A stretch of DNA of 64,000 bases from Bacteroidota bacterium (GTDB lineage Bacteria > Bacteroidota > Bacteroidia > UKL13-3). Of the stretch, positions 1-64,000 are shown piece by piece. The stretch lies in assembly GCA_027488905.1 (NCBI GenBank), contig JAIYAT010000017.1, positions 1-64,000 of the forward strand, written 5' to 3'. Positions within the stretch are counted from its first letter, which is position 1, and each line of letters opens with the position of its first letter. The notes under the pieces were generated by a model. It ran no database searches and was not told the DNA's origin. It worked only from the letters and a program-made list of their open reading frames with translations. The translations under genes and the position numbers were made by a program.

Positions 1-873
1 AGCAATGTGTTTGTAAATTGGGCAAGTGGCTACACGCTCAATCGTTCTTGGCAAAACATGGCAGACACTTCTCTTGGTAAAGTTACCACCGGCGAAGAAT
101 GGAGCATTACTGGAAAAGCAGGAAATGGCGTAATTAGTCTTGGAGATGGCGGTTCTATTACCTTAACTTTTCCTTATCCTATCCGAAACGGTCAAGGCCC
201 AGATTTTGCCGTGTTTGAGAATGGTTTTAAAGTCAATGATTCGCTAGCATTTTTAGAACTGGCATTTGTAGAAGTAAGTACCAACGGGCAAAGGTTTGTT
301 AGATTTCCTGCAAGTTATATTGGAAGTAATATTCAACTCGACGCCTTTACTGGTGCTGATGCAAGAAATTACCATAACCTAGCAGGAAAGTATATTTTCA
401 ATTATGGGACACCATTTAATTTGGAGGAGTTGAAGGATAGTACTGGCATAGATATTAATAATATCAATTTTGTGCGAATTATAGATGTAAAAGGAGCTGT
501 TTCTGAGTTAGGTTCAAAAGATATCAATGGCAATTATATAAATGATCCATGGCCAACACCTTTCCCGAGTGCTGGATTTGATTTTGATGCCGTTGGAGTT
601 ATCAATCAAAATAATAATGGAATGGCTTTACAAGAAACAAATCAAACTGAGTTTGCTGTTTTTCCAAATCCTGTAAGGCTTGGCGTGCCAGTTAGTTTTA
701 GTGGTTTCGGTTTGAACCAAATAAAAATTCACAAATCCAGTGGGGAGACTTTTTATGACTTTCAACATCAAAGTGAACAATTGATATTTAATCAGACAGG
801 ATTATTTATTATTGAAGTAAGTTCAAATAATGAAAAGTCGAAATCCTTTTTTAAATTAATTGTTACCCAATGA
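1..873 (+). CDS. T9SS-sorted cell-surface protein, C-terminal part (5' end outside window)
   Basis: The reading frame is open from the first base, so the true start lies upstream. The visible part has a body of about 215 residues ending near GFDFDAVGV, a pattern I associate with uncharacterised cell-surface proteins of Bacteroidota. A linker follows, then a C-terminal module beginning FAVFPNPV and ending FFKLIVTQ. That module matches the T9SS type A sorting domain (PNP start, short beta-rich tail), so the protein is probably exported through the outer membrane and anchored or released. Function is unknown; no catalytic motif is visible. The stop overlaps the next start (ATGA), suggesting co-transcription. 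Confidence 0.75.
   Translation, partial: SNVFVNWASGYTLNRSWQNMADTSLGKVTTGEEWSITGKAGNGVISLGDGGSITLTFPYPIRNGQGPDFAVFENGFKVNDSLAFLELAFVEVSTNGQRFVRFPASYIGSNIQLDAFTGADARNYHNLAGKYIFNYGTPFNLEELKDSTGIDINNINFVRIIDVKGAVSELGSKDINGNYINDPWPTPFPSAGFDFDAVGVINQNNNGMALQETNQTEFAVFPNPVRLGVPVSFSGFGLNQIKIHKSSGETFYDFQHQSEQLIFNQTGLFIIEVSSNNEKSKSFFKLIVTQ
709..720 (+). repeat. Iterated 12-mer GGTTTGAACCAA, copy 1
   Basis: Exact copy inside the surface-protein gene, read in frame as Gly-Leu-Asn-Gln. One of nine exact copies in the window (either strand): 709, 943, 13167, 30683, 31321, 34088, 40563, 46650, 61360. Confidence 0.8.
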
Positions 874-2339
874 TAAAGCATATTGTAAGACAAGAGGCCA
901 AAGAGCCAAAATATATACAAATCGTCTCTGAGATTTCAACACTTGGTTCAAACCGAACCTTGCTGCAATTGCCAGCTTGGAGACCAGGCCGTTATGAGCT
1001 TGGTAACTTTGCTAAAAACATCAAGGGTTTTAAAGTATATGACCATAGAGAAGAGGAATTAAATTTTAAGAAAATAAGCAAAGATTGTTGGGAAATAGAA
1101 ACCAATGAAGTAGGGTATTTTTACATTAGTTATTATTACTACGCACAACAGCCAGATGCAGGCGCTTGCTATGTTTCGAGCGAAATGATTTACTTAAATC
1201 CAGTGCATTGTTTTATGTATGTACCTGGCAGAATAGAGGAGGCTCACCAAGTAAATTTTGATGTGCCTTCTGATTGGAAGATCGCATGTCAATTACCCCT
1301 TAACGGCATGCAAATAACCGCAGAAAATTTTGATGCTTTGGCCGACAGTCCGGTTTTTGTTGCAGCACAAATGCAACACCATAGTTTTAGCTTGAACCAA
1401 ACTAATTTTCATTTTTGGTTTGTGGGGGGTGACTATCCAGTATTGGAAAGATTGGCAACTGATACAAAAAAGTATGCTGCATGGCAAACAAACTTATTTG
1501 GAGATTTGCCATGTAAAGATTACCATTTTATGTATTTGCTTTTGCCTACGGTTTTCAGACATGGTGTAGAGCATATGGATTCTACTGTTATTGCCATGGG
1601 GCCATTGGCAGAGCTTGGTAAGGACGAAGTTTACCATGATTTTTTAGCCATTAGTTCACATGAATTGTTTCATCTTTGGAATGTAAAGCGCATACGACCA
1701 ACTGAGTTGTTGCCTTATGATTTTACCAAAGAAAATTATTCGAGATTAGGATATGTTTATGAAGGCGTAACCACTTATTATGGAGATTTGGCTCTTTGGC
1801 TTTCTGGTGTTTGGAATTGGGAGCAATACAGCTCAAGCTTAAGTGGTGATTTGAGTAAACATTTAAATAGTGAAGGTCGTAATTTTTACAGTGTGGCAGA
1901 AAGTAGTTTCGATACTTGGCTAGATGGGTATGTGCCAGGGGTGCCGGGTAGAAAAGTTTCAATTTACACAGAAGGGCTAGTTGCCGCTTTGATAGCAGAT
2001 GTTATGATTATTGAGGCCACAAATGGAGAAAGACGTTTACATGATGTTATGCAAGCATTATATGAAAGAACTTGGAAACAAGGTGTTGGATATACCCAAG
2101 AAATGTACCAAGCAATACTGGAAGAAATCGCTGGGATTTCATTTTCTGATTATTTTTCTGAGTTAATTGAAGGCAAAGGTCACTTAGAAAATTGTTTGTT
2201 GGAAAGTTTATTTAAATTGGGTTTAAGTGCTGAAAAACAAGTAGATGTAACTGGAATTGTAACTTATAGAATTGTGAAATTCATGAATCCTACCGTTTCG
2301 CAAGCTCAATTATTTGACTTTTGGAGTCAAAGTCATTAA
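870..2339 (+). CDS. M61 family metallopeptidase without PDZ tail
   Basis: A 489-residue protein. Residues 1-170 resemble the beta-rich N-terminal domain of M61 (glycyl aminopeptidase-like) peptidases, with LPAWRPGRYELGNF. A zinc site HELFH is at residues 264-268, followed by WNVKRIRP, and a likely third ligand Glu298 lies in YVYEGVTTYYGD. Family members are usually about 600 residues with a C-terminal PDZ domain; here the protein ends soon after the catalytic helices, so the PDZ domain is absent. I see no signal peptide, so it may act in the cytoplasm. It starts inside the previous stop codon (ATGA overlap). The peptidase call is firm; the substrate is unknown. Confidence 0.85.
   Translation: MIKHIVRQEAKEPKYIQIVSEISTLGSNRTLLQLPAWRPGRYELGNFAKNIKGFKVYDHREEELNFKKISKDCWEIETNEVGYFYISYYYYAQQPDAGACYVSSEMIYLNPVHCFMYVPGRIEEAHQVNFDVPSDWKIACQLPLNGMQITAENFDALADSPVFVAAQMQHHSFSLNQTNFHFWFVGGDYPVLERLATDTKKYAAWQTNLFGDLPCKDYHFMYLLLPTVFRHGVEHMDSTVIAMGPLAELGKDEVYHDFLAISSHELFHLWNVKRIRPTELLPYDFTKENYSRLGYVYEGVTTYYGDLALWLSGVWNWEQYSSSLSGDLSKHLNSEGRNFYSVAESSFDTWLDGYVPGVPGRKVSIYTEGLVAALIADVMIIEATNGERRLHDVMQALYERTWKQGVGYTQEMYQAILEEIAGISFSDYFSELIEGKGHLENCLLESLFKLGLSAEKQVDVTGIVTYRIVKFMNPTVSQAQLFDFWSQSH
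943..954 (-). repeat. Iterated 12-mer, copy 2
   Basis: Plus strand reads TTGGTTCAAACC. It lies out of codon phase in the M61 gene and contributes to Leu-Gly-Ser-Asn-Arg, so the encoded residues differ from copy 1. Confidence 0.8.
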
Positions 2340-2374
2340 TTTTCCTCAATAATTTCCACTCAAAACTCATTCCT

Positions 2375-3085
2375 ATGCAAAAAATGTATCTTGAATGCAA
2401 TAATTGTGATGCCAAAAGTGTAAGTTTTTTATCAGCATGCACAACTGATGAAGCAGATATTGTAAGTGCTGCAAAATCATGCAGTCATTACAAAAAAGGG
2501 CAGGCAATTTTTTATGAAGACAATATGCCACTTGGCATTTACTGTATTAGCAAAGGTGCTATTAAATTAACCCGTTCAAATAAAGATGGCAAAGAGCAAA
2601 TCATCAGGTTTGCCAGAGAAGGTGAGTTTTTGGGTTACCGTGCTTTAATTGCAGACGAGCCACTCGTAGCCACAGCAACATGCATTGAAGATGTTATCTG
2701 TTGTTTTATTCCAAAAAATGTTTTTATGGATTTGCTAGAAAAAAATAGCCAAATCAATAAGCAAATGTTAAAATCGCTTTGCCATGATTTGGGCTTAGCA
2801 GATGAACGCATACAAAGTTTAGCGCAGAAAAGTGTTAGAGAGCGTTTGGCTGAAACCTTACTTTTCTTGCATAAAACCTTTCACGTAGATAATGCAGCAG
2901 ACAATTCTTTAATAGCAGTTACTTTGCCTAGGGAAGATATCGCAAACATAGTTGGCACTGCAACTGAAACCGTAATTAGATTGCTTTCCGAATTTAGAGC
3001 AGATAAATTGATTGACATGGAAGGCAAGAAAATTAGAATTATAAACTTCTCTTCTTTGGAGAAAATTTCGCACGCATCCGTATAG
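2375..3085 (+). CDS. Crp/Fnr family transcription regulator
   Basis: A 236-residue protein with an N-terminal cyclic-nucleotide-binding fold (about residues 30-145, with GQAIFYEDNMPLGIYCISKGAIK) and a C-terminal winged helix (about 165-230, with LPREDIANIVGTATETVIRLL as the recognition region). Near the N-terminus are Cys8, Cys11 and Cys22 (CNNC then SAC), and more cysteines occur near residue 110. This is reminiscent of the iron-sulfur ligands of Fnr, although the spacing differs from E. coli Fnr. Oxygen sensing is therefore an inference, supported by the adjoining cbb3 oxidase locus. I chose the ATG at 2375 over an upstream ATG at 2321 because the latter would overlap the M61 gene by 19 bases and add an unusual leader. 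Confidence 0.85.
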   Translation: MQKMYLECNNCDAKSVSFLSACTTDEADIVSAAKSCSHYKKGQAIFYEDNMPLGIYCISKGAIKLTRSNKDGKEQIIRFAREGEFLGYRALIADEPLVATATCIEDVICCFIPKNVFMDLLEKNSQINKQMLKSLCHDLGLADERIQSLAQKSVRERLAETLLFLHKTFHVDNAADNSLIAVTLPREDIANIVGTATETVIRLLSEFRADKLIDMEGKKIRIINFSSLEKISHASV

Positions 3086-3124
3086 GATTTTACTGATAAA
3101 AATCATAGGTACCCTTGAGTTCGG

Positions 3125-3158
3125 TCATGTTTTAAAAACATGATTTGCAATATTTTTG
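3125..3158 (+). promoter_or_regulatory. Palindrome overlapping a promoter of the Usp gene
   Basis: A perfect 19-base palindrome, TCATGTTTTAAAAACATGA, spans 3125-3143. A -7 box TATTTTTG (TAnnTTTG type) lies at 3151-3158. At 17 bases upstream of that box stands TTTT inside the palindrome, where a -33 TTTG would be expected. The predicted start of transcription is near 3163, so a protein bound at the palindrome would sit over the -33 element. The neighbouring Crp/Fnr regulator is an obvious candidate, but the site is not a standard Fnr or Crp consensus. A terminator hairpin for the regulator gene is an alternative, though no T-run follows. Confidence 0.5.
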
Positions 3159-3182
3159 ATTAAATAAATAATTGGAAATATT

Positions 3183-4019
3183 GTGGTACGTAACATGCTA
3201 ATTTTAATGGACGGATCTGCGGATGCAGAAAAGTTACTCGACTGCTCAACAAAGATTTTTCCTAGCAAGGAAGACCACTTTAAAGGGGTATTTGTGGATG
3301 GAATAATCGGTAAAAATCTTGATCAGGTTTTTGATTTTCCAGCCAATCTAAATACACAATTTACACGCTCGGAAATTATTGAGAAGATTCTTCATACCAA
3401 CCTAAATAACAGCATTGAATACATTTCTAGGTTTGTCAGTAAGTGTGAGGAATTGGCTTTAAAAACAAAAGTTTATATCACAGAAGAGGACGTAAACGAA
3501 GAGCTCGTAAATGAAAGTTTATTTAATGATTTGTTCTTAATTGGTAAGGATTTATTTAATCGGCCAGACATTGACAAGCAATCATTTGATGCTTTGTATT
3601 TTCTTATGCATAATACCAAATGTCCAATTTTATTGTTGAGTTGTGAGCAGATTTCTTTTCAGAATATTGTTTTAATTTATGATGGTAGTAATCGCTCATT
3701 TGAGGCGATTAAATTGTTTACCTATTTAATGGGCGAACAGCTTCAAACCAATAAAGTAACAATAAATATTGTGGTAACAGAGGCTAGCTCAGAAAACGAA
3801 AAGGCGGTTATAGAATATCTTAAAATGTATAAACAACATTTTTATGTACACAGGGTTTATCCTGATAATTATTTTGACGAATTAAGAGGCCTAGTAAGAA
3901 ATATGAATTCTTGCCTATTAGTTACAGGTGTAAATAAAAATGAAATTTTAGAAGATATCATTTTTAATAAAGAGAAATCCTTTTTCATGCACGGACAACG
4001 TTCAATTTTTCTTGGATAA
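3183..4019 (+). CDS. Universal stress protein (UspA-like), tandem domains
   Basis: A 278-residue protein with two alpha/beta repeats. The first begins NMLILMDGSADAEK; the second begins near residue 160 with NIVLIYDGSNRSFEAI. This is the usual layout of double-Usp proteins in Bacteroidota. I do not see the G-x2-G-x9-G(S/T) ATP-binding pattern, so nucleotide binding is doubtful. It lies between the Crp/Fnr regulator and the copper ATPase of the cbb3 locus, a common association of Usp proteins with Fnr-type control of micro-oxic growth. The start used is GTG 3183, which gives the usual few residues before the first strand; ATG 3195 would cut into the strand. Confidence 0.75.
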   Translation: MVRNMLILMDGSADAEKLLDCSTKIFPSKEDHFKGVFVDGIIGKNLDQVFDFPANLNTQFTRSEIIEKILHTNLNNSIEYISRFVSKCEELALKTKVYITEEDVNEELVNESLFNDLFLIGKDLFNRPDIDKQSFDALYFLMHNTKCPILLLSCEQISFQNIVLIYDGSNRSFEAIKLFTYLMGEQLQTNKVTINIVVTEASSENEKAVIEYLKMYKQHFYVHRVYPDNYFDELRGLVRNMNSCLLVTGVNKNEILEDIIFNKEKSFFMHGQRSIFLG

Positions 4020-4024
4020 ACATC

Positions 4025-6448
4025 ATGAGCAAAACTGCAATTGCGGCTAAAGTTTCTTGTTTTCATTGCGGGGATAAAATAGCCTCATCGCCAATTCTAT
4101 TTGACGAAAAATCATTTTGTTGTCAGGGTTGTCAAGGGGTTTATGAGCTGTTATCTCATAGTAATCTTTGCGATTATTATGCAATTTCAGATAACCCAGG
4201 CCTTGCGCAAAAAAATCCTGTTTCTAAGGTTAAATTCGCTTACCTGGAGGATGAGGAAATACAGAAACAGTTAATTGATTTTAAGGATCAAAAGATTTCA
4301 AGAATAGCTTTTCATGTACCTACTATGCATTGCAGCAGCTGCATATGGTTACTCGAAAGTTTATATAAAATTGATAAAGGAATTGGTCATTGCAGGGTTG
4401 ATTTTCTTAAGAAGCAACTTAGTATAAGCTTTAATCATCATGAGACCAGCTTAAGGAAAATTGTTGAATTATTAAGCTCTTTAGGCTACGAACCAACATT
4501 AAGCCTTAGTCATTTAGAAGAAACAAAAAAGGTTAGCAATAATAATCAATTGTTATATCAAGTTGGGGTTGCAGGTTTTTGTTTTGGAAACATCATGCTT
4601 ATTAGCTTTCCAGAATATTTTGGCCTAGATAGTTTATCCCATAAAACATTTTCTCGCTTGTTTGGCTATTTAAACATGGGTTTAGCTTTGCCCGTGTTTT
4701 TATATAGTGCTCAAAGTTATTTTAAATCGGCTTACCAGAGCCTCAGAAAAGGAATCATCAATATCGATTTTCCTTTGGCATTGGGTATTCTAGTTATGTT
4801 TTTTAGAAGCAGTTATGAGGTAATTTCACATTCTGGAATCGGATTTTTTGATACCCTTGCTGGTTTGGTTTTCTTTCTCTTAATAGGTAAATGGGTTCAA
4901 CAAAGAACCTTTGATACTTTATCTTTTGAGCGCGATTATAAATCCTATTTTCCAGTAGCTGTTGCTGTTTTGAAAGAAGGTAAAGAGCAAACTGTGCCAG
5001 TAACCAAGCTTAAAGTTGGCGATAGAATGTTAATCAGAAATCAAGAGATTATTCCTGCCGATGCCATTCTTTTAAATGGTGAAGCCAAAATTGATTTTAG
5101 TTTTGTAACAGGTGAAAGTCTACCCGTTGATAAGGTTTTAGGTGAAATGATTTATGCTGGCGGAAGGCAAACAAGTGCAGCCATTGAATTAGAAGTTTGC
5201 AAACCAGTTTCCCAAAGTTATTTAACCCAACTTTGGAACAGTGAACATTTTACAAAAGATAGGGAAAGCCAAATTATTACTTTCCAAAGTGTGGTGAGTA
5301 GGTATTTTACATTTGCCTTGTTAGGCATTGCAATTACATCTGCTATTTTTTGGTTACTGTTTGACCCAAGCCGCAGTTTGGCAGCCTTTACAGCGGTTTT
5401 AATTATCGCTTGCCCTTGCGCATTAGCCCTTTCTAGTCCATTTGCCTTAGGAAATGCCTTAAGAATGTTTGGACGTGCTAAGTTCTATTTAAAATCCCCA
5501 GAAGTAATTGAGCAAATGGCAAAAACAAATCACATGGTTTTTGATAAAACAGGTACAATTACCAATGCGGCTCAAGCAACCATTAGTTTTATTGGAGCAG
5601 ATTTAACCAAGGAAGAAAATGAAGCAATATTTACCATTGCAAATAATTCGGTTCACCCCTTGAGTAAAAAAATTGCAAGCTATTTGGACTTACATAATAT
5701 AGGCAATGCTGGATTAAGTAACTTCAAAGAGTTAACTGGCAAAGGCGTTTCTGCGCAATTTGGAAAAAGTGAAGTTAGATTAGGTTCAGCAAACTTTTTA
5801 AGCATTAGTAGTTTTGAACCAAATGCTGATGTTTTGGCTTCCTATGTTGGTGTTTCAATTAATGGGGATTACAAAGGTTTTTTTAAAATTTCACATGCCT
5901 ATAGAGAAGGCTTAAAAGAAGTTATTGATAGTTTGGCACTCAACAGAGAATTGAGTTTATTATCTGGAGACAACAATGCCGAGGAAGCAAGGTTGAAAGC
6001 ATTTTTTCCAAAAGATAGCACATTACTGTTTCAGCAAAGTCCGTCAGAGAAATTGCTTTATATCAATCAACTCAAAGAAAATGGTCAACAAGTTGTGATG
6101 ATAGGAGATGGATTAAATGATGCTGGAGCATTGAAGGCTGCAAATATTGGAATTTCGGTAACAGAAGATACAGCCAATTTCTCGCCTTCGAGTGATGTAA
6201 TTATGGATGCCATGGTCTTTAATCAATTGCCTAAATTCTTTCAATATGCAAAAGATACTGTCAAGGTTATCAGAATGAGCTTTGTGGTGTCTTTGCTTTA
6301 TAATTTGGTTGGGTTAAGTTTTGCAGTAACGGGTACAATGTCACCAATAGTTGCTGCTATATTAATGCCATTAAGCAGTATAAGTGTCATAAGCTTTACT
6401 ACTGCTGCCACTTGGCTTTATGCAAGGAAGCGCTCTTTGGTGCTTTAG
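4025..6448 (+). CDS. ccoI: Copper-transporting P-type ATPase for cbb3 oxidase assembly (CcoI/FixI)
   Basis: An 807-residue P1B ATPase. The N-terminus has a cysteine-rich zone (CFHCG near residue 12, CCQGCQG near 36) as in CcoI/FixI proteins. A heavy-metal-associated domain follows with CSSC (about residue 101), then transmembrane helices. The CPC transport motif is at about 463, phosphorylation site DKTGT at about 508, and hinge GDGLND at about 693. The family exports or delivers copper needed for the CuB site of cbb3 oxidase. It sits 5 bases after the Usp gene and 22 bases before ccoS, so it belongs to the cco locus. A general copper-efflux role is possible but context favours oxidase assembly. 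Confidence 0.93.
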   Translation: MSKTAIAAKVSCFHCGDKIASSPILFDEKSFCCQGCQGVYELLSHSNLCDYYAISDNPGLAQKNPVSKVKFAYLEDEEIQKQLIDFKDQKISRIAFHVPTMHCSSCIWLLESLYKIDKGIGHCRVDFLKKQLSISFNHHETSLRKIVELLSSLGYEPTLSLSHLEETKKVSNNNQLLYQVGVAGFCFGNIMLISFPEYFGLDSLSHKTFSRLFGYLNMGLALPVFLYSAQSYFKSAYQSLRKGIINIDFPLALGILVMFFRSSYEVISHSGIGFFDTLAGLVFFLLIGKWVQQRTFDTLSFERDYKSYFPVAVAVLKEGKEQTVPVTKLKVGDRMLIRNQEIIPADAILLNGEAKIDFSFVTGESLPVDKVLGEMIYAGGRQTSAAIELEVCKPVSQSYLTQLWNSEHFTKDRESQIITFQSVVSRYFTFALLGIAITSAIFWLLFDPSRSLAAFTAVLIIACPCALALSSPFALGNALRMFGRAKFYLKSPEVIEQMAKTNHMVFDKTGTITNAAQATISFIGADLTKEENEAIFTIANNSVHPLSKKIASYLDLHNIGNAGLSNFKELTGKGVSAQFGKSEVRLGSANFLSISSFEPNADVLASYVGVSINGDYKGFFKISHAYREGLKEVIDSLALNRELSLLSGDNNAEEARLKAFFPKDSTLLFQQSPSEKLLYINQLKENGQQVVMIGDGLNDAGALKAANIGISVTEDTANFSPSSDVIMDAMVFNQLPKFFQYAKDTVKVIRMSFVVSLLYNLVGLSFAVTGTMSPIVAAILMPLSSISVISFTTAATWLYARKRSLVL

Positions 6449-6470
6449 TTTTTAAATAAATACTTTACAA

Positions 6471-6647
6471 ATGAACATTATATTTTTATTGATAGGATGT
6501 AGCTTGGTTTTGGCTGTTGGTTTTTTGATTGCATTTATTTGGACAGTAAAAAGCGGCCAAATGGAAGATGATTATACTCCTTCCATCAGAATGTTATTTG
6601 ATGATAAACCACCTGCTACGGATAAAGATGAGTTAGTTTCTAAGTAG
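6471..6647 (+). CDS. ccoS: Cbb3-type oxidase assembly protein CcoS
   Basis: A 58-residue protein from ATG 6471 to TAG 6647. It has one hydrophobic helix at the N-terminus (MNIIFLLIGCSLVLAVGF, then LIAFIWTVKSGQ), followed by a short acidic tail containing GQMEDDY. This single-helix architecture with the helix-KSGQ-(F/M)-(D/E)D pattern is typical of CcoS, which is needed to insert cofactors into the cbb3 oxidase. It lies directly between ccoI and ccoNO, the expected place. A short imperfect hairpin (TCATCT, CTTT loop, AGATGA) follows the stop at 6649-6664. Confidence 0.9.
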   Translation: MNIIFLLIGCSLVLAVGFLIAFIWTVKSGQMEDDYTPSIRMLFDDKPPATDKDELVSK

Positions 6648-6681
6648 TTCATCTCTTTAGATGATATAAATCAGGATACGC

Positions 6682-6726
6682 CATAAGTTATGTCATTTTT
6701 CTGTCTATTAGTTGAGGGTAATTTTG
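6682..6726 (+). promoter_or_regulatory. Probable ccoNO promoter with short palindrome
   Basis: A -7 box TAATTTTG lies at 6719-6726. At 17 bases upstream is TTTC (6698-6701), a weak -33 box. An 11-base palindrome CATAAGTTATG (6682-6692) is centred about 45 bases before the predicted transcription start, near the usual position of a class II activator site. The promoter would start transcription near 6731, which excludes the TTG at 6712 and supports ATG 6751 for ccoNO. Confidence 0.45.
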
Positions 6727-6750
6727 GTACAGAAATTTAAAACTCAAACT

Positions 6751-8880
6751 ATGCAAATAGAAAACTTTAACTACGACAACCGGATCGTCCGGAATTTCAT
6801 AATTGCCTCAGTAATATTTGGGGTAGTTGGAATGTTGGTTGGGGTAATTGCTGCTATCCAGCTCTTTTATCCTGCCTTTAATTTTAATCTGCCATATACC
6901 TCATTTGGTAGAATTAGGCCTTTACATACTAATGCAGTAATTTTTGCCTTTGTGGGTAATGCCATCTTTGCGGGTATTTATTATTCCTTACAAAGATTAA
7001 CCAAGGCTAGGTTGTTCAGCGATTTCTTAAGTAATTTCCATTTTTGGGGATGGCAATTAATCATCTTGGCAGCTGCTGTAACGCTACCTTTAGGTTACAC
7101 ATCTTCTAAGGAGTATGCTGAGTTAGAATGGCCTATTGACATTGCCATTGCATTAGTTTGGGTTGCATTTGGTGTAAACATGATTGGTACAATCATCAAA
7201 CGTAGAGAACGTCACATGTATGTTGCCCTATGGTTTTATATTGCCACGTTCGTTACGGTTGCAGTTTTACATATCGTTAACTCTATTGAATTACCAATTA
7301 GCATGACCAAAAGTTACATGGTGTATGCAGGCGTTCAAGATGCCTTAGTTCAATGGTGGTATGGACACAATGCGGTTGCATTTTTCTTAACAACTCCGTA
7401 TTTAGGTTTAATGTATTACTATTTGCCAAAGGCGGTAAATCGTCCTGTTTATTCTTATAAGCTTTCAATTTTACATTTCTGGACATTAATCTTCCTATAC
7501 ATTTGGGCTGGTCCTCATCACTTGTTATACTCATCTTTACCAGATTGGGCACAATCTTTAGGGGTTGTATTTTCAATCATGTTGATTGCGCCATCTTGGG
7601 GTGGTATGATCAATGGTTTGTTAACCTTAAGAGGTGCATGGGACAAGGTTAGAGATGAACCTGTATTGAAGTTTTTTGCGGTAGGTGTTACTGCTTATGG
7701 AATGGCAACTTTTGAAGGTCCAATGTTAAGTTTGAAAAATATCAACGCTATCGCGCATTTTACAGACTGGATCGTTGCCCACGTGCATACTGGCGCTTTA
7801 GGTTGGAACGGCTTAATGACATTTGGTATGTTTTATTGGATAGTGCCAAAAATTTACGGAACTAAATTATACTCTAAATCATTAGCAAATACACATTTCT
7901 GGATTTCAACTTTAGGTATATTGTTTTACGCTATTCCAATGTATTGGAGTGGTTTCACCCAAGGTATGATGTGGAAAGAGTTTTTACCAGAAGGCATCTT
8001 AAAGTATCCAAACTTCTTAGAAACAACCCTACAAGTTATTCCTATGCATGTAATGCGTTCAATAGGTGGAACTATGTTTTTATCAGGGGTGTTTGTAATG
8101 ATTTACAATTTAGTTAAAACTGCTGCAAGTGGCAAATTGATTGCTAATGAGCCAGCTTCTGCACCAGCTTTAGAAAAAGAATATAAACCACTTGGTAGTC
8201 ATAGTTACTGGCATAAAGCTTTCGAAAGAAAACCATTAACCTTTACTGTACTTACTGTGGTTGTAGTACTAATTGGAGGATTGATTGAGATTATTCCAAT
8301 GATTACTATTAAAACCAATATCAAAACCATTTCTAGTGTTAAACCTTATACCCCACTTGAATTGCAAGGAAGAGATATTTACATCCGTGAAGGTTGCGTG
8401 GGATGTCACTCTCAAATGATACGTCCTTTCCGCAGCGAAACCGAACGTTATGGTGAATATTCAAAAGCAGGAGAGTATGTATATGATCATCCATTCTTAT
8501 GGGGTTCAAAACGTACAGGACCAGATTTGATGAGAATTGGTGGAAAGTATCCAGATAGTTGGCATTATAATCACATGATTGACCCAACTTCAATGTCTCC
8601 AGGTTCAATTATGCCTGCCTATCCTTGGCTGGCTGAGGATGATTTGAATACCTCAAATACAGCTGATAAAATTAAAGCCATGCGCACTTTGGGCGTGCCT
8701 TATGAAGCAGGTTTTGAAGATATTGCTGAAGCAGATTTGCTCAAGCAGGCTGAAAAAATTGCTGCTAACCTAACCAAAGAAGGATATCCTGTTGAACCTA
8801 ATAAAGAGATTATTGCAATGATTGCATATCTACAAAGAATGGGAACGGATATAAAATTAAGTAATACCGCAAGTAAATAA
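6751..8880 (+). CDS. ccoNO: Cbb3-type cytochrome c oxidase, fused subunits I and II (CcoNO)
   Basis: A 709-residue fusion. Residues 1 to about 465 form the CcoN haem-copper oxidase core with many helices and the conserved histidines (HTNAVIF, WWYGHNAV, GPHHLLY, HVHTGALGWNG). Residues from about 505 form CcoO, a membrane-anchored mono-haem cytochrome c with the site GCVGCHSQMIRPF and a distal Met in the SIMPAYPWL region. In Proteobacteria these are two genes; the fusion is the form known from Bacteroidota. It reduces oxygen to water at low oxygen and pumps protons. The start ATG 6751 is preferred over the earlier TTG because of the promoter at 6719-6726. Confidence 0.95.
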   Translation: MQIENFNYDNRIVRNFIIASVIFGVVGMLVGVIAAIQLFYPAFNFNLPYTSFGRIRPLHTNAVIFAFVGNAIFAGIYYSLQRLTKARLFSDFLSNFHFWGWQLIILAAAVTLPLGYTSSKEYAELEWPIDIAIALVWVAFGVNMIGTIIKRRERHMYVALWFYIATFVTVAVLHIVNSIELPISMTKSYMVYAGVQDALVQWWYGHNAVAFFLTTPYLGLMYYYLPKAVNRPVYSYKLSILHFWTLIFLYIWAGPHHLLYSSLPDWAQSLGVVFSIMLIAPSWGGMINGLLTLRGAWDKVRDEPVLKFFAVGVTAYGMATFEGPMLSLKNINAIAHFTDWIVAHVHTGALGWNGLMTFGMFYWIVPKIYGTKLYSKSLANTHFWISTLGILFYAIPMYWSGFTQGMMWKEFLPEGILKYPNFLETTLQVIPMHVMRSIGGTMFLSGVFVMIYNLVKTAASGKLIANEPASAPALEKEYKPLGSHSYWHKAFERKPLTFTVLTVVVVLIGGLIEIIPMITIKTNIKTISSVKPYTPLELQGRDIYIREGCVGCHSQMIRPFRSETERYGEYSKAGEYVYDHPFLWGSKRTGPDLMRIGGKYPDSWHYNHMIDPTSMSPGSIMPAYPWLAEDDLNTSNTADKIKAMRTLGVPYEAGFEDIAEADLLKQAEKIAANLTKEGYPVEPNKEIIAMIAYLQRMGTDIKLSNTASK

Positions 8881-8892
8881 CAATTAAGAACC

Positions 8893-9054
8893 ATGTTTAA
8901 ACAACACATTCAAAATATGAGCGGTATCCAAGACGGTTACCTTGTATTTTCCCTTATTGTATTCTTTGTATTCTTTGTGGGAATTGTTTGGTGGACTTTC
9001 ACCGCTGATAAAAAGTATTTGAAAGACATGGAAGAAAAACCATTTGAAAATTAA
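8893..9054 (+). CDS. ccoQ: Cbb3 oxidase small subunit CcoQ
   Basis: A 53-residue protein starting ATG 8893. A short amphipathic leader (MFKQHIQNMSGIQDGY) precedes one transmembrane helix (LVFSLIVFFVFFVGIVWWTF) and a charged tail (ADKKYLKDMEEKPFEN). Size, single helix and position between ccoNO and ccoP fit CcoQ/FixQ, which stabilises the oxidase complex. It is 12 bases after ccoNO and 11 before ccoP, so all three are co-transcribed. Confidence 0.88.
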   Translation: MFKQHIQNMSGIQDGYLVFSLIVFFVFFVGIVWWTFTADKKYLKDMEEKPFEN

Positions 9055-9065
9055 AAAATATTCAC

Positions 9066-9935
9066 ATGAGAAATAAAATTTCAATCACCTTGGCAATGCT
9101 AATGCTTGCCGGTACCCTAGGGGCTCAAACAACAGAGGTTGCAAGTAATGGCCCGGGTTTAACTACTATTCTCATTGGCGTAAATGCAGTTTTATTGCTT
9201 TTAGCTATCTTTTTATTGTTAACGCTTTCAAACGCGGTGCAAAGATTACGTGCTGGAGAAAGTGGTAAAGTTCATTTATCTTGGTGGGATAAGTTTGCAG
9301 CTTTAAAAACTGAAAAAACTGAAGAAGAATTAAGACTAGATGAAGACTTCGACGGCATCTATGAATTGGATAATCCAACGCCACCTTGGTTCAACTTTAT
9401 ATTTTACACAACTATAATTGTAGGTATATTATACTTGTTAAATTACCATGTTCTTAAAACTGGTTTACTACAAGATGCTGAGTACACAGAAGAGGTTGAA
9501 GAAGGGAAAGCCAAAACTGCTGCGTACTTAGCTAAAGCTGGTAATCTAATTGATGAAAACAATGTTACCTTATTAGCCGAAAAAGTAGATGTAGAAGCTG
9601 GAAGTAAAATGTACCAAGAGAAATGCGCCGTTTGTCATGTAAATGATGGTGGTGGATCTGTTGGTCCAAACTTAACTGATGCTTATTGGATACATGGCGG
9701 GGATGTTAAATCTATTTTCAAAACCATTAAGTATGGTGTACCTGCAAAAGGTATGATTTCATGGCAAAATACTTTTAATGGAAAGCAAATGCAGCAACTT
9801 GCAAGTTTTGTGAAAACCTTACAAGGAACTACCCCAGCTAAGCCAAAGGATCCACAAGGTGATCTTTACAATGAAGGTGGCGCTGTGGCACCAGCAGCAG
9901 ATAGTGTAGCTGTAAAAGTTACAGCTTTGAATTAA
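9066..9935 (+). CDS. ccoP: Cbb3 oxidase cytochrome c subunit III (CcoP), single haem
   Basis: A 289-residue membrane cytochrome. It begins with a helix that may act as a cleaved signal (LAMLMLAGTLGAQ) followed by a second helix (about 30-55). A cytoplasmic linker ends in PPWFNFIFYTTIIVG (third helix, about 110-130), and a periplasmic domain carries one haem site, KCAVCH, near residue 190 with a distal Met in KGMISW. Proteobacterial CcoP has two haems and fewer helices; the extra N-terminal region and single haem match the Bacteroidota form. The C-terminal tail (about 25 residues, rich in Ala, Pro and Val) is low in complexity. Confidence 0.93.
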   Translation: MRNKISITLAMLMLAGTLGAQTTEVASNGPGLTTILIGVNAVLLLLAIFLLLTLSNAVQRLRAGESGKVHLSWWDKFAALKTEKTEEELRLDEDFDGIYELDNPTPPWFNFIFYTTIIVGILYLLNYHVLKTGLLQDAEYTEEVEEGKAKTAAYLAKAGNLIDENNVTLLAEKVDVEAGSKMYQEKCAVCHVNDGGGSVGPNLTDAYWIHGGDVKSIFKTIKYGVPAKGMISWQNTFNGKQMQQLASFVKTLQGTTPAKPKDPQGDLYNEGGAVAPAADSVAVKVTALN

Positions 9936-9948
9936 TATAGAACAATAA

Positions 9949-11358
9949 ATGAAAAGTGCTCAGGCTTTAGATCAAGATCATTTTAGAGATGAATTATCAA
10001 ATGTAGATAAGAAAGGTAAACGCCTTTGGATACATCCAAAAAAACCTAAAGGCAGTTTCTACAACTATCGCACTTGGTTCTCTTGGTTCTTGATGGCATT
10101 GATGTTTATAGGTCCTTTCCTTAAACTCAATGGCAGGCCTTTGCTACTTTTAAATGTCTTAGAAAGAAAGTTTATCATATTTGGTATGGTGTTTTGGCCG
10201 CAAGACCTTAACCTATTTGCCTTACTCATGCTTTCTTTTATATTATTTATTGTTCTATTTACTGTTTTATTTGGCAGGGTTTGGTGCGGTTGGGCTTGCC
10301 CTCAAACCATCTTTATGGAAATGCTTTTTAGAAAAGTTGAATACCTTATTGATGGTGATAGCGCTCAACAAAAGAAACTTGCTAACCAAGAATGGAATAC
10401 CGAGAAAATTACAAAAAGGGTGCTTAAACACACCCTTTTTTGGATTCTCTCTTTTGTAATTGCTAACACATTTTTAGGATATATAATAGGGATAGATGAA
10501 CTTAAATTAATGATAACCGATGGCCCTTTTGAGCATATCGGGAAGTTCATTTCCCTGTCCATTTTTACTACTGTTTTCTATTTTGTATTTTCCTCTCTTA
10601 GAGAATTAGTTTGTATTTTCATTTGCCCTTATGGCAGACTTCAAGGTCTTATGCTCGACAAAAATTCGATGGTGGTAGCCTACGATTTTGTAAGGGGTGA
10701 ACCAAGAGGTAAAATGAAAAAGGGTGAAGAAACACCTAAAGGAGATTGTATTGATTGTAAACTATGTGTCAATGTTTGCCCTACAGGCATTGATATTAGA
10801 AATGGTACGCAGTTAGAGTGTATCAACTGTACTGCTTGTATTGACGCTTGTGATGAGGTAATGGTGAAAATAGAAAAGCCTAAAGGTTTGGTTCGTTTTG
10901 CATCTCTTAATAATATCACTGAAGGTAAAAAATTAAAATTGAATTTGAGAAACGGTGCTTATGGCGTAGTTTTGATTGCTCTTTTAAGTGTTTTTGCTTA
11001 TTTGCTCACCACAAGAAAATTAGTAGAAACCACTTTACTTAGAACGCCTGGCATGCTTTACCAAAAAACTGCAGACGGTAAAATAAGTAATTTGTATACC
11101 ATAGAGTTTGTTAATAAGACTTTTGATGAATTACCAATAACCTTGCAAATTATTGAACCAGCAGGTTCTGAAATTAAAATGGTTGAAGGGGATAATGTTG
11201 TGGTGCATAAAGAAAGTGTTGGAAAGGTAAGTTTCTTTCTTCAAATGAAACCTGAAAACATCAAGAAACTAAATACACCAGTGAGAATTCAAGTGTTGAG
11301 CAATGGTAAACTTATCGAAGAAATGAAGTCGAAATTTAATGGGCCAATTTTTAAATAA
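9949..11358 (+). CDS. ccoG: Cbb3 oxidase accessory iron-sulfur protein CcoG
   Basis: A 469-residue membrane ferredoxin. It has several helices, including one with the motif CGWACPQTIF (near residue 107), then two [4Fe-4S] cluster motifs at about 265-300 (CIDCKLCVNVCPTG and CINCTACIDAC). A C-terminal Ig-like periplasmic domain (about 365-469) completes the protein. CcoG/FixG/RdxA proteins act with CcoI, CcoH and CcoS in cbb3 assembly; a copper-reducing role has been proposed for the family. It lies 13 bases after ccoP and 8 before ccoH. Confidence 0.93.
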   Translation: MKSAQALDQDHFRDELSNVDKKGKRLWIHPKKPKGSFYNYRTWFSWFLMALMFIGPFLKLNGRPLLLLNVLERKFIIFGMVFWPQDLNLFALLMLSFILFIVLFTVLFGRVWCGWACPQTIFMEMLFRKVEYLIDGDSAQQKKLANQEWNTEKITKRVLKHTLFWILSFVIANTFLGYIIGIDELKLMITDGPFEHIGKFISLSIFTTVFYFVFSSLRELVCIFICPYGRLQGLMLDKNSMVVAYDFVRGEPRGKMKKGEETPKGDCIDCKLCVNVCPTGIDIRNGTQLECINCTACIDACDEVMVKIEKPKGLVRFASLNNITEGKKLKLNLRNGAYGVVLIALLSVFAYLLTTRKLVETTLLRTPGMLYQKTADGKISNLYTIEFVNKTFDELPITLQIIEPAGSEIKMVEGDNVVVHKESVGKVSFFLQMKPENIKKLNTPVRIQVLSNGKLIEEMKSKFNGPIFK

Positions 11359-11366
11359 TACGATAT

Positions 11367-11807
11367 ATGAAAATTAATTGGGGAACAAAATTGGTGTTTT
11401 TCGCACTGCTATTCATGACCTTCATTGTTGTTTTGGTAGTGCGTATTATGCGCACAGATGTGCCAATGGTGGAGGAAAACTATTATGAAAAAGGACTCAA
11501 TTACCAAGACGAAATTAACAACAGTGCGCATACCGATACCATGGTTCAATTTAATGTTTTTAAGGATGATAGCGGTAACCAGAATCTGGTAGTATTAAAT
11601 GTTTCAAGTGCCGATATCCCTAATGGAAAACTTACTTTTTATAGGCCTTCAAATGATAAGGAAGACACAGAAGCTGAGATTTCCATTCCTTCTAAAAAAG
11701 AATTTCAGTTTCCTCTTCATACGCTAAATCCAGGTAAATGGACGCTTAAATTCACTTGGACAAGAGACGGTAAACGTTATAAAATCGAAAAACCCATTAG
11801 CAAGTAA
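11367..11807 (+). CDS. ccoH: Cbb3 oxidase assembly protein CcoH (FixH)
   Basis: A 146-residue protein with one N-terminal transmembrane helix (LVFFALLFMTFIVVLVVRIM) followed by the short signature PMVEENYYEKGLNYQDEI, typical of FixH/CcoH, and a periplasmic beta domain ending WTRDGKRYKIEKPI. It is needed for assembly of the oxidase. It overlaps the next start codon by one base (TAATG), indicating translational coupling. Confidence 0.88.
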   Translation: MKINWGTKLVFFALLFMTFIVVLVVRIMRTDVPMVEENYYEKGLNYQDEINNSAHTDTMVQFNVFKDDSGNQNLVVLNVSSADIPNGKLTFYRPSNDKEDTEAEISIPSKKEFQFPLHTLNPGKWTLKFTWTRDGKRYKIEKPISK

Positions 11808-12496
11808 TGTTGTTCTTTACAGCATTTATTACAGGAATTTTAGGTAGTTTTCATTGTGCTGGAATGTGCGGCCCTATTGCATTCGCTTTGCCTTTTAAGC
11901 AAACTGGAAATTTAAATTTTTATTTAGGTAGGTTCATTTATAACCTCGGTAGAATAGTTACCTACTCCTTTTTAGGCTTATTAATGGGCCTGTTTGGTTC
12001 AGGACTAAAACTCGCAGGCATCCAACAAGGTCTTAGTATTGCAGCAGGCATTTTAATACTTTTATGGGCTTTGTATCAATATTTGGGTTTGCGGGTAATT
12101 AAGTTTCAACCGCTTTCTTGGTTAGGAAAAGGATACTTTTCAAAATTAATGGGAAATGCTTCTTATACCTCTTTATTGAGTATAGGTTTACTAAATGGTT
12201 TGTTGCCTTGTGGCTTTGTTTACCTTGCTTTAGTTGGTTCAAGCGTTACCCAAAATCTCCTAGATGGAGCAATTTTTATGGCATTGTTTGGATTAGGTAC
12301 GCTTCCCATGATGTTTGGTGTGTCTATTGTTGGTCAGTTTTTGTCTCAAAAAGTACGCTCTAATTTCTCTCGCTTAACGCCCATTTTCGCCATTTTAATT
12401 GGGGTGATTTTTATTGTTCGTGGACTAAACTTGGGAATTCCATATTTAAGTCCACAACTTCAAAGCAACACCATAGAATCAAGTGAATGCCACTAA
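11807..12496 (+). CDS. TauE/SafE-like (UreH-like) membrane protein of the cbb3 locus
   Basis: A 229-residue protein with about six transmembrane helices. The first helix contains GSFHCAGMCGPIAFALPF; this His-Cys-x2-Met-Cys pattern is typical of the UreH-like transmembrane domain grouped with sulfite exporter TauE/SafE. A second conserved segment, LNGLLPCGFVYLAL, follows near residue 125. Genes of this type commonly end cbb3 clusters in Bacteroidota and are suspected of handling copper or redox partners during assembly; that role is inferred from context and the cysteines. Its stop overlaps the convergent pabA stop by 4 bases. Confidence 0.8.
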   Translation: MLFFTAFITGILGSFHCAGMCGPIAFALPFKQTGNLNFYLGRFIYNLGRIVTYSFLGLLMGLFGSGLKLAGIQQGLSIAAGILILLWALYQYLGLRVIKFQPLSWLGKGYFSKLMGNASYTSLLSIGLLNGLLPCGFVYLALVGSSVTQNLLDGAIFMALFGLGTLPMMFGVSIVGQFLSQKVRSNFSRLTPIFAILIGVIFIVRGLNLGIPYLSPQLQSNTIESSECH

Positions 12497-13074
12497 TCTT
12501 GATTGCTTAAGCTAGCCAATCCCAAAAAGTTTTGAATTAAGGTTAAACCGCCTTCACTTAAACAAGATTCTGGATGAAATTGAATGCCATAAATAGGCAA
12601 TTCAACGTGGGAAATAGCCATTATTTCGTTATCCTCTACACTTATAGCTAATTGGTTCAAACATTCTGGTAATTCTTTTATAACCAATGAATGATATCTT
12701 GTAGCATTGAATTGGGTGGGTAAATCCAAAAACAAGGCATCGTCGTTGTGTTCAATTATACTAACTTTTCCATGCATGGGCTTTAACCCTTTAATTAGCT
12801 TTGCCCCAAAGAATAATCCAATTGCTTGATGGCCTAAACATACACCTAAGATGGGTGTTTTACCTGCCGTAAGCGCAAGAATATCCATGGTATTACCAGC
12901 TTCAAGTGGCGTTCCTGGTCCAGGCGAAATCACGAGTGCATCATAAGCCAAAGGATTAATCAAATCCAAGGAAATGTCATTCCTAAACACCTCACAAGTA
13001 CCGCCAGATTGCTCTATATAATCTTTCAGCATGTAGGTGAAAGAGTCAAAATTATCAATTAGTAAAACGTTCAT
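12493..13074 (-). CDS. pabA: Glutamine amidotransferase, aminodeoxychorismate/anthranilate synthase component II
   Basis: A 193-residue class I glutamine amidotransferase. It starts LLIDNFDSFTYML, has the oxyanion motif SPGPGTP, the nucleophile Cys in GVCLGHQAIG (about residue 80) and the His-Glu pair in IQFHPESCLSEGG (about 168). It releases ammonia for a chorismate-using synthase. PabA and TrpG cannot be separated by sequence alone; no pabB or trpE is adjacent, so either or both roles are possible. It is the last gene of a minus-strand operon with a glycosyltransferase and FkbM methyltransferase (start and stop overlap by one base), a metabolically unrelated pairing. Confidence 0.87.
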   Translation of the reverse strand: MNVLLIDNFDSFTYMLKDYIEQSGGTCEVFRNDISLDLINPLAYDALVISPGPGTPLEAGNTMDILALTAGKTPILGVCLGHQAIGLFFGAKLIKGLKPMHGKVSIIEHNDDALFLDLPTQFNATRYHSLVIKELPECLNQLAISVEDNEIMAISHVELPIYGIQFHPESCLSEGGLTLIQNFLGLASLSNQD

Positions 13075-14177
13075 TAAAGCAGGGATTGATAAACTTCAAA
13101 TGTTTTTCGTAAATGATTCTCCCAGCTAAAATCAGCGCTTCTCTTTACAGCTTTACTTCTTAGTTCGGTTTGAACCAAAGCATTTGTTAATATCAATTTT
13201 ATTTTGCTTGCAAGATCTTCTTCGTCATTAGGGTTAAAGTATAAGGCAGCATCAGCTGCTACTTCTCTAAATACTGGAATATCGCTCAAAATAGTGGGTG
13301 TTAAACATTTCATAGCTTCAAGGGTTGGAATACCAAAGCCTTCGTTAAAACTTGGATATACAAAAACCTGCGCATTTTGATACGCGTACTTTAATTCAGC
13401 ATCTGTCAATTTGTAATGAAATACTTTCTGAGTTAGGTTCAACCTTGAAATGATTTGTTTTTCTTGATTTGATAACGCTTGTCCACCACAACATACCAAA
13501 TTTAATTCTGGAAAGTCTTCAGATAAACTGCCAAATGCATTGAGTAAAGTATTAAAATTTTTATAGTGACTGCGCTCTCCCACAAACAATAGGTAATTAT
13601 TTGGCAGATTTTTTATAGGAGTACTTTGTTCAGGAAGGTTTTGTGCCAAATGAATAATGCTAACCTGTTTGTTTTTTGTAAATGGGTAATATTCTTCCAT
13701 TTCTTTTTTGGTTTGACCCGACACCACAATGATATGATCAGCACGTTCCAAATTTTGCTTTTTTATAAGGGCCAAGGAGTCATTGCTCTTTTCATGGGTC
13801 AGATCGTGCAGCGTAAAAACCAGTTTTGTAGCCTTGGGTAGAGCAGAAAAAAAGTAATTTGAATAAAAGCTTGGGTGAAAAATGCTGATGCTTCCAGATT
13901 TTAGTTTTCGATTGGTCATAAAATGACTCAAATTACCAATTAAGAATCGGATTGTTTTACCTTTTAAGGGGAATTGGTGATTTTTTAAATAAGGTTTAAA
14001 TTTACTTAATCCAGCTTCTTGCAAATATTCATTTTCAGAATAAAGGTTTTGGAAATTTATATCTGCTTTAGTAAATTTATTTCTAGCATTTAGAATTTCG
14101 ATAAAAATTCTGCTTACACCCCCAAATCTTTGGCGAATAAAAATTTCATCATCAATTAAGACTTGTGGTTTTTTCAT
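13074..14177 (-). CDS. Glycosyltransferase family 1/4 (GT-B)
   Basis: A 367-residue GT-B glycosyltransferase. The N-terminal part carries YSENEYLQ and FHPSFYSNYFF, with a second lobe starting near NNYLLFVGERSHYKN. The sugar-nucleotide motif FVYPSFNEGFGIPTLEAM (E-x7-E, near residue 282) and ILSDIPVFREVAADAALYF complete the GT4 signature. It likely adds a sugar to a cell-surface glycan. The acceptor is unknown. It is 10 bases downstream of the FkbM methyltransferase gene. Confidence 0.87.
   Translation of the reverse strand: MKKPQVLIDDEIFIRQRFGGVSRIFIEILNARNKFTKADINFQNLYSENEYLQEAGLSKFKPYLKNHQFPLKGKTIRFLIGNLSHFMTNRKLKSGSISIFHPSFYSNYFFSALPKATKLVFTLHDLTHEKSNDSLALIKKQNLERADHIIVVSGQTKKEMEEYYPFTKNKQVSIIHLAQNLPEQSTPIKNLPNNYLLFVGERSHYKNFNTLLNAFGSLSEDFPELNLVCCGGQALSNQEKQIISRLNLTQKVFHYKLTDAELKYAYQNAQVFVYPSFNEGFGIPTLEAMKCLTPTILSDIPVFREVAADAALYFNPNDEEDLASKIKLILTNALVQTELRSKAVKRSADFSWENHLRKTFEVYQSLL
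13167..13178 (+). repeat. Iterated 12-mer, copy 3
   Basis: Exact copy within the minus-strand glycosyltransferase gene; on the coding strand it is read in frame as Leu-Val-Gln-Thr. Confidence 0.8.
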
Positions 14178-14187
14178 CCAACAAAAA

Positions 14188-14871
14188 CTAAATTTTGGAG
14201 TCTTTATAAAAACAAGTGTTCACAGATTTTGCAACTAAAGTATACCCTTGTTGTGTTAAATAATGATGTACTTTATCATTCATTATTTCATCCATATGCT
14301 TAAGTAATACCTCAGCTAAAACTATTTTTGGTCTGAACCGACTCCAATCATTAGATTTTAAAACCTGTAAATCATGTCCTTCTACATCTACACTCATAAA
14401 GCTAATGGCTTGGTTTAAGGGCAAATGCTTGGTTAAAATTTCATCCAACCTTTGAGTGAATATTTCTTTTTTAAAAGCGAGTTTACTTCCATTTGCTGCA
14501 TGAAATTTATATCCTTCCTCGTCGATTGTATTTAGGGCAGGTTCTTCAAATGCATAATAGGTTAATGCAATTGGGGTATCCGAAACGGCGGCTTCAATAT
14601 TTATATCTTTGGGTCTTTTACGATTGAAAATAGCCATGCTATTGGGCATTGCATCTATATTTATGCCCGTCCAACCTTTTTTGTAAAAAAAATAAGTGTT
14701 TGAAAACCTAAACGGATGGTGGGCACCAATATCAATGTAAAAACCTTGTGTATCACGCTCAAAAAGTCTGGCCAAAATAAGGTCTTCCCCTTCTTGGGCA
14801 TAAGATTTTCTGTGATACCCTAAAATTTGCTGCTTCATTTTATAGAGCAGTTGAGAAAGTGAACTTGCCAT
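14188..14871 (-). CDS. FkbM family methyltransferase
   Basis: A 227-residue SAM-dependent methyltransferase of the FkbM type. Motif I-like sequence YIDIGAHHPFRFSNT appears near residue 47, after SYAQEGEDLILARLF, which is typical for the family. Further features are GINIDAMPNS (acidic residue after the second strand) and FMSVDVEGHDLQVL (about 155), then a short C-terminal strand region. Members methylate sugar or other hydroxyl groups, often in surface glycans, consistent with the glycosyltransferase that follows. It has its own promoter at 14900-14930. Confidence 0.87.
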   Translation of the reverse strand: MASSLSQLLYKMKQQILGYHRKSYAQEGEDLILARLFERDTQGFYIDIGAHHPFRFSNTYFFYKKGWTGINIDAMPNSMAIFNRKRPKDINIEAAVSDTPIALTYYAFEEPALNTIDEEGYKFHAANGSKLAFKKEIFTQRLDEILTKHLPLNQAISFMSVDVEGHDLQVLKSNDWSRFRPKIVLAEVLLKHMDEIMNDKVHHYLTQQGYTLVAKSVNTCFYKDSKI

Positions 14872-14899
14872 TTATTTTTACAAATCAATTTATTGGTTA

Positions 14900-14930
14900 C
14901 AAACTTATTTAAAATTTGGTTCAAGCCAAC
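14900..14930 (-). promoter_or_regulatory. Promoter for FkbM-glycosyltransferase-pabA operon
   Basis: On the minus strand a -7 box TAAGTTTG (14907-14900) stands 19 bases downstream of GTTG (14930-14927), one mismatch from TTTG. The start codon is at 14871, giving a leader of about 25 bases. A variant of the iterated motif (TTGGTTCAAGCC on the plus strand, 14916-14927) fills the spacer. Confidence 0.5.
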
Positions 14931-14954
14931 ACAGGATAATTTCCTAAAATTAAA

Positions 14955-14984
14955 TTTGCTCAAATAATAAATTGTCTATATTTG
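14955..14984 (+). promoter_or_regulatory. Promoter for alpha/beta hydrolase gene
   Basis: TTTG at 14955-14958, an 18-base spacer, and TATATTTG at 14977-14984, an exact match to the Bacteroidota housekeeping promoter. Transcription should start near 14989, excluding the TTG at 14982 as start codon and supporting ATG 15003. Confidence 0.7.
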
Positions 14985-15002
14985 GCCTACAAAAGAGCGT
15001 TA

Positions 15003-15767
15003 ATGGATTATCATATTCGCAAAGAAGGCAAGTTTAACTACATTGATGAAGGGGAGGGAGAAGTTTTACTTCTACTTCACGGATTATTTGGCGCGCTCAG
15101 CAATTGGAAGGATGTTTTGAACCATTTTAGCAAGGAACATCGTGTGGTTATTCCGCTTATGCCAATCTTTGAGATGAATATTCTTAAATTAAGCGTAGAT
15201 GGCTTAGCCAATTTTATTCATGATTTTATTGAGTTCAAAGGCTTTGAAAAGGTCCATATTCTAGGAAATTCATTGGGCGGGCATGTGGCTTTGGTTTATG
15301 TTAAAAAGCATCCACAAAAGGTTAAGACGCTTTTGTTAACGGGTAGTTCTGGTTTGTATGAAAACGCATTTGGCGCATCCTATCCTCGTAAAGGAGATAA
15401 AGCGTTTTTAAAAGAAAAAATCAGTCAAACCTTTTACGATCCAGCTTCTACCACCGATGAATTGGTGGATGAAGTATATGAAACCATACAGGATAAAGGG
15501 AAATTATTGCGAATCCTTACCATGGCAAAATCAGCCATTAGGCACAATATGAGAAATGATATTCCAAATTTCAAAATGCCAGTTTGCCTAATTTGGGGTC
15601 AACAAGATACCATAACTCCACCAGAAGTATGTGATGAATTTCATGAGCTTTTCCCAGATTCGGAGAAACATTTTATAGACAAATGCGGCCATGCACCTAT
15701 GATGGAGCAGCCTGCTTCTTTTAATATAATTGCATCGGCCTTTTATGCCAAACAAATCAATAGATAA
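15003..15767 (+). CDS. Alpha/beta-fold hydrolase
   Basis: A 254-residue alpha/beta hydrolase. It has an oxyanion-hole motif LLLLHGLFGALSNW near residue 22, the nucleophile elbow GNSLGGH (Ser near residue 86), an Asp in LIWGQQDTITPP (about 197) and the catalytic His in DKCGHAPMMEQP (about 225), so the triad is complete. The substrate is not predictable. The gene is first in a plus-strand run with the CBS protein and NAD kinase (3 and 4 base gaps). The start ATG 15003 follows from the promoter at 14955-14984. Confidence 0.88.
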   Translation: MDYHIRKEGKFNYIDEGEGEVLLLLHGLFGALSNWKDVLNHFSKEHRVVIPLMPIFEMNILKLSVDGLANFIHDFIEFKGFEKVHILGNSLGGHVALVYVKKHPQKVKTLLLTGSSGLYENAFGASYPRKGDKAFLKEKISQTFYDPASTTDELVDEVYETIQDKGKLLRILTMAKSAIRHNMRNDIPNFKMPVCLIWGQQDTITPPEVCDEFHELFPDSEKHFIDKCGHAPMMEQPASFNIIASAFYAKQINR

Positions 15768-15770
15768 GTC

Positions 15771-16430
15771 ATGTTTGCAATTCAATTTGTATCGCAAGAG
15801 TTATTTCCATTAAAACGCTCTGACGCTTCTGAAAATGCCATGCTATTTATGGAAGATTGGCAAGTGAAAGAATTGCCTGTGGTAGAAGCTGGCAAAATAA
15901 TAGGCATGATTACCTACAATCAAGCTTTTGAAAACCCTGGCAAACGTGTAGATGAATTTATGCAATTACCTGATGCTTATTTAGTGAATACCAATTTGCA
16001 TATTTGGGAGGTTTGGAGTAAATTTCAATCATTAGGCTTAACAACAGTCTGCTTGCAACAAGAAGACGGCATGTTTGCAGGGCAAATTCATCTTAAAGAT
16101 TTATCCATACAATCTTTTGCGCATTCGGCCCTTATGCAAGAAGGAGCCATTCTTGTTTTGGAGGTTGAAGCAATTCAATATTCATTAGCAGAAATTGCTA
16201 GGATTTGCGAGGCTAATCAGGCAAAAATTATACATTTAATGATTGAGCCAATAAAGAGTGAGGCAAATATGCTCCAAATCTCTATTAAGCTAAATACGAG
16301 TTATCCAGCATACGTAATAGCTAGCTTAGAGAGGTTTTCTTATAAGGTTACTTTTAGTAGTGGTTTTGCCGATCCTAACCATTCATTTGATGATAGGTAT
16401 AAATGGCTGGTTAAGTACCTAAACACCTAA
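15771..16430 (+). CDS. CBS-domain protein with C-terminal ACT-like region
   Basis: A 219-residue protein. Residues 1-125 contain two weak CBS repeats (WQVKELPVVEAGKIIGMITYNQAF and LTTVCLQQEDGMFAGQIHLKDL). Residues about 135-205 resemble an ACT-like alpha/beta fold (ILVLEVEAIQYSLAEIARICE, then LQISIKLNT). CBS pairs usually bind adenosine nucleotides and regulate enzymes; the partner here is unknown. The position directly before nadK (4 bases) suggests a role linked to nucleotide or energy status, which is inference only. Confidence 0.75.
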   Translation: MFAIQFVSQELFPLKRSDASENAMLFMEDWQVKELPVVEAGKIIGMITYNQAFENPGKRVDEFMQLPDAYLVNTNLHIWEVWSKFQSLGLTTVCLQQEDGMFAGQIHLKDLSIQSFAHSALMQEGAILVLEVEAIQYSLAEIARICEANQAKIIHLMIEPIKSEANMLQISIKLNTSYPAYVIASLERFSYKVTFSSGFADPNHSFDDRYKWLVKYLNT

Positions 16431-16434
16431 AAAC

Positions 16435-17328
16435 ATGAGAATCGCCATTTTTGGTAAATATTTTAAAGAAGAGAAGTTTTCTGAAATTCAAGAGTTCTTC
16501 GAAAAACTCCAACACAAGAAGATCTTTTTCTCTGTTTATAGAAAATATTACGACGATTGTATCAGGAATGGTTTAAACCTACCTTCCAATTTACCTCAAT
16601 TTAATAACCATGAGGAATTTGTAGAGGGTAATTTCGATTATTTATTTAGTATTGGAGGAGATGGTACTATATTAAACTGTGTTGAAATAATGCTAGATAG
16701 GCCAATCCCTATTGTGGGAATTAACACAGGTAGGTTAGGTTTCTTAGCCGGTGTTGCCGCAATAAATGCCTCTGCAATAATTACAGAATTAGAGAAAGGT
16801 AGGTTCACACAAGATAAAAGAACCCTGTTAGAATTGGCATCAAATAAACCCCTTTTTGGTGGAGTTAAATTTGCGCTTAACGATTTTGTTTTGCACAAAA
16901 AGGACAGCTCAAGTATGATAACCATTCATTCCTATATCAATGGTGAATTCTTAAATTCTTATTGGAGCGATGGCTTAATTATTTCAACACCAACAGGTTC
17001 AACGGGTTATAACCTTAGTTGTGGTGGGCCAATTCTTTATCCAAGTTCTCAAAGTTTTGTGATTACCCCTATTGCCCCGCATAACTTAAATGTTCGACCA
17101 ATTATCATTTCCGACCAAAACGTAATTTCTTTTGAAATTGAAGGAAGAAGCAGCAGTTTCTTAGCCACACTAGATTCTCGGTCGGAAAGTATAGACAATA
17201 GCACTCAACTTGCCATTAAAAAGGCAGATTTTGAAATTTGCTTATTGCGTTTTCATGGAGATAATTATCTAAATACCTTAAGAGAAAAGTTACTTTGGGG
17301 TCATGACAATAGAAATTTCAAGGCTTAG
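16435..17328 (+). CDS. nadK: NAD kinase
   Basis: A 297-residue ATP-NAD kinase that phosphorylates NAD to NADP in the cytoplasm. The diagnostic GGDGT motif appears in FSIGGDGTILN near residue 75, followed by GINTGRLGFLAG (about 99) and the second core motif ISTPTGSTGYNLSCGGPI (about 182). Length and motif order fit the family. Its neighbours form a conserved arrangement in Bacteroidota with DUF6089 proteins, uppS and bamA downstream. Confidence 0.95.
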   Translation: MRIAIFGKYFKEEKFSEIQEFFEKLQHKKIFFSVYRKYYDDCIRNGLNLPSNLPQFNNHEEFVEGNFDYLFSIGGDGTILNCVEIMLDRPIPIVGINTGRLGFLAGVAAINASAIITELEKGRFTQDKRTLLELASNKPLFGGVKFALNDFVLHKKDSSSMITIHSYINGEFLNSYWSDGLIISTPTGSTGYNLSCGGPILYPSSQSFVITPIAPHNLNVRPIIISDQNVISFEIEGRSSSFLATLDSRSESIDNSTQLAIKKADFEICLLRFHGDNYLNTLREKLLWGHDNRNFKA

Positions 17329-17370
17329 GCAAATTTCTTCATATCATTTTGCACTTTACTGACGTTTAAC

Positions 17371-17400
17371 TTTGTGATTTGATGTTTTTCAGTATTTTTG
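17371..17400 (+). promoter_or_regulatory. Promoter for the DUF6089 - uppS - bamA genes
   Basis: TTTG at 17371-17374, an 18-base spacer, and TATTTTTG at 17393-17400. The ATG of the first DUF6089 gene is at 17406, only 5 bases after the -7 box, so the mRNA is predicted to be leaderless or nearly so. Confidence 0.65.
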
Positions 17401-17405
17401 CCTTT

Positions 17406-18323
17406 ATGCGCATTTCAAAAAGCTATATATTAATTGCCTTGAACCTATTTTTGGTTTCAGGATTAAAATCTCAAAATGTTGAGGTAGGATTAATGTTGGG
17501 AGGTTCCAATTACCTTGGAGACCTTAGCAATGAAACCTTTTTGATGGATCAAACAAAATTTTCTGCCTCAATTTTTGGAAGGTATAATTTTTTGCCTCGT
17601 TTCTCAATGAAAGGATTTATTGGATACGGTCGAGTTGCTGGGGATGATAATAATTTTAAGGATGAAACACGTTCCTATGCTGGAATAGAAGATTTTAAGT
17701 TTAATTATTACAGAAACTTGAACTTTTATTCTGACATATATGAAGCATCGGTTCATGCAGAATATAATTTGAGGAAAATGGACTTAAATACTTACCAATC
17801 CCGTCCATTTATTCCTTATGTATTTGGTGGAATTGGTTTGTTTCACTTCAATCCTAAGAGCACATTTGATGGCAAAGAGGTTGAACTTCAACCGTTAGCA
17901 ACAGAAGGGCAAGGTTCAACTACCTATAACGACTTGAAAAAATATTCACTAACTTCCATTTGTTTGCCAGTAGGACTAGGTTTCAGACAAAAAATTGGGG
18001 ATGATTTTTTTATTGGGGTAGAAGCTGGACTTAGGTTCACTCGTACCAATTATTTGGATGATGTTGGTGGGTTATATGCTTCTAATTCGGTGGTAAATGG
18101 CGCTACTGGAAGGGTTGGATTACTAATGTCTGATAGAAGCTGGGAAAGACCTGATGTTAACGTATCCCCAGATTTAGATTTCCCTTTAAACAATGACTAC
18201 TTATTTGAAGAAGGTTTCAAGCGCAGCGACAGAAAAACCTTTAGTAACGACATGTATTTTATGGCTGGTATTACCATTTCTTATGTAATAAGGTTTAGAG
18301 GCCAAGGGTGCCCAACCTTTTAA
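17406..18323 (+). CDS. DUF6089 family outer-membrane beta-barrel protein, copy 1
   Basis: A 305-residue protein with an N-terminal signal peptide (ISKSYILIALNLFLVSGLKSQ). The mature part starts NVEVGLMLGGSNYLGDL, the opening pattern of DUF6089 outer-membrane proteins, and continues as alternating strands typical of a small beta-barrel. It ends ISYVIRFRGQGCPTF, an aromatic C-terminal strand. The exact function of the family is unknown. The paralogue follows after 6 bases. ATG 17406 is chosen over an earlier ATG because it begins the signal peptide and fits the promoter. Confidence 0.8.
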   Translation: MRISKSYILIALNLFLVSGLKSQNVEVGLMLGGSNYLGDLSNETFLMDQTKFSASIFGRYNFLPRFSMKGFIGYGRVAGDDNNFKDETRSYAGIEDFKFNYYRNLNFYSDIYEASVHAEYNLRKMDLNTYQSRPFIPYVFGGIGLFHFNPKSTFDGKEVELQPLATEGQGSTTYNDLKKYSLTSICLPVGLGFRQKIGDDFFIGVEAGLRFTRTNYLDDVGGLYASNSVVNGATGRVGLLMSDRSWERPDVNVSPDLDFPLNNDYLFEEGFKRSDRKTFSNDMYFMAGITISYVIRFRGQGCPTF

Positions 18324-18329
18324 GCTTTG

Positions 18330-19121
18330 ATGAAAAGGAATTTAATTTTATTTTATTTCACTTTTTTGGCTCAAATGTTATCAGCGCAAAGAGTAGAGTT
18401 TGGACTATCTGCCGGCGCATGCAACTATTGGGGTGATTTAGCTCCAAAAGTTAAATTATCAGAATCTCATTTTACAGCTGGTGCTTTTATGAGAGTTAAT
18501 ATTAATAATACTTGGGCTATAAAGGCAGAGTTCAACAGATTGGAAGTTTCTGGTACAGACCAAAATTTCGAATTCAATAAAAACAGAAACTTGAGCTTTT
18601 TTAGTCCAATTAGCGAAGGAGCCATTTTATTTGAATACAACTACTCAAAATATGGACCTTTTGTTTTAGACAAAAAATTTACTTCTTATTTCTTTGCTGG
18701 TTTAGGCGGCTTTGTCTTCAATCCGCAAACAGTAATGGATGGTAAGGTTTATGAGTTAAGAGATTTTCAAACAGAAGGAAAAGTTTATAGCCGATTTTCA
18801 ATGGCAGTGCCTTTTGGAATGGGGGTTAAATGGATGTTAAATAACCGCTTTGCGCTTGAAAGTCAGATTGGTTTTAGGAAAACATTTACCGACTATATGG
18901 ATGATGTAAGTACCGTTTACCCTGATGTTCAATCCAGGTTAGAAAACAGTGGTGTTTTAAATGCAACATTAACAGATCGTTCAATAGAGTTATATGGTGT
19001 TCCTCAGTATGCAAAAGGGTACAAAAGAGGAAATTCCAACCATAATGATTGGTATATGAGCGCAACTATTTCGATAGCCATGCGTCTCAATACGAAAATA
19101 AAGTGTGCTAGATTTTATTAA
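18330..19121 (+). CDS. DUF6089 family outer-membrane beta-barrel protein, copy 2
   Basis: A 263-residue paralogue of the preceding protein. It has a signal peptide (NLILFYFTFLAQMLSAQ) and the same opening (RVEFGLSAGACNYWGDLAP). Shared blocks include TSYFFAGLGGFVFNP followed by VMDGKVYELRDFQTEG, matching the equivalent FDGKEVELQPLATEG of copy 1. The pair probably arose by tandem duplication and both are likely outer-membrane proteins. The start is ATG 18330. Confidence 0.8.
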   Translation: MKRNLILFYFTFLAQMLSAQRVEFGLSAGACNYWGDLAPKVKLSESHFTAGAFMRVNINNTWAIKAEFNRLEVSGTDQNFEFNKNRNLSFFSPISEGAILFEYNYSKYGPFVLDKKFTSYFFAGLGGFVFNPQTVMDGKVYELRDFQTEGKVYSRFSMAVPFGMGVKWMLNNRFALESQIGFRKTFTDYMDDVSTVYPDVQSRLENSGVLNATLTDRSIELYGVPQYAKGYKRGNSNHNDWYMSATISIAMRLNTKIKCARFY

Positions 19122-19147
19122 CTTCGCACGCTTACCCTATTTAGAAA

Positions 19148-19897
19148 ATGAGTTTGAAGGAAAAGATAGACGAAAAAAAATTGCCTGAGCATATTGCCAT
19201 CATTATGGATGGGAATGGTCGCTGGGCAAAAGGCAAGGGGAAACTCCGAATTTTTGGCCATCATAATGGTGTAACTACTGTAAAAACAATTACTGAAGCC
19301 TGTGCTAAGGTTGGGGTTAAATATTTAACTTTATATGCCTTTTCTACTGAAAACTGGAATAGACCTGCTTTTGAGGTTAAAGCTTTGATGGAGTTATTAG
19401 TTGATACCATGAAAAAGGAACTTCCTACCCTTCAAAAGAATAATATTCGCTTGTCTTTTATTGGTAATTTTAATGATTTGCCTGAAAAATGCCAGCAGCA
19501 ATTGGCTTCCACTATGGAGGCAACTTCTCAAAATACCAGAATGAATCTCGTATTGGCTTTGAGTTACAGTGCAAAATGGGATTTGGTTCAAGCCATAAAA
19601 AATATTGCAGTTGATGTAAAAAATGGCAAGGTGAATGAAGAAGATATTAATGATAAATTGGTTAATTCTTACCTTTCTACCCATAAAATGCCTCATCCAG
19701 AACTTTTAATAAGAACAAGTGGTGAAAAAAGAATCAGTAACTTTTTGCTATGGGAAATCGCTTATAGTGAATTGTATTTCACAGAAAAGTTATGGCCAGA
19801 CTTTACAGAGGAAGATTTATACCAAGCAATTTTAGATTACCAACAGCGCGAAAGAAGATTTGGAAAAACTAGCGAACAATTAAGCAGTAAAGCATGA
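19148..19897 (+). CDS. uppS: Isoprenyl transferase (undecaprenyl diphosphate synthase)
   Basis: A 249-residue cis-prenyltransferase that makes the C55 lipid carrier for cell-wall and surface-glycan synthesis. It has the signature IIMDGNGRWAKGKG (about residue 19, catalytic Asp in DGNGRW), FGHHNGV, LTLYAFSTENWNRP (about 66) and RTSGEKRISNFLLWEIAYSELYF near 192. One base change from the more usual RTSGE-x-RLSNF (Ile for Leu) is conservative. Its stop overlaps the bamA start (ATGA). Confidence 0.95.
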   Translation: MSLKEKIDEKKLPEHIAIIMDGNGRWAKGKGKLRIFGHHNGVTTVKTITEACAKVGVKYLTLYAFSTENWNRPAFEVKALMELLVDTMKKELPTLQKNNIRLSFIGNFNDLPEKCQQQLASTMEATSQNTRMNLVLALSYSAKWDLVQAIKNIAVDVKNGKVNEEDINDKLVNSYLSTHKMPHPELLIRTSGEKRISNFLLWEIAYSELYFTEKLWPDFTEEDLYQAILDYQQRERRFGKTSEQLSSKA

Positions 19898-22425
19898 AAA
19901 GAAAGTTAGTCATATTCGGTTTTCTATTGACAATTGCAAATTTTGCCAATGCACAAATTTTTGCAGGTGACACGCTCCGCTACATGGATATAAATTATAA
20001 TAATCCAAAGCAATATATAATAGAAGGAATAAATATTATTGGTACCGAGTATTATGACAAAAGTGCACTAGCTGTTATTTCTGGTCTCAGTATTGGGCAA
20101 AAAATTCGTATTCCATCAGAAGATATTTCAAAGGCAATCAACAATCTTTGGAAACAAAAGTTATTTGAAGATGTGAAAATTGTAATTGCTAAAATAGAGG
20201 ATGACAAAGTTTGGTTCGAGATTTATTTAAAAGAAAAGCCAAGACTATCAAGTTTTACCATTAAAGGGCTCAAAAAAGGCAAAGCAGAAGAACTTAGAGA
20301 ACAACTCACATTAAGATCTGGGCAAATTGTTACAGAAAATGTGCTTAATAGCACCTACAGGGAGATTAGAAAGTATTACGAAGAGAAAGGGTTTTTAGAT
20401 GCCTATGCAACCTTTGAACAAATCCCTGAGGAAAATAAGAAAAATATGGTTCGACTTAGAATCAATGTTTTTAAGGGTAAGAAAATTATTATTTCAAGTA
20501 TTGAATTTGTTGGAAATAAGGAAGTTGAATCTAGGAAGTTGAGAAAAGTTTTGAAAGAAACTAAGGTTAAGAAGTACTTCTTCACTAAATCTAAATTCAT
20601 AGACGACCTTTATCAAGAGGATAAACAGAATATCCTTAATAAATATTTAAGTCTTGGTTTTAGAGATGCCACAGTTATAAAAGATAGCGTTTGGAGAGAT
20701 AAAAAAGGCATCAAAATTAAATTGTATGTTTTTGAAGGTCAGAAATATTATTTTAGAAATATCACCTATGTCGGCAATTCGAAATATTCAAGTGATACCT
20801 TGAACCGAATTTTGAGAATCAAGAAGGGAGATGTATTTGACCAGTCAATTTTGGATTCTAGGTTAAATGGTAGTCCTGATGGAAATGACATTTCCACTTT
20901 GTATATGGACGATGGTTATTTGTTTTTTAGGGTTGACCCAGTAGAAGTTGCCATTGAAAAGGATTCCATAGATTTGGAGATTAGAATCATGGAAGGTAAT
21001 CAGGCCTATATTAATAAAGTAACCGTAAGAGGGAATTCCAAAACGAGCGACCATGTTGTTTTGCGGGAGTTAAGAACAAAACCCGGACAGCTTTTTAGCA
21101 AAACGGATATAACGCGTTCTATTCGCGAATTAGCTCAAATAGGGTACTTTAATCCTGAGGCTTTAAATGTTAACCCAGTGCCTAATCCTAATACTGGAAC
21201 GGTTGACATTGAGTATATTGTTGAAGAAAGAGCAAATGACCAAATAGAATTAAGTGGAGGATGGGGAGCTGGATTTGTTGTGGGTACTTTAGGTTTGACC
21301 TTAAACAACTTTTCGGTGAGAAAAGCAGGTCAAAGTAAATATTGGAATCCTATTCCTTCAGGTGATGGTCAAAGAGTTTCGCTACGTGCACAAACAAATG
21401 GAAGCTTTTTTCAATCTTATTCAGCCTCTTTTACAGAGCCTTGGTTGGGTGGAAAAAGACCTAATTCTTTAACTACTTCAGTATATCATTCAATACAATC
21501 GAATGGCAGACAAGGGGAGTTGCGTTCTGGTTTATATACTACTGGAGCCTCGGTTGGATTAGGAAAGAGATTGCGTTTCCCAGATGACTTTTTTACAATT
21601 CAGTATCAGTTAAGTTATCAGTTATACAATAATGACCCAGATGAAAATGGAGGGCTATTTTTTGCTACCATTCCAAGTGGGAAATCACATAACTTAAGTT
21701 TTAGGGTTATTTTAGGCAGAAATTCAACTGATCAGCCTATCTATCCAAGAACAGGTTCAAACATTTCATTGAGTTTGCAGTTTACACCTCCATATTCTTT
21801 AATAAATGGAAAGGATTATTCTGATCAAGATAATATTCCAAATACCAAATGGTTAGAATTTTATAAATGGAAATTTGATGCCACTTGGTTCAATAAAATT
21901 GCTGGAAATAAAAGACCACTTGTATTAATGACGAGGGTTAATTTTGGGTTTTTGGGTGCCTACAATTCAAATATGAACATTACTCCATTTGAACGCTTTT
22001 GGGTAGGAGGCTCTGGGTTAACAGGATTTAGTTTGGATGGAAGGGAATTGGTTGCACTTAGAGGCTATCAGGATAATTCGCTAACACCATATGTTATCAA
22101 TCCAAATACCGCTTCCTATCAGCAAACTGGAGCAACCATTTATAATAGATATACAATGGAACTGCGTTATCCAGTTTCACTAAATCCCCAAGCTACGGTT
22201 TTTCCTTTGCTGTTTTTAGAGGCAGGTGGAACTTGGTTGGATGAAAGGAAATTTAACCCTTTTGAAGTGAATCGTTCTTACGGTTTAGGTGTTCGTATTT
22301 TCTTGCCAATGTTTGGTATGATAGGTTTAGATTATGGTTGGGGGCTTGATTTACCGCCAAATCACCCTAATCCATCTAGGATTAATGGGGGAAATTTTCA
22401 CTTTTTATTGGGTCAACAATTTTAA
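19894..22425 (+). CDS. bamA: Outer-membrane protein assembly factor BamA
   Basis: An 843-residue Omp85 protein. It has a signal peptide (FGFLLTIANFANAQ), then about five POTRA repeats (residues about 45-440, recurring patterns such as FEVGNKEV and ITYVGNSKY) and a C-terminal 16-strand barrel (about 450-843). The barrel contains the lid motif ALRGYQD (the VRGF/Y position) and ends with FHFLLGQQF, with the terminal aromatic residue. BamA inserts beta-barrel proteins into the outer membrane. It is followed immediately by two Skp/OmpH chaperone genes, which deliver its substrates. Confidence 0.94.
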   Translation: MKRKLVIFGFLLTIANFANAQIFAGDTLRYMDINYNNPKQYIIEGINIIGTEYYDKSALAVISGLSIGQKIRIPSEDISKAINNLWKQKLFEDVKIVIAKIEDDKVWFEIYLKEKPRLSSFTIKGLKKGKAEELREQLTLRSGQIVTENVLNSTYREIRKYYEEKGFLDAYATFEQIPEENKKNMVRLRINVFKGKKIIISSIEFVGNKEVESRKLRKVLKETKVKKYFFTKSKFIDDLYQEDKQNILNKYLSLGFRDATVIKDSVWRDKKGIKIKLYVFEGQKYYFRNITYVGNSKYSSDTLNRILRIKKGDVFDQSILDSRLNGSPDGNDISTLYMDDGYLFFRVDPVEVAIEKDSIDLEIRIMEGNQAYINKVTVRGNSKTSDHVVLRELRTKPGQLFSKTDITRSIRELAQIGYFNPEALNVNPVPNPNTGTVDIEYIVEERANDQIELSGGWGAGFVVGTLGLTLNNFSVRKAGQSKYWNPIPSGDGQRVSLRAQTNGSFFQSYSASFTEPWLGGKRPNSLTTSVYHSIQSNGRQGELRSGLYTTGASVGLGKRLRFPDDFFTIQYQLSYQLYNNDPDENGGLFFATIPSGKSHNLSFRVILGRNSTDQPIYPRTGSNISLSLQFTPPYSLINGKDYSDQDNIPNTKWLEFYKWKFDATWFNKIAGNKRPLVLMTRVNFGFLGAYNSNMNITPFERFWVGGSGLTGFSLDGRELVALRGYQDNSLTPYVINPNTASYQQTGATIYNRYTMELRYPVSLNPQATVFPLLFLEAGGTWLDERKFNPFEVNRSYGLGVRIFLPMFGMIGLDYGWGLDLPPNHPNPSRINGGNFHFLLGQQF

Positions 22426-23009
22426 TGAATATGAAAATGAAGAAATTATTTAGCACATTGGCTTTCCTATTTCTTTTAGGAAATTCAAATTTGTTTGCAC
22501 AACGTTTTGCCTATGTAGATACGGATTATATCATGGATATGCTTCCTGATTATAAGTCGGCGCAAAAGCAGCTCGACTTAATCGCTGAAAATTGGCAAAA
22601 GGAAGCAGAAGCGATGAAGCAAGAAATCGATAAGATGGAAAAGGAGTACCAAGCAGAGCAAGTGCTACTTACAGAAGAGCTTAAAAAAAAGAAAGAGACC
22701 GAAATCAAGGCTAAAGAAACAGAGCTTAAGGACTTTATGAACAAGAAATTTGGCTATGAAGGGGAACTTTTTAAAAAACGTCAAGAATTGGTAAAACCTA
22801 TCCAAGATAAAGTTTTTGATGCTTGCCAAAAAATTGCAAAACAAAGTGCACTAGACTTTATATTTGCCAAAGGTGGAGAGGTAATTATGATGTACAGTAA
22901 TGCTAAATATGATAAGAGTGACGAGGTTTTAGCAGAATTGGGCGTTAATGTTACCAAAAATAAAACCCAAGGAAACGACAAAACAAAGCCAGCAACTGGA
23001 GACAAGTAA
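22425..23009 (+). CDS. Skp/OmpH family periplasmic chaperone, copy 1
   Basis: A 194-residue protein with signal peptide (KLFSTLAFLFLLGNSNLFAQ), then RFAYVDTDYIMDMLPDY and a long coiled coil rich in Lys and Glu (about residues 45-125), the grasping helices of Skp. The C-terminal tail is low-complexity (KNKTQGNDKTKPATGDK). It chaperones unfolded outer-membrane proteins to BamA. The start ATG 22425 overlaps the bamA stop; two further in-frame ATGs (22431, 22437) are possible. Confidence 0.88.
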   Translation: MNMKMKKLFSTLAFLFLLGNSNLFAQRFAYVDTDYIMDMLPDYKSAQKQLDLIAENWQKEAEAMKQEIDKMEKEYQAEQVLLTEELKKKKETEIKAKETELKDFMNKKFGYEGELFKKRQELVKPIQDKVFDACQKIAKQSALDFIFAKGGEVIMMYSNAKYDKSDEVLAELGVNVTKNKTQGNDKTKPATGDK

Positions 23010-23054
23010 ATGGCATGATTTTAGAAAGAAATAATTTAACAAATACTAATAAAA

Positions 23055-23567
23055 ATGAAAAACAATTTTAGAATCCTTATTGCTTTTTTTGCCATGCTGA
23101 TTTTGGCAGGTAGCAACGTAAATGCTCAAAAAATCGGATACGTAGATTTACAAGAACTTATGCAACTAATGCCTGAATACAAAAAGGCAAATACTGATAT
23201 GGAAGCTTTTGGAAAGTCTTTGGAAGATGAATTGAAAAAGATGAGTGATGAGTTTCAAAAGAAAGTTGCTGATTACCAAAAAGGCGAAAAAACAATGCCT
23301 GAAGCAATTCGTAATGTAAAGCAACAAGAATTGCAAGATATGCAAACTCGTATCCAAGATTTCCAACAAAGTGCGCAAGAAAATATTCGTAAAAAAGAAG
23401 CTGAATTATTAAAGCCAATTATCGAAAAGGCTAAAGGCGCAATTGGACAAGTTGCCAAGGAATCTGGATATACTTACATCATGGATAGCAGTGTTGCAGG
23501 TTTCTTATACAAGCCAGATGATACCAATGTTTTAGCTGCTGTTAAAAAGAAACTAGGAATATTGTAG
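23055..23567 (+). CDS. Skp/OmpH family periplasmic chaperone, copy 2
   Basis: A 170-residue paralogue of the preceding protein with signal peptide (ILIAFFAMLILAGSNVNAQ), the motif KIGYVDLQELMQLMPEY and the coiled-coil region DELKKMSDEFQKKVADYQKG. It lacks the Lys-rich tail of copy 1. The two copies keep the shared layout with the MLPDY/LMPEY motif. A strong terminator follows at 23587, so this is the end of the uppS-bamA-skp transcript. Confidence 0.88.
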   Translation: MKNNFRILIAFFAMLILAGSNVNAQKIGYVDLQELMQLMPEYKKANTDMEAFGKSLEDELKKMSDEFQKKVADYQKGEKTMPEAIRNVKQQELQDMQTRIQDFQQSAQENIRKKEAELLKPIIEKAKGAIGQVAKESGYTYIMDSSVAGFLYKPDDTNVLAAVKKKLGIL

Positions 23568-23586
23568 TTTTAACCTTTATTAATTT

Positions 23587-23618
23587 AAAAGGCTGCCTGG
23601 TTTCAGGCAGCCTTTTTT
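23587..23618 (+). terminator. Rho-independent terminator after skp genes
   Basis: A perfect 9-bp stem, GGCTGCCTG and CAGGCAGCC, with loop GTTT, preceded by AAAA and followed by TTTTTT. It separates the skp pair from murI. Confidence 0.9.
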
Positions 23619-23644
23619 GTTTTATTTTATTACCTTGCAAATAC

Positions 23645-24481
23645 ATGATTACATTTCCTAAACCTATTCAACCCATTGGCATTTTCGATTCAGGTATCGG
23701 CGGTTTAACCGTTGCCCGCGCAATCACACGCTTACTTCCAAATGAAAAGATAATTTATTTTGGAGACACTGCACATATGCCTTATGGAGAGAAAAGTGCA
23801 GAGGCAATTAAACATTATTCTCTTAAAATTGCTGAATTCCTTATGTTTAAAAACTGCAAGATGATTGTGATTGCTTGCAATACTGCCTCTGCTGCGGGCT
23901 ATAAGGCTGTCCTTAAACACACGGGTATGAAAGATTTAGTAGTTAATGTGATTGACCCTGCTGCCGAATTTGTAGTTAAAAACTATTACAGAAAGAAAAT
24001 TGGCGTTATTGCTACCAAAAGAACCGTTAGCTCAAATGTTTATAGCAAACGAATTTCTCATTTAGACCCTGTAGCTGATGTTTCTCAACTAGCTACCCCC
24101 TTGCTAGCTCCAATGATTGAAGAAGGTTTTTATAACAATAAGATAAGTCAAACGATTATCAATTCTTATCTCTCCAAATCTAAATTGGGAGATATAGATG
24201 CCTTAATTTTGGGTTGTACCCATTATCCATTAATTAAGAATGAGATTCAAAAATTTTATGGTAAAAAGGTAGCAGTAATAGATAGCAGTGAAGTAGTTGC
24301 CAACCACGTTAAATCTGTTTTAGAAAAGCATAATTTGCTTAATCCTGGTAGTAAATTTGGTTTAAGCAAAGCAGATAAACAATTCTTTGTGAGCGATTAT
24401 ACACAAAGCTTTGAAGAAACCAGTAAAATTTTCTTTGAAGAAAAGGTTAAACTAAAACAATTTAATATTTGGGAAGACTAA
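23645..24481 (+). CDS. murI: Glutamate racemase
   Basis: A 278-residue cofactor-independent racemase that supplies D-glutamate for peptidoglycan. It begins GIFDSGIGGLTVARAI (near residue 12, catalytic Asp in FDSG), has YFGDTAHMPYGEKS, the first catalytic Cys in IACNTASAAGY (about 78) and the second in LILGCTHYPLI (about 194). All landmarks are present. It lies 26 bases after the terminator, so it has its own promoter (a weak TACCTTGC box lies about 10 bases before ATG). Confidence 0.95.
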   Translation: MITFPKPIQPIGIFDSGIGGLTVARAITRLLPNEKIIYFGDTAHMPYGEKSAEAIKHYSLKIAEFLMFKNCKMIVIACNTASAAGYKAVLKHTGMKDLVVNVIDPAAEFVVKNYYRKKIGVIATKRTVSSNVYSKRISHLDPVADVSQLATPLLAPMIEEGFYNNKISQTIINSYLSKSKLGDIDALILGCTHYPLIKNEIQKFYGKKVAVIDSSEVVANHVKSVLEKHNLLNPGSKFGLSKADKQFFVSDYTQSFEETSKIFFEEKVKLKQFNIWED

Positions 24482-24493
24482 TTTATTATTCAT

Positions 24494-25138
24494 ATGAAAA
24501 ATAAGAGTATTGTTTGTTTTGTATTGATAGCAATGGCCTCTTTATGGAGCGCTTGTTGTGATAATGTTCAAAATAAATTAATGAAGCTAAATCCTAGACA
24601 AGTTGCTTTTTTTGAATCATTGCAGGAGGGATACCAACAAGTGTCTTTTAAATCATCAAATGGTCAAATTATTGATTTTGATGTCTATATTAATTTTAAT
24701 ACTTATCAAGGGGAACAGTTAAAACAAGTTACTTGTCCAGTTTATCGTGAGTATATGGAAAAGAATTACGATTATTCAAGTTATGGTCTATCCGGATTTG
24801 ATTATTTTGATATTGATTTTTCAGTATCTTCAAAAAACCAACCTGGAATTTTACGCACAGAGGCAGGCCAAAACTATTACTTTTGGCTCGATGCTGATTT
24901 ACATGATTTAGACCGTGTAATAAACTCAAGTATGTCTGGTAGTAACGTTCCACAAAATGGATATATTTTTATAGGTGACACTACCATAAATGGTAAGACT
25001 TATTCAGATATTTTTCATTTACCTATTACTAAATTTCCAACATCTCTTTCAAGTGAAATCAAAGATATTTATATTTCTTTCTCTAAAGGTTTAGTTGGGC
25101 TTAGAAAAGTTAATGGTATTTCTTTTGTGTTAGAATAA
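24494..25138 (+). CDS. Hypothetical lipoprotein
   Basis: A 214-residue protein with a short signal peptide ending LWSACCD, a lipobox-like site, so it is probably a lipoprotein. The rest is rich in aromatic and acidic residues (YDYSSYGLSGFDYFDIDF) and has no motif I recognise. Repeated beta-like segments suggest an all-beta fold. It follows murI by 12 bases and may be co-transcribed. The codon and base use are like its neighbours. I do not recognise the function. Confidence 0.65.
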   Translation: MKNKSIVCFVLIAMASLWSACCDNVQNKLMKLNPRQVAFFESLQEGYQQVSFKSSNGQIIDFDVYINFNTYQGEQLKQVTCPVYREYMEKNYDYSSYGLSGFDYFDIDFSVSSKNQPGILRTEAGQNYYFWLDADLHDLDRVINSSMSGSNVPQNGYIFIGDTTINGKTYSDIFHLPITKFPTSLSSEIKDIYISFSKGLVGLRKVNGISFVLE

Positions 25139-25167
25139 CATTGGTTTTTTCTTTTTGCGCGTACAAA

Positions 25168-25842
25168 TTATTTCTTTTTAATAAGCGTGCTTATAGCTCC
25201 TAAAAATACAATTTCACCAAGCAAGAACACTGGCCAATTAAAGCTTTTTGGAATCAAGGTTCTGATTCCAGAGAGTAAATCAAAATTGATATCTTTTTTG
25301 TAAATCTCAATTAAAATTGCAGTTGAATCTGCCATAAAAGTATATAACATTACCGCAAATCCTAATGCGCTCAATGCCCAAAATGTTCTGTGTAGCACAA
25401 TGGCTTGTCCTTGTTTCTTTTTATGCAACACCAATAAGTGTAATCCAATAAAAGTTGCAGAAACTAAACAAGGAGCCAGTACAGGTCCAATCCACGGTAC
25501 AGGCAACAAAAAGAGTAAGTCCCAATCTAGAATGCTCGCCGGCCAGTTTAGAAACACTTTTAAAAATACATAATAGAATATATCCCAAATGCCAAAGCTA
25601 AATAAGAATGCCGTAAATCGTTCTGTTTTGGTTTCGCCATTCATGTACCCAATGCAGCCTAACATTATTATGGTGGCAAGTTCTCTAAACAACTCTGTTA
25701 TCAGTAGGGTTGAACCAATTGTTTCTACTGGGAATTTAAATCCTTCTGGATAGAACAAAGCACGTAAATAGATTACTACTGCGGTTTCAAGCATGGCCAT
25801 GGCAATGCTAAAGATGCTAAGGTTTATTAATTTTGATTTCAT
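25168..25842 (-). CDS. Membrane protein of unknown function
   Basis: A 224-residue protein with about six hydrophobic segments (for example SIFSIAMAMLETAVVIYL and LLFLLPVPWIGPVLAPCLV). No catalytic motif is visible. It is the last gene of a minus-strand run (28885 to 25168) and begins 4 bases after the DUF4173 gene ends. I chose ATG 25842 over earlier in-frame ATGs because those overlap the upstream stop. No function can be assigned. Confidence 0.7.
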   Translation of the reverse strand: MKSKLINLSIFSIAMAMLETAVVIYLRALFYPEGFKFPVETIGSTLLITELFRELATIIMLGCIGYMNGETKTERFTAFLFSFGIWDIFYYVFLKVFLNWPASILDWDLLFLLPVPWIGPVLAPCLVSATFIGLHLLVLHKKKQGQAIVLHRTFWALSALGFAVMLYTFMADSTAILIEIYKKDINFDLLSGIRTLIPKSFNWPVFLLGEIVFLGAISTLIKKK

Positions 25843-25846
25843 GTTT

Positions 25847-27343
25847 TTATTTTGAATTAGCGATTTCATGTAATTCATCTAAGGTTTTTTGATTTGCTAG
25901 ATTGTACGATTTCCATGTTTTGTTGTTTACTTCGTGCAACATGCTATCATACAACATGTGCGATTCGAAAGGATACGCAGCTAATTGATTTGGAGGCATA
26001 ACTTCCTTATACACCTTTTTTAGGTTGTAGTCGGAGTATCTTGCAATGGCTGGGTAGGCCGCATAAGAAAGCTTGTATAGATAAGAAATATCTGCATACT
26101 TGTTGTTTAGTATTGCACGCTCCACATGATGATTGGCAATAATGCGGTCCCAATTAATACTTGTAGAAAGTACCAAGAATACAAACCAAACAAGCGTGTT
26201 GGTTTGAACTAAAAAATAGTTGCTGAGTTTGTATCGTATTTTGATATAGGTTAGTCCTAGCCCAATGGTAGCACAGCTAAGAAAGAAGTAAACACCAATT
26301 CTTTTATAAGTAAAAAGTTGTTCCTCGCTAATGTATAAATGGTTTCTATACGCAGCTGTAATTACCAGCCAAACATTTAAGCCAATCCATATATAACTTA
26401 AAATTTTATTGGTTTTGTTTCCATTAAAACTTTGACTTCCTCTAAACACCCATAAAATTATACTTATGGCAAAAAGTATTGACCAAATGAGGGCGTCTAC
26501 ACCTTGATGCACATATTCAGAAAAGCTTATGCCTTCTGGCATAATGTGTTGTGTTAGGTGAAAAGTATCAATCACATTTACCAGCAGCAAGAGTAGGTTC
26601 AAGCCGACAAATACTACCTTGGCCAGCAACCACTCTGTTGATTCATTTACCCAGATTCCAAAAATGTTGTAAGGTTGATATTCACTATAGTTTAGTAAAC
26701 TGCTTAAGTTGCTTTCTTTATTAGCAAAGTTCTTTAGTAACATAGGCTTAAAGAAAGTGCTTAATAATGCCAGTCCAAATAGGTAATTAAACAGTAAAGG
26801 AAAAGAGATAAAGTCGAAATTGAATTGTTTTACAAATTGATCAAAGCCTGCACTCATGTTTCTGTAGATGCCGAAGAATATAATAAAGATGATTGCACTC
26901 AAGGCAGTAATGAGCTTATAATTCACCTTAGAATTACTTTGCTCTTCGGTGGTTTCTTCATGGTTTTCTTCTTCTGTTTTTTTGTTGAATAAGTTTGCGA
27001 ATTTTGCAATAGGACTAGATGGGTAAGTATAAAGTGCTTGAACCAAATAGCCAGCAATAGAAAGCTTAGGTAGAGCCAAACTTACAGATAACAAGCCAAG
27101 GGAAATAACATTGGCAAAGGCTGAAAGAAAATGCCCATGAAGCAAGGCAAAGGTTGCAGAAAACAGTGCAGCTGCACTTAAGCCTAGTTGAGTTTTTTCT
27201 TTCATTTGTTTCGGGTTGAACCAAAAGAGAAGGCTGATGAGTAGAATGTTTAGCAGCAGAATGTTAAGGCCAATGCCTTCTTGGTAAAGGAGAAAGGTAT
27301 AGGCCAATGCCGCAACCAGACTGATTTTATTTGTATGCATCAT
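25847..27343 (-). CDS. DUF4173-like integral membrane protein
   Basis: A 498-residue protein with roughly a dozen predicted membrane helices, a charged loop (KTEEENHEETTEEQSNSK near residue 120) and a soluble C-terminal part (about 425-498). It resembles DUF4153/DUF4173 proteins, which recur in Bacteroidota next to small winged-helix regulators. The function of the family is unknown. Its ATG overlaps the previous stop (ATGA). Confidence 0.65.
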   Translation of the reverse strand: MMHTNKISLVAALAYTFLLYQEGIGLNILLLNILLISLLFWFNPKQMKEKTQLGLSAAALFSATFALLHGHFLSAFANVISLGLLSVSLALPKLSIAGYLVQALYTYPSSPIAKFANLFNKKTEEENHEETTEEQSNSKVNYKLITALSAIIFIIFFGIYRNMSAGFDQFVKQFNFDFISFPLLFNYLFGLALLSTFFKPMLLKNFANKESNLSSLLNYSEYQPYNIFGIWVNESTEWLLAKVVFVGLNLLLLLVNVIDTFHLTQHIMPEGISFSEYVHQGVDALIWSILFAISIILWVFRGSQSFNGNKTNKILSYIWIGLNVWLVITAAYRNHLYISEEQLFTYKRIGVYFFLSCATIGLGLTYIKIRYKLSNYFLVQTNTLVWFVFLVLSTSINWDRIIANHHVERAILNNKYADISYLYKLSYAAYPAIARYSDYNLKKVYKEVMPPNQLAAYPFESHMLYDSMLHEVNNKTWKSYNLANQKTLDELHEIANSK

Positions 27344-27885
27344 ATTGAATTAAGTTTATTTTGATAAGCGAGGGCTTGGCGCATCCTGTATAACAATAGC
27401 AGGGTTATAAAAATGGGAGCGCAAATAAATATGCCTAAGAATGGAACTACTGTTAAAAATATATAACCCTTTATAGCAAGCATCACGAAAGGTATCATTG
27501 CTATGATTATTAAGATTAAGCAAGTGGTTTCAAAAACAAATAGAATTGAGGGATGTGTCCATTTAAACCATAAAGATTTGCTTAGGAAGTATGCTATCAA
27601 AACAAGGTAATAGCTGTAGAGTATACCTATTAGTGTTTCTTTAGGTAATAATAATATGTGAAACCCTGGATTAAGGTCGCCGCTTGGTTCTACATAGTTG
27701 TTTATTTGAGAGGCAATACTTGGTAAAACAAGCAGCACCAATACATCGATAAACCAACTTTCAAAGTCATTAAAGTTGTTGGTAGTAGGTTTATGAATGC
27801 CTTTACTGATTTTAATGAATAGGTAAACAAGACCTACAATTTGAGCTAATGCTAATGGGATAATGAAGAATAATATTGGTTCCAT
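27340..27885 (-). CDS. Hypothetical membrane protein
   Basis: A 181-residue protein with about five membrane helices (FIIPLALAQIVGLVYLFIKI, then VLVLLVLPSIASQI and others) and a short polar loop. No family recognised. It is translationally coupled to the DUF4173-like gene downstream and separated by 46 bases from the regulator gene upstream. It probably forms part of the same membrane system. Confidence 0.6.
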   Translation of the reverse strand: MEPILFFIIPLALAQIVGLVYLFIKISKGIHKPTTNNFNDFESWFIDVLVLLVLPSIASQINNYVEPSGDLNPGFHILLLPKETLIGILYSYYLVLIAYFLSKSLWFKWTHPSILFVFETTCLILIIIAMIPFVMLAIKGYIFLTVVPFLGIFICAPIFITLLLLYRMRQALAYQNKLNSI

Positions 27886-27931
27886 AATTTAAAAGTGCTT
27901 TGAATTTCAAAGTGAATTTGTAAAAAAAATA

Positions 27932-28234
27932 TCAAGATTGTTTTAAGAGTTTTTCAAGTGCATCGAGGTGTTTTTTGAAAGCTACTTTACCAAGTTTGGT
28001 GGCTTCGAAATAGGTATTAGGTTTTTTACCGATAAATTGTTTATTGACTATTACATATTCAAACTTTTCGAGTGCAGTCATGTGGCTTGCAAGATTTCCA
28101 TCGGTTAGTTTAAGCAAGTCTTTAATGGTGTTAAAATCAACAGTGTCGTTTACCATAAGCACAGACATAATGCCAAGTCGAATTCTGCTTTCAAAGGCTT
28201 TGTTTAATTGTGCTATGTCGAAGTGATTGGTCAA
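27932..28234 (-). CDS. Winged-helix transcription regulator (HTH_34-like)
   Basis: A 100-residue protein that is almost entirely one winged-helix domain: FESRIRLGIMSVLMVND, a recognition helix in LTDGNLASHMTALEKFEYV, and a wing in GKKPNTYFEATKLGKVAF. This is the compact regulator found in many Bacteroidota beside membrane-protein operons. No effector domain is visible, so it may be a simple repressor of this operon. No ATG is available in frame; the likely start is TTG 28234, since the first ATG would remove the first helix. Confidence 0.8.
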   Translation of the reverse strand: MTNHFDIAQLNKAFESRIRLGIMSVLMVNDTVDFNTIKDLLKLTDGNLASHMTALEKFEYVIVNKQFIGKKPNTYFEATKLGKVAFKKHLDALEKLLKQS

Positions 28235-28243
28235 GACTTTGGC

Positions 28244-28885
28244 TTAATTTTTTTCGAAGGTGAAATAGGCAATGATACCATAGGCAATATGTACAATTCC
28301 AAATCCCAAGGCCCAAAACAATAAGCCATGGTTTATAAAAATGCCAGCCAATAAGCCTAAACTAATTTGAATTAATCCTAAAAACTTAACATGCTCGAAT
28401 GTGAATTTACTAGCGTTTACAAGTGCAAGTCCATAAAATACTAAAGTAGCTGGTGCAACCATTCCTGTAAAACCTTGAGCCACCATGATAATACAAAATA
28501 TTCCGCCAGCCACTAAAGGGATAGCCATATTAAACATAAGTTGTTTGCTAGTGCTTGTCCACATGCGTTCGCCATCTTTTCTGGCCTTTTTAATCGTTAA
28601 CCAAGTTGCTACACAAAGAGAAGCTACCAACACACATAGGGCATCGATTAAAAAGAAGGAAACAAACGAAATATTCATTTCACCTTGTTCATTTTTTGCG
28701 TATTCAAAGTAGGGGAGATTTCCTTGCTTGGTTTGAAGGTAAATGTATGCTGCAGCGGCACCCGCAAGGGCAATAAGCCCAACAAAAATTCCAGAAAGTC
28801 CGTTCAGCGATAAAAAGCGCGACGAACGCTCCATCATGTTTCGGATGTCTTTTAGGGCTTCTAATTGTTCTTCTGGGTTTGGCAT
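28244..28885 (-). CDS. Hypothetical membrane protein of the winged-helix operon
   Basis: A 213-residue protein. A cytoplasmic leader (PEEQLEALKDIRNMMERSSRFL) is followed by six membrane helices in pairs (including GIFVGLIALAGAAAAYIYL). The leader and layout are typical of a Bacteroidota membrane family that accompanies winged-helix regulators. Function unknown. It is first in the operon, with its own promoter at 28906-28936, and ends 9 bases before the regulator gene. Confidence 0.7.
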   Translation of the reverse strand: MPNPEEQLEALKDIRNMMERSSRFLSLNGLSGIFVGLIALAGAAAAYIYLQTKQGNLPYFEYAKNEQGEMNISFVSFFLIDALCVLVASLCVATWLTIKKARKDGERMWTSTSKQLMFNMAIPLVAGGIFCIIMVAQGFTGMVAPATLVFYGLALVNASKFTFEHVKFLGLIQISLGLLAGIFINHGLLFWALGFGIVHIAYGIIAYFTFEKN

Positions 28886-28905
28886 TTTAAAAGTACTTTG
28901 TGATG

Positions 28906-28936
28906 CAAAGTTAATTTTCGTTTTTACATTTCCAAA
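28906..28936 (-). promoter_or_regulatory. Promoter for the winged-helix membrane operon
   Basis: On the minus strand TTTG (28936-28933), a 19-base spacer, and TAACTTTG (28913-28906), an exact consensus match. The start codon is at 28885, so the leader is about 16 bases. A partial copy of the iterated motif (TGGTTCAA, 28940-28947) lies just upstream. Confidence 0.7.
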
Positions 28937-29057
28937 TTTTGGTTCAAAAAATTATTGAAAATATTTTGTAAGTTTTGGATTTGCAGAATAGAAAGTTGAA
29001 GACAGCTCCCTTAAATTAGAAAAATACTTTGCGTTCTCAAATTTGCGTTTTAGTCAT

Positions 29058-29792
29058 ATGATTAAATTACTTGGATTAATAATGCTGCTGTTTGCTTCAA
29101 ACATTTCTTGTAGGGATAATCATTTAATAAACAATGCACATTCAGCGCAATTGGTTCAGCCCAAAACCGACAGCATACTTCCAATTGAAACGCGATACCA
29201 AATGTTGAAGGATAGTGTAAGCGCTTTGAGAAAAAATTACAAAGCCCAATACCAGCAATCCATAAATAAAACTGAAGTAATCAAGTTGGCGCGAGCATCC
29301 TTTATAAAATTGCTTGAAAAGGATTTTTTTACGATTTGGAATGGCACGCAATGGGACTTTTATGGCACCACACAAGTTCCGCAAAAAGGTAAAATTGCTT
29401 GCGGCTACTTTGTTACAACTGTCTTAAGAGATATGGGAGTAAAAATAGATAGGGTAGCTATGGCAGAAACCTATTCGGAAAAGCTTATTAAAACCTTGGT
29501 TCAACCCAAATACATAAAAAAGTATGTTCCATTTAACTTGCCCAATTTTGTAACCGAAAAGCAAAAGGAAGAAGATAATGTTTACATCGTAGGCTTAGAT
29601 AACCATGTGGGATTTATTATTGTAGAAAATCACCAAGTTTGGTTCTTACACAGTTCTGTTTTGCAACCTGGAGCTGTTGTTAAAGAACGTGCAGATACTT
29701 CAATGGCACTACAAATCAACTATTATACAGTAGCTGGTAACCTAACAGCCGATGAGCTTTTTCTAGAAAACTGGATTTTAATGAAACCTTAA
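29058..29792 (+). CDS. Putative lipoprotein with Cys-His (NlpC/P60-like) hydrolase fold
   Basis: A 244-residue protein with a signal peptide and a possible lipid-attached Cys (LLFASNISCRDN). The body has KIACGYFVTTVLRDMG near residue 114 and VGLDNHVGFIIVENHQVWFLHSS near 185. A Cys in a helix start and a His in a following beta-strand are the order expected of NlpC/P60-like papain-fold peptidases acting on peptidoglycan, but the match is by pattern only. It could be an inactive relative. The start ATG 29058 is preferred over TTG 29043. Confidence 0.55.
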   Translation: MIKLLGLIMLLFASNISCRDNHLINNAHSAQLVQPKTDSILPIETRYQMLKDSVSALRKNYKAQYQQSINKTEVIKLARASFIKLLEKDFFTIWNGTQWDFYGTTQVPQKGKIACGYFVTTVLRDMGVKIDRVAMAETYSEKLIKTLVQPKYIKKYVPFNLPNFVTEKQKEEDNVYIVGLDNHVGFIIVENHQVWFLHSSVLQPGAVVKERADTSMALQINYYTVAGNLTADELFLENWILMKP

Positions 29793-31453
29793 CTCAAATT
29801 CACAATCTCCCCATCTACTACATCAATTACATTGGCAGCAGGCTCTTTGGGCAAACCTGGCATGCGCATGATTTCTCCAGCTACAGCCACTATAAATCCA
29901 GCGCCAGCATTGATAACCAAATTGTCTATGTGGATGTTAAAGCCTTCTTCTGCACCTACTAGAGCGGCATTTTCTGTAAAGCTAAATTGTGTTTTGGCAA
30001 TGCAAACAGGAAGCGACTCTAATTGCAATGTTTTAATTTTCTTTAGGGCTGCCTTGGCATTCTTTCCGTAGCTAACAGATTTGCCTTTATAAACTTTGGT
30101 CACAATTTTAAAAATCTTGTCTTCTATGCTATCACTAAGTTCATAGGTATGAACAATTGGTTTTGAAGCTTGATTTTCAACAATCTCAACCACCTTTTTT
30201 GCAAGACTTGCCGCACCTTCACCTCCTTTAGCAAAGCCTTCGTTAATTGCAAAATGGGCGCCCATTTCCTTACACCAATTTTCTATAAATGAAATTTCTT
30301 CTTCAATATCAAAACCAAATTTGTTAAGGGCAAGAATTACTGTTTGTCCAAATTGTTGTAAGTTTTCTATATGACGTTGCACATTAACAATTCCTGCTTT
30401 TAAGCCATCCATATTGGGTTGCTTAATTAACTTTTCATCTACCTTTCCATGAAGTTTAATGCTTTGCGTGGTAGTAACCAAAACACAGGCCTTTGGTGCA
30501 ATACCTGCTGTTCTGCATTTGATGTTTAAAAATTTCTCACCACCTAAATCAGAACCAAAACCACTTTCTGTTACAGTGTATTCCGAATGTTGCATGGCTG
30601 CTTTGGTTGCCATAATACTATTGCAACCATGGGCTATATTGGCAAATGGTCCGCCATGAATAAACGCAGCTCCTCCTTCTATGGTTTGAACCAAGTTTGG
30701 CATAAAAGCATCTTTGAGTAAGGCTACCAATGCTCCAGCTACGCCTAAATCTTTTACATAAAATGGTGCATCATCGTATTTGTAGCCAAGCAAAATATTT
30801 TCTATCCTATTGCGTAAATCATCCAAAGAATTGGCTAGGCAAAAAATGGCCATGATTTCGCTTGCTGGTGTAATATCAAATCCTGTTTCGGTTGGTATGC
30901 CATTGCTGCTGCCGTTTAGGCCACTTAAAATATATCTCAAAGATCTATCATTAACATCAAGCACTCTTCTCCATACAATTTGCTTGAGTCCGTTTGGATT
31001 ATTTTTGTTGTAGTATTGGTAATTATCCAACAAGGCAGCCAAGGTATTATTGGCAGAGGTTATCGCATGAAAATCTCCAGTAAAATGTAAGTTAATATCT
31101 TCCATGGGTAGTACCTGAGAATAACCACCGCCAGCAGCTCCGCCCTTCATGCCAAAAACCGGACCTAAGCTTGGTTCTCTTAAAGCAACAATTGCCTTTT
31201 TGCCAATCTTGTTTAGACCTTGCGCCAAAGCAACAGAAGTAGTTGTTTTCCCAGAACCACTTTTATTGGGTGTGGTGGCAGTTACCAAAATCAAATTGCT
31301 TTGATTAATTTTAACAGTGTTTGGTTCAAACCTAACCTTAGCTTTATAATGGCCATAAGGTTCTAATGCATCTTCTGAAATGCCAATACTTGCGGCTATA
31401 TTTTTGATGGGTTGTAAAGCAACTTCGTGTGCAATTTCTATATCTGATTTCAT
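29789..31453 (-). CDS. fhs: Formate--tetrahydrofolate ligase
   Basis: A 554-residue enzyme that makes 10-formyl-tetrahydrofolate from formate, ATP and tetrahydrofolate. The phosphate-binding loop is TPNKSGSGKTTTSVALAQGL (about residue 60; slightly longer than the clostridial TPAGEGKTT). It is followed by LREPSLGPVFGMKGGAAGGGY and DINLHFTGDFHAIT (about 122). Near the C-terminus is GEIMRMPGLP. The length fits the family. It is convergent with the lipoprotein gene, with stops overlapping by 4 bases. Confidence 0.94.
   Translation of the reverse strand: MKSDIEIAHEVALQPIKNIAASIGISEDALEPYGHYKAKVRFEPNTVKINQSNLILVTATTPNKSGSGKTTTSVALAQGLNKIGKKAIVALREPSLGPVFGMKGGAAGGGYSQVLPMEDINLHFTGDFHAITSANNTLAALLDNYQYYNKNNPNGLKQIVWRRVLDVNDRSLRYILSGLNGSSNGIPTETGFDITPASEIMAIFCLANSLDDLRNRIENILLGYKYDDAPFYVKDLGVAGALVALLKDAFMPNLVQTIEGGAAFIHGGPFANIAHGCNSIMATKAAMQHSEYTVTESGFGSDLGGEKFLNIKCRTAGIAPKACVLVTTTQSIKLHGKVDEKLIKQPNMDGLKAGIVNVQRHIENLQQFGQTVILALNKFGFDIEEEISFIENWCKEMGAHFAINEGFAKGGEGAASLAKKVVEIVENQASKPIVHTYELSDSIEDKIFKIVTKVYKGKSVSYGKNAKAALKKIKTLQLESLPVCIAKTQFSFTENAALVGAEEGFNIHIDNLVINAGAGFIVAVAGEIMRMPGLPKEPAANVIDVVDGEIVNLS
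30683..30694 (+). repeat. Iterated 12-mer, copy 4
   Basis: Exact copy inside fhs, read on the coding strand as Leu-Val-Gln-Thr. Confidence 0.8.
31321..31332 (-). repeat. Iterated 12-mer, copy 5
   Basis: Exact copy inside fhs in the opposite orientation to copy 4; it encodes parts of Arg-Phe-Glu-Pro-Asn. Both orientations therefore occur in one gene. Confidence 0.8.
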
Positions 31454-31516
31454 GGTCTTACATTTTCTATTTTAACAAAGTAACTTAAGCCCAAGCACAA
31501 TTCAATACACTTTTGA

Positions 31517-31524
31517 TATATTTG
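31517..31524 (+). promoter_or_regulatory. -7 promoter box for the DUF2339 gene
   Basis: TATATTTG, an exact -7 match, with no clear TTTG at the -33 position. The ATG at 31540 gives a leader of about 10 bases. Confidence 0.45.
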
Positions 31525-31539
31525 ACTAAAATCATTGAA

Positions 31540-34056
31540 ATGGAAGCATTCTTAATTTTTTTGGCATTAATACTTGTGTTTTACCACCATTATACTATTA
31601 AAAGTCTATTTGAAGCGCAGCGACGCGATATGTATAATATGGAAGGTCGACTGATACAACGTATCAAAGAACAAGGTGTTCCAAAAGAAGTAATTGCGGA
31701 AAATGTTGTAAGTAACAATGCAGAAGTTGAAATCGAAAAGGAAGTTGAAAAGCAAATTACTCCTGAAACAGAACCCAAACTGGCCCCTACAACTTTGGAG
31801 ATTATTTCAGAAAATCTTGAGGTTCTAGAAGTAGAGAAAGAATCTGTATTTGGTGAACCAATTAAGTTTTTCGAATTGCCAATTGATTCAACTTCAGGTG
31901 ATGAGGAAGAGTATGAGGAGCCTACATTTGAAAGTGAAGAAATCCCTAAATCCTATGAAACGGAGCCGCTAAGTTGGTTTGAATCATTTAGTAGAAGAAA
32001 TCCAGATTTGGAGAGATTTATAGGTGAAAATCTTATCAGTAAAATTGGTATTGCCATCCTAGTTCTGGGCATTGGTTTTTTTGTGAAATACGCCATTGAT
32101 CAAAACTGGATAAACGAAATAGCCAGGGTAGGCATTGGATTTTTGGCAGGTGGTGCACTATTAGCCTTATCAAATAAGTTGCGTAAAACCTTTACTGCTT
32201 TTAGTAGTGTTTTGGTAGCGGGTGGAGTAGCGGTATTTTATTTTACTTTGAGCATTGCCTTCCAAGATTATCATATTTTTTCGCAAATAACCACCTTCGT
32301 TTTAATGTGTGTTGTAACTGGTTTTAGTGTCTTTATTTCATTAAGGTATGATAGGCAAGAATTGGCAATTTTATCTTTAATTGGGGGATTTATTGCACCC
32401 TTACTTGTGAGCACTGGCGAAGGAAATTATATAGTTTTATTCACTTACCTCTTAATTTTAGATGCGAGTTTATTGGTCTTGGCATTTTATAGAAATTGGT
32501 CCATTTTAAATGGAGTAACTTATTTTTTAACGGTCTTAATGTATGGGACTTGGTTCAAACAGTATGTTTTGGTTGATGATTCCACAAAAGAAATTCCATT
32601 CCTTGGCGCACTGCTTTTTGCTACTGCTTTTTATGTGGTCTTTACTTTAAGCAATCTCATTAATCAATTAAAAGAAAAGCAAGCATTTAGACCATATGAA
32701 TTAAGTTTAATTTTAAGCAATACCTTTTTATATTTTACCTGCGGCTTGTCCATACTTTCGCTTTATAATCCAGCGTTTAAAGGTATTTTTGCAATTAGTT
32801 TAGCGGCTTTTAATTTTATCATAACTTACTATATAAGTCGACAGAATAGGGTAGATAAAAACCTGTTTTATTTGCTTATTGGTGTAACCCTAACCTTTGT
32901 AACTCTAGCTGCTCCTTTGCAATTGAATGGTAATTATATTACCCTTTTTTGGGCAGCAGAGGCAAGTATGTTATTGTGGTTGGCTCAGAAATCCAATTTA
33001 ACAATTTATCGTTTTGTATCAATTCCAATTATGCTGCTTGGTATCATCAGTATGTTTATGGATTGGAACCAAGTTTATGGTCAAATGGAAAACCTAAGGC
33101 CAATTTTTAATCCGGCATTCATCAGCTCAATGAGTATTATTTTAAGTATGTTGTTGTACTTGTATTTTTTAAAGCAAGAATCAGAAACTTCGCATAAGTT
33201 TTTGGAACTTAATTTAAATAGAGATACACACATCACTGCTACAAGTTTATTGCTATTGCCAATTATGTATTTTGCTGGTTATACAGAATTAGATTATCAC
33301 CTCAATCAATTCCTTGCAATGAGCATTCAGGTGGGTGCAATTGAGTTTTTATATCATTTGGTTTTTACCAGTATTGTTTTGTTTTTATGTAAGAAAAACT
33401 ATTCACAATATTTTAAAAATTTAATAATGCCTGTTGGTGTATTAAACCTTTTGGGTTATTCTTATTATTTTGGTTTAAGCTATATCAGAGAGATAAATTA
33501 TTTGATTGATGCACCTAATGTTTTACCTTATGTATATATCGTTCATTATTTCTGCCTCATTCCTTTTGTTTATCAAATGGTACTTTTATATAAACCCTTA
33601 AAGCTGGAGTGGTATAAAGGAACAGCTTGGTTGCTCACACTTATGTTATGTTTCTTACTAAGTTCAGAGTTGCAATGGCAAGTGCTCTCATTCAATTTGA
33701 CTAATATTCAAGCGCAAGTGGCGAGTGCCCTAGAAAATAACCCTCTACTTGGATATGAAATGATTGCTAAACTAAGTCAAAGTATCAACAAAACTGCTTA
33801 TCCAATTTTATGGGGATTGTTGGCATTTGTGTTGTTAAGCTTTGGCATTAGAAGAGCCTATCAGCCTTTACGAATAGCTGCGCTAGCGCTCATTGGCTTA
33901 ACCATTTTAAAGTTGTTTGTTTACGATATAAGAAATGTATCTGAAGGAGGTAAGATAGCCGCATTTATATTGCTTGGCATTGTGTTGCTCATCATTTCAT
34001 TTACATATCAAAAGATTAAATCTATTATATTAGATGAGACACCAAATAAGGAATAA
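31540..34056 (+). CDS. DUF2339 family polytopic membrane protein
   Basis: An 838-residue protein. An N-terminal helix (FLIFLALILVFYHHY) is followed by a coiled-coil segment (about 20-50), a long acidic linker (about 55-150) and then about 25 membrane helices to the end. A conserved start of the membrane region is NLISKIGIAILVLGIGFFVK. This is the DUF2339 layout, whose function is unknown. It is transcribed alone, divergent from fhs. An earlier in-frame ATG is excluded by the -7 box position. Confidence 0.8.
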   Translation: MEAFLIFLALILVFYHHYTIKSLFEAQRRDMYNMEGRLIQRIKEQGVPKEVIAENVVSNNAEVEIEKEVEKQITPETEPKLAPTTLEIISENLEVLEVEKESVFGEPIKFFELPIDSTSGDEEEYEEPTFESEEIPKSYETEPLSWFESFSRRNPDLERFIGENLISKIGIAILVLGIGFFVKYAIDQNWINEIARVGIGFLAGGALLALSNKLRKTFTAFSSVLVAGGVAVFYFTLSIAFQDYHIFSQITTFVLMCVVTGFSVFISLRYDRQELAILSLIGGFIAPLLVSTGEGNYIVLFTYLLILDASLLVLAFYRNWSILNGVTYFLTVLMYGTWFKQYVLVDDSTKEIPFLGALLFATAFYVVFTLSNLINQLKEKQAFRPYELSLILSNTFLYFTCGLSILSLYNPAFKGIFAISLAAFNFIITYYISRQNRVDKNLFYLLIGVTLTFVTLAAPLQLNGNYITLFWAAEASMLLWLAQKSNLTIYRFVSIPIMLLGIISMFMDWNQVYGQMENLRPIFNPAFISSMSIILSMLLYLYFLKQESETSHKFLELNLNRDTHITATSLLLLPIMYFAGYTELDYHLNQFLAMSIQVGAIEFLYHLVFTSIVLFLCKKNYSQYFKNLIMPVGVLNLLGYSYYFGLSYIREINYLIDAPNVLPYVYIVHYFCLIPFVYQMVLLYKPLKLEWYKGTAWLLTLMLCFLLSSELQWQVLSFNLTNIQAQVASALENNPLLGYEMIAKLSQSINKTAYPILWGLLAFVLLSFGIRRAYQPLRIAALALIGLTILKLFVYDIRNVSEGGKIAAFILLGIVLLIISFTYQKIKSIILDETPNKE

Positions 34057-34087
34057 TTTACTTGTATTAATGTTTTTATTTTTTATC

Positions 34088-34099
34088 GGTTTGAACCAA
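34088..34099 (+). repeat. Iterated 12-mer, copy 6 (intergenic)
   Basis: Exact copy in the 80-base gap between the convergent DUF2339 and rocD genes, where no protein sequence constrains it. Confidence 0.8.
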
Positions 34100-34136
34100 A
34101 CGTTAGTTTAATTCTGCAGTGCAAACAGAAACTATT

Positions 34137-35381
34137 TTAGCCTTGCTTTAAACCCAAAATGGTTTTCTCAATAATATCGCAAGCTGCATGCATTTGCGTT
34201 TCTGTAATGGTTAAAGGGGGAGCAAACCTTATAATATTACCATGCGTTTGCTTAGCTAAAAGGCCGTTTTCTTTTAACATTAAGCAAATTTCCCAACCTG
34301 AATTATCATTTATTGGTTCAATAACAATTGCATTTAATAAACCCTTGCCGCGTACAGCAATTATTAGGTTTGTTTTGGCCATTAAGTCATTCATGCGTGT
34401 TCTAAAAACAACTCCCATGGCCTCTGCATTTGCTGCAAGATTTTCTTCTTTTAACACCTGTAGTGCTGTAGTGGCTACTGCGCATGCTAATGGGTTGCCT
34501 CCATAGGTAGAACCATGTTCACCAGGTTTAATGGTTAGCATAATTTCATCATTTGCTAAAACTGCAGAAATGGGTAATAAGCCTCCCGAGAGAGCCTTGC
34601 CTAAAATTAGAATATCTGGTTTAACACCTTCATGGTCGCAAGCCAACATTTTTCCAGTTCTGCAAAGTCCAGTTTGAACTTCGTCAGCAATCATTAAAAC
34701 TTTATATTTTGTGCAAAGTTCTCGCACCTTTTGTAAATAACCTTCCTCTGGAACCACTACGCCTGCCTCACCTTGAATGGGTTCAAACATAAATCCAGCA
34801 ATATGAGGGTCTGAGGCTAATATGCTTTCTAATGCGTCAATATCATTATATGGAATTAAACTAAAACCAGGCATAAACGGTCCAAATCCCGCATAACTAC
34901 TCGGGTCGCTGCTAGAGCTAATGGCTGCCATAGTTCTTCCCCAGAAATTTCCTTCTACAAAGATAATTTTAGCTTGATTTTCTGGAATTTGTTTAACAGT
35001 ATAACCCCAACGTCTAGCAAGTTTAATGGCTGTTTCACCACCTTCAACGCCGGTATTCATAGGAAGCACTTTGTCAAATCCAAAATACTCAGTGATGAAC
35101 TTTTCATATTCTCCTAACCTATTATTATGGAAGGCTCGGCTAGTTAAGGCTATTTTAGAGGCTTGTGAAGTCAATGCCTCAATTATTTTCGGGTGCCCGT
35201 GACCCTGGTTAACCGCACTGTATGCAGAAAGAAAGTCGAAATACTGCTTGCCTTCAACATCCCAAACAAAAATTCCTTCGCCTTTTTCTATCACCACCGG
35301 AATAGGATGATAATTATGCGCGCCATATTTGTCTTCAAGCGCTATAAAATAATTGCTGCTTTTTGATTCACTTGCCATCAT
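34137..35381 (-). CDS. rocD: Ornithine--oxo-acid aminotransferase
   Basis: A 414-residue class III PLP aminotransferase. It opens with [21 protein letters not shown], has [15 protein letters not shown], the cofactor contacts [20 protein letters not shown] (about 108) and [17 protein letters not shown], and the PLP Lys in [10 protein letters not shown] (about 260), with [19 protein letters not shown] after it. The KYGAHNYHP opening is characteristic of ornithine aminotransferase, which converts ornithine to glutamate semialdehyde. The ATG is at 35381 or 35378. Confidence 0.92.
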
Positions 35382-35385
35382 GATG

Positions 35386-35393
35386 CAAAAGTA
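35386..35393 (-). promoter_or_regulatory. -7 promoter box for rocD
   Basis: Minus strand TACTTTTG, an exact TAnnTTTG match, ending only 4 bases before ATG 35381. No clear -33 element is visible. If used, the transcript would be leaderless. Confidence 0.5.
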
Positions 35394-35448
35394 AGTATTT
35401 TAGGCTAAGAAGAGGCCTAATTTGAACCAAACAAAGCTATAATTAAAG

Positions 35449-35490
35449 AAAAAATGCCGAGGCTTGGTTAACCCTAGCATTGGCATTTTT
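35449..35490 (-). terminator. Terminator of the TonB receptor / T9SS protein operon
   Basis: Outer arms AAAAAATGCC (35449-35458) and GGCATTTTT (35482-35490) enclose further pairing around GGTTAACC. On the minus strand it ends in a T-run, directly after the 35512 gene stop. Confidence 0.7.
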
Positions 35491-35511
35491 AATATTCAAG
35501 TTTTAATCAAT

Positions 35512-37596
35512 TTAATTTTTAATGATGCGCTTAATTTGTTTTTCTTCGCCATTATCGATGGCTAGAAAATAGATACCAGCTTCTAAGGATGATGCATCAA
35601 TAACCATAGAACCAGATCCAGTAGCACTCAATTTTTCTTTGCCTTGTAAATCGTATACAACAATAGAAATTGAAGTGTTTCTCCCTTGTGCAATTACATT
35701 GATAAGGCCCTCAAACGGATTTGGAGATATTGAAATGTTATCAAATTCACGGCTAATTTTAATGATACTGCTTGTTTCGCTAGTTCCATCGAAGTCTTTT
35801 TGAACCAAACGGTAAAAGGCAATTTCAAAAACATTTGCGTCTATAAAATCATACCGACTTAATTTTTGGGTATTGCCTTGTCCGACAACAAAGCCAATGC
35901 TTTCAAAGTTGATTCCGTCTTTCGATTTCTCGATAAAAAAACCTTTATTATTTATTTCGCTCGAAGTTTCCCAAGTTAAGCGTGCAGCGCCATTTTCATA
36001 TAGGCCATTAAAACTGCGTAAAGTAACAGGTAATGGGTTTGTAGTAGCATTTCCACCCATGTACATTCTAAAGGTGACTGGTATAACTTGAAAAGCAGTT
36101 CTGGTAGCTGTTGAGCCACTTCCAGAAGCATGGGTTCCGCCTGGTGCACCAAAGGTTAGCCCATTATCAGTTGAACCTACAATTCTGTTTTCGGTGGCAT
36201 TGCTAATGCCTGAAATTCCATTTGCATCAATTGTTAGGGTTAAATTCAAGGCAGTTAAACCATTATTTACAGAGCCTGTCCAATACATGTTTGACCTTCT
36301 GCTTACAGTGTACCCGCCGTCGATAAAGCTAGTGATACTAGAACCTCCAATGCCACTGTCTACATGTAAAATAGAGATATTACCACCTGCTATTGGTGAT
36401 GCAACAAAGTTAACGTTAACTGGTCTGTAGAAACTGTTTGAACCAACTGGAAATAAAATATTGCCACTTGTTGCACTGCTGATGAATCTGTTTAGCTTTC
36501 CAACAAAATTACCACTAGTTCTCAGTAGAGTAGCATTGGTTACAGTTCCTAAAATTAAGCTGTCTGTTACAGGCATAGTAATATTTCCTGCAAGCATTTG
36601 AAGGGTGTCGGAAATACTGCGGGTGCCAGTAAAAGTTAAACCGTTTGAATTGTTAACGATTAATTTTTTGATTACTAAATTTGATGGGAATTCACCACCT
36701 GTTGTTTGTGCTGTTGTGCCAGCGTATTCTAAAGCACTACCTGTTTTATAATCATAGTTTGTAACCACACTTGTGTAAGCAACTGAGTTTGTCATGCTAA
36801 CTTTTCCGCCATTGCCCACAACCAAGTTTACTGCATCTAATCCTCTTAAACTGGTGGCAGCTAATTCTAATATCCCATTTACAACAAGCGAGTCGAATTG
36901 TGCCCCAGCAGTTCCTGTTCTTCTTAAAGATCCTGAGACCAATAATTTTGCACCAGAATTGATGATGATGTCACCATTGAGTGCAACAGAATTATCTGGG
37001 CGGATATCATTTCCTCCATTGGTTTGTAAAGTTCCTGAAACTACTGTGATACGTGATGCTTTAAAACCTGTATTAAACGATGCCACTTGATTAGGGTTCA
37101 AAGCTACTACTAAGTCCCAACCAGGAGGGTTGTTCCCCCATTGGCTATTAATTGTTGCTGCCCTTGTATTTCCAACTAATCTAATGGCACTCCCAGCAGT
37201 TGTGGTATTAATCCAAGTGGTTAAGCTTGGAAGTGATGCCGTATAAGTTACAGGAAAAACATTTACTGCAGAACTATAACAGGCAAGGTTTCCATTTACA
37301 TTAAGAAAGAATCCAGCTAGGTTTAGCCTAGATGAACTCGTATTATGCAAATTAAGCGTATAACATGACTCATTTTGAGTCAATGAAATTAAGTGACCTG
37401 TTTGAATATAAACAGTATCATTTAAACTCGGTATTTGTCCTGTAGTTGCAGCTGCCCATGCGCTGCCATTAAAGCGTTCCCAGCTTGTGATGGCATTCCA
37501 ATTGCCTGTTGTTACTGCAGACCTATAAGCAAATTGAGCCATGGCTAAATTGCTAAGTAGGGCAATAAAAAATAGGATTAAACTTATTTTTTTCAT
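35512..37596 (-). CDS. Large T9SS-sorted surface protein
   Basis: A 694-residue secreted protein with signal peptide (ISLILFFIALLSNLAMAQ). The body is a long beta-rich region with many Asn, Gly, Ser and Thr residues, perhaps a beta-solenoid. Then comes the frequent pre-sorting module LPVTLRSFNGLYENGAARLTW (about 512), ending in FYRLVQKDFDGTSE. The T9SS type A domain starts ISISPNPFEGLINV (about 625) and ends KQIKRIIKN. No enzyme motif seen. It lies 17 bases after the TonB receptor gene, so it may be exported or used together with it. Confidence 0.8.
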   Translation of the reverse strand: MKKISLILFFIALLSNLAMAQFAYRSAVTTGNWNAITSWERFNGSAWAAATTGQIPSLNDTVYIQTGHLISLTQNESCYTLNLHNTSSSRLNLAGFFLNVNGNLACYSSAVNVFPVTYTASLPSLTTWINTTTAGSAIRLVGNTRAATINSQWGNNPPGWDLVVALNPNQVASFNTGFKASRITVVSGTLQTNGGNDIRPDNSVALNGDIIINSGAKLLVSGSLRRTGTAGAQFDSLVVNGILELAATSLRGLDAVNLVVGNGGKVSMTNSVAYTSVVTNYDYKTGSALEYAGTTAQTTGGEFPSNLVIKKLIVNNSNGLTFTGTRSISDTLQMLAGNITMPVTDSLILGTVTNATLLRTSGNFVGKLNRFISSATSGNILFPVGSNSFYRPVNVNFVASPIAGGNISILHVDSGIGGSSITSFIDGGYTVSRRSNMYWTGSVNNGLTALNLTLTIDANGISGISNATENRIVGSTDNGLTFGAPGGTHASGSGSTATRTAFQVIPVTFRMYMGGNATTNPLPVTLRSFNGLYENGAARLTWETSSEINNKGFFIEKSKDGINFESIGFVVGQGNTQKLSRYDFIDANVFEIAFYRLVQKDFDGTSETSSIIKISREFDNISISPNPFEGLINVIAQGRNTSISIVVYDLQGKEKLSATGSGSMVIDASSLEAGIYFLAIDNGEEKQIKRIIKN

Positions 37597-37613
37597 GGTA
37601 TTGAGGTTTGGTT

Positions 37614-40475
37614 TTAAAACTTAAATGTTAAGCCTAACATAATATGCCTTTGTTCCAAAAATCTAGCTGGATTTGTAGGTGGCGGACCACTCACGCCCAA
37701 TCTTGGATCAACATACCTTGGGTCAACCCAAGAATCCGGAACATTATCTCCTAATTGGTAGGCTCTGCCTGTAACTGGATTTATGATAGAAGCGTTCTTA
37801 TTGTTTAAAATGTTAGTGATTTGGATGTTGAAACCTAGTGTTGTTTTGTTCACTTTCCAATATTTACTGTAGGTGAAATCTGCCCAAAACCATGGCGTTC
37901 CAATTTTACTCCAACGCGCATCTGGGTCTGGATTTTCTACAAAAATAGGTCTTCCTGTGCTAGGGTCATTTCTATCAAAAACAAATGGAGTGTACCTAAC
38001 TCCAGTTCTAAATACCGTTTCAAAATAAAAACTCATATTGTTGAGCCAAGGCAAATTAAACAATCCACCTTTCTTTTCAATTTTGAATACATGATTGGTT
38101 TTAAAATCGAAAGGAACATCCCATGGTAGGTAATATTCTTTTGTGTCTTCAACCGTTCCAGTGGCTAAAATATCCTTCAATGCTTCATTAGCAGAAGCAC
38201 TTTGGCCTGTGCTCACCATATAAGTAAACGCCGCCTGGCCTTGGTACCAGTTTTTATAACGTTTGATGTAATTTACTTCCAAACCCCTTGTGCGCGCATA
38301 ATCACTGTTAATCCTAATAGTTCTGGATACTTCTCTGCCAGTTATGTCTTTAATGATTACTGATGTTGTAGTTACAAAGTCATATTTGTCTTTAAAAAAA
38401 GCAGAAATAATTAAAGCATCGTTTGAACCAAGTGAACTTTTTAAACCTATTTCATAACTAATATCAACTTCTGGATTTAGGTTAGGATTTCCAACCCTCG
38501 AAAGTGTTGATCTGTCCTGATAGTTTGGGTTCAAACCGGGATAAATAAAACTTGGATGTGGCAAAATGGTGGTATGGCCATAATTGAAATACAACATTTT
38601 GTTTTCAGCTATCGGGAAGGTTGCATTTATTTTAGGTAGGAACCTAAATTTATACCTGAGGTTACCAATTTTTACGGAACTATTTTTATAATCTTCTCTC
38701 ACCGCATCTAAAATGGGAGCTCTTGGGTCTTCTACGGCATCGTCTACATATTTGCCCGGAGCCCAATACTCAAATCGTCCGCCAATGCTGGCAATTAAGC
38801 CTTTGTACTTTATTTGGTCTGTAACAAAAAAACCTCCACGTCGTGGACTTACTTGCCAAACATCGCTTTGCTGTCCTAAACGAAAGGTTTGAGAATAGGT
38901 GCCGTCAGCTAATTGAATTGGAGCGCCAATCCAAGGGCGAACGATATCAATCCATAACATTTCTTGGAACTTCATTTCGAAGCCAAAAGTGAGTTTGTTA
39001 AGTGAGTTTTTGCTAAAATAATTACCAGTTGCTTTGGCTACATATTCTTCCAAATAATGATGATGCCATAAAGTTGCAATTCCATTATTGTTAAAAAAGC
39101 CAGAGGGAGGATTGACATACACCACACTGTCCCCAGCAGTAGGAGGGAAAACCTCTATAGGAAACTGGTTAATTGAACCTGGGTCAAATACTTGGTCTAC
39201 ATTAACCGGACGCCACACTCTGCCATTGGCATCTGCACGAAGTTGCACTAAAAACCTAGAAACAGTTGCATTATAACTTAAGCGCTTATTTACAGAATGC
39301 TTAAAGTTTAACATTTGCATAAATGCCTCATGGGTAAAGGTATTGGCATTGTCCATTTGCTGACTAAAATTATATTGGTAGCCAGGTTGGAATGGAACAT
39401 CATTGCCAAAAATGCGCAACATGTTTACATCTTGATTAACAGACAAACTTCTTAATACCGTTCCAGTTAAGATTTTTCCTTTTTTAAAATCATAGCTAAA
39501 CTTTACAAAGCCACTCCATCGATTATCTTGAAAAGGTGTCCAACGGGTTGGGTTCATTCCTTTTTCTTGAAGCACAGAAGATTGCAATTGATTGGCTGGG
39601 TTTCTGTAAAACTCGTCAGTAAAAGAGGCCCTTAACGCGGTGTTAAATTTCAACCTGCCGTCAAATGCTTTTTTAAAAATAGGTGTGCCAATGTTTACCT
39701 CTAATACTTGGCTGTTCCAAGTGCTAATCCAGTCATTGTTGAACCCAAAATTGTCTCTTTTATAAGAGCCACTTACATCTAATTTGTTTCCAGCAGTTTT
39801 AGTTCTAGCGCTTACTACACCAGCGGTGGCATCTCCAATTTCTGCACCAACGCCTCCTGTTGTAATTTCAATTTCTCCGATTGCATTTGCGCCAATGTCT
39901 AAACCAAAACCTGTTCCAGCCATAGGGTCGGTCACAGAAACGCCATCAATATACGTTCCCGTTTCATAGGTTCTACTTCCTCTAATGCTAACTCCAGCAG
40001 GTGATTGAATGACACCAGGCTGTGTGTTGATGATTTTTTGCAATTGACGCGCAGGTCCAAGTTCAATATTCTCTTGGGTGATGGTGTTTAAGCTTTGACC
40101 TTTTTCGATATCAATGAGCGGTTTCTTACCTAAAATTACAACTTCATCAATATTTGCAGTGGATTCAATTAGTTGATAAGTGCCTAAGTCTTTGGTTTCG
40201 CCAGCCTTAACACGAATGTCAGTTTGGATAACTTTTTTATATCCAATAAATGATATTTCGATTGCGTATTGACCCGGTTTAATGTTTTTGATTAGAAAAT
40301 TTCCATTGATATCTGTAGCGGTGCCAAACGAAGTTCCTTTGATTAAAACCGTTACACCAATTAATTCAGATTGATCTTTCTTATCAATTACTTTACCTTT
40401 AAGACTTGCAGTGTTTTGCGCAAATGCAAAGATTGGTAGGAGGCTTAAAGCCAAAAATTGTAAAATCCTGTTCAT
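37614..40475 (-). CDS. TonB-dependent outer-membrane receptor with carboxypeptidase-like domain
   Basis: A 953-residue receptor with signal peptide (LALSLLPIFAFAQ), a CarboxypepD_reg-like domain (about 22-105: LKGKVIDKKDQSELIGVTVLIKG and so on), a plug domain (about 120-230) with VSIRGSRTYETGTYIDGVSV, and a long barrel ending LGLTFKF. There is no SusD-type partner next to it, so it is more likely a solo receptor than a polysaccharide utilisation locus. The substrate is unknown. ATG 40475 is chosen; the codon before is TTG. Confidence 0.88.
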   Translation of the reverse strand: MNRILQFLALSLLPIFAFAQNTASLKGKVIDKKDQSELIGVTVLIKGTSFGTATDINGNFLIKNIKPGQYAIEISFIGYKKVIQTDIRVKAGETKDLGTYQLIESTANIDEVVILGKKPLIDIEKGQSLNTITQENIELGPARQLQKIINTQPGVIQSPAGVSIRGSRTYETGTYIDGVSVTDPMAGTGFGLDIGANAIGEIEITTGGVGAEIGDATAGVVSARTKTAGNKLDVSGSYKRDNFGFNNDWISTWNSQVLEVNIGTPIFKKAFDGRLKFNTALRASFTDEFYRNPANQLQSSVLQEKGMNPTRWTPFQDNRWSGFVKFSYDFKKGKILTGTVLRSLSVNQDVNMLRIFGNDVPFQPGYQYNFSQQMDNANTFTHEAFMQMLNFKHSVNKRLSYNATVSRFLVQLRADANGRVWRPVNVDQVFDPGSINQFPIEVFPPTAGDSVVYVNPPSGFFNNNGIATLWHHHYLEEYVAKATGNYFSKNSLNKLTFGFEMKFQEMLWIDIVRPWIGAPIQLADGTYSQTFRLGQQSDVWQVSPRRGGFFVTDQIKYKGLIASIGGRFEYWAPGKYVDDAVEDPRAPILDAVREDYKNSSVKIGNLRYKFRFLPKINATFPIAENKMLYFNYGHTTILPHPSFIYPGLNPNYQDRSTLSRVGNPNLNPEVDISYEIGLKSSLGSNDALIISAFFKDKYDFVTTTSVIIKDITGREVSRTIRINSDYARTRGLEVNYIKRYKNWYQGQAAFTYMVSTGQSASANEALKDILATGTVEDTKEYYLPWDVPFDFKTNHVFKIEKKGGLFNLPWLNNMSFYFETVFRTGVRYTPFVFDRNDPSTGRPIFVENPDPDARWSKIGTPWFWADFTYSKYWKVNKTTLGFNIQITNILNNKNASIINPVTGRAYQLGDNVPDSWVDPRYVDPRLGVSGPPPTNPARFLEQRHIMLGLTFKF

Positions 40476-40562
40476 CAATTAGTTTTTGGTGTATAGCTGA
40501 AACAGCATTGCAAATTAAAACAATTGAACAGAAGTAAAAACAGTAAATGATAACTTAATAAT

Positions 40563-40574
40563 GGTTTGAACCAA
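40563..40574 (+). repeat. Iterated 12-mer, copy 7 (intergenic)
   Basis: Exact copy in the 142-base space upstream of the TonB receptor gene and downstream of the E1 gene. Confidence 0.8.
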
Positions 40575-40617
40575 AAACCTTGAAAAGAAAAAGATAGAAA
40601 GTTAACTTTACAATAAA

Positions 40618-43014
40618 TCAATTGAATTTATAAGGAGAATAATCTTGCATCATTCCTAGGATTTTATCATAAATATCCTCAGCATTTGGTTTACTAAAGT
40701 AATCGCCATCTGTTCCATAGGCTGGCCTATGAGGCTGTGCGGTTATCGTTAGCGGTTTTGCATCTAACCATTGGTAGGCATTTTGTTCTTCTAAGATTTG
40801 TTGAAGGATAAAAGCACTCGCACCTCCAGGTACATCTTCATCAATAACCACCAATTTATTTGTTTTCTTTACCGAGGCTACAATAGCATGATTTATGTCA
40901 AAAGGTAACAAGGTTTGGGGGTCTATTAAATCTGCTGTAATGCCAATTTCTTTAAGCATTTGCAAAGCATCTTGCACAATTCTTAAGGTTGAACCATAAG
41001 AAACAATGGTTAAATCGTCTCCAGTTTCAAGTATTTCTGGGATACCCAACGGAACGGTGTATGAACCTATATTATCAGGTAATCTTTCTTTGAGTCTGTA
41101 GCCATTTAAACATTCAATCATCAAAGCAGGTTCATCACTCTTCATTAATGTTTCATAAAGACCAGCAGCTTGAACCATATTCCTTGGAGTCAAAATATGC
41201 ATGCCTCTTAGGGAGTTAAGAATCATACCAATAGGAGAGCCTGAATGCCAAATACCTTCTAATCTATGACCTCTAGTTCTAACAATCAACGGCGCTTTTT
41301 GACCGCCTTTTGTGCGGTATTGAAGCGTGGCTAAGTCATCACTTAGAGGTTGCAAACCATATAATAAATAATCCAAATATTGAATTTCGGCAATTGGCCT
41401 TAAACCTCTCATAGCAGCGCCAATTCCTTGGCCAATGATGGTAAGTTCCCTGATACCTGTATCAAATACCCTAGCCTCTCCAAATTTTTCTTGAAGTCCC
41501 GCAAAACCTTGGTTCACATCACCAATTTTTCCTAAGTCTTCACCAAAAGCAAATACCCTTGGGTCGCGGCTTAATAAATTGTCAAAATAAGCAACCAAAA
41601 CCTCTCTGCCATCTACTACCTTGCTATTTTCAGAAAAAACAGGAAGCGTTGCATCAACTTTAAGCGCTTGTTCATTGGATTCACTAAATAGATAAGAATT
41701 ATATCTTTCTTGGTTTAAAGCTTTAAATTCAGATTGCCAATTTATCAATTGTTGGCGTTCAACTGAACTTTCATTGGCGCTTAACCTCAATGATTTATGC
41801 ACTGCAGCGGCTATTTCCTTTCTGATAGGTTCGTTAATGTTTTGCAGTTGGTTCACCAATGCTGCAATTTCACTCCCTTTGCTCGAAACCATAGCTAGTT
41901 GCGCCAACAGTTGGCATGCTGCTGACAAATCTGCTTTAATAGGATTTAGATAATTTTCCCAAGCATTTTTCTTAGATACATTTACCTGAATTTTAGCTTC
42001 ATTTTCTAAAGCATCTAATTCCTCTAATGTAGCAACCTCATTGGCTAAAATCCATTCTCTGAATTTTTTGATGCAATCATTATCAGTTTCCCAGGCTAAC
42101 CTTTCTTTACTTTTATATCTCTCATGCGAGCCCGAAGTGGAGTGGCCTTGGGGTTGAGTAAGTTCTGTCACATGAACTAAACAAGGAATGTGTTTTTCTC
42201 TGGCAATTTTACTTGCTTCTTCATAAACACGGCACAAATCGGCATAATCCCAGCCTTTCACCACAAAAATTTCAAAACCTTCTCCTTTATCATCTCTTTG
42301 AAATCCTTTTAATATTTCGGAAATACTTTCCTTGGTGGTTTGATATTTTGCATGAACCGAAATACCATAAGAGTCATCCCAAACAGAAACCACCATAGGA
42401 ACTTGAAGCACTCCTGCGGCATTGATGGATTCAAAGAAATGTCCTTCACTGCTACTTGCATTTCCTATGGTTCCCCATGCCACTTCATTTCCATTATTGG
42501 AGAAGTTGTTTTCTCCAAGTGCTGAAGCTTGGGAACGATAATATTTAGAAGCATGCGCTAATCCTACCAAACGCAACATTTGTCCAGCAGTTGGCGATAT
42601 ATCTGAAGAAGAGTTTTTTAGTTCTTTTAAATTTTTCCAATTACCTTTTTCATCTAAAGTACGTGTGCCATAATGTCCATTCATCATGCGGCCTGCACTT
42701 GCTGGCTCTGCATTTACATCTGTATGCGCATATAATTGGGCAAAAAATTCTTGGGCAGTTAACAAACCAGAGGCCATCATAAAAGTTTGATCACGGTAAT
42801 AACCACTTCTAAAATCTCCTTTTTTGAAGGCCTTTGCCATGGCAATTTGTGGGAGCTCCTTGCCATCACCAAAGATGCCAAATTTTGCTTTGCCAGTTAA
42901 CACTTCCTTGCGTCCGATTAGGCTAGCTTGTCTGCTTTGGAAAGCAATTCTGTAGTCTTCTAATACTACTGATTTGTATTTTGTATTGGCCGAGGCCATT
43001 GTTTCAACAGTCAT
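40618..43014 (-). CDS. 2-oxoacid dehydrogenase E1, fused alpha and beta subunits
   Basis: A 798-residue fusion. The alpha part (about 1-370) has LIGRKEVLTGKAKFGIFGDG, GYYRDQTFMMASGLL and the thiamine-diphosphate region GNASSSEGHFFESI ending VWDDSYGISV. The beta part (from about 460) has FAFGEDLGKIGDVNQGF, FDTGIRELTIIGQGIGAA and VIDEDVPGGASAF. It decarboxylates a 2-oxo acid and passes the acyl group to E2; branched-chain or pyruvate substrates are both possible. The fused form is known in Bacteroidota. E2 and E3 are not adjacent. The start ATG 43014 is used because a full promoter lies at 43035-43066. Confidence 0.88.
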   Translation of the reverse strand: MTVETMASANTKYKSVVLEDYRIAFQSRQASLIGRKEVLTGKAKFGIFGDGKELPQIAMAKAFKKGDFRSGYYRDQTFMMASGLLTAQEFFAQLYAHTDVNAEPASAGRMMNGHYGTRTLDEKGNWKNLKELKNSSSDISPTAGQMLRLVGLAHASKYYRSQASALGENNFSNNGNEVAWGTIGNASSSEGHFFESINAAGVLQVPMVVSVWDDSYGISVHAKYQTTKESISEILKGFQRDDKGEGFEIFVVKGWDYADLCRVYEEASKIAREKHIPCLVHVTELTQPQGHSTSGSHERYKSKERLAWETDNDCIKKFREWILANEVATLEELDALENEAKIQVNVSKKNAWENYLNPIKADLSAACQLLAQLAMVSSKGSEIAALVNQLQNINEPIRKEIAAAVHKSLRLSANESSVERQQLINWQSEFKALNQERYNSYLFSESNEQALKVDATLPVFSENSKVVDGREVLVAYFDNLLSRDPRVFAFGEDLGKIGDVNQGFAGLQEKFGEARVFDTGIRELTIIGQGIGAAMRGLRPIAEIQYLDYLLYGLQPLSDDLATLQYRTKGGQKAPLIVRTRGHRLEGIWHSGSPIGMILNSLRGMHILTPRNMVQAAGLYETLMKSDEPALMIECLNGYRLKERLPDNIGSYTVPLGIPEILETGDDLTIVSYGSTLRIVQDALQMLKEIGITADLIDPQTLLPFDINHAIVASVKKTNKLVVIDEDVPGGASAFILQQILEEQNAYQWLDAKPLTITAQPHRPAYGTDGDYFSKPNAEDIYDKILGMMQDYSPYKFN

Positions 43015-43034
43015 ATTATCCAAGATTTCTGGCC

Positions 43035-43066
43035 CAAACCTAACTAATTTCTCTAAGGATGCCAAA
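43035..43066 (-). promoter_or_regulatory. Promoter for the fused E1 gene
   Basis: Minus strand TTTG (43066-43063), 20-base spacer, TAGGTTTG (43042-43035), both exact. The TTG inside the -33 box could be mistaken for a start codon; the real start should be ATG 43014, about 16 bases after the transcription start. Confidence 0.65.
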
Positions 43067-43108
43067 TACTCAGCTTTGATGAATTAACTATTTTTTAAGC
43101 AGCTAAGG

Positions 43109-43139
43109 TTTGATTAATTTCATAGTATTACTAACTTTG
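43109..43139 (+). promoter_or_regulatory. Promoter for DUF1573 gene 1
   Basis: TTTG (43109-43112), 19-base spacer, TAACTTTG (43132-43139), exact consensus. Transcription should start near 43144, with a leader of about 36 bases to ATG 43180. Confidence 0.75.
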
Positions 43140-43179
43140 GAACGGAAATTGTTATTTTGAGAAAGCAAATACAGAAAAA

Positions 43180-43587
43180 ATGAAAAAATTAATTTTAACT
43201 GCTCTTATCGCCATTGGCGGTATTATTACTACTTCGGCTCAAACAGCAGAACCTGCTAATGAAAAAGCTCCAGAAATCAAGTTTACTGCAGAAACACACG
43301 ATTTTGGAACAATTCCTCAAGGCACTCCTGCTACTTATGAGTTCACATTTAAAAATACAGGTAAAACCAACCTAATTATCACTAGCGCTTCTGCTAGCTG
43401 CGGTTGTACAACTCCTGAATGGACCAAAGAGCCTATTAAACCAGGTAAAACAGGTTATGTAAAAGCTACATTTAATGCTGCTGCTTCTGGCCCTTTTACT
43501 AAAAGTGTTACGGTAAATAGTAATGCTAAAAATTCTCAGGTGCTTCTTTACCTTAAAGGAGATGTTAAACCTACAGAAACCAAGTAA
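43180..43587 (+). CDS. DUF1573 secreted protein, copy 1
   Basis: A 135-residue protein with signal peptide (LILTALIAIGGIITTSAQ) and a single Ig-like DUF1573 domain: FTAETHDFGTIPQGTPATYEFTFKN, then SASCGCTTPEWTKEPIKPGKTG. The paired cysteines in SCGCT are the family signature. The role is unknown; such proteins are abundant exported proteins of Bacteroidota. A paralogue follows after a terminator. Confidence 0.85.
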   Translation: MKKLILTALIAIGGIITTSAQTAEPANEKAPEIKFTAETHDFGTIPQGTPATYEFTFKNTGKTNLIITSASASCGCTTPEWTKEPIKPGKTGYVKATFNAAASGPFTKSVTVNSNAKNSQVLLYLKGDVKPTETK

Positions 43588-43603
43588 ATTATTTTAAAGA
43601 ATT

Positions 43604-43635
43604 AAAACCTGCATACCAAAAAATATGCAGGTTTT
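43604..43635 (+). terminator. Rho-independent terminator between DUF1573 genes
   Basis: Perfect stem AAAACCTGCATA and TATGCAGGTTTT with loop CCAAAAAA, followed by more T residues. The second gene must therefore rely on read-through or its own start signal. Confidence 0.85.
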
Positions 43636-43649
43636 TTTATGTTTGAACC

Positions 43650-44093
43650 ATGAAAAAATCAACGATTTCATTTTTAACCTTGTTATTGATTACCTTTAGC
43701 TCCTTTGCTCAAACTAAAAAGGAAGCTGCGAAGCCTATAATTTCTTTTGAAAATGTAGTACATGACTTTGGGTTAGTTTATGACGGAAAGGCTGTTTCTT
43801 ATGAATTTTCATTTACAAACACGGGTGAGGTTCCATTAATCTTAACCAATGTACAGCCGTCTTGTGGCTGCACAACACCAGAATGGCCTAGAGAACCAAT
43901 TATGCCTGGACAAAAAGGAAAGATAAAAGCAATTTATAATCCAGGTACTTTTAGAGGGGCTTTTAATAAGAGTATTTCAGTTGTTTCAAATGCAAACCAA
44001 GGGGGTGTGCAATTAATTATTAAAGGCATTTCGGAAGACAGACCTAAAGAACCAAGTTCACCAGTGCGAATTGACCAAGGTGGAGGTTTCTAG
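43650..44093 (+). CDS. DUF1573 secreted protein, copy 2
   Basis: A 147-residue paralogue of copy 1 with signal peptide (ISFLTLLLITFSSFAQ), FENVVHDFGLVYDGKAVSYEF and the same core PSCGCTTPEWPREPIMPGQKG. It has a longer C-terminal tail (DRPKEPSSPVRIDQGGGF). The start codon overlaps an iterated-motif core (TTGAACCA at 43643-43650), leaving only 14 bases after the terminator stem. Its stop abuts the convergent lolA stop. Confidence 0.83.
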   Translation: MKKSTISFLTLLLITFSSFAQTKKEAAKPIISFENVVHDFGLVYDGKAVSYEFSFTNTGEVPLILTNVQPSCGCTTPEWPREPIMPGQKGKIKAIYNPGTFRGAFNKSISVVSNANQGGVQLIIKGISEDRPKEPSSPVRIDQGGGF

Positions 44094-44756
44094 TTATCGC
44101 AAATCAATTACTTCAACACCCTGATATTTTTTAGGGTCAAACATAAATTGATTATCGTCGAATTTTAAATTTGGAACTTGGTTGGTTACAGTATAGGTAT
44201 GAATGGTTCCTGTTTTGTCAAATACCTGAGAACTTAAAATAGTTTGATTAGTCTTATCTACAACTACCTTAATCTTAAAGAACTTTTTCTTCTTATCTTT
44301 TGGCGTCAATTCTAAGGTTACAATCTCTTTTCCTCCCTCTTTTTTTGTCTCTAAAGTTTTGTATAAAAAACCTTTGCCATACATGGTAAAAATGTCATCA
44401 ATGCGAATGGCTCCTTCTTTAGGATTATAGTTATCTATTTGAACTTCATTTACTTCTTTGCTATAAGTCCAAATAGTTTTATTGTCACAAATGATAACTT
44501 GATTGGCAATGTCTAATTTGAATTTATTGCCCTTTACTAGTAAATTACCTTTTTGTTTTTCCTGGCTTTTTTGTTGTTTATTTTCTACAGTATAAATAAA
44601 ATCCGCCTTGATTGATTTGAAGGCTTTGTAACGTTTACTGATTTTATCCATCAGTTTTTCTGCATCATTTTGCTTAGTGGTTTGAGCCCAAACCGAGGCT
44701 GTAGAAATTAATACTACAATTAATATTATACTTTTTTTCACGCTACAAATATTCAT
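44094..44756 (-). CDS. lolA: Outer-membrane lipoprotein carrier protein LolA-like
   Basis: A 220-residue periplasmic protein with signal peptide (SIILIVVLISTASVWAQ) and the LolA fold: KRYKAFKSIKADFIYTVENK, KGNLLVKGNKFKLDI, VIICDNKTIWTYSKEVNEVQIDN and a C-terminal FMFDPKKYQGVEVIDLR. It carries lipoproteins from the inner to the outer membrane. Bacteroidota LolA proteins often follow ftsK, as here (36-base gap). ATG 44756 begins the signal peptide; a longer frame upstream is unlikely. Confidence 0.87.
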   Translation of the reverse strand: MNICSVKKSIILIVVLISTASVWAQTTKQNDAEKLMDKISKRYKAFKSIKADFIYTVENKQQKSQEKQKGNLLVKGNKFKLDIANQVIICDNKTIWTYSKEVNEVQIDNYNPKEGAIRIDDIFTMYGKGFLYKTLETKKEGGKEIVTLELTPKDKKKKFFKIKVVVDKTNQTILSSQVFDKTGTIHTYTVTNQVPNLKFDDNQFMFDPKKYQGVEVIDLR

Positions 44757-44792
44757 TAATTCAATCAAATAGAAAAACCATGCCAAGATGAG

Positions 44793-47384
44793 TTATTTCA
44801 TGTTTCGTAATATTTCCTCTAATTCGGCTTCTGTATGCACCATAACCTCACGCGCTTTGCTGCCTTTGAATGCCCCAACTATTCCCGCTTTTTCTAATTG
44901 GTCAATTAATCTTCCTGCACGATTATACCCTAAATTTAACCTCCTTTGCAATAACGAGGTTGATCCCTGCTGATGAACAACTATAATTTTTGCAGCTTCT
45001 TCAAATAAATCATCTCTGTTGCTGTGGTCAAATCCTTCTCCTCCAATTCCTCCATCATCGCCTTCGGTTTGAATGAGAGGCAATAAATAAGGTTCTCTTC
45101 CTGGTTGATTGCCAATAAAATCAGTGATTTTTTCAACTTCTGGTGTATCCACAAATGCACATTGCAATCTAATTAAGTCATTGCCATTGCTAAACAACAT
45201 GTCTCCTTTTCCAATCAACTGGTCCGCTCCATTGGCATCTAAAATGGTTCTTGAGTCAATTTTTTGCGAAACCCTAAAGGCAACCCTTGCTGGGAAATTG
45301 GCTTTAATGGTACCAGTGATAATATTTACACTTGGCCTTTGTGTGGCTAAAATTAAATGGATTCCAATGGCTCGTGCCAATTGCGCCAGACGCGCTATCG
45401 GATGCTCCACTTCCTTGCCTGCAGTCATCATCAAATCGGCCAACTCATCAATTACTACAACAATATAAGGTAAAAAGCGATGTTGAATCTTATCCGTTGG
45501 TGCCAAACGCCTGCTGATAAATTTAGCATTGTATTCCTTTAGATTTCTTACTTGCGCATCTTTCAACAAATCATATCTATCATCCATCTCCTTACACAAG
45601 GAGTTTAAGGTATGAATTACTAACTTGGTATCCGTAATGATAGCATCTTGGTCTCCAGGTATTTTTGCTAAAAAATGACGCTCAATTGTTTTGTAAATGT
45701 TTAGCTCCACCTTTTTTGGGTCAACCAGAACAAACTTAATTTGCGAGGGATGCTTTTTATAAAGCAAGGAAACTAAAATAGCATTTAACCCCACAGATTT
45801 TCCTTGTCCAGTAGCCCCAGCCATCAATAAATGCGGCATTTTTGCAAGGTCGGCCACAAATACTTCATTCGAAATAGTCTTTCCAAAACCTATTGGCAAA
45901 TCCATTTCTGCATTTACAAACTTCTGACTTGCCAGCACAGATTTCATACTCACCATGGCCGGAACAGAATTTGGCACCTCAATACCAATGGTTCCGCGAC
46001 CTGGAATTGGGGCAATAATTCTAATTCCCAAAGCCGCTAAACTTAAGGCAATATCATCTTCTAAGTTTTTTATTTTGGCAATGCGCACGCCATCTTGCGG
46101 AATTATTTCATACAAGGTTACTGTTGGCCCAATGGTGGCGGAAATTTTCTTGATACCGATTCCATAATTTTTAAGGGTGTCCTCAATCATCCTTGTTTTT
46201 TCTGATAACTCAGCACTTTCTACCTTTCCCTTATTGTCTCCATATTCGTTCAATAAATCGATGGTTGGAAACAAGTAACGACTAAAATCTAATGTGGGAT
46301 CATAAGGCGTATTTAAGTCTGGGATGTGGGCGGTTGCATCCTCTTCAATCAATTCTTCCTCAGGCAAATCTTGAACCTCCAAAACCAAACCACTATCAGT
46401 AGTTAAGGCATTTATTTCAGGTAGTTGTGGTTCTTCTGCTGTGATTAACTCCTCAGGATTGTTAATGTCTAAAATTAAGGTTGAACTTTCTTCTTCTGTG
46501 ACAAATTCTTCAAGCTCAATTTGAGGTTCAGGTTCAAGCTCAATAATTGTCTTTTCTGGTTCTTCCAAGTTCGCTTCTTGGGCAATTATTGGGGTTTGTT
46601 TTAATACAAAATCATCTGCATTTACAGCTATTTCTTCTTCTTCAGTTTCGGTTTGAACCAAATCCAGATTTTCAGAAAGTGGAATTATTTTGTTTGAAGC
46701 TGCAGTATCTGAACTCGCCTTAAATTGTGGTGAATAAAATTCAATATTAAATACCACAACTAGGAATATTAGTAAATAGCTGGCTAAAAGCAATCCAGTC
46801 CCTAAACTTCCTAAAAGCGTTTTAAGGTATAAGTTACCAAAATAGCCAAATGAACCTGCCGCAACTGGAAATAAATCGCCTAAAAGAAAACCTAGCAGTA
46901 ATGAAATCCAAATTCCTCCAAAGAAGCTGTATCTAAGCACCTTGAAAATTGGAATTGGTTCAAGCTTAGCTAAAAGAAGTATGCCAAACAAGAAAAAGTG
47001 TAATACAAAAGCAAATGAAGCAACTCCAAAACCTTTGTAAATGAAAATATAACTTAGCCAAGCTCCAAAAGTTCCTAAAAGGTTTGAGGTTAGGTTGGGT
47101 TGATTAAGTTGGACCATCCCAAATGAGGTAGATTGAACCAAACTTTGGTCGTCTTCCCAACTGTTAAAAAAAGAAATACAAGAAATGAAAAGAAGTAAGG
47201 AGAAAAAAATAAAAATAATTCCTGCCGACTTTTGAAAACGTTCATCCAGCAAAAATTTAAAGAATTTGGTTTTTTCATTTGCCTTTTTTTCCTTCTTGGG
47301 ACGTTTTTCGTCTACCTTTTCTTTCTCTGGAAACTCCTCAATTTCACCGAAAATGAGTTTATTTTCTTTTACCTTTTTAGCCAT
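44793..47384 (-). CDS. ftsK: DNA translocase FtsK
   Basis: An 863-residue protein. Four N-terminal membrane helices (about 45-225) anchor it at the division site. A Glu/Pro-rich linker (about 240-370) follows, then the motor: alpha domain, Walker A AGATGQGKSVGLN (about 520), VLVDPKKVELNIY and Walker B YIVVVIDELADLMM. The gamma DNA-reading domain forms the C-terminus (QGSTSLLQRRLNLGYNRAGRLIDQLEKAG..., about 795-863). It pumps DNA during chromosome segregation. The linker is shorter than in E. coli. Confidence 0.94.
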   Translation of the reverse strand: MAKKVKENKLIFGEIEEFPEKEKVDEKRPKKEKKANEKTKFFKFLLDERFQKSAGIIFIFFSLLLFISCISFFNSWEDDQSLVQSTSFGMVQLNQPNLTSNLLGTFGAWLSYIFIYKGFGVASFAFVLHFFLFGILLLAKLEPIPIFKVLRYSFFGGIWISLLLGFLLGDLFPVAAGSFGYFGNLYLKTLLGSLGTGLLLASYLLIFLVVVFNIEFYSPQFKASSDTAASNKIIPLSENLDLVQTETEEEEIAVNADDFVLKQTPIIAQEANLEEPEKTIIELEPEPQIELEEFVTEEESSTLILDINNPEELITAEEPQLPEINALTTDSGLVLEVQDLPEEELIEEDATAHIPDLNTPYDPTLDFSRYLFPTIDLLNEYGDNKGKVESAELSEKTRMIEDTLKNYGIGIKKISATIGPTVTLYEIIPQDGVRIAKIKNLEDDIALSLAALGIRIIAPIPGRGTIGIEVPNSVPAMVSMKSVLASQKFVNAEMDLPIGFGKTISNEVFVADLAKMPHLLMAGATGQGKSVGLNAILVSLLYKKHPSQIKFVLVDPKKVELNIYKTIERHFLAKIPGDQDAIITDTKLVIHTLNSLCKEMDDRYDLLKDAQVRNLKEYNAKFISRRLAPTDKIQHRFLPYIVVVIDELADLMMTAGKEVEHPIARLAQLARAIGIHLILATQRPSVNIITGTIKANFPARVAFRVSQKIDSRTILDANGADQLIGKGDMLFSNGNDLIRLQCAFVDTPEVEKITDFIGNQPGREPYLLPLIQTEGDDGGIGGEGFDHSNRDDLFEEAAKIIVVHQQGSTSLLQRRLNLGYNRAGRLIDQLEKAGIVGAFKGSKAREVMVHTEAELEEILRNMK
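46650..46661 (+). repeat. Iterated 12-mer, copy 8
   Basis: Exact copy in the ftsK linker, read on the coding strand as Leu-Val-Gln-Thr, in a part of the protein with little sequence constraint. Confidence 0.8.
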
Positions 47385-47527
47385 CTTATTATAGTAACGA
47401 AACTAACATCTTATTTTGATTAGCGATTGCTTTTTTTTGAACCAATTCACAAGTCAAATGAGTTTGTTCTATTTTAAAAAACAAATCCAATGAAATGGAT
47501 TATATTCGGGCAAATTTTCTAACAAAG

Positions 47528-48064
47528 ATGAACGAAGTTGCTGTAGTGTTTTTAGAGATTACAAAGTATCTCATTCCCGCATTAATTGTATTTATTATTA
47601 CCTATTACCAATTTAAAACTTTTTTTGAATCTGAATACCAAAAGAGGGCATTAGATTTAAAATCAGAACAACTTAAAACCATGCAACCTTTGCGTTTGCA
47701 AGCGTATGAAAGATGTATTCTATTAATGGAAAGAATGAACCCAGAAAGTCTTGTGATGAGAACTCATAAACCAGGAATAAGCGCTTCACAACTTAAATTA
47801 GAATTGATTGCTGCTATCAATTCAGAGTTTAATCATAATTTATCTCAACAACTGTATGTTTCGGCGCAAGCTTGGCAAGTAATAAGGGTAGTAAAGGAAG
47901 AAACCATTAATTTAATCAATACTGCCTATTCAGATTTGGGTCCAAGTGCAGTAGGCCTCGATTTAAGCAAAGCAATTTTTGAGCAACTAATTAAAATTGA
48001 AGTCATACCAAGTACCAAAGCACTTAATTTTATAAAGAAGGAATTTGATTTGGTTTTTGGGTAA
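47528..48064 (+). CDS. Conserved membrane-anchored protein (DUF7935-like)
   Basis: A 178-residue protein with one N-terminal helix (FLEITKYLIPALIVFIITYYQF) and a cytoplasmic alpha-helical region containing QPLRLQAYERCILLMERMNPESLVMR, a sequence typical of a conserved Bacteroidota family. Function unknown. It precedes the mutase gene by 12 bases and is conserved in that setting. ATG 47528 is chosen because the helix starts a few residues later and a weak -7 box (TATATTCG) lies at 47501-47508; ATG 47495 would place that box inside the gene. Confidence 0.65.
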   Translation: MNEVAVVFLEITKYLIPALIVFIITYYQFKTFFESEYQKRALDLKSEQLKTMQPLRLQAYERCILLMERMNPESLVMRTHKPGISASQLKLELIAAINSEFNHNLSQQLYVSAQAWQVIRVVKEETINLINTAYSDLGPSAVGLDLSKAIFEQLIKIEVIPSTKALNFIKKEFDLVFG

Positions 48065-48076
48065 ACCTTAAGTAAG

Positions 48077-49627
48077 ATGAGCGAAAAAAAATTCACCACA
48101 GATGCTGGTATAGCAATCAAAGAATTATATACTGGAAAAGCTGACGCCGAATTGCCTGGAGAATTTCCTTATACAAGAGGAGTTCAAAAAGACATGTATC
48201 GCGGAAGACTTTGGACTATGAGGCAATATGCCGGATTTAGCACGGCAGAAGAAAGTAATAAAAGATATAAGTACTTATTAGCCAATGGCACCATGGGTTT
48301 AAGTGTTGCCTTTGATTTGCCTACGCAAATTGGGTATGATTCAGACCATGCGATGAGTGAAGGTGAAGTTGGTAAAGTAGGCGTTGCCATTGATTCAATC
48401 AAAGACATGGAAGTGCTTTTTGATGGGATAGATTTGGAAAAGATAACTACCTCTATGACCATCAATGCAACTGCTTCAACCTTGCTTGCATTTTACATCG
48501 CATTGGCCAAAAAGCAGGGTGCTGACATTAAGAAAATTTCAGGAACCATTCAGAATGATATCTTAAAAGAATATGCAGCTAGAGGAACTTATATTTATCC
48601 GCCAAAGCCAAGCATGCGCATCATCACAGATATTTTTGAGTATTGCAGTACCGAAGTGCCTAAGTGGAATACCATTTCTATCAGCGGATATCATATCAGA
48701 GAAGCAGGTTCTACCGCAGTGCAAGAAATTGCATTTACGCTTGCCAATGCAAAAGCTTATTTGCAAGCCGCAATAGAAAAGGGGATGGATATAAATGTGT
48801 TTGGACAGCGACTTTCATTTTTCTTTAATGCACATAATAACTTCTTTGAAGAGATTGCCAAGTTTAGAGCAGCACGCAGAATGTGGGCACAGATTACAAA
48901 GGAAATGGGCGCAACTAATCCTAAGGCAATGATGCTAAGGTTTCATACCCAAACTGGTGGCGCCACTTTACAAGCGCAACAACCAGAGAATAATATTATG
49001 CGGGTTACCTTGCAAGCCTTAGCAGCTGTGATGGGTGGCACGCAAAGCCTTCATACCAATGGATTTGATGAGGCATTAAGTTTACCAACAGAAGCCGCTG
49101 CAAGAACCGCCCTTAGAACTCAACAAATTATTGCTTATGAAAGTGGAGTTGTGGATACAGTTGACCCAATGGGAGGTTCTTATTTTGTTGAGGAACTTAC
49201 CGATACCATAGAAAAATTAGCATGGGAATACATGCATAAAATTGAAGCCATGGGCGGCGCAGTAAGTTCAATTGAGCAAGGATATATGCAAAAAGAAATT
49301 GCAGATGCGGCTTACCGTTACCAAAAGGACATTGAACACGGTGATAAAATTATTGTAGGCGTAAACAAGTTTTCGCTTGAAAAAGAAGTAATGCCTCCGT
49401 TGTTTAAGGTTAACGATAGCATACGCTTGGATCAAACCGAAAAATTAAAACAACTGCGAAGCGAAAGGGATGCAGGTTTAGTAGCTGATTCTTTTGTAGC
49501 CTTAGAAAGTGCAGCAAAAGAGGGTAGGAATTTAATGCCACATATCATTGAGGCGGTAGAAAGAAATCTTACGCTAGGAGAAATTGCCGATACATTTAGA
49601 AATGTTTTTGGCGAATACAGAGCATAA
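48077..49627 (+). CDS. Methylmalonyl-CoA mutase-family large subunit (barrel only)
   Basis: A 516-residue protein covering the acyl-CoA-binding TIM barrel of B12-dependent mutases: [35 protein letters not shown]-type region, [28 protein letters not shown] and [14 protein letters not shown]. It stops near the end of the barrel ([10 protein letters not shown]), so the cobalamin-binding domain is absent and must come from another gene, as in isobutyryl-CoA mutase or two-part methylmalonyl-CoA mutases. The substrate cannot be fixed by sequence reading. It has tight spacing to the genes on both sides. Confidence 0.88.
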
Positions 49628-49628
49628 T

Positions 49629-50363
49629 ATGAAAAAGTTATTTCTAATACTTGTTGTTGCGTTTGCAGCTTGCCACTCTCAACAGCAGGTGGCAAGTGTT
49701 CAATCTGAATTTTATCGGATTCACAGGGACTCCATTAAGCCAGATGAACGTATTTTAAAAACCATTGCTCCTTATAAAAACAAATTGGATAGTTTAATGA
49801 ATGTTGAACTCATTCTTGCAGAAGGAGATTTTTCTAAGTCCCAACCAGAAGGAAGTCTTGGAAACATGGTTTGTGATGTTTTGATGCAATATGCCAAAAG
49901 TAAAAACTTGCAAGCAGATTTATGTTTGATGAATAATGGTGGCCTTAGAATTCCTGTTATCTATAAAGGACAAGTTTCTGTAAGGACAGTTTATGAGTTA
50001 ATGCCTTTTGAAAATCAATTAGTATTGGTGAAAATTAAAGGGAGCAAGTTCAAAGAATTAATGCAAATGCTTGCATCCTCTGGAGGTGCGCCTGTTGCGG
50101 GAATTAATTTAGTAATTCAAGATAATGCAATTCAATCACTTTTGGTTCAAGGCCAACCTTTTGACGAGCAAAAAGAGTATTGGGTTTTAACAAGTGATTA
50201 TCTTGCCAATGGCGGAGATAAGTATGATGCGTTAAAAAATCCAATTGAACGTATTGACTTAAATTTATTGCTTAGAGATGTTCTCATTGAAACACTCTAT
50301 AAAATGGATACGGATGGTGCACATTTAATACCTGTAATTGATGGCAGAATTAGAAAAAACTAG
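49629..50363 (+). CDS. 5'-nucleotidase C-terminal domain lipoprotein
   Basis: A 244-residue protein with a lipobox (VVAFAACHSQ) and one 5'-nucleotidase C-terminal domain: EGSLGNMVCDVLMQYA, LMNNGGLRIPVIYKGQVSVRTVYELMPFENQLV and LTSDYLANGGDKYDAL. This domain binds the nucleoside part of the substrate. The metallophosphatase half is encoded by the next gene, which overlaps by 23 bases, so the two probably act as one enzyme. It is placed on the membrane by its lipid anchor. ATG 49629 is one base after the mutase stop. Confidence 0.85.
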   Translation: MKKLFLILVVAFAACHSQQQVASVQSEFYRIHRDSIKPDERILKTIAPYKNKLDSLMNVELILAEGDFSKSQPEGSLGNMVCDVLMQYAKSKNLQADLCLMNNGGLRIPVIYKGQVSVRTVYELMPFENQLVLVKIKGSKFKELMQMLASSGGAPVAGINLVIQDNAIQSLLVQGQPFDEQKEYWVLTSDYLANGGDKYDALKNPIERIDLNLLLRDVLIETLYKMDTDGAHLIPVIDGRIRKN

Positions 50364-51294
50364 AAGACGAGAGTTTATCCAAAAAACCATTTACCTTGTG
50401 GGTTTTGGAGCCTTAGCCAATACTCCCTTAAAATTATTGGCTAAAGAAAGTCCAAGAGAATCATTGTTAGTGCTGCACACCAATGATTGGCATAGCAGAA
50501 TTGAGCCATTTCCAGAAATAGATAAACAAAATGGAGGAATGGGTGGCGCAGCCTACCGCGCAGCGCTAATAAAATCTATACGCGACAAGGAAGGGGAGGT
50601 TTTGCTTTTAGATTCAGGTGATATCTTTCAAGGTACTCCTTATTTTAATTTTTATGGAGGTGAGCTAGAATATAAACTAATGTCGGCCATGGGTTATGAT
50701 TGCGTTACTTTAGGTAACCACGACCTAGATAATGGAATTGATGGAATTGTGAAACAATTGCCCCATGCCCAATTTAAATTTGTAAATGCCAATTACTCCT
50801 TTAAAAATACAGCTTTGGAAGGATTTGTTAAGCCCTATTCAATTTTTAAAAAGAAAGGTCTCAAAATTGGCGTTTTTGGACTGGGAATTGAGTTGCAAGG
50901 GTTAGTGCCTGAGAAACTTTTTGGAAACATTGTATATAATGACCCAATTGAAGCTGCAAATAAAACGGCTGAGCATTTAAAGTTAGTTGAGCATTGCGAT
51001 GTGATTATTTGTTTGTCACATTTGGGGTACAAATACAATAATAATAAAGTGAGTGATTTAGTGCTAGCAGAGAAAACAAAACACATTGATATAATACTTG
51101 GAGGACATACACATACTTTTTTAAATGAGCCCGCTCTTGCTAAGAATCTTATCAACAAAAATGTAATGGTTAATCAAGTAGGCTGGGCTGGGTTACGTTT
51201 AGGTGCCATTCGCATAACTTTTGAGCCATTTATTAACACAAATATAGCTGTTCGTCTTAAGGGTGAACAGTCAATAAGCATTGAAGAAATTTGA
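50341..51294 (+). CDS. 5'-nucleotidase metallophosphatase domain (Tat-exported)
   Basis: A 317-residue calcineurin-like phosphatase. The N-terminus, TRRREFIQKTIYLVGFGALA, looks like a twin-arginine export signal. Metal-binding motifs are LHTNDWHSRIEP (about 46), LLLDSGDIFQGTP (about 83), VTLGNHDLDNG (about 118) and LSHLGY plus LGGHTHTF (about 250), as in UshA-type enzymes. The C-terminal nucleotidase domain is in the preceding gene, so order is reversed relative to the single-chain protein. Start ATG 50341 follows from the Tat signal. Confidence 0.87.
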   Translation: MAELEKTRRREFIQKTIYLVGFGALANTPLKLLAKESPRESLLVLHTNDWHSRIEPFPEIDKQNGGMGGAAYRAALIKSIRDKEGEVLLLDSGDIFQGTPYFNFYGGELEYKLMSAMGYDCVTLGNHDLDNGIDGIVKQLPHAQFKFVNANYSFKNTALEGFVKPYSIFKKKGLKIGVFGLGIELQGLVPEKLFGNIVYNDPIEAANKTAEHLKLVEHCDVIICLSHLGYKYNNNKVSDLVLAEKTKHIDIILGGHTHTFLNEPALAKNLINKNVMVNQVGWAGLRLGAIRITFEPFINTNIAVRLKGEQSISIEEI

Positions 51295-51442
51295 TTTGTT
51301 AATAAATTGTTTCGTCTGTTGAGTGCTGATTTTATTGGTTGTTTCGGCTATTATGAAGAAATTCTTATGAAAATCGTTACATGGTTTTTAGCAATCAAAA
51401 AAATTTTTTTTCAAACAAAAAAAATTTCTGTTAGAAATCAGT

Positions 51443-51460
51443 GGGTAAAATGTTTTACCC
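51443..51460. promoter_or_regulatory. Palindrome upstream of dnaA
   Basis: GGGTAAAATGTTTTACCC, an 18-base inverted repeat (8-base arms, TG centre), 87 bases before the dnaA ATG. An AT-rich stretch with A-runs and T-runs precedes it (51396-51425). It could be an operator of dnaA or part of a replication-control site; no DnaA box (TTATCCACA type) is visible nearby. Confidence 0.4.
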
Positions 51461-51534
51461 CCAGTTTTTCAATTTACGATTGTTGAAAATGTTTTGTAGT
51501 GTGAACTTTTTTAGTCATTTTCACGAACGCAATT

Positions 51535-51539
51535 GGAGG
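51535..51539 (+). promoter_or_regulatory. Shine-Dalgarno site of dnaA
   Basis: GGAGG, 7 bases before ATG 51547. Such sites are rare in this phylum and hardly seen elsewhere in the window, so it stands out and fixes the dnaA start. Confidence 0.6.
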
Positions 51540-51546
51540 CAAAGAA

Positions 51547-52986
51547 ATGACTGAAAAAACATGTGAATCTGTTTGGAATAGTATCCTAAAATTAATTCAA
51601 GACAACGTACCCGCACAAAGCTTTAAAACTTGGTTCGAACCTATTAGGCCAATTAAATTAGATAATAAAGTGCTTACCATTCAGGTACCTAGCCAGTTTT
51701 TTTATGAGTGGTTGGAAGAGCATTATGTTAGTTTGCTAAAGAAAACGCTTAAACAAGAATTAGGGGTAGGCGCCAGGCTTGAATACAATATCATAGTTGA
51801 GAATGGTACAAGTACTTCAAATCCGTATATTGTTAATATTCCTGGTAGCACTAGTTCTAGGTCAGAATTACAGCAAACTGCAACCCATGGCATCAATCTA
51901 AATCCAAGTATTAGAAATCCATTTATTATCCCTGGGATTAAAAAGGTTAATATTGATAGTAACCTTAACCCAAATTGCACTTTCGAAAATTTTATTGAAG
52001 GCGATTGCAATAGATTGGCAAGAAGCGCAGGTTTAGCTGTTGCTAATAAACCTGGTGGCACTTCTTTTAATCCACTAATGATTTTTAGCGAAACAGGGTT
52101 AGGTAAAACCCATTTGGTGCACGCAATCGGTAATATGATAAAGCAAAGCAGCAAGAATAAGGTTGTTTTGTACGTACCTGTTGAGAAATTCATTAACCAA
52201 TTTGTAGACGCCATTAGAAATAACTCTAACCAGGATTTCATCAACTACTACCAGCAAATTGATGTGTTAATTGTTGATGATGTTCAGTTTTTAGAAAATA
52301 AACAAAAAACGCAGGAAATTTTCTTTACCATTTTTAATCATTTACATCAATTAGGCAAGCAAATCATCCTTACAAGTGACAGAGCGCCTAAGGACCTAAA
52401 AGGCATGGATGAGCGTCTTTTAAGTAGGTTTAAATGGGGACTTTCTGCAGATTTGCAAACTCCTGATTTCGAAACACGCATGGCCATTCTTGAGCATATG
52501 ATGTACAATGATGGAATTACCTTAAATAAAGAAGTTGTTGAATATGTTTCTCACAACATCAATAGTAATGTAAGAGAATTGCAAGGAGCTTTGGTTAGTT
52601 TGTTGGCGCAGGCAAGCCTAAACAGAAAAGAAGTTAATCTAGAACTGGCTAAACAAATTCTCAAAAACTTTGTGAAAAATAATACCAGAGAGATTTCAAT
52701 TGAGTATATACAAAAATTGGTTTGCGATTATTTTACAATTCCAGTAGAGCAGGTAAAGTCTAAAACACGTAAGCGCGAAATTGTTCAAGCCCGTCAAATT
52801 TCTATGTACTATGCCAAGGACCTTACCAAGTCGAGTTTAAAAACCATTGGAATGCATTTTGGTGGGAGAGACCATTCAACTGTAATTCATGCCTGTCAAA
52901 CGGTAAACGACCTTATGGAAACAGACAAAAAGTTTAAGGCGGATATTGATGAAATTGCAAAGCGCATTAAAATGAATTTAGTGTAA
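51547..52986 (+). CDS. dnaA: Chromosomal replication initiator DnaA
   Basis: A 479-residue initiator. Domain I (1-85) includes WFEPIRPIKLDNKVLTIQVPS; domain II is a linker of about 55 residues. Domain III is AAA+: Walker A ETGLGKTHLVHAIGN (about 180), Walker B LIVDDVQFLEN (about 240), then SDRAPKDLKGMDERLLSRF and REQLQGAL-like sensor region. Domain IV binds DNA with GMHFGGRDHSTVIHA (about 440), the family signature. It binds oriC and opens DNA. Length is normal. It has no replication partner (dnaN, gyrB) beside it, as is common in Bacteroidota. Confidence 0.96.
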   Translation: MTEKTCESVWNSILKLIQDNVPAQSFKTWFEPIRPIKLDNKVLTIQVPSQFFYEWLEEHYVSLLKKTLKQELGVGARLEYNIIVENGTSTSNPYIVNIPGSTSSRSELQQTATHGINLNPSIRNPFIIPGIKKVNIDSNLNPNCTFENFIEGDCNRLARSAGLAVANKPGGTSFNPLMIFSETGLGKTHLVHAIGNMIKQSSKNKVVLYVPVEKFINQFVDAIRNNSNQDFINYYQQIDVLIVDDVQFLENKQKTQEIFFTIFNHLHQLGKQIILTSDRAPKDLKGMDERLLSRFKWGLSADLQTPDFETRMAILEHMMYNDGITLNKEVVEYVSHNINSNVRELQGALVSLLAQASLNRKEVNLELAKQILKNFVKNNTREISIEYIQKLVCDYFTIPVEQVKSKTRKREIVQARQISMYYAKDLTKSSLKTIGMHFGGRDHSTVIHACQTVNDLMETDKKFKADIDEIAKRIKMNLV

Positions 52987-53025
52987 GAATTTGCTATTAT
53001 TGGGTAAATCAATAAATTTATACCC

Positions 53026-54018
53026 ATGAAGCCAAACCAACTTTTGTTAATGCTAAGCCTTGTATTTTTAGCATTAACTAACTTAAATGCTCAAAGGAAT
53101 TACTTTGTATTTGATACTACCAATTATTGGGTAAGTTCAAACCTTAGTTTACATGCCTCCAAATACAGGCTGTATGCAACTAAAAGCAATACCACCCAGT
53201 TGCTCAAAGATTTTAAAGGTAAGGATACAAATTACTATATTAGGGATGTTGACTTTTTTGATGAAAACCATTTTTTGGTTTTAATTGGAAGAAAAACCAT
53301 TGGTTTTCCAACAGAACTTTTCGTCACCAAAGATGCAGGCCAAACTTGGGCGCTTGATACCTCTTTTTTTACAGTTTCAGAGCATAAAAGTCTTAATCAG
53401 GTGCAAGTGTTAGGTGGAGATACACTATTGCTTTTTGATGGCTATTACCAAAGTGATGTCTTGCGTTCGTTTGATAAAGGCAAAACATGGCAAAAATGGA
53501 TTAGTTCTATCATTGCCCATTACTTTCAGGTTCATTATTGCCAAAAAACATCGCGCTATTATATGATTGGTTTGCCTGGAGATGCTTTTACTAGTGTTAG
53601 CTTTGAGATTCCAGATTCTATTTGGAAAACGATTAATTTAAATTGGTATAGTGGCTGTCATAATGCGAAACCTTGGTGTCACCGTGTTTTATATGGTGCT
53701 AATATTTGGCAAACAGACTTTATCAATGCTCACAAAATGTATATCGATAGTATTTGTGAGCAGATTAGTACCTCTGTGCCAGAGAAAGAACTAGGTTCAA
53801 ACCGAAAAATTTTAGTTTACCCAAACCCTTCAAAAGGCAATGTTACAATACCATCTTGGAAAAATGAAACCATTGAATGCTATTCCATTGATGGTGTGTT
53901 TTTAGGTTCAAACCAAACTGATGAAAATGGAAATTTGACAATGAAAAATTTGGCATCAGGGATTTACATTCTCAATTGTCATGGCAAAAGTCTTAAAATT
54001 GTAATAGAGGCAAATTAA
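53026..54018 (+). CDS. T9SS-sorted exported protein with BNR-like repeats
   Basis: A 330-residue protein with signal peptide (LLLMLSLVFLALTNLNAQ). Two Asp-box (BNR) motifs are visible, KDAGQTWALD (about 102) and FDKGKTWQKW (about 148), typical of beta-propeller blades. The C-terminal T9SS type A domain starts ILVYPNPSKGNV (about 263). The protein is short for a full propeller, so it may be a truncated or minimal form. An imperfect inverted repeat (GGGTA near 53002, TACCC near 53021) immediately precedes the ATG. Confidence 0.75.
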   Translation: MKPNQLLLMLSLVFLALTNLNAQRNYFVFDTTNYWVSSNLSLHASKYRLYATKSNTTQLLKDFKGKDTNYYIRDVDFFDENHFLVLIGRKTIGFPTELFVTKDAGQTWALDTSFFTVSEHKSLNQVQVLGGDTLLLFDGYYQSDVLRSFDKGKTWQKWISSIIAHYFQVHYCQKTSRYYMIGLPGDAFTSVSFEIPDSIWKTINLNWYSGCHNAKPWCHRVLYGANIWQTDFINAHKMYIDSICEQISTSVPEKELGSNRKILVYPNPSKGNVTIPSWKNETIECYSIDGVFLGSNQTDENGNLTMKNLASGIYILNCHGKSLKIVIEAN

Positions 54019-54058
54019 ATATCATTTCAAGATTCTCTTCTAAACATTTATATTATTT

Positions 54059-54955
54059 ATGAAAGTAACACTTTATTTAATGACCCAAAAAGGTTACGAA
54101 GTATTAAAGGCATTAATTCAAAATAACTTTATTGAGTTAGTATCTGAGGTTGTTATTGGAAGAGATAAACAAATTCAAAAAGATTATGCAGATGATTTAA
54201 TTTTTATTTGTAAATCAAATAGTATCAAATTTTATGAACGTAATGAAGATTTTTTTTCAGAGTCTGACTATGAAATTGCAATTTCTTGGCGTTGGCTAAT
54301 TTCGCCAAAGTCTCATTCGAAATTGATAGTATTGCATGATTCTATTCTGCCTAAATATAGAGGCTTTGCACCGTTAGTAAATATGTTGATTAATAAAGAA
54401 ACGGAAATTGGTGTTTCGGCAATCTTTGCCTCAGAAGAGTATGATACTGGAGATATAATTTCTCAATCTTCAACCCCAATAGAATATCCTATAACTATTG
54501 CAAAGGCAATTGATTTGATTACTAAAAACTATGTAGAGGTTATAATAAGTATTTTCACTTGTTTTGTTAATGGGTTTGAAATTTCCTCTATTAAACAAAA
54601 TGAGGAATTAGCTACTTATAGTTTATGGCGTGATGAAAATGATTATTTAATTGATTGGAAAAAAGATGCAAATGAAATCCTTAGACTTATAAATGCGTTA
54701 TCGTTTCCTTATAAAGGAGCATCGACATTTATTAATGGAAAGCAAAAGGTTAGAGTAATTGAGGCAGAGATAGAACCTGATGTTAAAATAGAAAATCGTT
54801 CAGAAGGAAAAGTGATTTTTATAAAAAATCAATTCCCAATAGTAGTTTGTGGGTCGGGTTTAATTCGACTCAAAAAGGCATTTGATGAGGAAACTGGGAC
54901 TGATATTTTACCTCTAAAAAACTTTAGAATTAAATTTTCTTCCCAACTTTGTTAA
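54059..54955 (+). CDS. Formyltransferase-family protein, likely sugar N-formyltransferase
   Basis: A 298-residue protein with the N-10-formyl-tetrahydrofolate formyltransferase fold (compare Fmt). Key region: VLHDSILPKYRGFAPLVNM (about residue 99), then EEYDTGDIISQS (about 130). The catalytic His and Asp are present, but the usual Asn two residues before His is Val here. A C-terminal OB-like part (RLINALSFPYKGASTFINGKQ) follows. It probably formylates an amino-sugar for a surface glycan, given the downstream aminotransferase and acetyltransferase. Too short for the usual Fmt and not next to def. Confidence 0.75.
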   Translation: MKVTLYLMTQKGYEVLKALIQNNFIELVSEVVIGRDKQIQKDYADDLIFICKSNSIKFYERNEDFFSESDYEIAISWRWLISPKSHSKLIVLHDSILPKYRGFAPLVNMLINKETEIGVSAIFASEEYDTGDIISQSSTPIEYPITIAKAIDLITKNYVEVIISIFTCFVNGFEISSIKQNEELATYSLWRDENDYLIDWKKDANEILRLINALSFPYKGASTFINGKQKVRVIEAEIEPDVKIENRSEGKVIFIKNQFPIVVCGSGLIRLKKAFDEETGTDILPLKNFRIKFSSQLC

Positions 54956-55288
54956 TTCATTAAAGTTAAAGTTGCTTCTGGAGCTTTATTTTTAAAGCTA
55001 ATCTTTACCTAATCTGGGTACTAAAAATTGTTTGAAGTAAGTGAAAAACGCTTGTATATTTAATTAAAAGCCATATTTTTTGGTATACTCTTGGCTAGAG
55101 TTGATTATAGAAATATCCTTTTTCATAAAAAAAATTTGCTTATTTTCGAATAAATTTATTTAGGCCCTTGTAAGTTCAAACTAATTGAGCAGACGATTAG
55201 TTTGTGATATTTGGTTTTCAATTTTAGGCCAATATGTTAAGATACTACCAATTGAAAGAACTGAAAATCGAAATAGAATGTTAATTTA
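54956..55288. other. Intergenic region with one hairpin
   Basis: A 333-base AT-rich gap. The only structure seen is a perfect 9-bp inverted repeat, CAAACTAAT and ATTAGTTTG, with a 10-base loop (55177-55204), not followed by a T-run. No ORF worth reporting, tRNA or exact promoter. Confidence 0.6.
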
Positions 55289-56437
55289 ATGAGAATTGTA
55301 TATTTAACTATAGCAAAATTTAATAAGCGTGATTATTTCAGATTTGGAGTTGATTATTTTACTTCGAAAGGCGTGCAAGTTGAAGTTTGGAATATTTCAA
55401 AATTGATTTTTCAAGAGTACCATGAAGACTATATACCTCCAGATTATTTAAAATCTGATAATTATATAGAGTTTGAAAGTTACATGGAACTCAATGCAAA
55501 AATGTTAATATTAACAAAATCTGACTTTTTAATTGATTTCAACGGACAATATCATAATTCAGAACTAATTAATTTGAATGGAATTACCAATGTCATAAAA
55601 GTTGTAATTAATAATAAGCCAAGTAAGCACGATAATTTATATGTAGCTTACTTTGTAAAGATTTTAATAGCCTTTCTTAATTTTAAAGTATTTAGGTGGG
55701 TAAGTTTCTTTAGAAATTCAACGGCTAAAAAATATGATGGCGTAATTTTAGGTGGTTTTCTTTCATATAGTTTATTGAAGATAGCTGAGTTGAAATTGCC
55801 AATTCATACTATTAAAACGCATGCGCTCGATTATGATGTGTATTTAACGCAAAAAAATAGTAATACCAGAGTTTTAGACGATGAATATTGTGTTTTTCTT
55901 GATGAAGCAGTCGTGAACCATCCAGATTTAAAGAGTTTTGGAGTATTGGGTTCTATGAAACTTTGCGATACTCAAACTTATTACGAGGAGCTAAATGCTT
56001 TTATGGACTTTGTAGAAGATATATTTAAGATAAAGGTGGTAATAAGTGCTCATCCAAGAGTTAGCTATTTAAATGAGAATGTTTTTAAGCAAAGAGAGGT
56101 ATTTTATGGTCATTCGAATGAGTTAATACGGAATGCTAAATTTGTATTTGGGCATACTTCTAATTCTATGCATTATGCTGTTTTGTATCAAAAATGCATT
56201 TTGTTTCTAGACTCAAATAGCTATGATTCGAAATTTAGAAATATAATTAAGAAAAAGTCAATGATTCTAAATGCTCAGTGTTTCGATATTTCTGAGTCTA
56301 TTCATCAAATTGAGATTAGACATGATGAAAAAAGCTATCATAGATTCATAGAAAATTATATCAAAGAAAAATCATCTAATAATATTAATTCATGGGAAAT
56401 TTTATATAATGACTTTAAAAAAATTAAAAAATCATAA
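55289..56437 (+). CDS. Uncharacterised protein of the surface-glycan cluster
   Basis: A 382-residue protein I do not recognise. It has a Rossmann-like N-terminal region (MRIVYLTIAKFN, then VEVWNISKLIF) and a second half with KVVISAHPRVSYLNENVFK (about 250) and NAKFVFGHTSNSMHYAVLY (about 288). An HP motif followed by a Gly-His-Thr-Ser loop is reminiscent of GT-B sugar or phosphate-polyol transferases, but this is only a resemblance. No membrane helix or signal. Position among glycosyltransferases supports a role in polysaccharide assembly. Base composition is more AT-rich than the window average. Confidence 0.55.
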   Translation: MRIVYLTIAKFNKRDYFRFGVDYFTSKGVQVEVWNISKLIFQEYHEDYIPPDYLKSDNYIEFESYMELNAKMLILTKSDFLIDFNGQYHNSELINLNGITNVIKVVINNKPSKHDNLYVAYFVKILIAFLNFKVFRWVSFFRNSTAKKYDGVILGGFLSYSLLKIAELKLPIHTIKTHALDYDVYLTQKNSNTRVLDDEYCVFLDEAVVNHPDLKSFGVLGSMKLCDTQTYYEELNAFMDFVEDIFKIKVVISAHPRVSYLNENVFKQREVFYGHSNELIRNAKFVFGHTSNSMHYAVLYQKCILFLDSNSYDSKFRNIIKKKSMILNAQCFDISESIHQIEIRHDEKSYHRFIENYIKEKSSNNINSWEILYNDFKKIKKS

Positions 56438-56453
56438 ACTTAAATAGTTCCTA

Positions 56454-57992
56454 TCATGGTTTGATTTTAAAAATTTCTAATATTTTGCTATTCCTTAATG
56501 AAATTGAATAAATACTTTTATTCTTGAATTCTATGTAATCATCTGGGTGGTATCTATAATTGGTAACAAAATAATCTGCACTGTCAAAGGTACTTACACA
56601 TTGAAATTTCTGCTTTTTTTCATTTGGCAATAATGATAAATTGAAAAGGCCATTTTTAGGTTTAAAATGGACCTTTATTGTGTCTTCTTTTGCATAATCA
56701 TATAGATAATCTAAAGCTTGATTAAATGATGTTCCCCAATAATCTTGTTCAAAATTTTTTCTTATATATTCTGGTTTGGTACTTACCAATTGATTGAAGT
56801 AAATATGATGGTTTGGGAAAGTTTTTACAGCTAAAAAAACTTCATATGAAATAATTAAAGAAAAGGTAATTATCATGTAATTTAATCTTACTTTTTTTTC
56901 TATTAATTCTAACATATAACCGGCTAGCAGCACAAATCCTGGATATATAAAAAATAAATGCCGCCAGCTATCATACAATACTGATTTAAAGACAATTACT
57001 GCAAGTATTGGAGAGATAAAGTAAATTATCAAAACTATTTTAATTCGACCACTTGCAGAAAAATAATACAACTTTGGATTTTTTATAAAACCATAAACGG
57101 AAAGGAAAATATATCCTAATCCTAAGATTAAATAGGCTAATGGAGTTGTTAAAAAGAAATAAATAAAAAAATAATCCCAACCAATATTAATGCTTTTTCT
57201 TTGAATTCCTAAAACTAAAACTTCCCCTTTATATCGAACGAATTTTGACATATTTATTATAGCTGTAGAAAAGTTACTCATTGTGTTTTCCCATAAATAT
57301 GGCCAAGAAATAAGAACTGTTGCTGTAATGCTAAATATCAAAAGACCTAAACCTGTTAAAGTGGGTTTAAGCTCCTTAAAAAGACTAGGTTTTAAGAATA
57401 AAAAGACCAAAAAAGTTGGAAAGAAAATTAATCCAATTACTCTAATACTAATTACTAATCCAAATGCAACTCCAAATTTTAACAAGTCAATATTACGTTT
57501 GCTAACCTCAGCTTTCAAAAGGTAAAAGAGGCTAATTACAAGCATAGACATAAAGACAATATCCTTTGAATTATAAAAGGAATGCCCATAAATAACAGGG
57601 TTAAATAGATAAATTATTAAGGACATTATGGCAATTCTATAATTTGAAAAGATTTGTAAACCAATTCTATAAAAATAAATTGCACTAAATAGAAATAGAA
57701 AATGTGTTACTAGGTGGCGCATCAAGTATAATTCTCTTAGGTCATTAATTCTTAAGAGTTTTTCGAGGCCAATAAGTAGAATTTCAAAAATTGCACCATA
57801 ATCTCGGTCATGAAATTCTAATAATTGCTTATCTACCTTGAAGATATAATTAAAATTTACTAACCCAACTCTCCTTGAATAATATTCATCCCATGAAATA
57901 CCGTAATGTTGAAAAGTGAGAATACCAATGACAGCCAAGATTAGAACAATTATGTAGCCAAGGTTTTTTTGTAGAAGTATATTCAAAGTCAA
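56454..57992 (-). CDS. GT-C membrane glycosyltransferase (ArnT/PMT-like)
   Basis: A 512-residue polytopic protein with about 11 membrane helices. After the first helix comes GISWDEYYSRRVGLVNFNY, the acidic loop motif (W-D-E) expected of GT39/GT83-type transferases that use polyprenyl-phosphate sugars, followed by HDRDYGAIFE. A soluble domain forms the C-terminal 110 residues. It probably transfers a sugar on the outer face of the inner membrane. The frame has no ATG near the start; TTG 57992 is used. The adjacent GT2 gene would make the lipid-linked donor. Confidence 0.72.
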   Translation of the reverse strand: MTLNILLQKNLGYIIVLILAVIGILTFQHYGISWDEYYSRRVGLVNFNYIFKVDKQLLEFHDRDYGAIFEILLIGLEKLLRINDLRELYLMRHLVTHFLFLFSAIYFYRIGLQIFSNYRIAIMSLIIYLFNPVIYGHSFYNSKDIVFMSMLVISLFYLLKAEVSKRNIDLLKFGVAFGLVISIRVIGLIFFPTFLVFLFLKPSLFKELKPTLTGLGLLIFSITATVLISWPYLWENTMSNFSTAIINMSKFVRYKGEVLVLGIQRKSINIGWDYFFIYFFLTTPLAYLILGLGYIFLSVYGFIKNPKLYYFSASGRIKIVLIIYFISPILAVIVFKSVLYDSWRHLFFIYPGFVLLAGYMLELIEKKVRLNYMIITFSLIISYEVFLAVKTFPNHHIYFNQLVSTKPEYIRKNFEQDYWGTSFNQALDYLYDYAKEDTIKVHFKPKNGLFNLSLLPNEKKQKFQCVSTFDSADYFVTNYRYHPDDYIEFKNKSIYSISLRNSKILEIFKIKP

Positions 57993-58029
57993 TAGTATAA
58001 AATTGTTGTTTTTAAAAGTTAAATCTCAA

Positions 58030-58953
58030 TTAACGTATTATATTACAATTGTCTGTATAGCTTTTTTGAGTTAGAATTTTCTTGAAAGAAACAAGTAATA
58101 ATCCTAAAATTATTGTACAAATTAATATAAGTGTAATGATTATAAGCCCAAGCATCGAGGAACTGGCCCAACCCAAAATGGCGGTTTGGGCTTTATATTT
58201 TGAATAAATGATATAACTACCAAAAGTTAAATCTAATATTAAAAAAAGCACAGTCATCCTCATTAAAAAGTATAATACTTCTTCCGAAAATTCTATAAGT
58301 GAATACAAGCCATGCAAAATCAAACTCTTTTGGTTCATTTTTGAATTGCCATGAACTCTCTTTCTTCGGTCAAATTTAATTTTTATTATTGAACATTTTT
58401 GCTTGTATAGAAAACTGGGATAATGAATAAAATTTTGGTTAGCTATTGATTTTAATAATTTAACACTAATCATTGAGTAATTTCCAAATGATATTTTTTT
58501 ACCAGTTATTATATTGAAAAGTTGTCTATATATAAAATAACCTAACTTGAATCTCATGTTTTCATATCTCTTACCCCTTTCTACAAAAACAATATCATAT
58601 TTTTCAATTTCAATTAACTTTAGTATTGCATTAGGATCATCTTCACCATCTCCATCCATTATTATGATACCATTTTCCAAGTTGAAATTACTCTCAGCAT
58701 ATGCAAGACCTTGCCTTATAGCTTCTTGATGCCCAACATTGCTTTTTAATGAAATAGCTTTTAGAATTAAATTAAATGAATTAAATTCAAATGACTTTAT
58801 TAACTCTGCAGAATTGTCTAGTGAGCAATCGTCAACTATTAAAATAGTGAAATAAAATTCTGTTTTACATAGTATTAACTCAATTTCTGAAAGAAATGAT
58901 TTAAGTCCTGATGCTTCATTATAACAAGGTATAATAATTAAATAAGATTTCAT
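58030..58953 (-). CDS. Family 2 glycosyltransferase (GtrB/DPM1-like)
   Basis: A 307-residue GT2 enzyme with a GT-A domain (1-215): LIIIPCYNEASGLKSFLSE, IVDDCSLDNSAELI, and the catalytic IIMDGDGEDDPNAIL (about 95). Two C-terminal membrane helices follow (about 240-300). This layout matches enzymes that attach a sugar to undecaprenyl or dolichyl phosphate. Together with the GT-C protein 37 bases downstream it forms a plausible donor-and-transferase pair. Confidence 0.85.
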   Translation of the reverse strand: MKSYLIIIPCYNEASGLKSFLSEIELILCKTEFYFTILIVDDCSLDNSAELIKSFEFNSFNLILKAISLKSNVGHQEAIRQGLAYAESNFNLENGIIIMDGDGEDDPNAILKLIEIEKYDIVFVERGKRYENMRFKLGYFIYRQLFNIITGKKISFGNYSMISVKLLKSIANQNFIHYPSFLYKQKCSIIKIKFDRRKRVHGNSKMNQKSLILHGLYSLIEFSEEVLYFLMRMTVLFLILDLTFGSYIIYSKYKAQTAILGWASSSMLGLIIITLILICTIILGLLLVSFKKILTQKSYTDNCNIIR

Positions 58954-59060
58954 TTTGAGCGAAATTGAAAATTGAAATTTATAAATTTCATTATTTTATT
59001 TTCTTTTATTTAGACAATTGGTTATAAATAGATCACTTCACTTCTTGATTCTCCAATACA

Positions 59061-59822
59061 TTATTTGTTGCAGATCAAATAATTAGATAAGCCTGGCAGT
59101 TTGATGCCAATTTTGTTTAAAATGAATGTAAATTTAAAATCAGTTATTAAGCAAGTTTTTACAAATTTAGTTACGTTTTTGCCCCTATCCCAATCAACCA
59201 AACCTGAAGAATTTTTTGCACTTGGTTTAATTTTCTCATAAATCACCTGAAGCAATCTTGGTAATATTAAGCTAAAAAAGAAATAACCAACTTGTTCTGT
59301 TTTTAACCCTGCACCCTTAACTAAGTTAGATAGGCTTTTGTTTGTATATCTTCTAAAATGCCCAAGGAAAACATCGTGGCTGCAAAATAGATTTTGATAG
59401 GCAGGCACAGTAATCACGAATTTAGTTCCAGTACCAATAAACTTTTTATAAACTAAGGAACTTAAAAAAGTTTTGTCATCATTAATATGCTCAAGTACAT
59501 CCATTAATAAAACGCAATCAACATCCAAATCAGTTGGAATTAAATCTAGGTTTTTAAATAATTCAATATTGTTGTTTTTAGATTTATAAAAACTTATTAA
59601 CTCATCTGTAAAGGCTGTATCAACTGCTAAGTACCTTGCTTTAGGGAATAATTTATTTAAAGAGTCTATTACAAATGTATCTCCACAACCTACATCCAAA
59701 ATAGTTGGATTAGGTTTCCCCTTGAATACATCTTTTAAAAAAAAGGTGAGAATCTCAAAACGGGCAAACTCCCATGGATGCCTATTTTCATTTTTCTTAT
59801 TTTTTACTTCTATTAAATCCAT
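59061..59822 (-). CDS. Class I SAM-dependent methyltransferase
   Basis: A 253-residue methyltransferase with motif I TILDVGCGDTFVIDSL (about residue 40), an acidic residue in YLAVDTAF, and motif post I DVDCVLLMDVLEHINDD (about 103), the DVLEH pattern of UbiE/COQ5-like enzymes. The C-terminal region is hydrophobic in part (YFFFSLILPRLLQVI). It may methylate a glycan or lipid carrier; the substrate is unknown. The gene is the first of the minus-strand trio of glycan genes. Confidence 0.83.
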   Translation of the reverse strand: MDLIEVKNKKNENRHPWEFARFEILTFFLKDVFKGKPNPTILDVGCGDTFVIDSLNKLFPKARYLAVDTAFTDELISFYKSKNNNIELFKNLDLIPTDLDVDCVLLMDVLEHINDDKTFLSSLVYKKFIGTGTKFVITVPAYQNLFCSHDVFLGHFRRYTNKSLSNLVKGAGLKTEQVGYFFFSLILPRLLQVIYEKIKPSAKNSSGLVDWDRGKNVTKFVKTCLITDFKFTFILNKIGIKLPGLSNYLICNK

Positions 59823-59956
59823 TTATTATCTATTTAGCTGTTAATTTAAGGCAGGTGTTTATTGAACCTATACTTGAGTGTTAAAAAAATTTAAATCTAG
59901 TTTTATTTTCGAGAATATAAATAATTATATATTTAAAAAATTTGATAATAACTTTA

Positions 59957-60103
59957 TTAATTTTTAAAATTAGTTTTATAAATAAGGTCTGATTTTAATA
60001 TGATTTTAGTGAAAAGTGCCCTTATTATAGTTAAAAAGATAAATAAAGATACGACAATATCCGAAACTATTAAGAAAGCTAAGTAAATCAAAATTGCCAT
60101 CAT
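59957..60103 (-). CDS. Possible small membrane protein
   Basis: A 48-codon open frame starting with two ATGs (60103, 60100). The product is almost all hydrophobic (LIYLAFLIVSDIVVSLFIFL) with a basic tail ending KTNFKN. In AT-rich DNA such frames arise by chance, so this is uncertain. It lies 19 bases after another small frame in the same direction, in a gap of 538 bases without other genes. Confidence 0.25.
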   Translation of the reverse strand: MMAILIYLAFLIVSDIVVSLFIFLTIIRALFTKIILKSDLIYKTNFKN

Positions 60104-60122
60104 AGAATCTATTCTCTATCAG

Positions 60123-60266
60123 CTAAAATTGATCTTTTATTCCCTGTTCACTCATGTTAAAGAGTGTCCAAACATCCCCCAATACACCCTTATTTATTAA
60201 ATAAAATAGATTCATTACCAAGGTAAATGAAACCATAAAAATGGGTTTATTCTGGTTAATATTCAT
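60123..60266 (-). CDS. Possible small membrane protein
   Basis: A 47-codon frame from ATG 60266 with a central hydrophobic stretch (IFMVSFTLVMNLFYLI) and a short polar C-terminal part (NMSEQGIKDQF). No family recognised. The rest of the gap (59823-59956 and 60267-60360) shows no other structure apart from AT-rich sequence. Confidence 0.25.
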   Translation of the reverse strand: MNINQNKPIFMVSFTLVMNLFYLINKGVLGDVWTLFNMSEQGIKDQF

Positions 60267-60360
60267 TTTAAATCAAAAAAATCAATTCAAAAATAGAATA
60301 TATTAAATAATTCACTAATTTATTCTAATAATTAGATTCAATTTATTCTAATAACTATTT

Positions 60361-61632
60361 CTAATTATTACTATTCTTTGATTCAGGTTTTACTCTAAAA
60401 ATCAACCTCAAAGAACTATCGCTTGAGAAATAGGCCCAACTCCAATGGATTAAAATAATTAGCTTATTTCTAACACTTAAAATAAGCATAAGATGTAAAA
60501 ACATCCAAACCAGCCAAGCGATAAATCCTTTGAAACGCATAAAAGGTAAATCTACCACTGCTTTGTTTTTTCCTATGGTGGCCATTGCTCCTAAATCTAA
60601 ATACTCATATTCTTTTGACGCTTTAGTTTGTAAGGCTCTCTTAAAGTTTTTTGCCAAATTCTTAGCTTGATTAATAGCAACGTTTGCCACCTGAGGATGA
60701 CCTTTAGGATATAACGGAGTTTCCATATAAGCAATATCACCAATGGCATAGATATCGTTGTGATTATAAATAGCATTAAACCTGTCTACTTTATATCTTG
60801 AATTAGGTAAATAGGCTTCTGCAACTAAACCTGGCAAGATATTGCCACTTACGCCAGCAGCCCAAATTAAAGTAGACGTTTCCAGAGTTTTGCCATTGCT
60901 AAGCAGGGCAACTTTTCCATCATAATCTTTTACAAAAGTTTCTGTAATAATTTCAACGCCCATTTGATTTAGGTATTTTTCAGAAGAAACTTTGGCCAAA
61001 TCACTCATATTGTTTAAAGTATGAGCACTTCCTTCAACCAAAATCACCTTCATTTTTTTTGCATCAATTAGAGGGTATTCTTCTGGTAAAACACTTTTAA
61101 TAATTTCACTAAAGGCTCCTGCTAGTTCAACTCCTGTTGGCCCTCCGCCCACAATTACGATGTTATTTCGCGGATTACTTTTTTCTTGAGAACTTGATGA
61201 AAGTGCTTCGAACAATTCTAAAAGATGATTTCTAACCTGAATGGCTTCTGTGGTCGATTTTAAAGTAAAGGCATTTTGTTGAATGTTAGCGTTGTTGAAA
61301 AAATTGGTTTTGCAGCCAGTGGCAATCACCAATTTATCGTAGGCTATTTCTTCTATGTTGGTTTGAACCAACTTAGCAGTGGGATTTATGCTGAGGACTT
61401 CGCACATTTTCACTGAAATATGCTTTTTGTTTCTAAAAATATTCCTGATTGGAAATGAAATAGATGAAGGCTCTAATTGCGCAGCGGCAACCTGATAAAA
61501 CAAAGGTTGAAATTGGTGGTGATTTAAACGATCAATTAACACAATATCAAAAAGTTTAGCATCTAAACTTTTTGCAAGAGAAAGGCCTGCAAATCCTGCC
61601 CCAAGAATTACAATGGTTTGTTTTGTTTGCAT
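60361..61632 (-). CDS. ndh: Type II NADH dehydrogenase (NDH-2-like)
   Basis: A 423-residue flavoprotein. The FAD-binding start is TIVILGAGFAGLSLAKSLD (about residue 8), followed by HHQFQPLFYQVAAAQLEPSSI typical of NDH-2, and the NADH-binding IVIVGGGPTGVELAGAF (about 152). The second FAD motif is NDIYAIGDIAYM (about 281). A hydrophobic region near the C-terminus (FKGFIAWLVWMFLHLMLI) anchors it to the inner membrane. It feeds electrons to quinone without pumping protons. ATG 61632 is chosen: an earlier start would overlap the DUF2007 gene. Confidence 0.88.
   Translation of the reverse strand: MQTKQTIVILGAGFAGLSLAKSLDAKLFDIVLIDRLNHHQFQPLFYQVAAAQLEPSSISFPIRNIFRNKKHISVKMCEVLSINPTAKLVQTNIEEIAYDKLVIATGCKTNFFNNANIQQNAFTLKSTTEAIQVRNHLLELFEALSSSSQEKSNPRNNIVIVGGGPTGVELAGAFSEIIKSVLPEEYPLIDAKKMKVILVEGSAHTLNNMSDLAKVSSEKYLNQMGVEIITETFVKDYDGKVALLSNGKTLETSTLIWAAGVSGNILPGLVAEAYLPNSRYKVDRFNAIYNHNDIYAIGDIAYMETPLYPKGHPQVANVAINQAKNLAKNFKRALQTKASKEYEYLDLGAMATIGKNKAVVDLPFMRFKGFIAWLVWMFLHLMLILSVRNKLIILIHWSWAYFSSDSSLRLIFRVKPESKNSNN
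61360..61371 (+). repeat. Iterated 12-mer, copy 9
   Basis: Exact copy in ndh, read on the coding strand as Leu-Val-Gln-Thr. It is the only copy in the last 10 kb, and ndh is a housekeeping gene inside the polysaccharide-rich region. Confidence 0.8.
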
Positions 61633-61636
61633 AATT

Positions 61637-61864
61637 TTAGGAGTTATTCTCGCTTTCGTAATCCTTAAGCACTTCAGTTGCTTTTTCAATGTCTTCTTCT
61701 AGCACTTGAAGTTTAATGCCTCCAATTGCATTAGAATACAATGGATTCATTAGGATTGTAAACTCATCCTTCACAAAAACAGGGATTCCAGAATCCTCAA
61801 GCATGCTTTTTAATAAAGTAATTTCTAAAGGATATTGAAAAGTGCGAAGGGTGACAAGGTGCAT
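61637..61864 (-). CDS. DUF2007 domain protein
   Basis: A 75-residue protein comprising one DUF2007 domain: FQYPLEITLLKSMLEDSGIPVFVKDE, then a Gly-Gly-Ile-Lys-Leu-Gln-Val strand and an acidic helix EEDIEKATEVL. The family may bind proteins or small signals, but the function is unproven. It lies 4 bases before ndh, likely in one transcript. Confidence 0.82.
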   Translation of the reverse strand: MHLVTLRTFQYPLEITLLKSMLEDSGIPVFVKDEFTILMNPLYSNAIGGIKLQVLEEDIEKATEVLKDYESENNS

Positions 61865-62188
61865 ATTCTAGTTTAGTTTTTTTAAACCTTATACAATGAA
61901 AAGCAATTAATTGATGAACTTGTTTTTATTAGGGGATAATTTGAGGATTAATAGGCACAATTTGCACAATTTTGTTCAAATCGAATTCTTAAAAACTACC
62001 AAGCTCCGCTTCCCCATTCTTTATTCAAAAAAAATTTCAATAATAATTCTGTTTAGATTTTTTTGACTTAGTTTTTTAGGTTAAACATAATAGAAATAGC
62101 ATAAACAATAGATTAAAAATTCCAAATTAAAAAAATTGAACTTGAATACAGCGAGTAAAAATTCACTTATGGGATTTAACAAAAATGA
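61865..62188. other. Intergenic region, no feature seen
   Basis: A 324-base AT-rich gap. I find no tRNA, terminator with a strong stem, exact promoter or credible small gene in it. Confidence 0.5.
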
Positions 62189-62815
62189 TTACCTTTTATG
62201 GATGATTTTCCCCGGAACTCCATAGACTAAAGAGTTATCAGGGATATTCATTCTAACTACAGAGCCAGCACCAATTTGACAGTTTGACCCTACTTTTACA
62301 TCTGGAAAAATAACAGCGTGACTTCCTACTGATGTAAAATCACCAATTTGAGATCCCCCTAATAGACAAGCATGTGGTGAAACCTCAGAAAATTCACCCA
62401 CAATCGCATCATGATGAATACTACTATGGCAATTAATTAAGCTTGAGTTGCCAATTATAGATGAATTTCCAATATAGGCAAATGCCATAATATTAACGCC
62501 TTCTCCAATTACTGCATCTCTTCGGCCTATGTCTGCTTTTGAAGAAATCACAGAAGTTAAAACCCCTCCAGATTCAATCATTTTTTTTTGAATCATGCAT
62601 CTATTATTAGGATTACCTAATCCTAATACAAATTGATTATTAGTATTTACAAAGTGTTCAACTAGCTTGTCAACAGTTCTGATAACATTATAAGCCTTAA
62701 AAAAATTCGGTATCTCTAGGCACCAATCATCAAAAAAGCTTATTTGAACAATCCCGTTTTTTTCTAAGACATCCAATACCTCCTTGGCATGTCTATTTGC
62801 ACCTGCAATAATCAT
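62189..62815 (-). CDS. NeuD/PglD-like sugar O/N-acetyltransferase
   Basis: A 208-residue protein with an N-terminal nucleotide-sugar-binding domain (MIIAGANRHAKEVLDVLEKNGI, where the usual GAGGHAKE is changed to GANRHAKE) and a C-terminal left-handed beta-helix with hexapeptide repeats (GEGVNIMAFAYIGNSSIIGN and onward, about 105-200). A His in SSIHHDAIVGEF (about 135) is the expected catalytic residue. It uses acetyl-CoA to acetylate an amino-sugar. It follows the aminotransferase by 8 bases, so both act on the same sugar nucleotide. Confidence 0.82.
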   Translation of the reverse strand: MIIAGANRHAKEVLDVLEKNGIVQISFFDDWCLEIPNFFKAYNVIRTVDKLVEHFVNTNNQFVLGLGNPNNRCMIQKKMIESGGVLTSVISSKADIGRRDAVIGEGVNIMAFAYIGNSSIIGNSSLINCHSSIHHDAIVGEFSEVSPHACLLGGSQIGDFTSVGSHAVIFPDVKVGSNCQIGAGSVVRMNIPDNSLVYGVPGKIIHKR

Positions 62816-62823
62816 TATCCGTT

Positions 62824-63906
62824 CTAATTATTTTGTACTCTTAACATAATACTAGCAATTAAATCAATTTCTTCCTTAGATAATGAATGAAAAAGGGGCA
62901 GGCATAACACCCTTTTGCTAATTGATTCTGTGATTGGTAATACAAAATTATCCTCGATATAAGGCATTTTAGATAAATTTGGATAAAAGTATCTTCTTGG
63001 ATAAATCCAATTGTCATTTAACACCTGTATCATTTTTAAAGTAATTTCCTCGGATTCAAGTACAACTGGGTAATAAGAATAATTATATTGAGAGTCATGT
63101 ATTAACGTTGGTTTTAAACACTTTAAGTTAACTAAAGCATCATTATAATACATTGAGAGCTTCCTTCTATTAATTAGAATTTCATCAATATATTTTAAAT
63201 TAACTAAACCCATAGCTGCATGAAATTCAGAGTTTTTACCATTTATGCCAATGTCACTAAATTTTTCATAGCCATCATGTCCAAAATTTCTTAAAAAGGA
63301 CATTTTTTTTAGTAGGTCGGCATTTTTTGTAAAAACTGCTCCACCTTCAACTGTATGAAACAATTTAGTTGCATGGAAGCTAGTCGTAGAAATATCTCCA
63401 AACTCGAAAATAGACTTCCCTTTATATGTTGTTCCAAAACAGTGAGCAGCATCATATATTACTTTTAAATGATGTTTTTTTTTTTTTTTTTCTATTGCTT
63501 CAACATCACAAGGATTGCCATAAACATGCGTAGCAAGAATTGCTGAAGTCTTTTCAGTAATAGCAAATTCAATTTTTAAAGGATCTATATTTAAAGAGTT
63601 CGCATCAATATCAACGTAAACTGGTTTGCATCCCTCCCATATGATACTGTTTGTTGTAGCAACGTAGGAAAATGGGGTTGTAATAATTTCATCAGTTAAA
63701 TTCAAAGCCTTTAAAGCAATTTGAAGTGCAATAGTGCCATTTGATAAAAACAGAATATGTGGAATTCTTAAGTATTCCTTTAATCTTAGCTCAAGTTCGT
63801 TAACCAATGGCCCATTATTGGTAAGCCATTGCCTTTCCCAAATACTTGTAATATATGTTAAGTATTCTGATTCAGGGGGTAGGAAAGGCTTGGTTACTGG
63901 TATCAT
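62824..63906 (-). CDS. DegT/DnrJ/EryC1 PLP sugar aminotransferase
   Basis: A 360-residue PLP enzyme that makes an amino-sugar from a keto-sugar nucleotide. Features: MIPVTKPFLPPESEYL, TTPFSYVATTNSIIWEG (about 83), VYDAAHCFGT-like segment (about 150, Asp binding PLP), and the catalytic Lys in SFHATKLFHTVEGGA (about 184). A run of 17 A on the coding strand gives Lys140-Lys144; a change in its length would shift the frame before the active-site Lys. The gene heads a two-gene unit with the acetyltransferase. Confidence 0.88.
   Translation of the reverse strand: MIPVTKPFLPPESEYLTYITSIWERQWLTNNGPLVNELELRLKEYLRIPHILFLSNGTIALQIALKALNLTDEIITTPFSYVATTNSIIWEGCKPVYVDIDANSLNIDPLKIEFAITEKTSAILATHVYGNPCDVEAIEKKKKKHHLKVIYDAAHCFGTTYKGKSIFEFGDISTTSFHATKLFHTVEGGAVFTKNADLLKKMSFLRNFGHDGYEKFSDIGINGKNSEFHAAMGLVNLKYIDEILINRRKLSMYYNDALVNLKCLKPTLIHDSQYNYSYYPVVLESEEITLKMIQVLNDNWIYPRRYFYPNLSKMPYIEDNFVLPITESISKRVLCLPLFHSLSKEEIDLIASIMLRVQNN
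63475..63491 (-). repeat. 17-base homopolymer within DegT gene
   Basis: T17 on the plus strand, A17 on the coding strand, inside the aminotransferase reading frame. It is by far the longest homopolymer in the window; the next longest in a gene is a run of 9 in the neighbouring acetyltransferase gene (about 62581-62589). Confidence 0.85.
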
Positions 63907-64000
63907 CTTTGTTTTTTGATATAATTTTCTTAAAATCTCGAGTGAATTCTTTTAATTTTAGAAGTTTTTTATGCTTTATACTTTTTAATTAATTCAAATG

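Follow-up and report, generated by a model that had tools for sequence, protein, structure and literature searches.

A genus-limited DNA word is missing from a variable, putative surface-glycan cassette in an uncultured lake Bacteroidota genus

A genus-specific DNA word is missing from a cassette of putative surface-glycan genes, and from most of the other unshared DNA tested, in a genus of uncultured lake Bacteroidota. The block is probably a variable surface-glycan cassette that is swapped or lost whole, and its lack of the motif would reflect either a source pool that lacks the motif or a short residence, with the motif being kept in resident DNA. The principle behind such a marker is already known. 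Scarcity of the word HIP1, together with odd composition, marked acquired genes in Synechococcus elongatus PCC 7942, with ribosomal protein genes as a known exception (PMC3025956), and the neisserial uptake sequence (DUS) is absent from recently acquired genes (PMC2397512) and has been used for locating integrated elements (PMC7371117). The genus, the motif and the locus are new within the literature that we could search, and they extend the principle from cyanobacteria (HIP1) and Neisseria (DUS) to another phylum. The marker is bounded, given that conserved constrained genes such as those of the ribosomal proteins are also without the word, and constraint and composition hence need to be controlled for.

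The window analyzed here is a stretch of 64,000 nucleotides (positions 1 to 64,000 of contig JAIYAT010000017.1, assembly GCA_027488905.1) from a genome of 3.55 Mb; like this one, all genomes compared appear to be metagenome assemblies. The window contains 39 copies of the 8-mer core TTGGTTCA/TGAACCAA against approximately 7 expected from an order-3 Markov model, and nine of TTGGTTCAAACC against 0.06 expected. Across the whole genome there are 527 exact copies of the 12-mer TTGGTTCAAACC (260 forward and 267 reverse), compared with 6 of the reversed control. All 18 congeners examined are enriched for the 12-mer, with 24 to 985 copies, whereas the counts in six other genera of the same family (1 to 6) and in sixteen genera from outside the family (0 to 2) do not rise above their own controls. 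The motif is genus-limited and, in this genome, is found on both strands in hundreds of exact copies. A search of the open-access literature returned no report of such a motif in Bacteroidota.

A weight matrix was built from 2.56 Mb of the genome, the same portion that underlies the gap statistics below, and a score >12 was used as the threshold for calling a site. The matrix consensus is approximately TTTGGTTCAAACC[AG]AAA, with a near-invariant T.GG.TCAA, and in resident shared DNA the motif reads about TTTGGTTCAAACCGAAA and occurs once per 1.1 kb. In total, 2,249 sites score >12 in the 2.56 Mb (1 per 1,139 bp), which is roughly 10 times the reversed-sequence control. Of the sites, 88% fall in coding DNA, which makes up 91% of the genome according to a crude gene caller, and the sites occur on both strands, in all three reading frames and evenly along genes. 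In a more distant congener (G005, 77–80% identical), all 12 bases match at five of the nine strongest sites examined, compared with approximately 8% of random words, which indicates, for these few sites, that strong sites are retained in relatives. Given that the sites occupy both strands and all frames, are evenly spread along genes and are retained in G005, the combined evidence, although the counts are small, points to a signal at the level of DNA rather than to a protein motif.

The initial annotation described the core as occurring about once per 1.5 kb up to position 50,150 and then not at all until 61,360. Its density estimate is borne out, with 37 of the 39 copies lying before 50,151 (approximately 1 per 1.36 kb), but the absence is not complete, given that one copy of TTGGTTCA lies at 58,330–58,337 on the plus strand. 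This copy is without the right half of the motif, scores 1.5 against the threshold of 12 and is a chance-like match. The first full motif past the block is an exact TTGGTTCAAACC at 61,360–61,371 on the minus strand, inside ndh as annotated. The near-variants that had been reported in the type IX secretion (T9SS) gene were also recovered, as AGGTTCAAACC at 53,793 and 53,904, and the last two matrix sites before the gap are at 53,787 and 53,898 (0-based matrix starts). The break that had been placed close to 54 kb agrees with the point at which sharing with the nearest congener ends (54,009), and the right break is at 60,385. The 54–60 kb block is indeed more AT-rich, with a G+C of 0.27 (54–60.5 kb) against 0.354 in the 2.56 Mb. 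This value is below that of every shared region tested.

As evidence on its own, the gap in the 8-mer was rejected: in the 2.56 Mb, 18 gaps of 8,181 bp or more are seen against 19.5 expected under a Poisson model, so its length is at chance level. The gap in the full motif, as called by the matrix, runs from 53,898 to 61,353 and is the 13th longest of 2,213; gaps of 7,455 bp or longer number 13 in the 2.56 Mb against 3.2 expected.

The variable glycan cassette (54,010–60,384, 6,375 bp) has no site scoring >12 and holds five genes between the ends of two convergent genes. The conserved left flank encodes a protein with a T9SS sorting tail (53,026–54,018, plus strand; Pfam Por_Secre_tail) and carries the last two sites before the gap, and the conserved right flank is ndh, a predicted type II NADH dehydrogenase (60,361–61,689, minus strand; Pfam NDH2_C and Pyr_redox_2), which holds the next one. 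Inside the cassette, the plus strand encodes a formyltransferase-like protein (54,059–54,955; Pfam Formyl_trans_N and _C, and NCBIfam), the substrate of which is probably an amino sugar, and a protein without a known family (55,289–56,437; no Pfam or NCBIfam match). On the minus strand follow a PMT_2 membrane glycosyltransferase (56,454–57,992; Pfam), a GT2 glycosyltransferase (58,030–58,953; Pfam, NCBIfam) and a SAM-dependent methyltransferase (59,061–59,822; Pfam). For third-codon-position G+C, four of the five genes rank among the lowest 7% genome-wide, and the formyltransferase gene is at the 0.5th percentile. Neither a polymerase nor a flippase was identified in the block, a search for plasmid relatives of the block found none, and Pfam recognized no integrase, transposase or other mobility gene among the five genes. 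The lack of a mobility gene is consistent with exchange through homologous recombination, although it is no proof of it.

The nearest congener (G009, 94–95% DNA identity) was searched with positions 44,001–64,000 of the window. It matches up to 54,009 and again at 60,385–61,852, and the two matches lie 24 bp apart on a single G009 contig, with C3:153,837–153,860 between them and with flank identities of 94% on the left and 86% on the right of this empty site. On this alignment, 54,010–60,384 is a presence/absence block between close relatives. The comparison is unpolarized, and G009 may be the genome that lost the block. A second stretch unshared with G009 begins at 61,853 on the minus strand, runs to the end of the window (64,000) and continues to approximately 66,783 on the contig; it has one weak site and encodes a NeuD/PglD-type acetyltransferase and a DegT aminotransferase.

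In G005 a different glycan cassette occupies the same locus. There, a relative of the protein without a known family (57% identical, tblastn) follows dnaA, the conserved anchor of the locus (51,547–52,986 in the window, plus strand), and a formyltransferase gene precedes ndh. This cassette is motif-poor as well: along the G005 locus that holds it (L053), the initial 11.7 kb have eleven sites, and the 9.8 kb that follow have a single weak one. Other congeners have a dnaA that is 82–97% identical and followed by different genes, and within the DNA compared none of the block genes was found downstream of it. That a more distant congener has a related cassette at this locus fits an alternative in which the cassette is old in the lineage, excludes the motif for another reason such as relaxed or diversifying selection, and was deleted in G009. 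In line with this, core genes that were recently lost in Neisseria also carry no uptake sequences, and these sequences are under-represented in diversifying regions (PMC2397512). However, the formyltransferase is 89–90% identical in G005 (DNA 89%, protein 90%), compared with 79% for the flanking DNA, and for this reason exchange is favored; G005 is also the only congener with a close match, with 17 of the 18 having just relatives of approximately 30% identity. The PMT gene is missing from both G009 and G005 and has just distant relatives in six congeners. A formyltransferase that is closer to G005 than its flanks are suggests exchange, swapping fits these data better than vertical descent, and we consider an ancestral cassette somewhat unlikely.

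Relating the motif to sharing on a larger scale, we compared eight 20-kb regions with G009, although four of these were picked for their long gaps and one for being both AT-rich and motif-rich, which introduces selection bias. Across all eight, shared DNA has 103 sites in 109 kb (0.94 per kb), compared with 11 sites in 51 kb (0.22 per kb) in unshared DNA. With only the block region and two unselected regions, there are 45 sites in 49.6 kb of shared DNA versus 1 in 10.4 kb of unshared DNA (p=0.0017). The longest motif gap of all, on contig C4, starts at 31,571, and the shared DNA there ends at 31,852, only 0.3 kb away.

A rival account would be composition alone, in which a word of 50% G+C seldom arises in a very AT-rich block whatever its history. 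The chance-level gap in the 8-mer agrees with such an account, and motif density does fall with G+C, from 5.9 sites per 6.5 kb at 0.35–0.36 to 2.7 at 0.28–0.30, but these low-G+C windows are partly unshared DNA themselves. More directly, a region that is AT-rich and shared with G009 (C32:320–340k, G+C 0.306) keeps 24 sites in 19.7 kb (1.2 per kb), which means that AT-richness is not the whole cause of the gap. Composition as the only cause is unlikely in our assessment.

The proposal in the initial annotation that motif density could mark foreign DNA holds in part. Density is approximately fourfold lower in unshared DNA, but the second-longest gap (C27:315,751–330,603, 14.9 kb) is the ribosomal-protein/rpoA cluster, of which the searched portion is 97% identical in G009. 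Equal gaps in conserved housekeeping DNA had been named beforehand as evidence against the proposal, and this cluster is in part such a case. Conversely, 8 sites are present in the 18 kb of an island (L131) that has near-average G+C and is mostly missing from G009. Because a conserved ribosomal cluster is gapped and this island carries sites, motif absence is a useful yet non-specific marker of swapped DNA. The same caution applies to the earlier suggestion that the glycan genes were recently acquired by transfer: the strain-variable block with its empty site in G009 and the motif-poor unshared DNA speak for it, but the absence of the motif is not in itself specific to foreign DNA. The ribosomal gap, in DNA so well conserved, would also fit a constraint on coding or expression that selects against the motif in the block as it may do in ribosomal genes. 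The third-position G+C of the block genes is, however, unusual toward AT, and glycosyltransferase genes are as a rule neither highly expressed nor strongly conserved, which counts against such a constraint and makes it very improbable here.

On the reading that we favor, the cassette, which sits between two conserved, convergent genes (ndh and the T9SS-tail gene that follows dnaA), differs wholesale among the species of the genus and is exchanged or lost whole, the probable route being homologous recombination in the conserved DNA to either side. The block would lack the motif either because the donor pool does not maintain it or because residence has been too short to gain it, and resident shared DNA would keep the motif as a DNA-level rather than a protein-coding signal. 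A gain of the block here rather than its loss in G009, and a recent date for the change, would be inferences from this pattern. The arrangement resembles known variable surface-polysaccharide loci, in which an AT-rich glycosyltransferase cassette differs as a unit between conserved genes, although here the neighbors are a T9SS-tail gene linked to dnaA on one side and ndh on the other, and the glycan product of the cassette is putative. It is also similar to the HIP1 islands, given that a word-poor block of odd composition and the ribosomal exception are both seen here. HIP1, however, is a perfect palindrome (GCGATCGC) from cyanobacteria, whereas the motif here is asymmetric and from Bacteroidota, and here it is the empty site in G009, a close relative, that shows the island.

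By analogy with these systems, the motif may be a recombination- or uptake-type signal. A strand bias like that of Chi was rejected, given that 375 sites lie on the G-rich strand versus 361 on the other and no correlation with GC skew is seen. As with DUS, the motif is a short word that is confined to one clade, equally frequent on both strands and enriched in core genes, and it is scarce in unshared DNA (0.22 versus 0.94 sites per kb, selected regions included) as DUS is in recently acquired genes. It differs from DUS in being longer and more degenerate, and in that neighboring sites prefer opposite orientations over 2.5 kb; the likeness to an uptake sequence is one of distribution alone. When 72% of the genome was scanned with regular expressions, no pilin and no PilB/PilT-like ATPase was matched, but the scan is insensitive, with DprA and ComEC also unmatched.

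Among the 280 sites with a full right half, pairs within 2.5 kb are opposite in 52 cases and the same in 10, and beyond this distance the ratio is close to 1:1. With matrix scores of at least 16, pairs within 2 kb are opposite in 970 cases versus 624 in the same orientation, and splitting the data in two leaves the excess in each half. No comparable excess was seen for any of 137 control words, and we know of no mechanism that predicts such a preference. A genus-wide, DUS-like uptake or recombination signal with an opposite-orientation rule, in which variable glycan cassettes and other acquired DNA without the motif would be DNA that has not yet entered the exchange system, is an explanation that we put forward tentatively, as a possibility below even chances. 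In the enriched congeners with few copies, k-mer enrichment for dialects of the motif, run on the loci compared, was dominated by shared gene words. A 22-bp repeat among the enriched words (AGTAGCTTCSCACC) was suspected to be an integron attC site, which was rejected, as it is a dispersed tandem repeat.

Across the window and stretches L001-L040 and L121-L220 of the same genome, neighbouring copies of the genus-specific iterated motif lie predominantly in opposite orientation when no more than 2.5 kb apart (52 opposite versus 10 same for the full motif, that is, copies with a complete right half). For full-motif pairs more than 2.5 kb apart the ratio of opposite to same is approximately 1:1, and among 137 control words in this genome no opposite-orientation excess like that of the motif was found.

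Past ndh, a further glycan stretch spans window positions 61,853-64,000 and continues through L010:1-2,783, with a G+C content of 0.28-0.31 and a single, weak motif site. Like the cassette on the other side of the gene, it is absent from the nearest congener, G009, and ndh is therefore flanked on both sides by variable blocks.

Long motif gaps also cover one-strand arrays of small genes elsewhere in the genome. An 11-kb gap at L216:13,000-20,000 (contig C23, 53-65 kb) spans such an array, within which spaced GCCTAAC/GTTAGGC repeats occur that resemble integron attC cores. Two more are at L143:11,700-20,000 (C27) and L153:1-14,000 (C37), the latter with dispersed imperfect intergenic repeats.

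Most of the island at L131:1-20,000 (C15) is missing from G009, and pieces of it match the more distant congener G005 at up to 96% identity, compared with 77-79% near the window; the island is a candidate recently moved element.

A tandem repeat family with a 22-bp unit containing GTAGCTTCSCAC occurs at approximately ten dispersed places, namely C6:177,973, C15:17,776, C21:6,868, C27:20,324 and 287,863, C32:123,798 and 541,942, and, for some copies, contig ends (C6, C23 and C34).
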